Source: Bacteroidota bacterium
Lineage (GTDB): Bacteria > Bacteroidota > Bacteroidia > Chitinophagales > Chitinophagaceae
Reading direction: 5' to 3'
DNA length: 41,756 nt
NCBI GenBank assembly: GCA_003175695.1
Contig: PSRA01000070.1
Location: 1-41,756, forward strand
Part shown: positions 1 to 41,756 of the stretch, piece after piece
Layout: each line of letters opens with the position of its first letter
Position numbering within the stretch: position 1 is the stretch's first letter
Position numbers and translations under genes: made by a program
Notes under the pieces: model-generated
Databases searched by the model: none
What the model saw: the letters and a program-made list of their open reading frames with translations, nothing else
Told to the model about the DNA's origin: nothing

Positions 1-44
1 CTCCAAATTTCATTACTTTCATTATCGCTTATTTTTTGGGATGG

Positions 45-52
45 CAAAGATA
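45..52 (-). promoter_or_regulatory. Possible -7 promoter element reading leftward out of the window
   Basis: Read on the minus strand this is TATCTTTG, a full match to the Bacteroidota -7 consensus TAnnTTTG. Transcription would run off the left edge of the window, towards a gene that is not visible. I see no TTG at the expected -33 spacing, so the call rests on the -7 match alone. The remaining bases between here and the terminator near 192 contain no gene I can support. Confidence 0.35.
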
Positions 53-191
53 CATGCTGGGAACTTATTCACCGAATATTATGAACGACGGCAAAGGCTG
101 TTGTTGTCGCAAAAGTTTTATGCCCGGCATCCTTTCTCGCCGTAGACTTTGCGCCCATGGTCACCTCGTCTGAAATAAAAGCCGGAAACAC

Positions 192-217
192 AAAAGGCAC
201 ACTTTCGTGCGCCTTTT
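192..217. terminator. Hairpin terminator downstream of the T9SS surface protein
   Basis: AAAAGGC-A-CAC pairs with GTG-C-GCCTTTT around a TTTC loop. The A/T-rich outer stem gives a U-tract in either direction, so it can work on both strands. It lies about 20 bases past the stop codon of the minus-strand surface-protein gene, which is where its transcript should end. Confidence 0.75.
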
Positions 218-238
218 CTTAAATTTTCTGATTCCGGT

Positions 239-2398
239 TTATTTCTTCACCAGCTTTTGATTGTAGATATTGTTATTGTAAACCAGCTGAACAACATAGA
301 TCCCTTTTGCCAGGTGGGTAAGTTGGTCGATCATGAGGCTGTTACTTCCTTCATTGAGATTGAAAGTTCTTGACATGACCTGTCTTCCCGCATCATCAAT
401 CAGGCGCATCAGAGCAGTTCCCTGCTTTTCTGAATAAAGATTCAGCACAGCGAAATCCGAAGCTGGATTGGGATAAAGAGATATTTTAGTTTCTGACTGA
501 CTCAATTGAACTGCGGCGATTTTGCTGTAGGTATAAGTACCATTCATGTCAACAATCTTCAATCTGTAATAAAACACTTTCGAATTCACATCACCGGTAT
601 AATCGTTGAAAGTATAGTTATGGATATCATCAGATGATTGGCTGATCGAAACCTGGCCTACTGAAGTAAAGTTTATTGCATTTGTGCTCCTTTCTATTTC
701 AAAATAATTTGCGTTGATCTGCCTGGAGGTTGACCAATCTACTTCCACCAGGTTTGAACCCTGGTAGGTTGCATTGAAATCTATCAAAGTAACCGGCAGG
801 ACATTAGTTTGACATATCGTCATCTTAGGAGGTAACTGAGATGATGGGACTGTTTGTACCATTACCCCATTATGTTGTACACTGTCAGCTCCGTAGTGAG
901 TTGTTGTGACAGGATCCCCTGGCTTGAATGACCCGGTGGAAAAACCTGCCTGGCCGCCAAGGACAGATGAAGCCGCGTTTAAAGCTCCATTAGAATAGAT
1001 TACGCCGCCACCACCGCTTCCGCCCGGTCCGTGCTGGGTAGCACTCTGAAGGCTCGGGTTGTTACTTCCACCGGTACCACCAATGGCGAGTGCCGTAATA
1101 CCAGCCTGCCCACTATTACTATTAACCAGGATACTTCCACCCGCACCACCTCCGCCGCTGCCGTCAATTTGAACGGTGTTATTGGCACTAGCTCCCGATA
1201 CGTCGAGGGTTCCGGAATTTATAATCGTCAAAGAGTTTAATATAATTATGCCACCGCCGGAAGCACCACTTGAAGCGAAACCATTTCCGGGAGTACCGGT
1301 AGCGTTATTATTAGTTCCAGCTCCTCCGCCGCCTCCCATAACAAGGCGTGAAGGGCTATAATAAGGTGCGTAAGTAGTAGGGTTAAGAAAGTTCATACCA
1401 CCTCTTCCCCCTGTCGCACCAAATGAATACCAACCATTACCGCCGTAGCCTCCAATACCACCGTTGGCACCACCACCTCCTCCAGCGTTCTGGTCATTGG
1501 AAATGGGATCACTGTCGGTTGCTCCGCCACCAGCGTTGCCCGGCGCACCACGCGCAAAACTTCCATTCGGATAGCCTTCCTTGGCAGCACCATTATCCAA
1601 TAAAACTCCGTTATTATTAAGATATCTGGGAGTACCCGCAATACCTTCTGCTTTGCTGGCATTTGTATTGACCGTAGGAGCTGACATAGTAACATAGTCA
1701 GTTTTTAAAAATCCTGCAGCACCTTGTAAAGACATGCCCCCACCGCCACGAAAACCCGCACCAGCGGCACTAATGGTTTTGCCGTTCATGTTAAGTTGGT
1801 TGACCGCATTGATTACTGTCACACCACCTACGGCTCCATTCCACAGCGGTGTGCTGATGTTGGCTCCTATTATGATATTAAAAGCTGTTGATACGCGTAT
1901 AACCTGATACGTGTATTGACCAAAAGTTCCGAAAGCCGAAGCTTTATAACTGTTAACGGTACCAGCTACCAGGTTCAGCGTGCCACCTGCCGTAGTTACT
2001 GCATTTGCAGCAACCGCAAATTCCATTTGGCCCGCATACAGGTTATTGCTAGTATTTCCAGATCCTCCCCATGCAACGGTACCGCTACCATAGCTTGATG
2101 TATTAGTGGAGTTGATTTCAGCTCCCTGCATCTGGATGATCAGCACGATATCACCTGTAGCAATACCCGTAGATCCATATCCTGCAGGCACTGCTCCGAT
2201 TGTTATTGAAGTAGCACCCACTGCAACAGTTGCCTGAGTTCCGGGGTAATAAGTATTTGGATTACTTGAAAATGTCGATGTTCCTGAAGTAGGGCAGTTT
2301 TGTGCCTGTGCGGGCACATTTACAAACCAAATAAGAATAATCAGGATGAGTGATCTGCAAATCGCAGACATTGGCCACTTTTCGAAAGCATTCTTCAT
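239..2398 (-). CDS. Glycine-rich secreted surface protein with T9SS type A C-terminal sorting domain
   Basis: Product is a large exported protein, probably attached to the cell surface or released by the type IX secretion system. I chose the start at 2398 because the next residues form a clean signal peptide: a short charged start (MKNAFEKW), a hydrophobic stretch and a PAQAQ cleavage region. In-frame ATGs exist at 2482 and 2500 but would put over 25 polar residues ahead of the signal. The centre is very rich in GGGG, GGAGG and GASGG runs, roughly the middle third. Near the C-terminus comes a fibronectin-like segment starting LPVTLIDFNA, then the sorting domain with the YPNPASDFAVL motif and the closing KGIYVVQLV...KLVKK. 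No enzymatic domain is recognisable. Function is unknown; adhesion or matrix roles are only a guess from composition. It is monocistronic, with its own terminator. Confidence 0.85.
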   Translation of the reverse strand: MKNAFEKWPMSAICRSLILIILIWFVNVPAQAQNCPTSGTSTFSSNPNTYYPGTQATVAVGATSITIGAVPAGYGSTGIATGDIVLIIQMQGAEINSTNTSSYGSGTVAWGGSGNTSNNLYAGQMEFAVAANAVTTAGGTLNLVAGTVNSYKASAFGTFGQYTYQVIRVSTAFNIIIGANISTPLWNGAVGGVTVINAVNQLNMNGKTISAAGAGFRGGGGMSLQGAAGFLKTDYVTMSAPTVNTNASKAEGIAGTPRYLNNNGVLLDNGAAKEGYPNGSFARGAPGNAGGGATDSDPISNDQNAGGGGGANGGIGGYGGNGWYSFGATGGRGGMNFLNPTTYAPYYSPSRLVMGGGGGAGTNNNATGTPGNGFASSGASGGGIIILNSLTIINSGTLDVSGASANNTVQIDGSGGGGAGGSILVNSNSGQAGITALAIGGTGGSNNPSLQSATQHGPGGSGGGGVIYSNGALNAASSVLGGQAGFSTGSFKPGDPVTTTHYGADSVQHNGVMVQTVPSSQLPPKMTICQTNVLPVTLIDFNATYQGSNLVEVDWSTSRQINANYFEIERSTNAINFTSVGQVSISQSSDDIHNYTFNDYTGDVNSKVFYYRLKIVDMNGTYTYSKIAAVQLSQSETKISLYPNPASDFAVLNLYSEKQGTALMRLIDDAGRQVMSRTFNLNEGSNSLMIDQLTHLAKGIYVVQLVYNNNIYNQKLVKK

Positions 2399-2819
2399 CG
2401 GCCCGTTTGTCGAATTCTCACGCATCAGTATACTAACTCCTTCCGGGGTTCCTGGGGCAGTATATGTATGGCTCTGGTTCATAAGGATTGGTTTTAACAT
2501 CGGAATAAAATCAATCGGTATACCAATTCAATTTTAAGTGGTTGTCAGCGATTTGCAGCTTTGGGTTCAGTTGGCGATCTCCCAAAGTGAGACTGTTTTT
2601 CCAAAATTGATTTTATCCGAAAATTCTATACATGAACGCCTCATTAAAAAGCAATTATACTTTTCCTGCTGATCAGTTTTTCTCTTGTATGCGATTGTTC
2701 ATGTACGAAAACAACTCGAACAGGAAAATACTTTTTTTGCTAAGAGTATTAACTTATTAAGGGGGAAATTATTGTTTTAAAGAAGAATTTTTCGCGGCAA
2801 ATATGCCTCGAAAAAGTGC
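2399..2819. other. Gene-free intergenic stretch
   Basis: About 420 bases without a convincing gene. It should contain the promoter of the surface-protein gene, but I find no exact TAnnTTTG on the minus strand. It does hold a 7-bp inverted repeat (CTTTGGG at 2559-2565, CCCAAAG at 2581-2587) and a 9-bp one (TACATGAAC near 2629, GTTCATGTA near 2698). The right end is the terminator of the next gene. Short open frames here do not look like proteins. Confidence 0.5.
2788..2815 (-). terminator. Terminator of the malate/lactate dehydrogenase-family gene
   Basis: TTTTTCG and CGAAAAA arms enclose a GGC/GCC inner stem with one mismatch and an AAATAT loop. It begins five bases past the stop codon of the minus-strand dehydrogenase gene. 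The outer A/T pairs provide the U-tract. Confidence 0.7.
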
Positions 2820-3896
2820 TTAAAGTAGGATACCGAACTTTTCACCTAAGTTATTCAGGTCCTCAACAACACCGTGAAGTAAGGGTATTCCGTTATTCAA
2901 CCTTTCATTCTCCATCTCACGTTCGGGGTCACCCGGAATTAAGACTTTATGTTCCCCGGCAACGGTTTTGGCTGACCGAAAACGGCGAATCCATCGATCC
3001 ATATGTTGCTTGAAATCATCTGCTTTTCTGAAAGCATCAATCCTCATCGCACCAAAAAAATGCCCTATACCTTTCCCTGGCATTTGTTCAGGCATGGCCA
3101 CATAAGCCGGAAAGGGAGGCACCCAGGGCCCGTAATTGGCACCGCTGAGCACGGCAGAAAAAATATCCACTACACTTCCAAGTGCATAGCCTTTATGGCT
3201 TCCGTGTTCCCGATCACCGCCCAACGGCAGGAGAGCTCCTCCGGATTTCAGTTCATGGGGGTCCGTTGAAGCATTCCCATACTTATCCTGGATCCATCCT
3301 GCAGGAGCTAATTCCCCTGTGCGCTGCAGGATTTCCAATTTTCCATTTGCAGCGGTGGTAGTAGCAAGGTCTGCAACAAAAGCTGGTTCTTCCCCTGAAG
3401 GGATCGCTACACAAATAGGATTGGTACCCAACAATCGTTCAACGGAAAATGTAGGTGCCACCAACGCGCTTGCATTAGTCATGGCAATCCCAATCATATC
3501 TTGTTCTACGGCTTTGAGTGCGTGATAGGCAGCAATGCCGAAATGATTGGAATTAAAAACGCTGACCCAGCCAGTGCCGACTTTAGCCGCTTTTTCGATA
3601 GCAATATTCATGGCAAATGGCGCAACTACCAGACCCAGACCACTATCGCCATCCACCACGGCAGTCGACAAAGTCTCATGCACAACTTTCATTTGTGGAC
3701 GTGCATTCGCCCTGCCGGCTTCCCATAAACGAACATAACCCGTCAGCCTGGCAATACCATGCGAATCTATTCCACGCAGATCAGCACTGATCAGGACTTT
3801 AGCTGCAGCACTTGCATCCTGTTCACTGCAGCCAATCTTCTCAAATACAAGTTGAGTAAATTTCAATAGCTCGCCGTAGGAAAAAACTTTCACCAT
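2820..3896 (-). CDS. Malate/L-lactate dehydrogenase family (Ldh2-type) NAD(P)-dependent oxidoreductase
   Basis: A 358-residue cytosolic dehydrogenase of the type-2 malate/L-lactate/ureidoglycolate family, which interconverts 2-hydroxy acids and 2-oxo acids and is unrelated to Rossmann-fold LDH. Family motifs are visible: ADLRGIDSHGIARL in the first 50 residues with the conserved His, the SNHFGIAAYHAL segment near residue 120, and the GDREHGSHKGYAL segment in the middle. Length is as usual for the family (about 330-360). There is no signal peptide. It is the last gene of a minus-strand group behind a Gfo/Idh oxidoreductase and a sugar isomerase lipoprotein (gaps 82 and 113 bases), which suggests a role in sugar-acid breakdown. 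The substrate cannot be told from the sequence. Confidence 0.85.
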   Translation of the reverse strand: MVKVFSYGELLKFTQLVFEKIGCSEQDASAAAKVLISADLRGIDSHGIARLTGYVRLWEAGRANARPQMKVVHETLSTAVVDGDSGLGLVVAPFAMNIAIEKAAKVGTGWVSVFNSNHFGIAAYHALKAVEQDMIGIAMTNASALVAPTFSVERLLGTNPICVAIPSGEEPAFVADLATTTAANGKLEILQRTGELAPAGWIQDKYGNASTDPHELKSGGALLPLGGDREHGSHKGYALGSVVDIFSAVLSGANYGPWVPPFPAYVAMPEQMPGKGIGHFFGAMRIDAFRKADDFKQHMDRWIRRFRSAKTVAGEHKVLIPGDPEREMENERLNNGIPLLHGVVEDLNNLGEKFGILL

Positions 3897-3978
3897 AAGT
3901 AATTGGTCCGCAAATATCGGGAATTAGTAAAAATAGTCGGGGAGTCAACAGTCGGGAGCGGCAACACAAACCACTTGC

Positions 3979-5388
3979 TTAAACACCCTCCTTTAATTTC
4001 ATCTCCTCAGGGTCCCAATGAACAATTTTCTTTTGAAAATAACTTTCATTTGCCGCGAGACAGGGAGCGCAGGCCCGAAATCCAAACACGGGATCCTCAA
4101 CAACAGCCTTGCCAGTTCTCACACCCTCAAAAAAATGAGCGAAATGATCAACGTCCGCATCATAGTCAGAAGGCAATGTGTATTGTGTCGGGGGTATTAC
4201 TGATTCTTTCTGGTCTTCGCCTGAATATTTTTGATTGTACTTTTTTAGTAATTCTTCCTGCATCGCTTTAGGATAAGTTTCCAAAGCATCCCATCCACCG
4301 ATACCCGGAGCCTTAGCCATTTTATGATGACGAATGGTGAATCCATTGCCGCCCATGTCAAGGACGCCTTCCGAACCAATAAATTTGGTGGTTCCGGATT
4401 CTCCCTCACCACTTACAAAATTCACGCGCAACATTAATTCGAATGAAGGATGCTCTTTGGTTTCAGGATAATGCATGACGGCGGTCATCACATCAGGAAC
4501 GTCGCGGCCATCCTTCCAATAACTCAATTGTCCGGATGCAAATATCATCTCCGGCCCTTTGGAATCTGTGATAAAATGAATACCGGATAACAGATGCACA
4601 AAGAGGTCCCCAGCTACACCAGTTCCAAAATCGCGATAGTTCCGCCACCAAAAAAATTTCTTGGCATCGTAGGGAGTCTTAGGCATTCCAGATATATAAC
4701 GGTCCCAATCAACCGTAGCTGGTGACTCATCCGTAGGCATTGTATATTCCCAGGCACCCAATGCGCTTTGCCTATCATTAGTGGCCTCGACGCAACTCAG
4801 TTGCCCTATTTCACCCGCCCTATATAAATCCCTTGCCTTTGCAAAGGCAATGCTACTCACACGCTGACTTCCGATCTGCATAGTCTTTTTCGTCTGTTGC
4901 TGTGCATTGATGACATCCGAGCCCTGACTGATTCTATGTACCATGGGCTTTTCACAATAAACAGCTTTGCCTTTGTTCATGGCGTCTATTGAGATCCGTG
5001 AGTGCCAGTGATCGCCTGTAGCTACAATGACAGCATCTATATCTTTTCGATCAAGAAGTTCCCTGTAATCCCTCGTAACAAACAAATCCTTGCCATGTAA
5101 TTCTCTTGCTCTCTCCAAACGGCCTTTGTAGAGATCACAAGCGGCGACTAATTCAACGCCGGGAACTTTCAATGCTGTATTTACATCGTTATTTCCCATA
5201 ATTCCCATACCAACCGCGGCTATCCGAATCTTGTCGTTAGAACTGAATTTCCTGTCAAAATGAATCATTCTTTCCTCTAGCGACTCATTGGACGCTATGG
5301 AAGCAAGAGGACCCGCGGAAAGCATCAGGGTGGTACTCCCTAATTGCTGTAAGAATTTTCGCCTGGATGATTGATATTTTTTAGACAT
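3979..5388 (-). CDS. Gfo/Idh/MocA family oxidoreductase with Tat signal
   Basis: A 469-residue NAD(P)-dependent oxidoreductase acting on a sugar or sugar derivative. The N-terminus has a twin-arginine signal (SSRRKFLQQLG followed by a hydrophobic stretch), so it is probably exported folded with its cofactor. The Rossmann glycine motif VGMGIMG sits near residue 60, and the family's CEKPM motif near residue 145 (the lysine is the usual catalytic residue). The C-terminal half is the typical beta-sheet domain with WRNYRDFGTG and a GVRTGKAVVEDP segment, as in Bacteroidota exported members. It lies between a lipoprotein sugar isomerase and an Ldh2-type dehydrogenase on the same strand. Some exported relatives are glycosidases using NAD (GH109), but the sequence alone does not settle that. 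Confidence 0.88.
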   Translation of the reverse strand: MSKKYQSSRRKFLQQLGSTTLMLSAGPLASIASNESLEERMIHFDRKFSSNDKIRIAAVGMGIMGNNDVNTALKVPGVELVAACDLYKGRLERARELHGKDLFVTRDYRELLDRKDIDAVIVATGDHWHSRISIDAMNKGKAVYCEKPMVHRISQGSDVINAQQQTKKTMQIGSQRVSSIAFAKARDLYRAGEIGQLSCVEATNDRQSALGAWEYTMPTDESPATVDWDRYISGMPKTPYDAKKFFWWRNYRDFGTGVAGDLFVHLLSGIHFITDSKGPEMIFASGQLSYWKDGRDVPDVMTAVMHYPETKEHPSFELMLRVNFVSGEGESGTTKFIGSEGVLDMGGNGFTIRHHKMAKAPGIGGWDALETYPKAMQEELLKKYNQKYSGEDQKESVIPPTQYTLPSDYDADVDHFAHFFEGVRTGKAVVEDPVFGFRACAPCLAANESYFQKKIVHWDPEEMKLKEGV

Positions 5389-5501
5389 GAATCTAATTTA
5401 TCGATGATTAAAATGTTTCTTCAACAATCGGGTTCCAGCATTGAAATAATTTTTCATCACCAAAGAAGAGCTCTTTGATTACATGCTCAGAAAATACCTG
5501 A

Positions 5502-6392
5502 TTATTTCAATTTTGAAATCGCTTCTTTGTAGAATCTGATAGTTTCTATGACATCGGGCAAACTGTGGTACCAGTTCGATTCGTGTTCAATAGAAAACAT
5601 GCCCCTGAAGTTTTGGTCCTTGAGTTCCTGGAATATCGCGGGGAAATCTATTACCCCCTTGCCCACTACGGTGTCGGCAGCTTTTGTGTCATTGAATGTT
5701 GTAATATCTTTTAAATGAACGCCAATTATATGGCCGGACAATTTCTTCAAACAATCGACCGGATTCAAACCATTTCTTGCCCAATGGCCAACGTCCGCAC
5801 ATGCACCAATATTTGGATGACCTGAAACAGCAGCCAACACGGAATCAGGGCCCCAGTAGGCATTCGGCTTGGGATGGTCGTGAATGGCTACTTTGATTCC
5901 GTAAAGTCCTGCCAGGCTATCAACCTGCTTCCATTGGTTCTTTAACGGCTCCGCGGTGATATAACTTAAATTGAATTCTTTTGCAAGATCAAAGAATTTT
6001 TTCCACTCATCGATTTTTGACGGCGTGATGACACCCATTGCCTCGATATGAATCCCTTTCAATTGAAGCAATTGTTTTAGTTTCTCTTTGTTTTCGGCAG
6101 ACATATTTAGTCCGAAAGATTCTTTACCAAATCCTTCGCCCAATTTTTGCCCTGGAAAAGCTTCTACATATTTTACTCCAGCACTGTCTACTTTAGCGAG
6201 TGCTTCTACAAGTGTGTATTTATTAAATGTCCACGTCTGAATACCGATCTTCCATTCTTTGGTTGGATCCGGCCTGGTGACGACATTTGATGTGTCCTTT
6301 TTCGGTTCCTCAGCTTGTTGTGTTTGATTGTTGCATTGAGTTAAAGGCGCTAGCAAGGATGCGAATAGAATAGTACGAATAGTTTTGTTCAT
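5502..6392 (-). CDS. Lipoprotein sugar phosphate isomerase/epimerase-like (xylose isomerase-like TIM barrel)
   Basis: A 296-residue protein with a lipoprotein signal (lipobox LTQC, Cys at about residue 20) followed by a TQQAEEPKK linker, then an AP-endonuclease-2/xylose isomerase-like TIM barrel. Metal-site style motifs are visible: AIHDHPKPNA, CADVGHWARNG, VHLKD and SIEHE. The family includes hexulose epimerases and inosose isomerase/dehydratase-like enzymes; the reaction here is unknown. It would sit in the periplasm on a membrane anchor. It is first in a same-strand group with an exported Gfo/Idh oxidoreductase, a pairing common in Bacteroidota carbohydrate clusters. A near -7 element (TACCTTGG, minus strand, near 6436) may be its promoter, one base off consensus. 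Confidence 0.85.
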   Translation of the reverse strand: MNKTIRTILFASLLAPLTQCNNQTQQAEEPKKDTSNVVTRPDPTKEWKIGIQTWTFNKYTLVEALAKVDSAGVKYVEAFPGQKLGEGFGKESFGLNMSAENKEKLKQLLQLKGIHIEAMGVITPSKIDEWKKFFDLAKEFNLSYITAEPLKNQWKQVDSLAGLYGIKVAIHDHPKPNAYWGPDSVLAAVSGHPNIGACADVGHWARNGLNPVDCLKKLSGHIIGVHLKDITTFNDTKAADTVVGKGVIDFPAIFQELKDQNFRGMFSIEHESNWYHSLPDVIETIRFYKEAISKLK

Positions 6393-6525
6393 GTAATCAA
6401 ATTTTCAATGGCATAAAAAATAAGAGGCCCAAGGTAAGTATTATTGGAATATTTTAAGTCAACCGCTCAGGCAATTCAATCCTTTTGATTTTTTACAATT
6501 TTTCTGGAATTCACAGGATCCCAAA

Positions 6526-6552
6526 CAAAAAAATGCCCCGCTTGGCGGAGCA
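6526..6552 (-). terminator. Terminator of ssb
   Basis: On the minus strand, TGC-t-CCGC pairs with GCGG-g-GCA around a three-base loop and is followed by a run of seven T residues. It lies 36 bases past the ssb stop codon. This is a textbook intrinsic terminator. Confidence 0.85.
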
Positions 6553-6587
6553 TTCCTTATCTGATCAAAAAAGATTACAATCTCTAA

Positions 6588-7025
6588 CTAAAATGGCAAA
6601 TCGTCAATTGGTGCAGTAATATCACTGGGTGAATTGACACCGCCGGAAGACACTGACGCAGAAGCGCCTGAGTAACCGCTTTCTGAGCCGCTTCCTGCGA
6701 AGTCACCATTCCTGCTTCCCAGTAGCTGAACACTAAAAACCCTTAAGGTCATCGTTACACCTGTCGTTCCGTCGTTCTTTGGATAAGTTCTGATATCAGG
6801 AACTCCTTCTGCATAAATTTGAGTGCCCTTCTTAAGATATGGAGCGACACCGGTTTTGTCAGACCAATAAGAACAATCAACCCAAATCGTCTTATCCTTT
6901 TGATTTCCCTGCGCATCCCTGAATTTTTCCGTATGAGCAACGGTAAAATTCATCACACTCTTTCCATTGACAACATTCGTAATGCAATCTTTCCCCAGGT
7001 TTCCGATTATCTGTAGTTTGATCAT
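6588..7025 (-). CDS. ssb: Single-stranded DNA-binding protein
   Basis: A 145-residue SSB that coats single-stranded DNA during replication, recombination and repair. The OB-fold covers about residues 1-105, starting MIKLQIIGNLGKD and including NFTVAHTE and IWVDCSYW. A Gly/Ser-rich flexible tail follows, ending in the acidic tip IDDLPF, which is the usual docking motif for partner proteins. Length is short but normal for Bacteroidota SSBs. It stands alone with its own terminator. Many Bacteroidota carry several SSB paralogs, so this may not be the main replicative copy. Confidence 0.93.
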   Translation of the reverse strand: MIKLQIIGNLGKDCITNVVNGKSVMNFTVAHTEKFRDAQGNQKDKTIWVDCSYWSDKTGVAPYLKKGTQIYAEGVPDIRTYPKNDGTTGVTMTLRVFSVQLLGSRNGDFAGSGSESGYSGASASVSSGGVNSPSDITAPIDDLPF

Positions 7026-7506
7026 AAGTTAAAATTTTCCTACGTTCTTAAATTTGATTCTGCGGGCAAGTTACTGTATTTGCTGCCGCAATCAATACTA
7101 TTTCAGCTGAAGTAGTTTTCCCCATTTATATGACGTTTTTGCACTTTTTTGGTTAAAAAATTTTCGACTAATTGATCATTTTTGGAGGACGAAAAAGCAA
7201 CCCTAAGTACCTACCCATAATTAAAGAAATTTTCAGAAGGGAATGCTTTCATAGTGAGATAGGTAGCAGGCTTTTCAGATCTGCTCATGTTCTCAACGGA
7301 AAAGTGAGTATATGTAAGCGAGCAAGACCACCTAACGGTGAAAGATATCCTCAAGTTACTTCCTCATTTCTCCCACCACCGCACTAAGAGACACCAACTA
7401 CTCAGTGCCACTGGCTTTACGCACTCCCCCACAATAGTTTTGATCAGGTAAGCAGAAAACAATTGCAGAACACCAAAATGATTCGTTAACCATAAAATTT
7501 TATCAA
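7026..7506. other. Gene-free intergenic stretch with promoter for the first small secreted protein
   Basis: About 480 bases between divergent ssb and the first secreted paralog. One TTG-initiated frame of 71 codons (7172-7387) exists, but its composition and lack of any context make it unconvincing. The right end has a -7 promoter element at 7435. No RNA family is recognisable in the middle part; A/T-rich runs near 7145-7165 could form weak hairpins only. Confidence 0.5.
7435..7442 (+). promoter_or_regulatory. -7 promoter element for the first small secreted protein
   Basis: TAGTTTTG matches TAnnTTTG fully and lies about 65 bases ahead of the start codon. The same octamer occurs in both copies of the tandem repeat downstream, ahead of the paralog. 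No TTG is seen at the normal -33 position. Confidence 0.5.
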
Positions 7507-8055
7507 ATGAAGAAAGCAACATTCACTTCGACCATCCTGTGTTCAATATTTTTATTGGGCCCGGTCTCAGGTTTCACTCAGGCAAAAGCCTCAAAGCTGG
7601 ATCTCATAGATTCAAAAAATCTTGTGGCAATTTCAAAAATGGGCATTCCTTCCTTGTCCGAAAATGCTACTGCAGCAACTACATCAGAAGTAAACACAAA
7701 AGCAATGCGCGACTTCAGAAAAGCTTTCAAGAATGTATCCGACGAAAAATGGTACAGTATCTCCAGCGGATACCTGGCCGAATTTACTGACCATTCTATC
7801 AAGAATTCAGTCGTTTATGACAAGAAAGGAAATTGGGTATTTACCATTCGCTACTACGATGAAAAAGATCTCCCGGGTGATGTGAGGTCACAAGTGAAGA
7901 AAACTTATTATGATTACACAATTACTACTGTTGAGGAAATTCATGTGGATGACAAAGTGATTTACCTGGTCCATTTGCAAAACGACTCTACCTGGAAAAA
8001 AGTCAGGATTTGTGACGGCGAAATGCAGCTTATTGAAGATTTTAACAAGCAATGA
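7507..8055 (+). CDS. Small secreted protein, PepSY-like/beta-lactamase-inhibitor-like fold suspected (paralog A)
   Basis: A 182-residue protein of unknown role. The N-terminus is a signal peptide (MKKATFTSTILCSIFLLG, cleavage near GFTQA), so the mature part is periplasmic or outside. From about residue 60 it follows a pattern seen in small Bacteroidota PepSY-like proteins: AMRDFRKAF, EKWYSISSGYLAEF, YDKKGNWVFTIRYYDEKDLP, YYDYTITTVEEI, ending MQLIEDFNKQ. A second copy of the family lies at 8912-9448, roughly 40% identical by eye over the last 120 residues. Both genes have the sequence TTAACCATAAA 20-30 bases ahead of their starts. The fold assignment is tentative; the protein could instead be a distinct uncharacterised family. 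Confidence 0.8.
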   Translation: MKKATFTSTILCSIFLLGPVSGFTQAKASKLDLIDSKNLVAISKMGIPSLSENATAATTSEVNTKAMRDFRKAFKNVSDEKWYSISSGYLAEFTDHSIKNSVVYDKKGNWVFTIRYYDEKDLPGDVRSQVKKTYYDYTITTVEEIHVDDKVIYLVHLQNDSTWKKVRICDGEMQLIEDFNKQ

Positions 8056-8109
8056 ATGCCACCTCTTTGTCAGCTTTATTATTGATTTATTAAAGAAGCA
8101 TAAACAGGA

Positions 8110-8173
8110 GACCCGCATATTCTTGTGCAGGTCCAAGAGTAATAGCTACTGCTGTTACTCTTTTTCTTTTTGT
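8110..8173 (+). terminator. Double hairpin terminator in repeat copy 1
   Basis: First hairpin: GACC-c-GCA pairs with TGC-a-GGTC (8110-8133). Second: AAGAGTAATAGC pairs with GCTGTTACTCTT around a TACT loop (8135-8162, one G-T pair), followed by TTTCTTTTT. It ends the transcript of paralog A, whose stop is about 55 bases upstream. In copy 2 the loop changes to CGCT while the stem is kept. Confidence 0.8.
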
Positions 8174-8328
8174 CCGCCGGCTTGTAAGGTCAGGCAAAAA
8201 CGAACAATCCCTTTGGTTAGATCGCTAAATAAGTGCTCCCTCTTTGGCAATTGCTTCCCCAGAAGGCCCATCGGCTGGCTGGTGTCGCCAAATACTCATC
8301 AGAATTATCTTTCGCATTTATTTGAATT

Positions 8329-8336
8329 TAGTTTTG
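8329..8336 (+). promoter_or_regulatory. -7 promoter element in repeat copy 1
   Basis: TAGTTTTG fits TAnnTTTG. It lies 55 bases ahead of the ATG at 8391. If active it would make a short transcript that ends at the terminator of copy 2, about 160 bases later, with only a 13-codon frame inside. Confidence 0.4.
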
Positions 8337-8449
8337 GTTTATGTAGTTACCAGTTATTACGACTAATCTAACAACACTAACTTCTGATAACATGAACACG
8401 TCACTAATATATAGTCGGTCATTGATTTATTAAAGAAGCATAAACAGGA

Positions 8450-8513
8450 GACCCGCATATTCTTGTGCAGGTCCAAGAGTAATAGCCGCTGCTGTTACTC
8501 TTTTTCTTTTTGT
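8450..8513 (+). terminator. Double hairpin terminator in repeat copy 2
   Basis: Same structure as in copy 1: GACC/GGTC hairpin then the AAGAGTAATAGC/GCTGTTACTCTT hairpin (8475-8502) with a T-rich tail. Differences from copy 1 fall in the loop, not the stem. Confidence 0.7.
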
Positions 8514-8668
8514 CCGTCGCCTGTAAGGTCAGGCAAAAAAACGAACAATCCCTTTGGTTAGAGCGCTAAATAAGATACCCTCCTTGGCAATTGCTTCCCC
8601 GGAAGACCCATCGGCTGGTTGGTCTCGCCAAATACTCATCAGAATTAACTTTCCCATTTATTTGAATT

Positions 8669-8676
8669 TAGTTTTG
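8669..8676 (+). promoter_or_regulatory. -7 promoter element in repeat copy 2
   Basis: TAGTTTTG fits TAnnTTTG. It is the only consensus -7 element I find upstream of paralog B; the leader would be about 230 bases long and would include an ATG at 8731. Confidence 0.45.
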
Positions 8677-8911
8677 TTTATGTAGTTACCAGTTATTACG
8701 ACTAATCTAACAACACTAACTTCTGATAACATGAACAAGTCACTAATATGTAATCGGTCACTATTTTCTGATTTCGCTAAAGTGATTACCAGCACGGCAA
8801 ACTGGGAAGATCTTTTAATGCGACCAGTATTAGTGTCGTTTCATAAAAGCCAGCCGTTGCACCAAATGAACATCCACCCAAATTTTTCTTTAACCATAAA
8901 CCTTAACCAAG

Positions 8912-9448
8912 ATGAAAAACAGCATTTTAATATTGGCATGCCTGATATTCGCCGGTAGTTTCTCCATGAAGGCATTTGCCCAATTCAAAGCCAACAACAG
9001 TGAAGGCTCTAAGAACCTGGAAATTTCCCTTTCTTTCGGAAATCCAACTGAGATCAATGCCGGTGCAGATAATTTGAATGATATCCACGTAAAAGCTGTC
9101 AGGGACTTTGGAAAGCATTATCGCGATGCAAATGATGCAAAATGGTATGTTGTCAAAAATGGATTTATCGCCAGGTTTAAATCAGAAGAAAAAAGCCATA
9201 TGGTCGCCTACGACCAAAAGGGCAAATGGATGTTCACAATTTCCCAATACGATGAATTCAAACTTCCTTCGGATGTCAGGGCAACAGTCAAAAGCGAATT
9301 TTATGACTATAGCATCACCCTGGTAGAAGAAGTTCAAACTTTAGGAAGATCCTTCTATATCGTTCATATGCAGGATGAAAAGACCTGGAAAAATGTGAAA
9401 ATTGAAGATGGCAACATGGACATTGTTGAAGATTTCAATAAAGATTAA
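8912..9448 (+). CDS. Small secreted protein, PepSY-like fold suspected (paralog B)
   Basis: A 178-residue relative of the protein at 7507. Signal peptide: MKNSILILACLIFAGSF with cleavage near KAFAQ. Shared segments include KAVRDFGKHY, AKWYVVKNGFIARF, YDQKGKWMFTISQYDEFKLP, FYDYSITLVEEV and the ending DIVEDFNKD. No cysteines or catalytic motif stand out in the mature part. It has a strong terminator just downstream and a long leader that contains repeat copy 2. Function is unknown. The two genes differ too much to be a recent duplication, in contrast to the nearly identical repeats between them. Confidence 0.8.
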   Translation: MKNSILILACLIFAGSFSMKAFAQFKANNSEGSKNLEISLSFGNPTEINAGADNLNDIHVKAVRDFGKHYRDANDAKWYVVKNGFIARFKSEEKSHMVAYDQKGKWMFTISQYDEFKLPSDVRATVKSEFYDYSITLVEEVQTLGRSFYIVHMQDEKTWKNVKIEDGNMDIVEDFNKD

Positions 9449-9475
9449 AACATTTCCCGGCAATAATATTTCGTT

Positions 9476-9499
9476 CATCCGGTGCTTTCGCACCGGATG
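9476..9499 (+). terminator. Hairpin after paralog B
   Basis: A perfect 10-bp stem (CATCCGGTGC with GCACCGGATG) closes a TTTC loop, 27 bases past the stop codon. The following bases are not a pure T-run (ATTTGC), but stem strength and position fit a terminator. Confidence 0.7.
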
Positions 9500-9538
9500 A
9501 TTTGCATTGGGGCCATAAGCCCCCCTTCCGCGTCAGTA

Positions 9539-9570
9539 TTGGCTTGTGTCCCCTATTTTCTGTAAATTTG
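9539..9570 (+). promoter_or_regulatory. Promoter of mnmA (TTG ... TAAATTTG)
   Basis: TTG at 9539-9541 and TAAATTTG at 9563-9570 are 21 bases apart, a good match to the Bacteroidota -33/-7 promoter. The predicted transcript starts around 9577, so the leader is only about 15 bases long if translation begins at the ATG at 9591. Confidence 0.65.
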
Positions 9571-9590
9571 CAGCTTGAATTTTTTTGAAC

Positions 9591-10700
9591 ATGAGTCGTA
9601 AAGGAAAAGTGCTGGTTGCCATGAGTGGAGGTATTGACAGTACCATAACTTCCCTCATGCTTCATGACGAGGGTTATGAAGTAGTGGGGATCACTATGAA
9701 AACCTGGGACTATGCGAGTGCCGGATCTTCAAAGAAGGAAACGGGTTGCTGTAACCTCGACAGTTTCAACGATGCAAGGATGGCGGCCGTTCATCATGGT
9801 TTTCCACATTTCGTGTTAGATATCCGCGACGAATTTGGCGACTTCGTTATCGAAAATTTCGTCGACGAATATTTGGCAGGCAGGACGCCCAATCCCTGTG
9901 TGATGTGCAATACGCATATCAAGTGGCGAGCATTGCTGAAAAGAGCGGATGCGCTTGACTGTGAATTTATTGCTACCGGCCATTATGGAAATATCAACCA
10001 CCATAGTAACGGAAGATATTTTGTAAGCAAAGGGGTGGATGAATTGAAGGATCAGAGTTATGTATTGTGGGGATTGGAGCAAGATCTCTTGAGCAGAACT
10101 ATTTTGCCCCTGGGAAAATACAAGAAGACTCAGATCAGACAAATGGCGCTTGACTATGGTTATCCTGAATTGGCCAGGAAAAGCGAAAGCTATGAAATCT
10201 GCTTTGTGCCTGACAACGATTACAGAGGTTTTCTAAAACGCAAAGTGCCGGGATTGGAAGAAAGGGTTTCAGGAGGAAACTTCATTGACAAAAATGGGCA
10301 GATTATTGGTCAGCACAAGGGTTATCCTTTCTATACAATCGGGCAAAGAAAAGGACTCGATATTGCGTTAGGAAAACCTGCTTATGTAATGGCAATTGAT
10401 CCCGTCAAAAACACGGTGATGCTGGGCGATGAAACAGACCTGGAGCAGAACGAAATGACGGTAGGAAAACTCAACCTGATGAAATATGAATCTATAACGC
10501 CAGGTATGGAAGTTTCAACAAAGATCAGGTATAAGGATAAGGGTGCGTTAAGCAATATCTACCCTGAAGGAAGCTTAATGCAGGTTAGATTCTATGAGCA
10601 AGTAAAAAGTATTGCGCCCGGACAGAGTGCAGTTTGGTACGAAGGTGATGATGTGATCGGAGGCGGAATCATCTACCATGTAAAAGGTTTCTCAAGGTAG
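9591..10700 (+). CDS. mnmA: tRNA-specific 2-thiouridylase MnmA
   Basis: Makes 2-thiouridine at position 34 of tRNAs for Lys, Glu and Gln, in the cytosol. The PP-loop motif SGGIDST near residue 13 binds ATP for adenylation. Two catalytic cysteines are in place: NPCVMCNTHIKW near residue 105 and SYEICFVPDNDYRGFL near residue 200. The C-terminal part has the family segments GQHKGYPFYTIGQRKGL and APGQSAVWY. I start at ATG 9591; a TTG two codons earlier is less likely, and the promoter supports the ATG. The 369-residue length is normal. It is transcribed alone with its own terminator. Confidence 0.96.
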   Translation: MSRKGKVLVAMSGGIDSTITSLMLHDEGYEVVGITMKTWDYASAGSSKKETGCCNLDSFNDARMAAVHHGFPHFVLDIRDEFGDFVIENFVDEYLAGRTPNPCVMCNTHIKWRALLKRADALDCEFIATGHYGNINHHSNGRYFVSKGVDELKDQSYVLWGLEQDLLSRTILPLGKYKKTQIRQMALDYGYPELARKSESYEICFVPDNDYRGFLKRKVPGLEERVSGGNFIDKNGQIIGQHKGYPFYTIGQRKGLDIALGKPAYVMAIDPVKNTVMLGDETDLEQNEMTVGKLNLMKYESITPGMEVSTKIRYKDKGALSNIYPEGSLMQVRFYEQVKSIAPGQSAVWYEGDDVIGGGIIYHVKGFSR

Positions 10701-10754
10701 TTCGGCGTAAGAGACTAAAAGGGCAATAAAAATCTTATCATATACGTTTGTTTT

Positions 10755-10787
10755 CCGGGAAGAACAACTTCCCGGTTTTTTATTTTT
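10755..10787 (+). terminator. Terminator of mnmA
   Basis: CCGGGAAG pairs perfectly with CTTCCCGG around an AACAA loop, followed by TTTTTTATTTTT. It lies 55 bases past the mnmA stop. Confidence 0.92.
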
Positions 10788-10788
10788 G
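10781..10788 (+). promoter_or_regulatory. Possible -7 element for the PKD lipoprotein gene
   Basis: TATTTTTG matches TAnnTTTG and overlaps the U-tract of the mnmA terminator, so its resemblance may be due to the T-run. It would give an 80-base leader for the gene at 10873. No TTG is found at -33. Confidence 0.35.
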
Positions 10789-10872
10789 CCTTGCATTTCC
10801 GATTGAATAATACCTATCTTCCTGTTGCAATAACTAAAATCCAGATCCGATTCAAGTAACCAACTGCGTGGC

Positions 10873-12177
10873 ATGAAAAAAAGAAGTCTAGATACCTTAT
10901 TGATCGTCTCACTGTTTTCTATTTTTCTGGGTTGTAAAAAAACGGATATTTATCATTCAGATGCATTAGCAGATTATCTACAATTACAAGTAGGAAAATA
11001 TATTACCTATCGTCTAGATTCACTCGTGTTTATCAATTTTGGTACCGGGGACACTGTAATCAGTTATTTGGCCAAAGATGTTATTGATGATTCAATATCT
11101 GATAACCTTGGCAGGCCCAGCTGGCGAGTAATCCGCTACCTGAGCGATACGACAGGAACATTACCCTGGACGCCCACCGAAACCTATATGATTACCGCCA
11201 CTCGTCAATCAGTAGAGGTGGTAGAAAATAACCTTCGGTTTATCAAATTAGAATTGCCGATTGTAAATGGCTTTAGCTGGCCAGGAAATTCGTATATAGA
11301 TGTCAGTTCCTATCTTTCCCCCTTCACTTATCTTAAAGGCTGGAACTATACATACGATAGTGTAGGGATGCCATATATGGTCTCCGGGACAATGATTCCG
11401 AATTCTGTCATCGTTCATCAGCGCGATTCAACAGGCGATAATTCCACATCCCAACAACCCGTCGCGGTGACAGGCCCAAGCAAGACAATTACTTTTCCAA
11501 TCAACTCAGTACAACTTGATGGGTCACAATCAATGGATCCAAATGGCTTCTTGACAGGTTATAACTGGAAACAACTTTCGGGCCCATCTAATGCCACAAT
11601 AGTGGATTCTTCGGCACCCACCACGACAGCTAATAATTTGCAGGCTGGTCAATATATTTTTCAATTGACGGTAATTGACAATGACAGTTTGGTAGACGCC
11701 ACTCAAATGAAAGTGATAGTGGCTCCTTCAGGCAACATACTTCCTGTTGCCAATGCGGGTGGCAATCAGTTCATAACATTGCCAGTTAACAGCATCACGG
11801 TAGACGGAAGCGGATCCATAACGCCATCAGGAACTATTACCAAGTATAGCTGGACGATGGCTTCGGGCCCTGCGCCTGCAACAATCGCAAGTCCCAATAG
11901 TGCAGTTACTAAAATAACAGGCTTAATCCAGGGAATTTATACGTTTACCCTCCAGGTTACTGATAGCAATGGAGGCAGTTCATCAGATAACGTCAGTGTT
12001 GTCGTGGGTGAACCCTCTTTTTCTGAAAGAGATTTCAGTGTTGAAGTATATGGTAAAGGAATTGGCCTTATCTATAAAAATTTCATTCACAAAGAATATC
12101 AGGCACCCAATGTGTCGACTCCCGTTGGCTCTTTTACAGGTTTTGGAATTACCCTCAGCATGGTTGACCATAATTAG
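10873..12177 (+). CDS. Lipoprotein with two PKD domains inserted in an uncharacterised domain
   Basis: A 434-residue lipoprotein (lipobox FLGC, lipidated Cys 21). Residues 22-192 form an unrecognised domain (SDALADYL, GKYITYRLDSLVF, RPSWRVIRYLSD, LRFIKLELPIVNGFSWPG). Two PKD-like immunoglobulin-fold domains follow, about 195-284 and 289-378, each with the VDGS/LDGS, YxWxxxSGP and FxLxVxDxxG pattern. The last 56 residues (FSVEVYGKGIGLIYKNFIH to GFGITLSMVDHN) have no PKD features and look like the missing second half of the N-terminal domain, so the PKD pair appears nested. PKD domains commonly serve in carbohydrate or protein binding. Probably anchored in the outer membrane; role unknown. The gene ends seven bases from the convergent methyltransferase gene. 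Confidence 0.82.
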   Translation: MKKRSLDTLLIVSLFSIFLGCKKTDIYHSDALADYLQLQVGKYITYRLDSLVFINFGTGDTVISYLAKDVIDDSISDNLGRPSWRVIRYLSDTTGTLPWTPTETYMITATRQSVEVVENNLRFIKLELPIVNGFSWPGNSYIDVSSYLSPFTYLKGWNYTYDSVGMPYMVSGTMIPNSVIVHQRDSTGDNSTSQQPVAVTGPSKTITFPINSVQLDGSQSMDPNGFLTGYNWKQLSGPSNATIVDSSAPTTTANNLQAGQYIFQLTVIDNDSLVDATQMKVIVAPSGNILPVANAGGNQFITLPVNSITVDGSGSITPSGTITKYSWTMASGPAPATIASPNSAVTKITGLIQGIYTFTLQVTDSNGGSSSDNVSVVVGEPSFSERDFSVEVYGKGIGLIYKNFIHKEYQAPNVSTPVGSFTGFGITLSMVDHN

Positions 12178-12184
12178 CCATACT

Positions 12185-13387
12185 TCAGCGGGAAAGTCGA
12201 CTGACAAACATTGAGTCCGCTTTGTCCTCATATCCTGCCAGTAGCTTAGTTTTTTCTTCCGTCAGACCAAATTCTTTGCGCAGGAAAGCTACCTGTTCTT
12301 CATTTTCTTTTGCAAAAACGGAACAGGTGATATAGATCAATGCCCCGCCCGGTTTCAATCTTGGAACAATGTTTCGCAATATTGACTGTTGCAGCTTTGC
12401 ATATCGCTCTATTCCTTTTAGATCGAAAAAAAATAATGATTCTGGTGTTCTACTCCAGGTTCCGCTACCAGTGCAAGGTAAATCGGCAATGATCATATCA
12501 AAGGAATTGCCCTGAGGAAAGTTGAATCCAGGAGCAGAAAGGTCAGCTGCAAATGAATGGTAGCTTTTCAATCCTGCCTCATGAAAACGGTGGGAGAGGT
12601 TGTACAATATCGATTCCCGGCTGTCCGATACCGTTAGATCAATGCCCGGGTGCAGATCATTCAATAAGATTGACTTCCCTCCGCTGGCGGCACAACAATC
12701 CCAGGCTGCCCACTTAGTGTGATTAGAATTTTCTCCAGGAAAAAAGAACTCTCCCACTTTTTGCGAATTCAAATCCTGTACTACCACTTCTTTATCTAAA
12801 ACTAAAAATTTGCCTAGCGCCGTTCCATTTGGGACGGCAATACAGGAAGCGCTTAATTCATGGAATGGCAGCCCGGAACTTGCTAATTTCGTCCTTACCA
12901 CAGCGTTGAATCCGGGGCGAACGCGAATAAACAATGAGGGCTGTATCAAAAAAGAAGCAGAAAAAGCCTGGTAGTCGATACCCTGGCTCAGATTATGTTT
13001 CCACGGAAAAATTTGTTGAAGATGAGTAAAGCCACCGGTTCCTGCCGTTGGTAGACCTGCTTCTCCTTTTTCAATCAGGCTCAACTTTTCCCAGAGCGGC
13101 CGTTGAATTTGGCTGTTCCATTCCGGTTTGAAATAATCCAACAATTCACTTTTGTTTGAATTGCAAAGAAAAATTCCAATTAAGACTCTTTCCTTTACGG
13201 CTACTTCTGGCCAGCCATGACCAAGTCTGTAATAGCAATAGACCAGTTCAGCAATCTGCTTTCGGTCTCTTGAACCCATTTGCTTATTCTCCCTGAAATA
13301 ATTTTTTAACCAATTATGAAGGGGCATTTCTCCACGAAACGATTCAATGACTTGTGAAGCATACCGAATCTGATTATCGTATTTCAT
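12185..13387 (-). CDS. RsmB/NOP family RNA 5-methylcytosine methyltransferase
   Basis: A SAM-dependent enzyme that methylates cytosine C5 in rRNA or tRNA. The N-terminal part has the SRDRKQIAELVYCYYRLG segment of the NusB-like region in RsmB-type proteins. The methyltransferase core shows AWDCCAASGGKS (motif I), ADLPCTGSGTW (motif IV with its Cys) and ITCSVFAKENEEQVAF (motif VI with the catalytic Cys), ending in short FVSRL. I start at 13387 (MKYDNQIRYASQV), since family members begin with this kind of sequence; an ATG eight codons earlier is possible. Which RNA position is modified cannot be told. It is convergent with the PKD lipoprotein gene, and lies behind sucB on the same strand with a gap of about 90 bases. 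Confidence 0.9.
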   Translation of the reverse strand: MKYDNQIRYASQVIESFRGEMPLHNWLKNYFRENKQMGSRDRKQIAELVYCYYRLGHGWPEVAVKERVLIGIFLCNSNKSELLDYFKPEWNSQIQRPLWEKLSLIEKGEAGLPTAGTGGFTHLQQIFPWKHNLSQGIDYQAFSASFLIQPSLFIRVRPGFNAVVRTKLASSGLPFHELSASCIAVPNGTALGKFLVLDKEVVVQDLNSQKVGEFFFPGENSNHTKWAAWDCCAASGGKSILLNDLHPGIDLTVSDSRESILYNLSHRFHEAGLKSYHSFAADLSAPGFNFPQGNSFDMIIADLPCTGSGTWSRTPESLFFFDLKGIERYAKLQQSILRNIVPRLKPGGALIYITCSVFAKENEEQVAFLRKEFGLTEEKTKLLAGYEDKADSMFVSRLSR

Positions 13388-13479
13388 TTGCGAAAGGAGA
13401 TGGAAGGTCATGGCATCATAAAAAATTCACCAGGATCCGGAATCATGGCAAACTTTTATATCGTGCAATGAAAAAACAA

Positions 13480-14730
13480 CTAGAGTTCGAGGAGTGTTTT
13501 TACAGGGTCTTTTCCAAATAGCAGTTGATCTGGATTTTCCAGCAACTCTTTAATTCTTACCAGGAAACTCACAGATTCCCGCCCATCGATGATCCTGTGG
13601 TCGTAGCTGACTGCCAGGTACATCATGGGCCTGATGACTACTTGTCCATTTAATGCTATGGGTCGCTCCTCAATTTTATGCATTCCTAAAATAGCAGACT
13701 GCGGGATGTTGATGATGGGTGTTGACATCAAAGAACCAAAAACGCCGCCATTGGTAATGGTGAATGTTCCGCCTTGCATTTCCTCCATACTCAATTTGTT
13801 ATCGCGAGCCTTCGTAGCCAATTCAACTACCTTCTTTTCGATCTCTGCCATGCTCAGACTTTCTGCATTGCGGATCACGGGTACAACCAAACCTTTGGGT
13901 GCTGAAACGGCTATCGAAATATCACAGTAATCGTGATAAACCAATTCTTCGCCATCAATGTACGCATTAACTGCGGGCCATTCCTGCAAAGCATAGCAGC
14001 ATGCTTTTGTGAAAAAACTCATGAATCCCAGATTCACACCATGCTTTTCTTTGAATTTATCTTTGAACTGTGTGCGCAAGGCCATGATTTTGCTCATGTC
14101 TACTTCATTGAAAGTAGTGAGCATTGCCGTTGTGTTCTTTGCCTCAACGAGTCTGCGGGATACCGTTTTCCGCAAATTGCTCATCTTTTCTTTTCTGGCG
14201 TCACGCCCAAATAATGGCTTGCCTGGAGTTCTTCCCGGATGTGCAAGCGCTTCCATTACGTCGTTCTTCAGAATTTTGCCACCAGTCCCCGAGGGAATAA
14301 TGGTAGAAGTATCTACTTTCTTATCTGATATAATTGCTGCTGCGACGGGGGTGGCCTTCACATCATTAGATGTACCGGCTGGAGGCAAAATTACGGCCGG
14401 GGGATCTGCTGGTATCTCTTCTGCTTTCTGCGTTTCCTTTTTGGGCTCTGCAGGTGTAGCCGTGCCATTACCGGATGGTTTTCCGGCAGGCTTTGCCGCA
14501 GATTCGTCAATTCTGGCAACCACATCGCCAATTTTCAAAGTATCGCCTTCCTTACCTACTGTTTGCAATGTTCCCGCTTTTTCAGCATTGACTTCGAATG
14601 TGGCTTTTTCACTTTCCAATTCCGCAATCACTTCATCTCTTTCTACATATTGCCCATCCTTTTTCAACCATTTGATGAGAGTTACCTCATTAATGGATTC
14701 GCCTACTGTAGGAACTTTTATATCAATCAT
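13480..14730 (-). CDS. sucB: 2-oxoglutarate dehydrogenase E2 (dihydrolipoyl succinyltransferase)
   Basis: Core of the 2-oxoglutarate dehydrogenase complex of the TCA cycle; transfers succinyl from lipoate to CoA. Domain order: lipoyl domain, residues 1-77, with the lipoylated Lys 42 in ESEKATFEV; an Ala/Pro/Lys-rich linker; a peripheral subunit-binding domain around residues 135-160 ([20 protein letters not shown]); and the catalytic domain with [10 protein letters not shown] (His 378, Asp 382). Length 416 is normal. The E1 gene sucA lies 106 bases upstream on the same strand, so the two are probably co-transcribed. No E3 (lipoamide dehydrogenase) is present in the window. Confidence 0.95.
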
Positions 14731-14836
14731 TTTAATGTTCTGTTTAGCGTCCGCGAATATACTGAATTGCTATGGTAGTCGATTGACATCACTAAAGCTC
14801 CATGAGCTAAAATCACTTGTCTCAAAAGACTTATGA

Positions 14837-17617
14837 CTAAATATTAAAGGCCGTTTCAATAATCTCAACTTGTTCCTGTGCATGCACTTTGGCAAATCCG
14901 GTAGCGGTTGCCGCACTCGGTTGACGGCTTATAAATCCGTAGTTAATGGATTTGAGGTTCATTTGAAGGTATGAAGCTGCTCCCATATTGAGAGGTTCTT
15001 CCTGCACCCAAAACCAGGTAGCCTTACTATATTTCTTGTATAAGTTTTCCAGTTGATGCAACGGCAATGGATAAAGTTGCTCCAGGCGAACAATCGCAAC
15101 ATCTTTTCTATTGTCTTTCTTTTGCTTTTCTGCCAGGTCGAAATAAATCTTACCTGAACAGAACAACACCTTCTTCACCTTAGAAGGATCATCTGGAAAT
15201 GAGTCATCAATCAATTCCTTAAAACTGCCATTCGTAAATTCGTCGACAGTGGAATAACTTCCAGGATGGCGAAGATTTGCCTTTGGTGAAAAGTTGATTA
15301 ATGGCTTTCTGAATGGCCAGGTGAGTTGGCGCCTGAACGCATGGAAAAGATTTGAAGCTGTTGTTATGTTCGTTACAACCATGTTCAGTTCGGCACACAT
15401 TTGAAGGAATCTTTCCATCCTTGCGCTGCTGTGTTCCGGACCTTGTCCCTCGTACCCATGGGGTAATAGCAAAACCAGGCCGCTCATACGCTGCCATTTC
15501 TGTTCGGATGCTGCGATAAATTGATCTATTGTGATCTGTGCTCCATTGCAGAAGTCTCCAAATTGTGCTTCCCAAAGCACAAGTGCATTTGGATTTGCCA
15601 GTGAATAACCATATTCAAATCCCAGTACTCCGTATTCGCTCAATAAAGAATTGTAAATTCTGAATTCGCCTTTTGAATCTGGAATCCTGCTCAGCCGGTT
15701 ATAATATTCATCAGTATTGTCATCTCTTAAGACGGCGTGGCGATGAGAGAAAGTTCCTCTTCTGACATCCTGCCCGCTCATTCTAACATCTTTCCCTTCC
15801 AACAATAAGCTGCCATAAGACATTAATTCGGCAGTGGCCCAATCAATTTTTTTCTCATCCGTGAACAATTTGATTTTGTCCTGTATAATTTTTTCTATTT
15901 TCTTCAATGCTGTGAAATGATCAGGCAATTTCATAATTGCATCAAAAACCTTTTTAAAATCTGCTTCGGAAATCGCAGTTGACGGAGATTGTTCAAAATC
16001 GGCTGCGTTGGCTCTTCTCAGGCTTCTCCACCACAACTCCGGTTGCTGGTAATTATACGGAAGCGGCTTTTGCTTGACTTCATCTAATCTTTCCTGCAGA
16101 TCGCTCCAGAACTTCTTTTCCATTTCTTTTGCCAGTTCCTGCGCATCGGCCTCACCGTGATCAATCAGGAATTGCGTATATACTTCCCTGGGATTTGGAT
16201 GCTTTTCAATCAGTCCGTATAATTTCGGCTGAGTGAATTTTGGATCGTCACCTTCATTATGTCCATGCCGACGGTAGCAAACCATATCAACAAAAATATC
16301 TGAATTGAATTCCTGCCTGTATCGTGTGGCTATTTCCGAACACTTAACTACCGCTTCTGCATCATCTCCATTCACATGCAAAACGGGAGCATGGACAGCT
16401 GCAGCCAGTGATGTACAATAGTCTGAACTTCTTGCTTCGTCGAAATCAGTTGTAAATCCTATTTGGTTATTGATCACAAAATGAACTGTTCCCCCCGTGT
16501 AATAGCCATCCAGGTCGGACATTTGAATTACCTCATATACGATTCCCTGGCCAGCAACTGACGCATCGCCATGGATCAAAACTGGTAAGATCTGATCAAA
16601 ATCGCTCTTATACATAACATCGGCCTTCGCCCTGGCAAAGCCTACCACAACTGGATCCACGGCTTCGAGATGAGAAGGATTAGGCATTAGTTTTAGGTGA
16701 ACTGTTTTATCGGATGGAGTAGTCAGTTCACTACCATAACCCATATGGTACTTTACATCACCGCTACCCATCGTCTGATCTAATTTTGCCGTGCCTTCAA
16801 ATTCGCTAAAGATTTGTTCATAAGTTTTGCCAAGAGTATTTGCCAGTACATTCAGTCTGCCACGATGTGCCATCCCGATAACCACTTCCTGCACTCCATG
16901 ATCGGCGGCCGTGTTTATGATGGTATCCAAAGCTGGAATGGTAGTTTCACCTCCTTCCAGTGAAAATCTTTTTTGCCCAATATATTTTGTATGAAGAAAT
17001 TTTTCGAACATCACTCCCTCGTTCAATTTCTCCAGTATCCGTTTCTTCTTGTCTAATGGAAGTGGGTTGAGGAAATTCTTTTCCATTTCAGTAGTTAACC
17101 AATCAATCTGAACCTGCTCACTTATATATTTGAATTCAATACCAACATGCTCTGCGTAACATTTTTGTAAATGTGCTAAGATATTTCTCAGGGAAGTTGT
17201 GCCAAGGCCAATCAAATTACCGGCAAAAAAGTTCTTATCCATGTCGGCATCCGTAAAACCGAAAAAAGACAATTCAAGATTGGCACCTCTGTCCTTACGT
17301 GGACGGATAGGGTTTGTTTTAGCTATTAAATGGCCTTTATTACGATAACCCAAAATCAGGCGATAGGCGCCCAATTCTTTTTTCCAGTCAACCCCGTCAG
17401 TGGTTTTAAACTGAACATCCTTGTCTTTGGAAGTCACTATTGTTGCTGTACCATTGGCGCCATTTACTCCGTTTTTACCCTGACTGATCGCAAAATCGAA
17501 TCCTTCAAAAAACTTCTTAAACTCAGGGTCTACACTGGCAGGGTCTTTTACAAAATCCTGATACAAGCTCTCGATATAGGCTGGAGAGGAATTGGTTATA
17601 TATTGAAAATCCTTCAT
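14837..17617 (-). CDS. sucA: 2-oxoglutarate dehydrogenase E1 component
   Basis: Thiamine-diphosphate-dependent decarboxylase of the 2-oxoglutarate dehydrogenase complex, 926 residues, as usual for the family. The N-terminus (SSPAYIESLYQDFVKDPASVD) is the segment that contacts E2. Diagnostic motifs are VIGMAHRGRLNVL, LIHGDASVAGQG, HFVINNQIGFTT, CYRRHGHNEGDDPKFTQP and, late in the protein, WEAQFGDFCNGAQ and LLPHGYEGQGPEHSSAR. It precedes sucB. A near -7 element (GATATTTG, minus strand, about 26 bases before the start) is one base off consensus and would give a short leader. Confidence 0.96.
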   Translation of the reverse strand: MKDFQYITNSSPAYIESLYQDFVKDPASVDPEFKKFFEGFDFAISQGKNGVNGANGTATIVTSKDKDVQFKTTDGVDWKKELGAYRLILGYRNKGHLIAKTNPIRPRKDRGANLELSFFGFTDADMDKNFFAGNLIGLGTTSLRNILAHLQKCYAEHVGIEFKYISEQVQIDWLTTEMEKNFLNPLPLDKKKRILEKLNEGVMFEKFLHTKYIGQKRFSLEGGETTIPALDTIINTAADHGVQEVVIGMAHRGRLNVLANTLGKTYEQIFSEFEGTAKLDQTMGSGDVKYHMGYGSELTTPSDKTVHLKLMPNPSHLEAVDPVVVGFARAKADVMYKSDFDQILPVLIHGDASVAGQGIVYEVIQMSDLDGYYTGGTVHFVINNQIGFTTDFDEARSSDYCTSLAAAVHAPVLHVNGDDAEAVVKCSEIATRYRQEFNSDIFVDMVCYRRHGHNEGDDPKFTQPKLYGLIEKHPNPREVYTQFLIDHGEADAQELAKEMEKKFWSDLQERLDEVKQKPLPYNYQQPELWWRSLRRANAADFEQSPSTAISEADFKKVFDAIMKLPDHFTALKKIEKIIQDKIKLFTDEKKIDWATAELMSYGSLLLEGKDVRMSGQDVRRGTFSHRHAVLRDDNTDEYYNRLSRIPDSKGEFRIYNSLLSEYGVLGFEYGYSLANPNALVLWEAQFGDFCNGAQITIDQFIAASEQKWQRMSGLVLLLPHGYEGQGPEHSSARMERFLQMCAELNMVVTNITTASNLFHAFRRQLTWPFRKPLINFSPKANLRHPGSYSTVDEFTNGSFKELIDDSFPDDPSKVKKVLFCSGKIYFDLAEKQKKDNRKDVAIVRLEQLYPLPLHQLENLYKKYSKATWFWVQEEPLNMGAASYLQMNLKSINYGFISRQPSAATATGFAKVHAQEQVEIIETAFNI

Positions 17618-17815
17618 TAGATTGGGCTTTAGATTGGCTTACAAATATCGGAATTCAAACTCAAAAATTGCTATTTAGCTTTGAGATAGAGTAAGTTATA
17701 ATCTCATCAAACACATCCCTTTACGCCAGAAAAGTCCGTAAATTAACGGATTCTAAACATTTAGGAAATGAGGGGAATACAGAAAAATATTATTTCTATT
17801 TTCAGGGTCTTTTCT

Positions 17816-17823
17816 TACCTTTG
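17816..17823 (+). promoter_or_regulatory. -7 promoter element of rpsT
   Basis: TACCTTTG matches TAnnTTTG and is followed by GCCG, the usual Bacteroidota context. It is 21 bases ahead of the rpsT start codon, giving a leader of about 15 bases. No TTG is present at -33. Confidence 0.6.
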
Positions 17824-17844
17824 CCGTCCTAAAATTTTTGTTAC

Positions 17845-18099
17845 ATGGCCAATCATAAGGCAACCAAAAAAGATGTCAGGAAGTCGAGCAAACGCCGGGA
17901 GCGGAACCGGTATTATGGCAAAACGACCCGTGGAGCGATTCGTGATTTGAAAGCTATCAAAGATAAGAAAGAAGGTAGTGAGAAGCTTCCGGAAGTTATC
18001 TCTATGATCGATCGCCTGGCAAAGAAGGGAATTATCCATAAGAATAAAGCGGCTAATCTGAAGAGCAAGCTCTCCCGTAAAGTGAATACACTGGCTTAG
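17845..18099 (+). CDS. rpsT: 30S ribosomal protein S20
   Basis: An 84-residue, very basic helical protein that binds 16S rRNA early in small-subunit assembly. The start MANHKATKKDVRKSSKRRERNRYYGK and the end NKAANLKSKLSRKVNTLA match the S20 family, and the length is normal. It is a single gene with its own -7 element and a strong terminator. Autogenous control is known for S20 in other bacteria but nothing here demonstrates it. Confidence 0.96.
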   Translation: MANHKATKKDVRKSSKRRERNRYYGKTTRGAIRDLKAIKDKKEGSEKLPEVISMIDRLAKKGIIHKNKAANLKSKLSRKVNTLA

Positions 18100-18123
18100 T
18101 AAGCTATTTTCTAATACATCATT

Positions 18124-18157
18124 AATCAGGGCACCCTCGCATGCCCTGATTTTTTTA
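18124..18157 (+). terminator. Terminator of rpsT
   Basis: AATCAGGGCA pairs perfectly with TGCCCTGATT around an eight-base loop, followed by a run of T residues. It starts 24 bases past the stop. Confidence 0.92.
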
Positions 18158-18237
18158 TTTCAACACCTCCTAAACGCCGGGAAATTTTTTAGCCTGCCTG
18201 CACCAGATGACATCAGATGCTACTGCTGTGCTTTGGC

Positions 18238-19881
18238 TCAGCTTTCATCTTTGCGCGAATTATTTGCCAACCTGTAAGTCAATCCCATCAGCATTATAAA
18301 TACGCAAATCCAGGCAAAACTGTCTCCAATCCTGGAATACACGGTATTTTCATGCTTTGACTGAATGTCAGCAAACCAAAGTTTTTCCCCCGGGAGATAA
18401 TAATCAAATGATTTCACGATTCTTCCTCGGGAATCTGACAAGATTGAAAGTCCGCTTGAGGCCTGCCTCACTACAGCCGTACCGTTTTCAATGCCTCTAA
18501 AAACGGCCATATAGCTATGGAAGGGAGAAATTGAATACCAATCACCAGACGGAAGAAACAAGAAATCAGCTTTCTTGTTTCCCAACTGTCTCATTTGAAT
18601 GGGAAAATCGGCGTCATAACAGATAGATACAGCAATCCTGCCATAAGGAGTAATGATCACTGGAATGACACCATCACCTGGCTCAGTGGCTTCTGCCATC
18701 GGAACGGGATTATTCTTATGAAAAATATTCATTATTTCTCCCAGGGGGCTTATAAACACAGTTTCGTTTTCAAGGAATTTAGTTGTGGCAGTAATTTTTC
18801 CCGGGTGAATTGCCGCGATAGTCATTACCAGGTAAACCTTATTTTTTTTTGAAAATTTTAGTCCTCTTTCAATCAATTGTTCTTCATCATTCTTGAAGAC
18901 CAAGGCATTGGCTTCGGACCAAAGAATAAATCTGGCGCCATTATCGGCCGCCTTTTTACTTAAAGCAAATAAGCTATCATTCGCTAATTTCATGGCAGCA
19001 TAGGCATATTTGAATTTTGCGCTGTCTGGGGTTTCGATAAAAGGCAATTCTGCTTTTTGTATTTCCCGGACCTTGGAAGACGTGATTGACCAGGTTGGGT
19101 CGATAGAAATTTCCCTGCCGCAATAATCCTTATATAAATTCTCGAGAAATCCGGTGAGCGGAACCGACAAACCCGCTACTCTAACCTGAGCGGACGATTT
19201 CATGGCGTTGCTATTTGATCGAATAAAGCCAAAAAGTATCACGGTTAGAAAAACGGAAGAATAGATTACAATGCCTCTCTTTGCGCGGCGTGGTTCGCTA
19301 TTTCTCTGTATCGCCCACACCAGGACTGAACCAAACCAGTAAATAATGAAACTGATTCCCCACAAACCTGTAATGGAGGCCAGTTGAGTTATCCAATTAA
19401 AAGCAACTTGGGAATTAGCAACGGAAAACCAAATACTTCCTCCCAATGCGGCTGGAATAAATTCCACGCTAACAGATGCAGCAGGAAAGTATAAGGTGCT
19501 AAGAAAACGATCAGATTTTCTTGTGATCCATCTATCGGAGAGGTAAATAAGCCATGACTGGATGGTTTGAATCAAACCAACGACTATTATACCTGGTAAT
19601 GGAAAGGGAACCACATCTTTGAATGCAATAATTGAACGACATAAATAAACCAGGAAGAACCACAAAGTTTTGCGTTTTATCCTGGTCATCCTGAAATAAC
19701 ACAAAAAAAACAAGGGGCCTATCCAGGCAAATAAGCCCATATGCCATTTTGCAGAAGAAAGGACGGTTGCGATCCCGCCAATTATCAAAACGGAAATTGA
19801 AAAGATGATACTGTCTGACAGGTTGCGACAAAATTCTATACTACGGGATAACCTAGGTTCTCCAAATTTTAAATTTTTCAT
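18238..19881 (-). CDS. lnt: Apolipoprotein N-acyltransferase-like membrane nitrilase
   Basis: Predicted to add the third acyl chain to the N-terminal Cys of lipoproteins at the inner membrane. The first 230 residues contain several membrane helices, followed by a CN-hydrolase domain and a last helix (FAWICVFIMLMGLTY). Counting from the start used here, the catalytic triad is Glu 323 (LWSEANAL), Lys 389 (FHKNNPVPMAE) and Cys 421 (SICYDADFP). I start at 19881 (MKNLKF) rather than the ATG at 19920, because a large inverted repeat and a -7-like element occupy 19889-19919. The ICYDADFP context is closer to soluble nitrilases than to classical Lnt, so a different acyltransferase or amidase role remains possible. 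It lies behind the AraC-type regulator gene. Confidence 0.8.
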   Translation of the reverse strand: MKNLKFGEPRLSRSIEFCRNLSDSIIFSISVLIIGGIATVLSSAKWHMGLFAWIGPLFFLCYFRMTRIKRKTLWFFLVYLCRSIIAFKDVVPFPLPGIIVVGLIQTIQSWLIYLSDRWITRKSDRFLSTLYFPAASVSVEFIPAALGGSIWFSVANSQVAFNWITQLASITGLWGISFIIYWFGSVLVWAIQRNSEPRRAKRGIVIYSSVFLTVILFGFIRSNSNAMKSSAQVRVAGLSVPLTGFLENLYKDYCGREISIDPTWSITSSKVREIQKAELPFIETPDSAKFKYAYAAMKLANDSLFALSKKAADNGARFILWSEANALVFKNDEEQLIERGLKFSKKNKVYLVMTIAAIHPGKITATTKFLENETVFISPLGEIMNIFHKNNPVPMAEATEPGDGVIPVIITPYGRIAVSICYDADFPIQMRQLGNKKADFLFLPSGDWYSISPFHSYMAVFRGIENGTAVVRQASSGLSILSDSRGRIVKSFDYYLPGEKLWFADIQSKHENTVYSRIGDSFAWICVFIMLMGLTYRLANNSRKDES

Positions 19882-19888
19882 GACTTGA

Positions 19889-19919
19889 TGTTTTGGAACA
19901 AATATGCAGTTCCAAAACA
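19889..19919. promoter_or_regulatory. 11-bp perfect inverted repeat at the lnt promoter
   Basis: TGTTTTGGAAC (19889-19899) and GTTCCAAAACA (19909-19919) are exact reverse complements with a 9-base spacer. The spacer and inner arm ends contain CATATTTG on the minus strand, one base off the -7 consensus. Repressor-type operators often sit in such a position; alternatively it forms an RNA hairpin in transcripts from upstream. The binding protein is unknown. Confidence 0.6.
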
Positions 19920-19997
19920 CCCTTTGTCGACCGACTTCGCGACCTAGGACGTTTTTATTTGGTTCGAATTCAGGATGGAGGAAAGTCGAACGGTTTA

Positions 19998-21143
19998 TCA
20001 GCCCTGCTTCTTCTTAAATTCACTCGGAGTCAAACCGGTATACTTCTTAAAAAGTGTATTGAAAGAAGATTTGGAGTTGAAGCCAACTTCATAAAGCACT
20101 TCCAGAATCGTCATTTTTTTGTCTGGCGGGTGAGCAAGCAAATTTTTGGCTGCTTCTATCCTATACCTGTTTATGAAATCGAAGAAATTTTGATTCTGCA
20201 TTTCATTGATTACTTGCGAAAGCAATTTTGGCCGTACTTGCAACTGGCTCGCCAGTTCATCAAGAGTTAACTCAGGTTCAAGATATGGCTTTTGGGTCGC
20301 CATATATACTCTCAATTTTTCCAAAATCTTTTTACCCTCTTGTTCAGGCAAATTTGAATGTACTTGTGCGGGCAATGGCTTTTTTGGCGTATGATCATTT
20401 TCATCTATTAAAGCAAATATTTCAGGATTCCGCAAGGCTTTGAGCAGAACACGGATAATGAAAATAAAGATCAGGGCAATGATGATCGAGAAAACCAGGA
20501 AGTAATATCCTGCCCATGGCGTCAGGCTGCTGAAACCATTCAACGCTGAAAGTACCATGCAGATGGTAAAAAATAAGATGGTGGAGATTAACCAGTTAAT
20601 ATCTCGTTTTTGCCTATCTGAAAAATGGTTTTCCGAAATTATTTTGAATCTATGGATCAAACGAAAAGAGGCAATAACATATAAGATAAATTGACCGAAG
20701 ATCAAAAATGTACTCAAATACAAAAATGAAGGCAATTTTCTTTGAATCAAATTGCTCATCAACGTTAGTTTGAAATCTCGGGTGGTCATCAACCAGGCGA
20801 TTTCTGTAATTAGAAAGCATATGATAAACGGAATAAAATGAAGCCATTTTTTGCCTGAAAAATTGAAATGGGTAAAAAGGACTGACTGGGCGTAGAGGTA
20901 AAGTAATGGGCCGAATAGCAAAGGAAAACAGGAACTCCAGGCTGCCAGGGCAGGAAAAGGAATGTAAACTCTTTTTAAAAGAAGAAAACTATCTAGCAAA
21001 TTCAGAAAAACAACCAAAAAAAAAGCACCCAGCAAGGCATTACTGACTCTCCTTCCTTTTTGATGGGAGAAAAGAAAAAGACTAATGAATAGCAACTGAA
21101 AAAGAACCAGTACAAAGAGTATATCTGAAAAACTAAAATTCAT
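19998..21143 (-). CDS. Membrane-bound AraC-family transcriptional regulator (7TM plus HTH)
   Basis: A 381-residue regulator with about seven membrane helices in the first 250 residues (for example DILFVLVLFQLLFISLFLF and WAGYYFLVFSIIIALIFIFI), a short cytosolic linker and a C-terminal AraC DNA-binding domain, about residues 280-380. The HTH region reads TLDELASQLQVRPKLLSQVINE, then ILEVLYEVGFNSKSSFNTLFKKYTGLTPSEFKK. This architecture is common in Bacteroidota, where it probably senses a signal in the membrane. It is divergent from the M14 peptidase gene, with start codons 71 bases apart, and upstream of lnt on the same strand. Either neighbour may be a target, but nothing shows which. Confidence 0.88.
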   Translation of the reverse strand: MNFSFSDILFVLVLFQLLFISLFLFSHQKGRRVSNALLGAFFLVVFLNLLDSFLLLKRVYIPFPALAAWSSCFPLLFGPLLYLYAQSVLFTHFNFSGKKWLHFIPFIICFLITEIAWLMTTRDFKLTLMSNLIQRKLPSFLYLSTFLIFGQFILYVIASFRLIHRFKIISENHFSDRQKRDINWLISTILFFTICMVLSALNGFSSLTPWAGYYFLVFSIIIALIFIFIIRVLLKALRNPEIFALIDENDHTPKKPLPAQVHSNLPEQEGKKILEKLRVYMATQKPYLEPELTLDELASQLQVRPKLLSQVINEMQNQNFFDFINRYRIEAAKNLLAHPPDKKMTILEVLYEVGFNSKSSFNTLFKKYTGLTPSEFKKKQG

Positions 21144-21213
21144 TTGCCCAAGGATAATGATACCCGATATGAATCATAACAACAAGTTATTAATTTTAGC
21201 CAAGATTCTTTTT

Positions 21214-22944
21214 ATGAGAAAATTTGTTCTGTTCACTTCTATCCTCTTTGTGATCCAGGTCGATGCACAAAAGCTAGCGACTCCCTTTGAGAATTCCAAT
21301 GGTCTCGAAACCTCTACCTATTTCCAATGCATGAATTTCTATAAGCAATTGGATCAGCAATCCAAACAGGTAAGCATAAAAGTAATGGGCATGAGCGACG
21401 CTGGCTACCCTTATCATCTTGTTTTATATTCAAGTGATGCGAAATTTGAACCTTCGGTATGGCGCAGGCAAAATAAGCTCGTGATCCTGGTGATTAACGG
21501 CATTCATCCTGGGGAACCAGATGGAGTTGACGCCTCCATGTTATTGCTCAGAGATGCTGTGGCGGGCAAGATTAAAATTCCTGACAACATAGTTCTGGCC
21601 ATCATTCCCATTTATAATATCGGGGGTGCCCTTAACAGGAATTCTTACTCAAGAGTTAACCAGGATGGGCCGGTGTCCTATGGATTCAGAGGCAATTCGC
21701 AGAACCTGGATCTAAATCGAGATTTTACCAAGAACGACTCAAGGGATGCAAAATCTTTCGCTACAATTTTCCATTGGCTGAATCCCGATGTTCAGCTGGA
21801 TAATCATGTGAGCGATGGCGCAGATCATCAATATACTATGACTCTTATCACGACCCAATGGAACAAGCTGGGCGAGGCAAGTGGAAACTTTATTCATAAT
21901 CAGTTTCAGCCTGCATTATATAAATCGATGGCTTCGAAGGGCTGGCCCATGTGTCCTTACGTAAATTTTGAAGAAGGCGACACTGAAAAGGGTTGGGAAG
22001 AGTTTTATGATTCTCCCCGATATTCGAGCGGGTATGCTGCTCTCTTTCATGTGTTTTCATTCATATCGGAAACGCATATGCTAAAACCGTTCAAGGACCG
22101 CGTTCGCTCAACTTATTCACTGATGCAATCGATAATTGAGTTTTCTTCACAACATGCCCGCGAAATTCATGAAAAAAGAAAATACGATATTCAACACGAC
22201 CTGGTCCAGACAGATTTTGATTTGAAGTGGAAAGTGGATGGCAGTCGTTTTGATTCAATTTTATTTAAGGGATATGCTGCGAAGTATAAAACAAGTGAAA
22301 TAACTGGGCATCCAAGGCTTTACTATGACCATCAAATGCCATTCGAAAAAAATGTAAAGTATTTCAACTATTACAAAGGGTATGACCCGGTAATATCTCC
22401 GGAAGTATACATCATTCCGCAGGGTTGGCACGACGTAATAGATTTATTGAAATTAAATGAAGTTGAGATGAGCAGATTACCGAAGGATACTTTGATGGAA
22501 GTGGAAACCTATCATATTGATTCATTTAAATCTGGTTCGATCCCTTATGAAAAGCATCACCGGAACGAAGGCGTAAAAATTTCAAAGAAACTCCAAAGAA
22601 TCCAGTTTCTTGAAGGGGATTATATTATTCCGACGAATCAGCCGGCTAAAAGATTTCTCATCGAAATGTTGGAGCCAGAATCGAATGATTCTTATTTCTC
22701 GTGGAATTTTTTTGACGCCATCTTGCAACAAAAGGAATCCTATTCCAATTACAGATGGGAAGATGTGGCAGTAGCATATGTTGGCCGGCACCCTGAACTC
22801 AAAAAACAACTGGAGGAGAAAAAAAATGCGGATAGCGCTTTTGCAAAAGACCCTTCGGCACAACTGGAATTTATATACAGAAATTCTCCTTACTATGAAC
22901 CGGCTCATATGAGATATCCTGTATTTAGGATTGTTCGTCAATAA
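21214..22944 (+). CDS. Secreted M14-family zinc metallocarboxypeptidase-like protein
   Basis: A 576-residue exported peptidase. I choose the ATG at 21214 because it opens a normal signal peptide (MRKFVLFTSILFVIQVDAQ); an upstream in-frame start at 21157 adds a non-signal extension. The zinc-binding HPGE motif (His 98, Glu 101, in GIHPGEPDGVDA), QLDNHVSDGADHQ with the third ligand His, and the catalytic Glu in SFISETHMLKPF match M14 carboxypeptidases. The NLDRDF-like segment (QNLDLNRDFTK) is the substrate-binding Asn-Arg motif. The last 250 residues are a beta-rich extension typical of Bacteroidota members. Possible substrates are peptides or peptidoglycan stems. It is divergent from the AraC regulator. 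Confidence 0.88.
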   Translation: MRKFVLFTSILFVIQVDAQKLATPFENSNGLETSTYFQCMNFYKQLDQQSKQVSIKVMGMSDAGYPYHLVLYSSDAKFEPSVWRRQNKLVILVINGIHPGEPDGVDASMLLLRDAVAGKIKIPDNIVLAIIPIYNIGGALNRNSYSRVNQDGPVSYGFRGNSQNLDLNRDFTKNDSRDAKSFATIFHWLNPDVQLDNHVSDGADHQYTMTLITTQWNKLGEASGNFIHNQFQPALYKSMASKGWPMCPYVNFEEGDTEKGWEEFYDSPRYSSGYAALFHVFSFISETHMLKPFKDRVRSTYSLMQSIIEFSSQHAREIHEKRKYDIQHDLVQTDFDLKWKVDGSRFDSILFKGYAAKYKTSEITGHPRLYYDHQMPFEKNVKYFNYYKGYDPVISPEVYIIPQGWHDVIDLLKLNEVEMSRLPKDTLMEVETYHIDSFKSGSIPYEKHHRNEGVKISKKLQRIQFLEGDYIIPTNQPAKRFLIEMLEPESNDSYFSWNFFDAILQQKESYSNYRWEDVAVAYVGRHPELKKQLEEKKNADSAFAKDPSAQLEFIYRNSPYYEPAHMRYPVFRIVRQ

Positions 22945-23050
22945 AAAGACGGTTCAGGCACCCTGGGTTTTGAAGCTGATCAGGTTACAAAAAACACAAA
23001 GGTTAGACGAACGACGCGACATCGCTCTCCTTGAGACCCATAACAGAAGA

Positions 23051-26000
23051 TTAGGCGACATCCTTTCCGTGGCAATGTTTATACTTTTTGCCACTACCAC
23101 AAGGACAAGGGTCGTTACGGCCAACTTTTGGGCCCACTTTTATTGGCTCCTGTTTGACAGGTTCAGTAGGTTCGTAGTAATCTTTGCCCTCGTCAATAAT
23201 GTTACCGTTAGGTCCGCCTGCAGCTACGAGTTCATCTTTACGGACCTTCATTTTGCTCATGTCAGTCTTTTGCTCTCTGCCTTCCCGAATCGGCGCATTT
23301 TGCTCTATCGGAATTGAACAGTGGCAAAGGAAACTTACAATATCCTTATTTGTTTCGCTATCCATCCTGCGAAACAGTTCAAAAGCCTCCATTTTGTAAA
23401 TGACAAGTGGATCTTTTTGTTCCAGGTAGGCGGTCTGAACACTTTGTTTCAGATCGTCCATGCCACGCAAATGCTCTTTCCACGCATCATCGATGATGGC
23501 CAGCGTGATCTGCCTTTCAACCGCATTCATTAACTCCCTTCCCTGCGTGTCAATTGTTTTTTGCAAATTGGCCAACACATTGATTGCTTTCTTGCCATCT
23601 GAAAAAGGAACCACTACATTTTCGACATTTCTTCCCTGGGTTAACAGAATATTCTTAAATACGGGAACTGCGGTCTTGCGGAGTTCATCCATCTTTCTTT
23701 CATAATTCTGTGTAGCTTCTGTATACAATTTATCGGCGAGCTGCGCGGGATCACCTTTCAGCAATTCCTCTTTGTCGATGGATGTATCTATTCCGAAATT
23801 GACAATACTGGCTAATTTAAAACCTTCGAAGTCATCTAACTCCTTAAAGGAATCGACCAGGCTTTCTGCAACTATATAGAATGCGTTATCCAGGTCGAGG
23901 GCCAATCTTTCACCAAACAGGGCATGGTTACGTTTCTTATAAACAACATTACGTTGTTTGTTCATAACGTCATCATATTCCAACAAACGTTTTCTGATCC
24001 CGAAATTATTTTCTTCAACTTTTTTCTGTGCTCTTTCGATGCTCTTGGTTACCATGCTATGCTGGATAACTTCCCCTTCCTTATAACCCATCTTATCCAT
24101 GAGCGAAGCAATTCTTTCGCTGCCGAACATACGCATCAAATCGTCCTCCAGCGAGGAGTAAAATTGGGTAGTACCAGGGTCACCTTGGCGACCTGCTCGA
24201 CCTCTTAACTGCCTGTCCACTCTTCTGCTTTCATGTCTTTCCGTGCCGATAATCGCCAAGCCCCCTGCTTCCTTAACACCGGCACCTAACTTAATATCTG
24301 TACCACGGCCAGCCATATTGGTAGCGATCGTCACCGCACCCGAAAGCCCTGCTTCGGCCACAACCTGTGCTTCGCGGGCGTGTTGTTTGGCGTTTAAAAC
24401 GTTATGTGGAATTTTCTTAACGTTCAGCATTTTGCTGAGTAATTCGCTCACTTCGACAGAAGTTGTTCCGACAAGTGATGGTCTTCCTTCTCCCCTCAGC
24501 TTTTCAATTTCATCTATTACAGCCTTATACTTTTCTCTCTTCGTCTTGTAGACCAGGTCCTGGTGATCTTTTCTTATAACGGGCACATTGGTAGGAATAC
24601 TAACTACATCCAGTTTATAAATATCCCATAACTCAGCGGCTTCTGTTTCCGCAGTTCCGGTCATACCGGCGAGTTTGTGATACATCCTGAAATAATTTTG
24701 GAGCGTGATCGTAGCATAGGTCTGCGTGGCAGCTTCAATCTTCACATTTTCCTTCGCTTCAATTGCCTGGTGCAGCCCATCGCTGTATCGCCGTCCGTCG
24801 AGTATACGGCCAGTTTGCTCATCCACAATTTTTACCTGGCCATCCAACACCACGTATTCTACATCCTTATCAAACAAGGTATATGCTTTCAGCAATTGCT
24901 GAACCGTGTGGATGCGATCGGCCTTCACCGCATAGTCATTCAACAATTCTTCTTTGCTGGTCAGTTTTTCTTCCGGACTCATTTCGCTCTTTTCAATATC
25001 TGCCAGCTTAATTCCGATGTCAGGCAGGATAAAGAATTCCGGGTCTTCACCATCGCGGGTAATCATTTGAATTCCTTTGTCTGTCAGGTCGACGGAATTA
25101 TTTTTTTCATCAATGTTAAAATAAAGTTCAGCATCTACCTTCGGCATTTCTTTCTGCTGGTCTGCGAGATAATAATTTTCGGCCTTCTGCAATTTTACTT
25201 TAATGCCAGGTTCGCTGAGGTATTTAATAAGTGGACCGTATTTGGGAAGACCGCGGTAGGCGCGCATGAGTCCAAGCGTCCCATCTTTCGGATCATCGTT
25301 TCCATCACCAATTTTTCTTTTTGATTCATTCAGGTATTGGTTAACCACTTTTTTCTGAGTTTCAACCAATCTTTCCACTCTGGATTTTAAGATGTGATAC
25401 TGCTGGTCGTCGCCTTTTGGAACCGGACCGGATATGATAAGAGGAGTCCTGGCATCATCAATCAACACACTATCCACTTCGTCCACCATCGCGTAATGAT
25501 GTTTGCGTTGAACCATTTCTTCGGGTGAATGCACCATGTTATCGCGCAGGTAGTCGAAGCCGAATTCATTGTTCGTGCCATAAGTTATATCGGCATGATA
25601 AGCTTTGCGCCTGGCTTCACTATTGGGCTCATGTTTGTCTATACAATCAACCGTAATACCCAGCCACTCGTAAATCGGTCCATTCCATTCCGAGTCGCGA
25701 CGCGCGAGGTAGTCATTCACTGTTACAATATGAACCCCTTCTTCCGCCAGCGCATTCAAGTATGCGGGCAAGGTTGACACCAACGTTTTACCTTCGCCGG
25801 TTGCCATCTCTGCGATTTTGCCGTCGTGAAGTACAACACCACCAATGAGCTGAACATCGTAGTGGACCATGTTCCAGACTATCTGTCCACCGGCTGCCAT
25901 CCAGGTGTTCTTGTAAATAGATTTATCCCCATCGATGACTATATTGCTTTTCCTGACACTGAGATCCCGATCCAGCTGCGTAGCCGTGGAAACGAGTTCG

Positions 26001-26380
26001 GCATTTTCTTTAAACCTTCTTGAAGTCTCCTTCACAACAGCAAATGCCTCCGGCAGCAATTCTTTTAAAATCTCTTCAATTTTCTTGTCTCTGTCTTTCC
26101 TCAACTCATCAATCTGGTTGTACAATGCATCTTTACCAACGATATCACTGAATGGAAGTTCTTCTGCCTTTTTATTGAGTGAGGAAATCTCTGTATCGAT
26201 TTCGGAAAGATGTTCCTTGATCCGCTGCTTAAATTCAACGGTTTTGCCTCTGAGTTGGTCGTTCGTTAAGTCTTGATATGATTGGAAATGTTGTTTGATC
26301 TCTTCAACCAGGGGAAGTATGATCTTTATATCCTTTTCTGATTTGTTACCGCCAAAAATTTTGGAAAAAAATCCTAACAT
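23051..26380 (-). CDS. secA: Protein translocase motor ATPase SecA
   Basis: Drives preproteins through SecYEG at the inner membrane. Walker A is ATGEGKT (residues 193-199), the DEAD-like region is [16 protein letters not shown], and the C-terminal motor half has [13 protein letters not shown] and [14 protein letters not shown]. The C-terminus has the SEC-C zinc motif [14 protein letters not shown] that binds SecB or ribosomes. At 1109 residues it is longer than the 900-residue enterobacterial protein, as expected in Bacteroidota; the extra length includes an insertion around residues 340-480 ([17 protein letters not shown] onward). It is a single gene with its own -7 element about 93 bases upstream. 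Confidence 0.97.
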
Positions 26381-26385
26381 AATTT

Positions 26386-26408
26386 ATATCAATTGAATGA
26401 TTTGATAT
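26386..26408. repeat. Inverted repeat in the secA leader
   Basis: ATATCAA (26386-26392) and TTGATAT (26402-26408) are exact inverse complements with nine bases between. In the predicted secA transcript this forms a hairpin just ahead of the start codon, so it could affect translation. A/T-rich and short, hence uncertain. Confidence 0.35.
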
Positions 26409-26472
26409 TGAGATGGTTTTGCAAGGTCAAATATGATGCTACCATTTGAATTTGAGCCAAATTGACAGGGTG

Positions 26473-26480
26473 CAAAGGTA
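26473..26480 (-). promoter_or_regulatory. -7 promoter element of secA
   Basis: TACCTTTG on the minus strand, a full TAnnTTTG match followed by CACC. The leader to the secA ATG would be about 85 bases. The nearest TTG upstream is only 14 bases away, shorter than usual. Confidence 0.55.
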
Positions 26481-26576
26481 TGAAAAAGGTGCTGCAATTA
26501 GTAAGCCGCCCTGCGGCAACGAACAATTCATAATAAATGCCACTATTTCGTATTTTGTTCTAATTATCGATTGCTT

Positions 26577-28202
26577 ATGAATCAATTACGCTGGCAGGAT
26601 TACCTTGTGTTTCTCGTGTATTTTATCCTGATTTGTTCCTATGGCTACTACATCTACCACAAAAAGAAGGCAGCTCAAACCGATTCAAAAGACTTTTTCC
26701 TTGCAGAAGGTGCATTAACATGGTGGGCAATCGGTGCTTCCATCATAGCTTCAAATATATCGGCAGAACATTTCATTGGCATGTCCGGATCTGCTTTTGC
26801 TCTTGGGCTGGCCATTTCGACCTATGAATGGATGGCTGCAGCCACCTTGATTATTGTTGCGATTTTTATTATTCCCATTTACTTAAAGAACAAGATCTAT
26901 ACTATGCCGCAATTCCTGTCGGTCAGGTATAGCCAGCTCGTTAGCACCATCATGGCGATCTTCTGGTTACTTGTATATGTATTCGTCAATCTTACTTCGA
27001 TTATTTACCTGGGTGCTGTTGCTATCAACCAGGTATCGGGAATCGGATTCAATTGGTGTATTGCCGGTCTTTCAATATTTGCGATAACCGTCACTTTGGG
27101 TGGCATGAAAGTAATTGGCTATACAGATGTTTTCCAGGTACTGGTCCTAATTATGGGGGGATTGGTTACAACCTATCTTGCATTGACATTGATTTCGGAA
27201 CATTTCGGTTATGGGAAGAATATCTGGAAAGCGATCGGCCTCGTGAGGTCAAATGCACCTTCTCATTTTCATATGATATTTGACAAATCAAATCCTTACT
27301 ACAAAGATTTGCCTGGATTGTCTGTTTTGATCGGAGGCATGTGGATTAATAATCTAAATTATTTTGGAGCCAATCAATATATAACTCAACGTGCATTGGG
27401 AGCCGATCTCAAGACGGCACGCAACGGTTTGTTATTTGCCGCTTTTTTGAAATTAATCATTCCGGTCATCGCCGTTTTACCCGGCATTACGGCATTTGTT
27501 TTGTTTAAGCAGGGAATTTTTCATTCTGAAATGCTGGACGCAGCTGGCAACGTTAAGCCAGATCATGCATACCCGACGCTGTTACATTTGTTGCCAGCGG
27601 GTTTGAAGGGACTTGCATTTGCAGCATTGACCGCGGCCATTGTCGCTTCTCTCGCTGGTAAAGCAAATAGTATTGCGACGATTTTCTCATTGGATATTTA
27701 CCATAAATTTTTCAATCGATCTGCGAATGAAAAACAGTTGGTAAGAACGGGTCGGTGGGCTGTAGTATTTGCCATGTTCCTGGCAAGTATGGTGGCACCC
27801 GCTTTACAATCTTTGGACCAGGCTTATCAATTCATCCAGGAATATGTTGGATTTATTTCACCGGGTGTGCTGGCCATTTTTTTATTAGGATTTTATTGGA
27901 AAAGAACCAATGCAACTGCTGCACTGATGGCGGCAATTTTGACGATCCCGCTTTCAGCGATCTTAAAGTTTTTGCCCAGATGGACAAATGGTGCATTTCC
28001 GGATTATCCGTTTTTGGACAGAATGACGATTGTCTTTGTGATCATAATAGCATTAATGATCATCGTTAGTTTGAGAGAAGCTGAAAAACCTGGTCACGAA
28101 ATTGTCGTGGATAAGAGCATGTTTCGGGTAGCACCGACGTTTGTCGTCGGATCTCTTATCATTTTTGGGGTATTAACCGCGTTGTACACCGTATTTTGGT
28201 GA
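26577..28202 (+). CDS. Sodium:solute symporter (SSS/SGLT family)
   Basis: A 541-residue inner-membrane protein with about 13-14 helices that imports a sugar, polyol or similar solute with sodium. SSS signatures are SNISAEHFIGMSGSAF near residue 60, MPQFLSVRYS near residue 110, LGGMKVIGYTDVFQ near residue 175, and NLNYFGANQYITQRALGA near residue 265, as in the vSGLT-like branch. ATG at 26577 is chosen over the TTG two codons earlier. The myo-inositol oxygenase gene follows 83 bases downstream on the same strand, which makes myo-inositol a reasonable substrate (mammalian SMIT transporters belong to the same family), but this is inference. Confidence 0.88.
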   Translation: MNQLRWQDYLVFLVYFILICSYGYYIYHKKKAAQTDSKDFFLAEGALTWWAIGASIIASNISAEHFIGMSGSAFALGLAISTYEWMAAATLIIVAIFIIPIYLKNKIYTMPQFLSVRYSQLVSTIMAIFWLLVYVFVNLTSIIYLGAVAINQVSGIGFNWCIAGLSIFAITVTLGGMKVIGYTDVFQVLVLIMGGLVTTYLALTLISEHFGYGKNIWKAIGLVRSNAPSHFHMIFDKSNPYYKDLPGLSVLIGGMWINNLNYFGANQYITQRALGADLKTARNGLLFAAFLKLIIPVIAVLPGITAFVLFKQGIFHSEMLDAAGNVKPDHAYPTLLHLLPAGLKGLAFAALTAAIVASLAGKANSIATIFSLDIYHKFFNRSANEKQLVRTGRWAVVFAMFLASMVAPALQSLDQAYQFIQEYVGFISPGVLAIFLLGFYWKRTNATAALMAAILTIPLSAILKFLPRWTNGAFPDYPFLDRMTIVFVIIIALMIIVSLREAEKPGHEIVVDKSMFRVAPTFVVGSLIIFGVLTALYTVFW

Positions 28203-28225
28203 GAGAAGGTTGCGAAGGCCTTCTC
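28203..28225 (+). terminator. Hairpin between the symporter and inositol oxygenase genes
   Basis: GAGAAGG pairs with CCTTCTC directly after the symporter stop. There is no T-run after it, so it may stabilise the upstream transcript or reduce, rather than stop, read-through. Confidence 0.4.
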
Positions 28226-28285
28226 CCCAACCGGGACAATCCAAAAAAAATTTGCTATCTTACAAATAGAATAAATCACTTGCAC

Positions 28286-29167
28286 ATGAATAATGGTCAG
28301 GAATTTTCAAAAGAGGAAATGAATCCCCTGGCGAATATTGAACAATGGGATGAGGATGTCTTGGATCGGTATCCCGAACCAGATCAACCATTTAAAGCAA
28401 AGGAGGAGTTTAGAAATTATGACAATCCGGTACGAGATACAGTCCGTGAGTTTTACCGGTTGAATCATAAATACCAGACTTATGATTTTGCAAAAGAAAA
28501 ACGAAATGAGTTTTTGCAATTCAACCGCAAAGAAATGCCGGTATGGGGTGCTATGGAATTTCTAAACACATTGGTAGACGATTCTGATCCTGATATTGCA
28601 CTTGATCAGTTACAGCATTTGCTGCAGACGGCAGAAGCAATTCGGGCAGATGGGCATCCGGATTGGTTTGTGTTGACAGGTTTCATCCATGACATGGGAA
28701 AAGTTCTTTGTTTATTCGGAGAGCCTCAATGGGCTGTCGTCGGTGATACATTTCCTGTCGGTTGTAAGTTTTCGGACAAAATTGTTTATCCTGAATTCTT
28801 TGAAAATAATCCTGATTCGAAAGATGAAAGGTACAATACAAAATATGGAATTTACAGTGAAGGTTGCGGATTGAACGAGGTGATGATGTCATGGGGTCAT
28901 GATGAATATTTGTATCAGATAATGAAAAATTATCTTCCGGAAGAAGCATTGTATATGATACGGTATCATTCATTTTACCCGCAACATCGCGAACATGCGT
29001 ATGACCACTTAATGAATGGTCATGACCGTGAGATGTTCGAGTGGGTAAAGAAATTCAATCCCTATGACTTATACTCGAAGAGTCCCAAGCCCCCGGTATT
29101 AGAAGAGTTGAAGCCGTATTATGAGGAGCTCATAACCAAATATCTTCCGAAGACTGTCAGATTATAA
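28286..29167 (+). CDS. Myo-inositol oxygenase (MIOX)
   Basis: Di-iron enzyme that uses oxygen to open the myo-inositol ring, giving D-glucuronate. I start at ATG 28286, giving 293 residues; the open frame extends upstream but has no family match. All six iron ligands known from the mammalian enzyme are present: His 111 (QLQHLLQTAE), His 135 and Asp 136 (IHDMGKV), His 205 (WGHDEYL), His 228 (RYHSFYP) and Asp 261 (FNPYDLYSK). LFGEPQWAVVGDTFPVGC is nearly identical to the animal protein. The enzyme is well known in eukaryotes and sporadic in bacteria. The preceding symporter and the convergent MFS transporter suggest inositol uptake and uronate traffic. No uronate isomerase is in the window. It ends in a strong terminator. 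Confidence 0.95.
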   Translation: MNNGQEFSKEEMNPLANIEQWDEDVLDRYPEPDQPFKAKEEFRNYDNPVRDTVREFYRLNHKYQTYDFAKEKRNEFLQFNRKEMPVWGAMEFLNTLVDDSDPDIALDQLQHLLQTAEAIRADGHPDWFVLTGFIHDMGKVLCLFGEPQWAVVGDTFPVGCKFSDKIVYPEFFENNPDSKDERYNTKYGIYSEGCGLNEVMMSWGHDEYLYQIMKNYLPEEALYMIRYHSFYPQHREHAYDHLMNGHDREMFEWVKKFNPYDLYSKSPKPPVLEELKPYYEELITKYLPKTVRL

Positions 29168-29198
29168 AAATTACTGAACATAGCTTTCCCTGGTTAGT

Positions 29199-29223
29199 GG
29201 CACGGCGATGACCGTGCCTTTTT
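29199..29223 (+). terminator. Terminator of the inositol oxygenase gene
   Basis: GGCACGG pairs perfectly with CCGTGCC around CGATGA, followed by TTTTT, 31 bases past the stop codon. Confidence 0.92.
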
Positions 29224-29232
29224 CATTTAAAA

Positions 29233-29250
29233 GGACACGAGATTGTGTCC
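29233..29250 (-). terminator. Terminator of the MFS transporter gene
   Basis: On the minus strand GGACAC pairs with GTGTCC around a six-base loop and is followed by TTTTAAAT. It lies 35 bases past the MFS stop codon, back to back with the terminator of the convergent gene. Confidence 0.6.
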
Positions 29251-29284
29251 ATTGTGTCTCCTTCGTTTTTGAAGATGCAGGATA

Positions 29285-30559
29285 CTAGCTTGCCAGCTTT
29301 TGTGTTTCTTCCATCGCCAATTGCTTTCTCGGATCAATAAGAAACCAAAGTAAGAATCCGATCAATTGAGCAATGGCAATCAGATAAAGTGGTATGCTGA
29401 AATCATGCGTGAGATTGACGATCTTCCCGAATACAATGGCGAGAAAAAAAGCGCCCATTTGTCCGCTGAAATTCATTGCGCCGGTTACTGTGCCTGCGTT
29501 ATTGCGTCCAATATCACTGCACACGGCAAAAGGTGACATTACTCCAAATGAATAAAAGAAATTTGCGGCAACCAATGAAATGGCTGACACCCAGGGATCT
29601 CTGGTAAATCCGGCTACGAAAACGGAAATGCCACAGGCACCAATCCCGCACATTCCAATTATTCTCCTTCCTAAAAAGAGACCCAATTTTTTCGCTGTCC
29701 AGTCTATACAAAATCCTCCCACCAGCAAACCAATAATACCAACAAGAAATACCCAAAAAATAATCGGCTGGGTTTGAAGTTCTGAAAAATGCCTGTGCTC
29801 CTGCAAATAAACGGGCATCCATGCTACAAAAAAATAATTTGCCCATTGAAAACAGAAATACATAAGCATTAATGCCCACAGTGTCCGGCTGCCAAAAATA
29901 AACCGCCAGCCGATCAGCTGATGCCCGGCATTGTACCGACGATTGGTTTCAATTAAATTCAATTCTTTCTGCGAAATATTTTTCATCTCGCCGGGAAAAT
30001 TCTTGAACCAAATCAGGCATATTAAAACCCAGAAAATTCCGATTGCTCCATTCACAAAAAAGGGCACCCTCCATCCGTAGGCCACAGCCAGTGGCAGTAT
30101 AATAAGTGGAGCGATGGCAGCGCCAATCTGAGTGCCGATGCCCATCCAGGGGAGTGCCCTACCTGTTTCATCGGCCGGAAACCACCTGGAAATCGCCAAT
30201 ACTGAATTTGGCATTACGCCCGACTCACCCATCCCGAATAAAAAGCGAACAAGCAAAAGCACTAGGAAGCCGTTAACAAGTCCGGTGACAGCTGTGAACA
30301 ACGACCACCACAGGACAATTCGAATAAAAACAGCGCGAGGTCCGATATGATCACCCCAGGCACCCGACGGAATCTCGAAAAGCGCATATGCGAGCGCGAA
30401 AGAACCCAATACCCAGCCGAACTGATCGTTGTTCAATCCCAAATCTGCTTTTACTCTAACACCAACAATGGAGATACAAACGCGATCCAGATAAGTGAGA
30501 GTGGTTAGTGAACAAATGAATATCAATACACGATATCGGTAGGGGAAGGAGTATTTCAT
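29285..30559 (-). CDS. MFS transporter, anion:cation symporter (ACS)-type, possibly hexuronate or sugar acid
   Basis: A 424-residue inner-membrane transporter with 12 predicted helices. The N-terminal signature TLTYLDRVCISIVG and GWVLGSFALAYALFEIPSGAWGDHIGPRA matches the ACS branch that includes hexuronate, glucarate and galactonate carriers, and the motif FLFGMGESGVMPN is typical. No signal peptide or extra domains. It is convergent with the inositol oxygenase gene, whose product is D-glucuronate, so uronate or sugar-acid transport is attractive but unproven. An 18-bp palindrome directly upstream of its start could be its operator; a -7-like TATCTTTA overlaps that area. Confidence 0.85.
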   Translation of the reverse strand: MKYSFPYRYRVLIFICSLTTLTYLDRVCISIVGVRVKADLGLNNDQFGWVLGSFALAYALFEIPSGAWGDHIGPRAVFIRIVLWWSLFTAVTGLVNGFLVLLLVRFLFGMGESGVMPNSVLAISRWFPADETGRALPWMGIGTQIGAAIAPLIILPLAVAYGWRVPFFVNGAIGIFWVLICLIWFKNFPGEMKNISQKELNLIETNRRYNAGHQLIGWRFIFGSRTLWALMLMYFCFQWANYFFVAWMPVYLQEHRHFSELQTQPIIFWVFLVGIIGLLVGGFCIDWTAKKLGLFLGRRIIGMCGIGACGISVFVAGFTRDPWVSAISLVAANFFYSFGVMSPFAVCSDIGRNNAGTVTGAMNFSGQMGAFFLAIVFGKIVNLTHDFSIPLYLIAIAQLIGFLLWFLIDPRKQLAMEETQKLAS

Positions 30560-30573
30560 TGTGAATTAAAGAT

Positions 30574-30591
30574 AGTGAAATGTGTTTCACT
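30574..30591. promoter_or_regulatory. Palindrome upstream of the MFS gene (operator candidate)
   Basis: AGTGAAA and TTTCACT are perfect inverted arms around TGTG, 15 bases before the MFS start codon and next to a -7-like TATCTTTA (30566-30573, minus strand). Position and symmetry fit a repressor site. The GAAA...TTTC core resembles sites of sugar-acid regulators such as KdgR, but with no such regulator in the window this is only a resemblance. Confidence 0.5.
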
Positions 30592-30621
30592 CATTCGGCT
30601 TATCCTGCCATAGCATCGTGA

Positions 30622-30647
30622 CTTGGTCTGGCGTTCGGATGACCAAG
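30622..30647. repeat. Inverted repeat in the MFS / XRE-S24 divergent region
   Basis: CTTGGTC (30622-30628) and GACCAAG (30641-30647) are exact inverse complements separated by 12 bases. It lies between the two promoters. Possible operator or chance. Confidence 0.35.
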
Positions 30648-30697
30648 GAAATAACACTAAAAGTTTTTTTGCCTTGTTAAAAATATTAGTAATTTGC

Positions 30698-30712
30698 ACT
30701 AAATAACTTAGT
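30698..30712. promoter_or_regulatory. Dyad overlapping the start region of the XRE-S24 gene
   Basis: ACTAA and TTAGT arms enclose ATAAC; the right part also forms TAAC-TTA-GTTA, which touches the ATG at 30714. A -7-like TAATTTG (one base short of consensus) lies just upstream at 30690. This is the expected place for autorepression by the encoded regulator. Confidence 0.45.
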
Positions 30713-30713
30713 T

Positions 30714-31466
30714 ATGTCAACCGCTGGACAAAATCTGAAATACCTCCGCAAACTACGAGGCTGGACCCAGGAAGAATTTGCCGCAAAACTAAAGATCAAA
30801 CGTTCCCTTCTTGGTGCATATGAAGAAGAACGGGCTGAACCAAGAATCGAGGTATTAGAAACTGCGGGTGATATTTTCAAGCTGACGATGGACGAGTTGC
30901 TCCTTAAAAATTTGAATGAATCAAAGAGTAGCGGGTACATTGCCCGTCGGAGAGCACAAAAACTGGCAGCAGCCACAAACGACATTCAGCTGGTACCGGT
31001 GAAAGCTGCGGCTGGTTATCTCGCCGGCTATGCAGATCCGGAATTCCTTGATGAACTTAACACATTCACTCTACCTATGCTGGCACCTGGAAATTATCGG
31101 GCGTTTGAAATCGTGGGTGACTCCATGCTCCCGACACCCAGTGGCTCCGTGATTGTTGGAGAAAAAATTGAGAGCATGAATGATGTGAAAAGTAACCAGA
31201 CTTATATTGTCGTCTCGAGAAATGAAGGAATAGTGTACAAAAGAGTATTGAAAAACAATAAGCTGAAGAATAAGCTGACGCTCATGAGTGACAATACTGC
31301 TTATCAACCTTATAATGTTAACGAGGAAGACGTTATAGAATTATGGAAAGCACAAATGGTCATGAGCAAAGTGAATACCCAACAAAGATGGGATGTAAAT
31401 CAATTAGCCAATCTGGTGAGTAACCTGCAGGACCAGGTTTCAGTTTTAAAGAAGAAAATGGGTTGA
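30714..31466 (+). CDS. XRE-family regulator with S24 (LexA-like) peptidase domain
   Basis: A 250-residue repressor-like protein. Residues 4-65 are a helix-turn-helix (LRKLRGWTQEEFAAKLKIKR with the SLLGAYEEERAEP recognition segment). Residues 95-215 form the S24 domain: a possible self-cleavage Ala100-Gly101 site in KAAAGYLAGYADPEF, the nucleophile Ser 137 in VGDSMLP and the general-base Lys 176 in VYKR. A short coiled coil ends the protein (LANLVSNLQDQVSVLKK). With both catalytic residues it may cleave itself after DNA damage like LexA, although many Bacteroidota XRE-S24 proteins have unknown triggers. It is convergent with the DNA-repair cluster (75 bases between stop codons) and divergent from the MFS gene. 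Confidence 0.9.
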   Translation: MSTAGQNLKYLRKLRGWTQEEFAAKLKIKRSLLGAYEEERAEPRIEVLETAGDIFKLTMDELLLKNLNESKSSGYIARRRAQKLAAATNDIQLVPVKAAAGYLAGYADPEFLDELNTFTLPMLAPGNYRAFEIVGDSMLPTPSGSVIVGEKIESMNDVKSNQTYIVVSRNEGIVYKRVLKNNKLKNKLTLMSDNTAYQPYNVNEEDVIELWKAQMVMSKVNTQQRWDVNQLANLVSNLQDQVSVLKKKMG

Positions 31467-31540
31467 ACAACAGAAATAAAAAATGGTTACTGGAAAGACA
31501 AAAAGTGATTCTTCGAAATATCGCAATATTGGAGCAATGT

Positions 31541-32224
31541 TTATTGAAGTTGGAAAATTGAGCCCTCGACAATTGCAAATACATTCTCACCTTTTAAAGG
31601 CTCAATCAAGACCACTCCTGTAAACCGGCTGAAAGCAGGTAATACTGCATAATTTTTTCCAAAATAAAAACAGGGAAAACACAGCGTTTGTTTCCCGGCG
31701 CCATCAATTCGGATTCCAGGATGAATGTGACCACTGAAAGAGTAATTTGACTTGCCGGAGCCGTTTCTTCCTTGCAGATTACTTTTCATAGTTAAAGCGA
31801 TGTCGTGGACGAAATGGAAATTTCTCACTTGCAGGTCTTCATTGCTCAAAACTATATCAGCAGCCGAGTACCAATCATCATGAAGTATATCGTGATTACC
31901 TTTTATGAGCTGAATAGTAAGCTTTGGAAAGTTTTTGCGCCACTTATTGAATAATTCCAACTCCTTATTGTGGCGGCTATGGAAAAGATCGCCAACAATA
32001 ATGAGTTGCTCAGGCTGAAAATATTGAATTTGGTTGATCAGCCTTTGGAGATCTTCCTTATAAACTGTTTGAGGAACGGCAATTCCTGACTTTCTAAAAT
32101 GGCCGGTTTTGCCAAAGTGCAAATCAGAAACAATTAATGATTTTGCTTCTTCCCAAAAAATGCACCTGTCTGCAGACAGCCACAATTGTTGTTCTCTGAT
32201 ACGGTATGGAATGGGTGGGCGCAT
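31541..32224 (-). CDS. pdeM: Ligase-associated DNA damage response endonuclease PdeM
   Basis: A 227-residue calcineurin-like metallophosphoesterase, in the family that accompanies the ATP-dependent ligase/helicase/exonuclease repair cluster. The metal-binding motifs are complete: VSDLHFGKTGHFRKSG (Asp 34, His 36), IVGDLFHSRHN, IKGNHDILHDD, and SGHIHPGIR. It is probably a nuclease acting on damaged DNA ends. It is the last gene of the cluster, 51 bases behind the helicase. A full -7 match just ahead of its start may give it a separate transcript. Confidence 0.92.
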   Translation of the reverse strand: MRPPIPYRIREQQLWLSADRCIFWEEAKSLIVSDLHFGKTGHFRKSGIAVPQTVYKEDLQRLINQIQYFQPEQLIIVGDLFHSRHNKELELFNKWRKNFPKLTIQLIKGNHDILHDDWYSAADIVLSNEDLQVRNFHFVHDIALTMKSNLQGRNGSGKSNYSFSGHIHPGIRIDGAGKQTLCFPCFYFGKNYAVLPAFSRFTGVVLIEPLKGENVFAIVEGSIFQLQ

Positions 32225-32228
32225 GCTG

Positions 32229-32236
32229 CAAATCTA
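32229..32236 (-). promoter_or_regulatory. Possible -7 element immediately upstream of pdeM
   Basis: TAGATTTG on the minus strand matches TAnnTTTG; a TTG lies 22 bases upstream (32259-32261). Transcription would begin at or within a few bases of the pdeM ATG, meaning a leaderless or near-leaderless message. Could be coincidence. Confidence 0.3.
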
Positions 32237-32275
32237 TAGGAATCCGGAGCCATATTTTCAAATAAAATGACCAAT

Positions 32276-34819
32276 TTATCTTGACAATTGTAATTGCATT
32301 CTCTTTACACGGTCTTCTAATTTTTCAGATGAAAGCTCCTCACGCATGCTGTCGACTTTGATTGGGAAACAGAAAGGCGTCAATTTATCCAGAAATCGAA
32401 TAACAATCTTGCTTCTCTGAATTCTATCCAACATGCCGCGGAGTCGCGCTTCTTCCATCTGTTGATCCATCACTTCGTTGTAGGCCTGTCGTAAAAGTAA
32501 ATTGTGCGGATCATATTCACTAAAAACATTAAAAAGCAGCGATGCCGAAGATTGCAGATGCCGGGCCTTTTTGTATTCGCCTGGATAACCCTGAAATATC
32601 AGGCCACCAATGACAGCTATGTCGCGAAATTTTCTTCTTGCCATTTCAGCGCTATTTACACTTCGTTGGATGTCCTGCGTTAAATTATCTTGAGAAAATA
32701 ATTCATATACATTTGAATCATCAACAGGAATGGGCTGATCGCTCAATAATTCAAATCCATAATCGTTCATGGCAAAGGAAAAGGTAATGGGCCTGACCAG
32801 GCTGATTCTAAATGCGAGCAAGGCTGCCATCGCTTCATGAACCAATCTTCCTTCAAAGGGATACACAAATAAATGAAAGCCGTCTTTGGTTTCAATCTGC
32901 TCAATCAGAAGTTCATTTTCATTTGGAATATGGGACAGTTGATGTTGCAGAAGAAAAAGGGGCTGCAATTTGCGCAACTCAATATCGGGAACATCCATAG
33001 GAGCTATGCCCTGTTCCAATGTCAAAGGCGCTTCATTGAATTTCTTTCTCAGCATTAATCCTAGATTCGAGGAAAGCGGCATCCTTCCGCCATTCCAACT
33101 GGGAACTTTCGATTTTTTTGAATTTGATTTTCTAACGATGGCAGTCATGTCTTTTATCATGACAAACTCGAGATTGCGTCCTGCCAAAGTAAAAACATCA
33201 CCTGGCTGCAATCGCGAGACAAAATATTCTTCAATTACCCCTATATAGCCGCCGCTCATGAATTTGACCTTCATCATCGCATCACTGACAATTGTCCCTA
33301 TATGTAAGCGATGACGCATGGCAATCCGGCGACTATTGATCACATATAAACCGTTAATTATTTCCACCTTTTTGAATTCATCATACTGTTGCAGTGCGGC
33401 TCCTCCTGCCGAAATAAAATACAAGATTTCATTCCACTCATCTTTGGTCATTTCCCTGTAACAATGAGTAGATTTGACTTCTTCAAATATTTCATCAGGG
33501 AAGAACCCGCCACCAATTGCTCGGGTGGACAGATACTGAATCAGCACATCGAAACACAGCACCATCGGTTCGCGACTTTCTATAAAATTCAATTTCATTG
33601 CAGTCTTCAATGCGGCCGCTTCAACCAATTCCAGAGAATGTGTTGGCAAAAAATAAATCTTGCTGACCTGCCCGGGCTGATGGCCACTTCTGCCTGCCCT
33701 TTGAAGAAATCTTGCCACCCCTTTGGGAGATCCAACTTGTATAACGGTTTCAACTGGCCGAAAATCGACGCCCAGGTCGAGGCTGGCCGTGCAGACAACA
33801 GCTTTGAGTTTCCCACTATGCAATGCTTCTTCCACCCATATTCGCAATTCGGCGTCCACTGAGCCGTGGTGAAGTGCAATGAGACCAGCCAGATCGGGAC
33901 AAACATTCAATATTTCCTGATACCATCGCTCGCTCATTCCTCTGGTATTGATAAATATCAGGGTTGTCCGGCTTTGCTCGATAATTGGAATCACCTTATC
34001 GATTAACTTAATCCCCAGGTGACCCGCCCAGGGGTATTTTTCAATTTCGTCCGGAAATACGGATTCAATTTCAATCGGCTTATCAATTTTTGCTTTCACA
34101 ATTTTGCCGAATCCTGAAGAGTTGCTTAAATCCGTTACCAATGGTGAAAGTAGCGTCTCCATTGCCTGGTCAAGATTTCCAATCGTTGCTGAAATGCCCC
34201 AAATAGAAGCTATCTTATTTCCAGCTGGTCCTTGCAACCGAATAATCCTTGATATAGCAAGTTCTACCTGTACGCCGCGTTTGCTTCCCAACAATTCGTG
34301 CCATTCATCGACAGCAATCCATCTTAAAGATTGGAAAATTTCATTGTTATTTTTCTGCGCAAGAAGTAAGTGTAGACTCTCGGGAGTTATTATCAACACC
34401 TCAGGCATTTGCCTGGATTGCTTTTGTCTTTCGCTCAACTCTGTATCACCGTTGCGGATCCCAACTTTCCAACCCATATGTAGTTCATCGATGACTTCTT
34501 CCATTGCCCGGCCGATGTCTTTAGCCAATGCCCGCAGTGGGGTGATCCACAGCAGTTGAAGATTGTTCCTGGTTTTTTTTCTGAAATTATCTTCGTGGCG
34601 ATTAATAAAGTCGATCAATGTTCCCAAAAAAACAGAAAATGTTTTTCCGCAACCGGTGGGAGCATTGACCAGTCCTGAATTTCCATTTAAAATGTGTTCC
34701 CAGGTTTCAACTTGAAATTTAAAAGGCCTTAGCTTTTTTCCATTCAGCCAATCATAAATAACCCGGTATCCAAATGTATCTTCTACCTTCATTCCGGCTT
34801 GGTCTTGTAATGTTGGCAT
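32276..34819 (-). CDS. Ligase-associated DNA damage response DEXH-box helicase (Lhr-like)
   Basis: An 847-residue superfamily 2 helicase related to Lhr. Motif I is APTGCGKT (residues 53-60), motif II is AVDEWHELLGSKRG, motif III is GISATIGNLDQA and motif VI is RFLQRAGRSGHQPG. The C-terminal half has the winged-helix/Lhr-specific region, with CFDVLIQYLSTRAIGGGF and the beta-rich DUF4145-like part before the LDRIQRSKIVIRFLDK tail. In this cluster it is thought to unwind DNA at damage ahead of nuclease and ligase steps. It overlaps no gene; 18 bases separate it from the upstream cytochrome gene. Confidence 0.93.
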   Translation of the reverse strand: MPTLQDQAGMKVEDTFGYRVIYDWLNGKKLRPFKFQVETWEHILNGNSGLVNAPTGCGKTFSVFLGTLIDFINRHEDNFRKKTRNNLQLLWITPLRALAKDIGRAMEEVIDELHMGWKVGIRNGDTELSERQKQSRQMPEVLIITPESLHLLLAQKNNNEIFQSLRWIAVDEWHELLGSKRGVQVELAISRIIRLQGPAGNKIASIWGISATIGNLDQAMETLLSPLVTDLSNSSGFGKIVKAKIDKPIEIESVFPDEIEKYPWAGHLGIKLIDKVIPIIEQSRTTLIFINTRGMSERWYQEILNVCPDLAGLIALHHGSVDAELRIWVEEALHSGKLKAVVCTASLDLGVDFRPVETVIQVGSPKGVARFLQRAGRSGHQPGQVSKIYFLPTHSLELVEAAALKTAMKLNFIESREPMVLCFDVLIQYLSTRAIGGGFFPDEIFEEVKSTHCYREMTKDEWNEILYFISAGGAALQQYDEFKKVEIINGLYVINSRRIAMRHRLHIGTIVSDAMMKVKFMSGGYIGVIEEYFVSRLQPGDVFTLAGRNLEFVMIKDMTAIVRKSNSKKSKVPSWNGGRMPLSSNLGLMLRKKFNEAPLTLEQGIAPMDVPDIELRKLQPLFLLQHQLSHIPNENELLIEQIETKDGFHLFVYPFEGRLVHEAMAALLAFRISLVRPITFSFAMNDYGFELLSDQPIPVDDSNVYELFSQDNLTQDIQRSVNSAEMARRKFRDIAVIGGLIFQGYPGEYKKARHLQSSASLLFNVFSEYDPHNLLLRQAYNEVMDQQMEEARLRGMLDRIQRSKIVIRFLDKLTPFCFPIKVDSMREELSSEKLEDRVKRMQLQLSR

Positions 34820-34837
34820 ATCTTAGCAATCCCCTCT

Positions 34838-36217
34838 TTACAAAGTTTTCAAATATTCGATGATAGCCTTTCTTTCTTTTTCAGAAAGTTTGTCTCCGAA
34901 ATTGTGGCCATAGTTTCCATAGCCAGGCAGGACTGTGTTATATACGTTCGTTCCGTCGGGTGAATCATGTGTACTGTATACCCATCCTATCTTATTGTAA
35001 TCATATTGTGGGTTGTCAAAATCCCTGGACCAATATTTTGGCCTGGCCTTGCTATTTAATACACCTTCCAATGTCGGCACCGAGCCATTGTGCAGGTAGG
35101 GGGCTGTCACCCAAATGCCGTCCAGGGGAGGAGCTATGTATCCATTGAAGGGCTCCAGCCTTGCAGGGTGATCTCCTTGTGCAAACCAACTGTTGTTGAA
35201 CCAATCCACGAATTGAGGACTCTGGTAATTACTCGTAAATAACATGGAATCGGTCCTGATAGTGGATTCGGGAATAAGCAAATTCGGGTAGTCGTTGCTG
35301 TTACCATGACATTTGGAGCAATTCTTAACATATAAGATGCCGCCTTGCTGCGACAACGCCTTATTGATTGGCTTTGGATATTTCGGTGGCCTCAATGAAT
35401 AAATGTAGGCCAGCACATCGTTGAAGTGGCCATCGACTTCCCGCGATTCTGACGTATCGTTCACTGTCAGCAAATTGGAGGCCATCAAAAACCTGCTGAA
35501 GTCACCCCTTCCAAAACCAGTATAGAACATGGCATTCTTTTTTTTCAAAAGCCACCAGGCTGGTACGTCTGTGGGGATAACCTGGTCTGGAATTTCCAGC
35601 ATGGGAGTTTCACTCCAACGGAAGGTATTTCTATCGCGATGACTTACTAAAAGCGCCGCTAAGCGATCAGCAGCGTTTACGCCGCGAACTTTTGTTTGCA
35701 ACTGACCACCGATCGTCTTAACGACCTTCAAAAAAGGCTCGGCTGCTTCGAAATTTTTCGGATCCAGGTTACGTAGAACCTTCTCTGCAGACGCAGCCAC
35801 TTTCGGATCTAACCTTTGGTTGTTGGAAAAATCGATGGTGGTATTACCCAGGCCCATGATCAATTTATTTTCAAAAACCTGGGCATGACATTGTAAACAA
35901 TTTGGTGCAACAACTATTTCGCCATTGGGTGCTTTGACTGCTGTATATTCATGGCTAACACTTTTGTTGAGACCTTCTCTTTGAAGATAATTTACCGAAC
36001 TCTTTCCAAAACCTAATTTGAAATAGTTATAAGGAATGCCGCTCTTCAAATAGTCACCCGTTATTAAATAAGTATAGCCCTTTTTGCTGTCACCATCTCT
36101 CTGCCTGCTTGCGGGCACGAAAACAGCATCATCGCCTCCTTCGAAAAAGATCGATGTAAATCCGAAACAGATAACTGAAATGCCTGCCGTCACGAGGACT
36201 TTTTTCATACGGGCCAA
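34838..36217 (-). CDS. Di-haem cytochrome c, RoxA/cytochrome c peroxidase-like, inside the repair cluster
   Basis: A 459-residue exported or membrane-anchored cytochrome with an N-terminal hydrophobic segment (KVLVTAGISVICFGFTSIFF). It has two haem c sites, CLQCH (107-111) and CSKCH (300-304). The segment VTAPYLHNGSVPTLEGVL (about 371-387) is characteristic of the RoxA/MauG-like di-haem group, in which a second motif region precedes the substrate-facing haem. Family members include rubber oxygenase and related peroxidase-like proteins; the substrate here is unknown. The gene is co-directional, 75 bases after the ligase stop and 18 bases before the helicase start, and nothing in the cytosolic repair pathway obviously needs a periplasmic cytochrome. 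Alternative starts at ATG 36208 are possible. Confidence 0.85.
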   Translation of the reverse strand: MARMKKVLVTAGISVICFGFTSIFFEGGDDAVFVPASRQRDGDSKKGYTYLITGDYLKSGIPYNYFKLGFGKSSVNYLQREGLNKSVSHEYTAVKAPNGEIVVAPNCLQCHAQVFENKLIMGLGNTTIDFSNNQRLDPKVAASAEKVLRNLDPKNFEAAEPFLKVVKTIGGQLQTKVRGVNAADRLAALLVSHRDRNTFRWSETPMLEIPDQVIPTDVPAWWLLKKKNAMFYTGFGRGDFSRFLMASNLLTVNDTSESREVDGHFNDVLAYIYSLRPPKYPKPINKALSQQGGILYVKNCSKCHGNSNDYPNLLIPESTIRTDSMLFTSNYQSPQFVDWFNNSWFAQGDHPARLEPFNGYIAPPLDGIWVTAPYLHNGSVPTLEGVLNSKARPKYWSRDFDNPQYDYNKIGWVYSTHDSPDGTNVYNTVLPGYGNYGHNFGDKLSEKERKAIIEYLKTL

Positions 36218-36248
36218 TTAGAATTTAAAATTAACATGGACTGGAAAA

Positions 36249-36270
36249 CTCTCGCTTCTTTTGAGAAGAG
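36249..36270 (-). terminator. Hairpin between ligase and cytochrome genes
   Basis: On the minus strand CTTCT pairs with AGAAG (with a flanking pair set across a two-base bulge), followed by TTTTCC. It lies just after the ligase stop codon. Weak; it may partly end the ligase transcript before the cytochrome gene. Confidence 0.35.
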
Positions 36271-36292
36271 GAATTTATTTTTTTGTGAAAAT

Positions 36293-37909
36293 TTACTTCC
36301 CATATAATTCAAGCATTTTCTTCAAATCTTCGAGTGTGTTGATCTCCTGCGGTTTCTTATCCTTTCTCCAGCGATTAATGCGGGGAAAGCGAAGCGCGAT
36401 GCCTGATTTATGACGACTTGATGCAGCAATTCCTTCAAATGCTATTTCAAAAACCAGTTCAGGTTTAACAGTTCGGACCGGACCAAATTTCTCCAGGGAA
36501 TTTCGCTTGACAAATTGGTCAACTTCGGAGAACTCCTTATCTGTAAGTCCTGAATATGCTTTGGTAAAGGTTACCAATTTGTCACCTTCCTTAACTGCAA
36601 AAGTGTAATCAGTATAAAGATTGCTTCTACGGCCATGGCCCTTTTGAGCATACACCATAACAGCATCAATAACGAGAGGATCGACTTTCCATTTCCACCA
36701 ATCGCCTCTCTTTCTACCCACCTGGTAGGCAGAATTTCTTCTTTTAAGCATGATGCCTTCACTACCAATTTCCCTTGAATGGCTACGAATCTTGCTCAAC
36801 TCTTCCCACGTATTGAATTCTACTAATGGGGACAATCGCAAGAATGGCTGATTGATTGAACGAATAATCTTTTCAAGCAAGGTTCTCCTTTCTTCCAATG
36901 ATTTTTCCCTCATGTCGGATCCTTCATATTCCAGCATATCGTAAGCAATGAAACCGACGGGTGCCTCCATAAGTTGTTTCTTAGAAATATTTTTTCTGCC
37001 AATGCGCGTTTGCAAAATCCCAAAAGGCAATGGCATGAAATCTATCTGATCAGATTGGGAATTCGATAAACAGATTATTTCACCATCCATTACTGTACCA
37101 TCATCCAGGAAATTCCGCAAAGGCGCGTATTCGGGAAACTTTTCTGTCACTAATTCTTCTCCCCTACTCCAAACAAAAAGTTGTTGGCTTCTTTTTATTA
37201 CCTGTCCACGAATTCCATCCCATTTCCATTCAGCTATCCATTCGTTAGGTTGGCCGAGTTCGTCCAAATTTTCTTCCAGCGCATATGCCAGGTAAAATGG
37301 AAATGGCTTAGAGAAATCCTGGCTTATACCTTGTTCACTCAGCAAATCCGAAAAAGAAATAGTAACAGGATCCCAGTTACCGCTAATCCTGTGAGCAATG
37401 ACTGAAGGATTCAGACTGATCGTTTTTGCCAACGCATTTACCATCAATTTTTGCGACACGCCAATTCTAAACCCACCAGTTATCAATTTGTTGAAAACAA
37501 ATCTTTCGCCGTAGGACATAGTGGACCAGGCATCGACGATAAATTTCTTTTTGACTGATTCATCCTCTTTTTCAATCTTAATCAGGATTTCGAGATAATA
37601 ATGTAAAGGAAATGACTTTCCTTGCGACTCATTTTCCAGTAATAGCAGCGCGATCGTTTCAGCCAAATCGCCCACCGTGTGATAACTTTCTTCGAACAAC
37701 CAGGAGGGAAGGCCGGTCAATTCTACGCACCATTCCTGCAGTTTGGAAGCACTGACAGCTCGCCTGGGCCTTCGCCCGCTAAAAATCGCAATTACCCAAA
37801 CTTTGTCTTTGCTGTCTGCATTGGCAAAATAGTCTTTTAGTGCGTCCAACTTGTCGTTGGTCTTTGTTGACGTACCCAGCCTAGATACCAGTTCTGCAAA
37901 TAATTTCAT
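36293..37909 (-). CDS. ATP-dependent DNA ligase (repair-cluster type)
   Basis: A 538-residue ATP-dependent DNA ligase that seals nicks during repair. The N-terminal DNA-binding domain covers residues 1-210 and includes KLITGGFRIGVSQKLMVNAL. The nucleotidyltransferase domain has Lys 229 in EWKWDGIRG (motif I), DGEII (motif III), SEGIMLKRRNSAYQVG (motif IV) and WWKWK (motif V). The OB-fold tail ends LRFPRINRWRKDKKPQEINTLEDL. Gene order exonuclease-ligase with a four-base gap is characteristic of the ligase-associated DNA-damage-response set. This is an auxiliary enzyme; the replicative NAD-dependent ligase is elsewhere. Confidence 0.94.
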   Translation of the reverse strand: MKLFAELVSRLGTSTKTNDKLDALKDYFANADSKDKVWVIAIFSGRRPRRAVSASKLQEWCVELTGLPSWLFEESYHTVGDLAETIALLLLENESQGKSFPLHYYLEILIKIEKEDESVKKKFIVDAWSTMSYGERFVFNKLITGGFRIGVSQKLMVNALAKTISLNPSVIAHRISGNWDPVTISFSDLLSEQGISQDFSKPFPFYLAYALEENLDELGQPNEWIAEWKWDGIRGQVIKRSQQLFVWSRGEELVTEKFPEYAPLRNFLDDGTVMDGEIICLSNSQSDQIDFMPLPFGILQTRIGRKNISKKQLMEAPVGFIAYDMLEYEGSDMREKSLEERRTLLEKIIRSINQPFLRLSPLVEFNTWEELSKIRSHSREIGSEGIMLKRRNSAYQVGRKRGDWWKWKVDPLVIDAVMVYAQKGHGRRSNLYTDYTFAVKEGDKLVTFTKAYSGLTDKEFSEVDQFVKRNSLEKFGPVRTVKPELVFEIAFEGIAASSRHKSGIALRFPRINRWRKDKKPQEINTLEDLKKMLELYGK

Positions 37910-37913
37910 AAAA

Positions 37914-38936
37914 TCAATTCACTTCGCTCCCTAATTGCGACTCTGATTGTTCTTCCAGTTCATCACCAAATGCGGTTTTTACCTCAGCCGCCTCAATTCC
38001 TATCTCATTTAAATATCGGCTGAAAGAAGATTGAAATCCGTGTGTAACAAAGACTTTAGCAGCCCCTGTAGATTTCACAACATCAAGCAATCCATTCCAG
38101 TCTGCATGATCACTTAACGCAAATCCCGCATCTGCATTCCTGCGCCTGACATTACCTCTGACCTGCATCCACCCACTACATATTCCCAAAGAATAAGGCT
38201 CGAATCGGTTGACCCAGGATGAAGCTTCCGCACCAGGAGGCGCAATTATGACACCACTTTTAATGGTTCCTCTTTGAAAATCGGAAGTAACTCTTTTTAC
38301 CGCGGGCAATTGAACACCTGCCATCCGAAGAGCCTCTTGCGTATTCCAAATTGCACCGTGAACATATATATCGGATGATACTGGATTCAAAAAAGGCAAT
38401 ATTCTCTGAGTCTTGCCCAAACTGTAAGCAATGAGAACACTATTCCTTCCAGCCTCCATGTTTTTAAGCACCCAATTTTGCATGTTGAACTGGATCTCCT
38501 TTTGTTTTTTCCAGCGATAGATGGGCAGTCCAAAAGTTGACTCAGAAATAAAGACATCACATTTCACAATTTCTAATTCGCCACTGATGCCATCATTTTC
38601 AGTTTTATAATCACCACTCACTACCCATACTTCTCCATTGTATTCAACTCTAACCTGTGAAGATCCAATGATATGACCCGCGGGATGAAGTGAAATCTTT
38701 ACACCATTTTTGTGGATGACTTCTCCCCATTCCATAGTTTGATAATTGTTATTACCGAGTCTCAATTGCAGGAGATATTTGGTCAGCGGATGGCTGATGT
38801 AGAGTGAGCTTCCCGGCCTGGCATGATCGCTGTGTGCATGAGTTATGACCGCTTGATTGACCGGCTGCCATGGATCGATGTAGAAATCACCAGTTGGACA
38901 ATAAATCCCCTTTTCGGTAAAGCTCAACAATTTCAT
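37914..38936 (-). CDS. Ligase-associated DNA damage response exonuclease (metallo-beta-lactamase fold)
   Basis: A 340-residue beta-CASP-type nuclease related to SNM1/Artemis and mRNA-cleavage factors. The zinc-binding HAHSDH motif is at residues 33-38, followed by LHPAGHIIGSSQVRV with the next His, VVSGDYKTENDG with the Asp ligand, and the late ALSDHADWNGLL with the beta-CASP His. It is expected to process DNA ends ahead of ligation. First gene of the recognised repair set, four bases before the ligase and 50 bases after the periplasmic binding-fold gene, so it may be part of a longer transcript. Confidence 0.93.
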   Translation of the reverse strand: MKLLSFTEKGIYCPTGDFYIDPWQPVNQAVITHAHSDHARPGSSLYISHPLTKYLLQLRLGNNNYQTMEWGEVIHKNGVKISLHPAGHIIGSSQVRVEYNGEVWVVSGDYKTENDGISGELEIVKCDVFISESTFGLPIYRWKKQKEIQFNMQNWVLKNMEAGRNSVLIAYSLGKTQRILPFLNPVSSDIYVHGAIWNTQEALRMAGVQLPAVKRVTSDFQRGTIKSGVIIAPPGAEASSWVNRFEPYSLGICSGWMQVRGNVRRRNADAGFALSDHADWNGLLDVVKSTGAAKVFVTHGFQSSFSRYLNEIGIEAAEVKTAFGDELEEQSESQLGSEVN

Positions 38937-38986
38937 TGGCTACGAATTTAATACAAGAAAATCTTTAAGAAGAATCGGTAGTAGAA

Positions 38987-40186
38987 TTAGTATACAGCCA
39001 CAATATTGCCATTGACTTTCTTGAGAAAATACAATTTCTTGTTTTCAAGGTAGTCAAGCGTTGGATTTTGTCTATTGAGGAACACTGGCTGAATGTCGAA
39101 ATCATTAAACACTTTGAATTTCCGCTCTCCAATACTTCCACTGAGATTAGTGCCAAAGAGAGCCAGCAATTGAGAGAAACGGAACATCACTTCATACCCC
39201 CGAAATACCATATCGCTGGGCCTGGAATAGAATTTATTTTTGAAATACTGCTGAATAGAAATGACGAGGCTGTCATTCGGATTGATATAGAATGGCGTGG
39301 TAAAATATATCTCCTGGTCAGTAAATTCAGGCCTGGAAAAATCTATTGCATCCCAGGTTGGCATCCCTATTATTTTAGAGATATAGGTCTTATTTACGGA
39401 AGCAATGGTAGTACAAACAGTTTTGCTGAAATTATCATCGAGGATACCAACAATGCAAAGATTTTTCCTTGAACTGTCGAGACTGGATAAAATTTGGTTC
39501 TGGGCCGATGGCTGATCCAGAGTTACATATTTCAATCTTAGAGGTACCGAAGCTGTATTCCTTTCTACATCCATGAAATAGTTCTTAACCCTGTCCTCTC
39601 CTTTTTTTGTGAAGAATAAGAGATTATAAGTTGGATAATTCCTTTGAACGAATTTATAGATGGCTTCACAATGAGTTCTCAGTGTCGAATTCAAAATAAC
39701 TAATTGATGGTTGTTGGTAATTCCGCCATCATTCGGATAGTTTGCATTGATAAAAGGAATGTTTTTGCGCAGTGCAAGGTTTGCCAGGTCTCTTAATTCA
39801 GCTGCGTTGACATATCCTACCATTAATTGCGTTTGTTGAAAGTCGGGGCTTTCTCCTATCTGGCTGATCGTTTGATTTCCCGAATGTGTATCGTATACTT
39901 CTACATCTAAATTCAAATTTTTAGATTGAAGAGAATCTATGGCCAGTTGTGCTCCCTCGTAGAATTCCAGACCGGGATTGAAGAATTTGGGAAAATTTTT
40001 ATCATACCTGTAGTTGTAGCCCGCGTCAAATGCAGAGTCAAGGTAAAGGGGCAGAAACAAAGCTATGCGATATCGTTTGGTTGAATCCTGAGCCCTCTGA
40101 ATGGAATCTACTTGTGATTTGGCAGATTGGAAAAAATTAGTAAGGATGATGGATAATGCGAATAAATATCTGGAAATGATTTTCAT
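38987..40186 (-). CDS. Periplasmic binding-fold protein (type 1, amino-acid/branched-chain-like)
   Basis: A 399-residue exported protein; signal peptide MKIISRYLFALSIILTNFFQSAKSQ. The rest has the type-1 periplasmic binding (Leu/Ile/Val-binding or receptor ligand-binding) fold, recognisable by LFLPLYLDSAF, the FYEGAQLAIDSL segment, DVEVYDTHSGNQ and LMVGYVNAAELRDLAN. No permease or ATPase genes lie nearby, so it is probably not part of a classical ABC importer here; Bacteroidota encode many such single copies. It lies 33 bases after guaA on the same strand. Function unknown; it might sense a ligand or bind peptidoglycan-related molecules. Confidence 0.85.
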   Translation of the reverse strand: MKIISRYLFALSIILTNFFQSAKSQVDSIQRAQDSTKRYRIALFLPLYLDSAFDAGYNYRYDKNFPKFFNPGLEFYEGAQLAIDSLQSKNLNLDVEVYDTHSGNQTISQIGESPDFQQTQLMVGYVNAAELRDLANLALRKNIPFINANYPNDGGITNNHQLVILNSTLRTHCEAIYKFVQRNYPTYNLLFFTKKGEDRVKNYFMDVERNTASVPLRLKYVTLDQPSAQNQILSSLDSSRKNLCIVGILDDNFSKTVCTTIASVNKTYISKIIGMPTWDAIDFSRPEFTDQEIYFTTPFYINPNDSLVISIQQYFKNKFYSRPSDMVFRGYEVMFRFSQLLALFGTNLSGSIGERKFKVFNDFDIQPVFLNRQNPTLDYLENKKLYFLKKVNGNIVAVY

Positions 40187-40219
40187 ATTTCTAGTCGATT
40201 GCCAGGCTAAATTGTCCGA

Positions 40220-41752
40220 TCACTCCCATTCAATCGTTGCAGGCGGCTTACTGCTGATGTCATATACAACCCGGTTAATTCCTTTTACATTATTAATTAT
40301 TTCGTTCGAGATCTGGGCCAGAAACTCATAAGGCAAATGCGCCCAATCAGCGGTCATTCCATCAACGGAAGTAACGGCCCTTAGAGCAACAGTGTATTCA
40401 TATGTTCTTTCATCTCCCATCACACCCACACTTTTCACAGGCAACAAAATAGTACCTGCCTGCCAAACCGAATGATATAAATTACTTTCTTTTAAACCTT
40501 TGACGTAAATAGAATCAGCTTCCTGTAATAGCTTCACTTTTTCTCGTGTTACCTCTCCTAGGATCCTGATAGCAAGTCCGGGACCGGGGAAAGGATGTCT
40601 CTGCAGCATTTCAACGGGTATACCTAACTCGGCTCCGACTCTTCTTACTTCATCTTTAAACAAAAATCGTAGGGGCTCGACCAGGTCCAGGTGCATTTTC
40701 TTGGGAAGCCCTCCCACGTTGTGATGCGACTTAATTGTTTGTGAAGGGCCGTGAACCGACATACTTTCGATAACATCGGGATAAATCGTTCCCTGCCCCA
40801 ACAATTCAATGTTTTTTATTTTCTCCGCCTGGTCTCTGAATACTTTAATGAAAAGCTTTCCGATCGTCTTTCTCTTGTCTTCCGGATCAGTTTTCCCTTT
40901 CAATTTTGTGTAAAAAAGCTTCTTTGCGTCAACTCCTTTAACATTCAAGCCCAGCGTCTTGTAAGTATCCAACACTTCATGGAATTCATTTTTTCTCAGA
41001 ACGCCGTTATCGACAAAAATTCCGTGAAGCCGATTACCAATAGCTTTACTAATTAGCGTCGCGGCAACAGTAGAATCTACTCCTCCGCTCAATGCCATGA
41101 CCACCTTTCGCTTTCCAATTTGCTGGCTCAGCTGCTGAACTGAATCATTTATAAAATGGGCGGCCGTCCAATCCTGTTTACAACCGCAGACATCAACAAG
41201 GAAATTCCTCAGTATCTTTTTCCCTTCTGTCGAATGATAGACCTCAGGATGGAATTGAAGACAATACAGTGGCAAACTATTGCCGTTCATCTTAAAAGCT
41301 GCGAAAGGAATATTTTCCGTTGTCGCTAAAACTTCGAATACTTCCGGCAGATCCAAAATGGTGTCAGCGTGGCTCATCCAGACCTGGGATTTTTCGGAAA
41401 CCCCCTCCAGAATGACATCATCCTTTTGCTTTTGCAGGAGAGCACGACCATATTCTCTTTTCTTGCTATTGGCAACATGACCGCCGTATTGCATAGCTGT
41501 CAGTTGCGCCCCATAGCAAATGCCCAAAACGGGCAGATGCTGATGCAATAGCTGCACATCCACCATGGGCGCCTTCTTGTCATTCACCGAAAATGGAGAG
41601 CCAGAAAGTATAATGCCTTTGAGTGAAGGATCAATCTCGATTTTTCTATTGTAGGGAACAATCTCGCAGTATACGTTGGCTTCGCGCACGGCCCGGGCAA
41701 TCAATTGAGTATATTGTGAGCCGAAATCGAGAATAAGGATCTTTTCCGTCAT
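40220..41752 (-). CDS. guaA: GMP synthase (glutamine-hydrolysing)
   Basis: Converts XMP to GMP with glutamine and ATP, the last step of guanine nucleotide synthesis. The class I glutaminase half has catalytic Cys 79 (LGICYGAQ) and the His/Glu pair in [11 protein letters not shown]. The synthetase half carries the PP-loop SGGVDST near residue 225 and the dimerisation end with [15 protein letters not shown] and [10 protein letters not shown]. Full length (510 aa); its start codon lies four bases from the window edge, so its promoter is outside. It leads a same-strand series that continues into the binding-fold and repair genes. Confidence 0.97.
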
Positions 41753-41756
41753 TGTA

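Follow-up and report, generated by a model that had tools for sequence, protein, structure and literature searches.

A RoxA-like di-haem cytochrome gene inside the ligase-associated DNA repair cluster of Chitinophagaceae is probably a long-standing neighbour of the repair genes

The closest described genomic setting for the locus studied here is the ligase-associated DNA damage response cluster, represented by the models TIGR04120 to TIGR04123. The Lhr/MPE cluster of Pseudomonas putida is reportedly a described form of it. The window, meaning the whole stretch of 41,756 nucleotides that was analysed (contig PSRA01000070.1 of a Bacteroidota bacterium, Chitinophagaceae), has the same four genes on the same strand, but adds a cytochrome gene between the ligase and the helicase. 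No description of a cytochrome inside a ligase-associated repair cluster was found among the papers listed in the literature searches, judged by titles and abstract openings; the available part of PMC12654122 concerns a cytochrome P450 in pesticide breakdown.

Several described di-haem enzymes resemble the cytochrome. The RoxA latex oxygenase of Steroidobacter cummioxidans 35Y (structure 4b2n) shares its predicted fold, its two CxxCH sites, a C-terminal His (His641 in RoxA, His435 in the window protein) and a Phe (Phe301, Phe228). However, RoxA has 662 residues against 456, and its Phe317, Trp302, Ile252 and Gly253 are replaced in the window protein. RoxA is without peroxidase activity according to the part of PMC6797691 that was available. 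The P. aeruginosa enzymes 10S-DOX and 7,10-DS (PA2077/PA2078, FadCcp; 634 and 624 aa) are RoxA-related di-haem enzymes with polar changes in the distal pocket, and are likened to the window protein by their description in the available part of PMC4496055.

The features of the locus, in order of position, are as follows.

31541 to 32224, minus strand: PdeM-type endonuclease (TIGR04123, 200.2 bits against a cut-off of 150)
32276 to 34819, minus strand: ligase-associated DEXH helicase of the Lhr type (TIGR04121, 1077.5 bits against a cut-off of 850; Pfam WH_Lhr and DEAD_assoc)
34820 to 34837, minus strand: cytochrome-helicase gap of 18 bases (helicase start at 34819)
34838 to 36208, minus strand: RoxA-like di-haem c-type cytochrome of 456 aa, from ORF, profile and structure searches; N terminus signal-peptide-like by eye, CxxCH at residues 104-108 and 297-301, conserved His373 and His435
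36209 to 36292, minus strand: ligase-cytochrome gap of 84 bases, counted from the ATG (the ligase ends at 36293)
36293 to 37909, minus strand: ATP-dependent DNA ligase of the ligase-associated cluster (TIGR04120, 614.7 bits against a cut-off of 400)
37914 to 38936, minus strand: ligase-associated exonuclease (TIGR04122, 446 bits against a cut-off of 325)
38987 to 40186, minus strand: 399-aa protein, assigned to the syntenic block by gene order; Pfam and NCBIfam searches at E 0.001 gave no matches
40220 to 41752, minus strand: head of the syntenic block in the window, which we take to be the GMP synthase GuaA

All four repair genes named in the original prediction are present and clustered on one strand, and each exceeds its NCBIfam cut-off, which places the locus in the ligase-associated DNA damage response cluster. 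The cytochrome reading frame is real and lies between the ligase and the helicase on the minus strand, as had been proposed. Its likely start is the ATG at 36208, giving 456 aa; the first three residues from this ATG are common to three congeners aligned with the window protein, and position 36217 is a TTG three codons upstream. Of the gaps of 75 and 18 bases first given, 18 is correct, while 75 holds for the TTG start only and becomes 84 from the likelier ATG. The two predicted CxxCH sites are invariant in all 41 sequences of alignment A2, which were chosen from 51 available. The protein is probably exported, judging from its signal-peptide-like N terminus, and a cytochrome c assembly protein (PF01578) is encoded in the source genome, making haem attachment feasible. 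The minus strand of the ligase-cytochrome gap was scanned for terminator-like and promoter-like patterns with no matches, although the promoter result weighs little since these scans yield no more promoter-like sites than shuffled sequence. A match to what we take to be the Bacteroidota promoter pattern occurs at 32262-32229 on the minus strand, in the helicase-PdeM gap; matches in the window occur at the chance rate.

Genomic neighbourhoods were searched across Chitinophagaceae, the check asked for with the original prediction. The cytochrome gene was found in 23 of the 24 genomes of the source genus (partial in G020, in pieces in G001 and G004), with the helicase and/or ligase inside the fetched flanks in all 23. 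In G023, an in-frame TAA splits the gene (locus L058) into ORFs of 385 and 75 aa, representing either a decaying copy or a sequencing error. Across the family, 31 of 117 sampled genomes carry the cytochrome, and in 23 of these, from 19 genera, it lies within 5 kb of the helicase or ligase, a recurrence that exceeds chance. The remaining eight comprise three with the gene on a contig other than that of the helicase, two in which no helicase was found, and three at distances of 7 kb to 2.4 Mb. A recurrent partner was sought beside these eight homologues and three others of the order, and none was seen. The family count fell from 32 to 31 when G081, with two matches below 20 bits, was dropped. 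A second cytochrome match in G124 (37.5 bits) was also dropped, and G111 was kept at 41% identity. Helicase and ligase matches at or below 34% identity (other helicases and ligases, including two divergent copies in G148), a few short matches to other helicases at up to 37% identity and a 43-residue ligase fragment in G126 were left out; the counts do include partial helicases from G071 and G096 and partial ligases from G078 and G105. Besides its standard helicase and ligase, G148 has two extra divergent ligase-helicase pairs on contigs C43 and C30, with 33-34% identity to the window proteins.

This distribution bears on the idea of a lineage-specific insertion, which is supported at the level of the family (19 genera) and not for the source genome alone, as shown by its congeners. 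The source assembly consists of 275 contigs at 78.76% completeness, which could raise suspicion of an insertion peculiar to this genome or of an assembly artefact. The 23 genus genomes together with linkage in 19 genera rule out the former. The latter is ruled out by the single-contig genomes G042 and G122, where the order is ligase, cytochrome, one or two extra ORFs and helicase. This explanation is therefore scarcely credible. In the congener G017 (94% complete), the cytochrome is missing from an otherwise ordered run of GuaA, 399-aa gene, exonuclease, ligase, helicase and PdeM, and the ligase-helicase interval holds only an opposite-strand reading frame.

A longer block emerged from 53 cytochrome loci and 60 helicase regions, some members being missing in each genome: head-GIN protein, GuaA, 399-aa protein, exonuclease, ligase, cytochrome, helicase, PdeM, histone-deacetylase-like protein and HTH/S24 regulator. 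In the window, no histone-deacetylase-like gene adjoins PdeM. The ligase and helicase are adjacent without the cytochrome in 25 regions, and their called ORFs overlap in 15 of these, so the cytochrome interrupts an otherwise tight pair in its carriers. Ten of the 113 loci read have a gene for a second haem protein (Haem_bd, PF14376, one CxxCH), which lies either between the helicase and PdeM or adjacent to PdeM. An example is L059:12538-13017 (G011); it has the same place in G122, G015, G007, G014, G021, G113, G067 and G120, and is beside PdeM in G137.

Trees were built from 97 helicases, only those above 700 aa, and from 51 of 54 cytochrome ORFs, those above 430 aa. On the helicase tree, the state of having the cytochrome by the helicase or ligase takes 11 changes, compared to 31.0 in shuffles. 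The source genus and the groups G040/G139/G122/G067/G108, G146/G047 and G046/G145 are common to both trees. Three sister pairs of the cytochrome tree, G065 with G059 (99), G042 with G082 (97) and G105 with G131 (88), are absent from the helicase tree, indicating that the cytochrome tree is not wholly vertical. The best fit is a single entry followed by mainly vertical inheritance, with repeated losses. Many of the deep branches are weak, so transfer in some cases or more than one entry is possible.

A control pair from the same window, RsmB/F (12185-13411) and SucB (13480-14730), unrelated by their Pfam matches, was compared. With the source genome excluded, RsmB/F and SucB are separated by at most 5 kb in 23 of the 29 carrier genomes and by at most 500 bases in 15 of them. 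The cytochrome and helicase lie within 5 kb in 19 of 28 carrier genomes and within 500 bases in 13 of 28. SucB and the cytochrome are at most 50 kb apart in 14 of 29 carriers, so the wider region is partly syntenic, and with much of it conserved, adjacency alone says little. For the known partners helicase and ligase, the count within 5 kb is 42 of 56 genomes. SecA (23051-26380) lies 5.9 kb from the helicase in the window; the two are no more than 5 kb apart in only 2 of 27 genomes and no more than 10 kb apart in 4 of 27, so pairs differ, and one control pair is thin. A second control gene (18238-19920, apolipoprotein N-acyltransferase-like) had no matches at E 1e-40 in 30 genomes. Conservation of this neighbourhood over 19 genera of one family is thus no proof of shared function, given that two unrelated genes of this window stay together at least as often.

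A rival reading is a shared response to oxidative stress, in which the cytochrome would clear periplasmic peroxide, the repair enzymes would mend the DNA damage that peroxide causes, and the genes would be kept together for joint expression. Where the cytochrome and helicase are direct neighbours (28 loci), they are on the same strand in all 28 and the called gaps are 0-9 bases in nine, so some members of the family are likely to co-transcribe the two genes; a shared transcript is possible where only a few bases separate them. The empty promoter and terminator scan of the window's ligase-cytochrome gap and the PF14376 haem-protein genes by the helicase or PdeM fit as well. So does the position of GuaA: in 15 of 31 carriers it lies no more than 10 kb from the cytochrome, and each of the 15 also has the helicase or ligase near; eight further carriers have the helicase or ligase near the cytochrome without GuaA near. 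No carrier among the 31 has the cytochrome near GuaA and at the same time far from both the helicase and the ligase. A tie to repair could be the cause, yet the cytochrome in any case lies closer to the repair genes than to GuaA.

The shared response is opposed by the control pair and by several further results. First, the cytochrome does not follow the ligase. In the family sample, 17 of the 31 carriers have the ligase, as do 39 of the 86 non-carriers (Fisher p 0.41). In independent pairs on the helicase tree that differ in the cytochrome, the ligase went the same way in 0.6 and the opposite way in 3.9 of 8 on average, which was not significant. In nine of the 22 other genus genomes searched, five of which reach 99% completeness or more, a search at E 1e-40 gave no ligase match; in each of these nine, cytochrome and helicase are still close together. 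Pointing the other way, the helicase is commoner in carriers (29 of 31) than in non-carriers (54 of 86; Fisher p 0.001, uncorrected for relatedness). Second, opposite-strand genes stand between the cytochrome and helicase in seven genomes: G108, G051 and G098, and the congeners G002, G007, G014 and G009. In Hydrotalea flava (L153) and G098 (L069), three opposite-strand genes intervene; in L153, two of the three encode proteins with CxxCH (455 and 494 aa), and the three in G098 are similar in size.

Third, few of the wider relatives read show the linkage. The scan covered the best 80 of at least 490 relatives, with flanks of up to 7 kb on each side, often ended by contig ends. Linkage was counted by tblastn because ORF calling overlooked 8 of the 80 homologues. 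By this count, the helicase or ligase is present in 16 of these best 80 loci of at least 490; the 16 have 53-72% identity and belong to Chitinophagaceae or are labelled only Bacteroidota, Bacteroidetes or Sphingobacteriales. In the other 64 of the best 80 of at least 490, neither gene was found in the stretch read. These 64, from the same best 80 of at least 490, include Saprospiraceae, Flavobacteria, Cytophagales, Verrucomicrobiota, Myxococcota and Gammaproteobacteria, and also Chitinophagaceae records such as Segetibacter aerophilus. One of them, L167, has an exonuclease homologue on the opposite strand about 2.5 kb away. In Segetibacter sp. 3557_3 (L143), two cytochrome ORFs (477 and 456 aa) stand in tandem downstream of the ligase, and the fetched stretch contains no helicase.

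The shared oxidative-stress response is therefore not supported: neither gains nor losses of the cytochrome were seen to go along with those of the ligase, and opposite-strand genes intervene. We regard it as unlikely. It is slightly more doubtful still that an Lhr-type repair cluster gained a co-transcribed periplasmic arm, consisting of a RoxA-fold peroxidase and, in some genera, the PF14376 protein beside PdeM; this arm would remove peroxide outside as the repair enzymes mend DNA inside. A fifth part of the cluster would be expected to show linkage or co-loss that exceeds regional synteny and reaches past one family; neither was seen with one control pair and short flanks in the best 80 of at least 490 relatives. 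A working role of the cytochrome in repair is not supported, and regional synteny explains the linkage well enough.

Hitch-hiking, the third option of the original prediction, is the best supported one, given the unrelated pair, which is linked at least as often, and the 64 unlinked loci among the best 80 of at least 490 relatives. We give a probability of roughly 70% to an insertion that took place long ago and has since been passed on mainly by vertical descent, with repeated losses, which would make the cytochrome a long-standing neighbour and not a part of the repair system. The gene would have been inserted, probably once, beside the helicase in an ancestor within Chitinophagaceae, the site being between the ligase and helicase wherever the ligase is present. 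It would then have been passed on mostly vertically, with many losses, in a chromosome block that rearranges slowly. Where gaps are short, transcription from upstream genes would probably read through the cytochrome, and its product, a putative periplasmic RoxA-type di-haem oxidoreductase, would act outside the cytoplasm, apart from the repair enzymes. The basis for this reading is the gene, its predicted fold, its conserved residues, its spread, its linkage and one control; we infer export, haem loading, chemistry, the single insertion and co-transcription.

The window protein belongs to the Pfam family RoxA-like_Cyt-c (PF21419), with 82.3 bits against a cut-off of 26.7. Its scores for RoxA (112.2 of 1000 bits) and RoxB (118.3 of 900) are below the NCBIfam cut-offs, and its RoxC score is also far below. 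For the NCBIfam model CytoC_perox (NF040606, di-heme-cytochrome C peroxidase), all 41 members of A2 match at E 0.001, and the window protein reaches 125.2 bits, short of the curated cut-off of 150. The description as RoxA- or peroxidase-like is thus sound in its first half, by PF21419 and fold, and only plausible in its second. An AlphaFold2 model (mean pLDDT 86.0, pTM 0.84) was compared with solved structures, and RoxA 4b2n was the only one found by Foldseek at E 0.001 or below (E 2e-17). VIA-align to RoxA gave Z 25.8 over 412 residues with an rmsd of 3.4, ahead of a hydrazine synthase chain (Z 13.6). MauG and the bacterial peroxidases have a related fold with a weaker likeness than RoxA (Z 9.6-12.4), and PF03150, the family of classical cytochrome c peroxidases and MauG, is absent among the three Pfam matches of the window protein at E 0.001. 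As modelled, the cytochrome has the RoxA fold, and this predicted fold is combined with the two CxxCH sites and an equivalent of the C-terminal His641.

Residues were named as in PMC6797691 and PMC4496055, and 48 family proteins were taken from the 51 tree ORFs, with three from other families counted apart. His373 and His435 are His in all 48, and in 80 and 79, respectively, of the best 80 loci of at least 490 relatives. RoxA Phe301 aligns with Phe228, Trp302 with Tyr229, Ala316 with Ala243, Phe317 with Ser244, Ile252 with Asp181 and Gly253 with Arg182. The inter-haem Trp302 is thus replaced by Tyr, as in 46 of the 48 family proteins. In place of the essential distal Phe317, 47 of the 48 have Ser and one has Thr; the 79 loci with a residue listed there, among the best 80 of at least 490, have Ser, Ala, Gly, Thr, Ile or Val.

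These residues speak against a RoxA-like oxygenase that cleaves rubber or isoprenoids and owes its location to chance, which we consider improbable. Such an enzyme would agree with RoxA being the closest solved fold. It would also agree with a CrtC-type lipocalin gene (PF07143) directly upstream on the same strand in 6 of the best 80 loci of at least 490. However, the scores are far below the RoxA and RoxB cut-offs, and changes of F317 drastically reduce or abolish rubber cleavage according to the available part of PMC6797691, so a rubber oxygenase is unlikely with Ser at this position. A rubber oxygenase proper was rejected on these scores and Ser244. A peroxidase or an enzyme acting on lipid peroxides appears likelier, because by sequence alignment to RoxA the distal Phe is Ser and the pocket is more polar. 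At the positions of Ile, Gly and Phe in RoxA, the window protein has Asp181, Arg182 and Ser244, so its substrate would more likely be H2O2, a lipid hydroperoxide or some other unsaturated lipid than rubber. Haem 1 (C104/C107, proximal His108) would be the reactive haem, and haem 2 (C297/C300, His301, with His435 as second axial ligand) would pass electrons, perhaps via Tyr229.

The locus thereby points to a widespread group of RoxA-fold proteins, about 450 residues long, that lack the Phe of the rubber oxygenases and, to our knowledge, have no assigned substrate. CrtC-type lipocalin domains are a carotenoid hydratase family. The six loci with this gene (L194, L196, L205, L216, L217 and L219) are in records named Gammaproteobacteria or Paracoccus; one of the six genes was classified by Pfam and the other five by tblastn to that one. 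This neighbour, in six of the best 80 loci of at least 490, hints at a lipid or isoprenoid substrate in Gammaproteobacteria and Paracoccus. No other recurrent neighbour stood out in these 80 loci, the best of at least 490. Elsewhere in the window, on the plus strand at 26571-29167, a myo-inositol oxygenase gene (PF05153) overlaps a sodium/solute symporter gene, and the two are perhaps a pair for inositol use.
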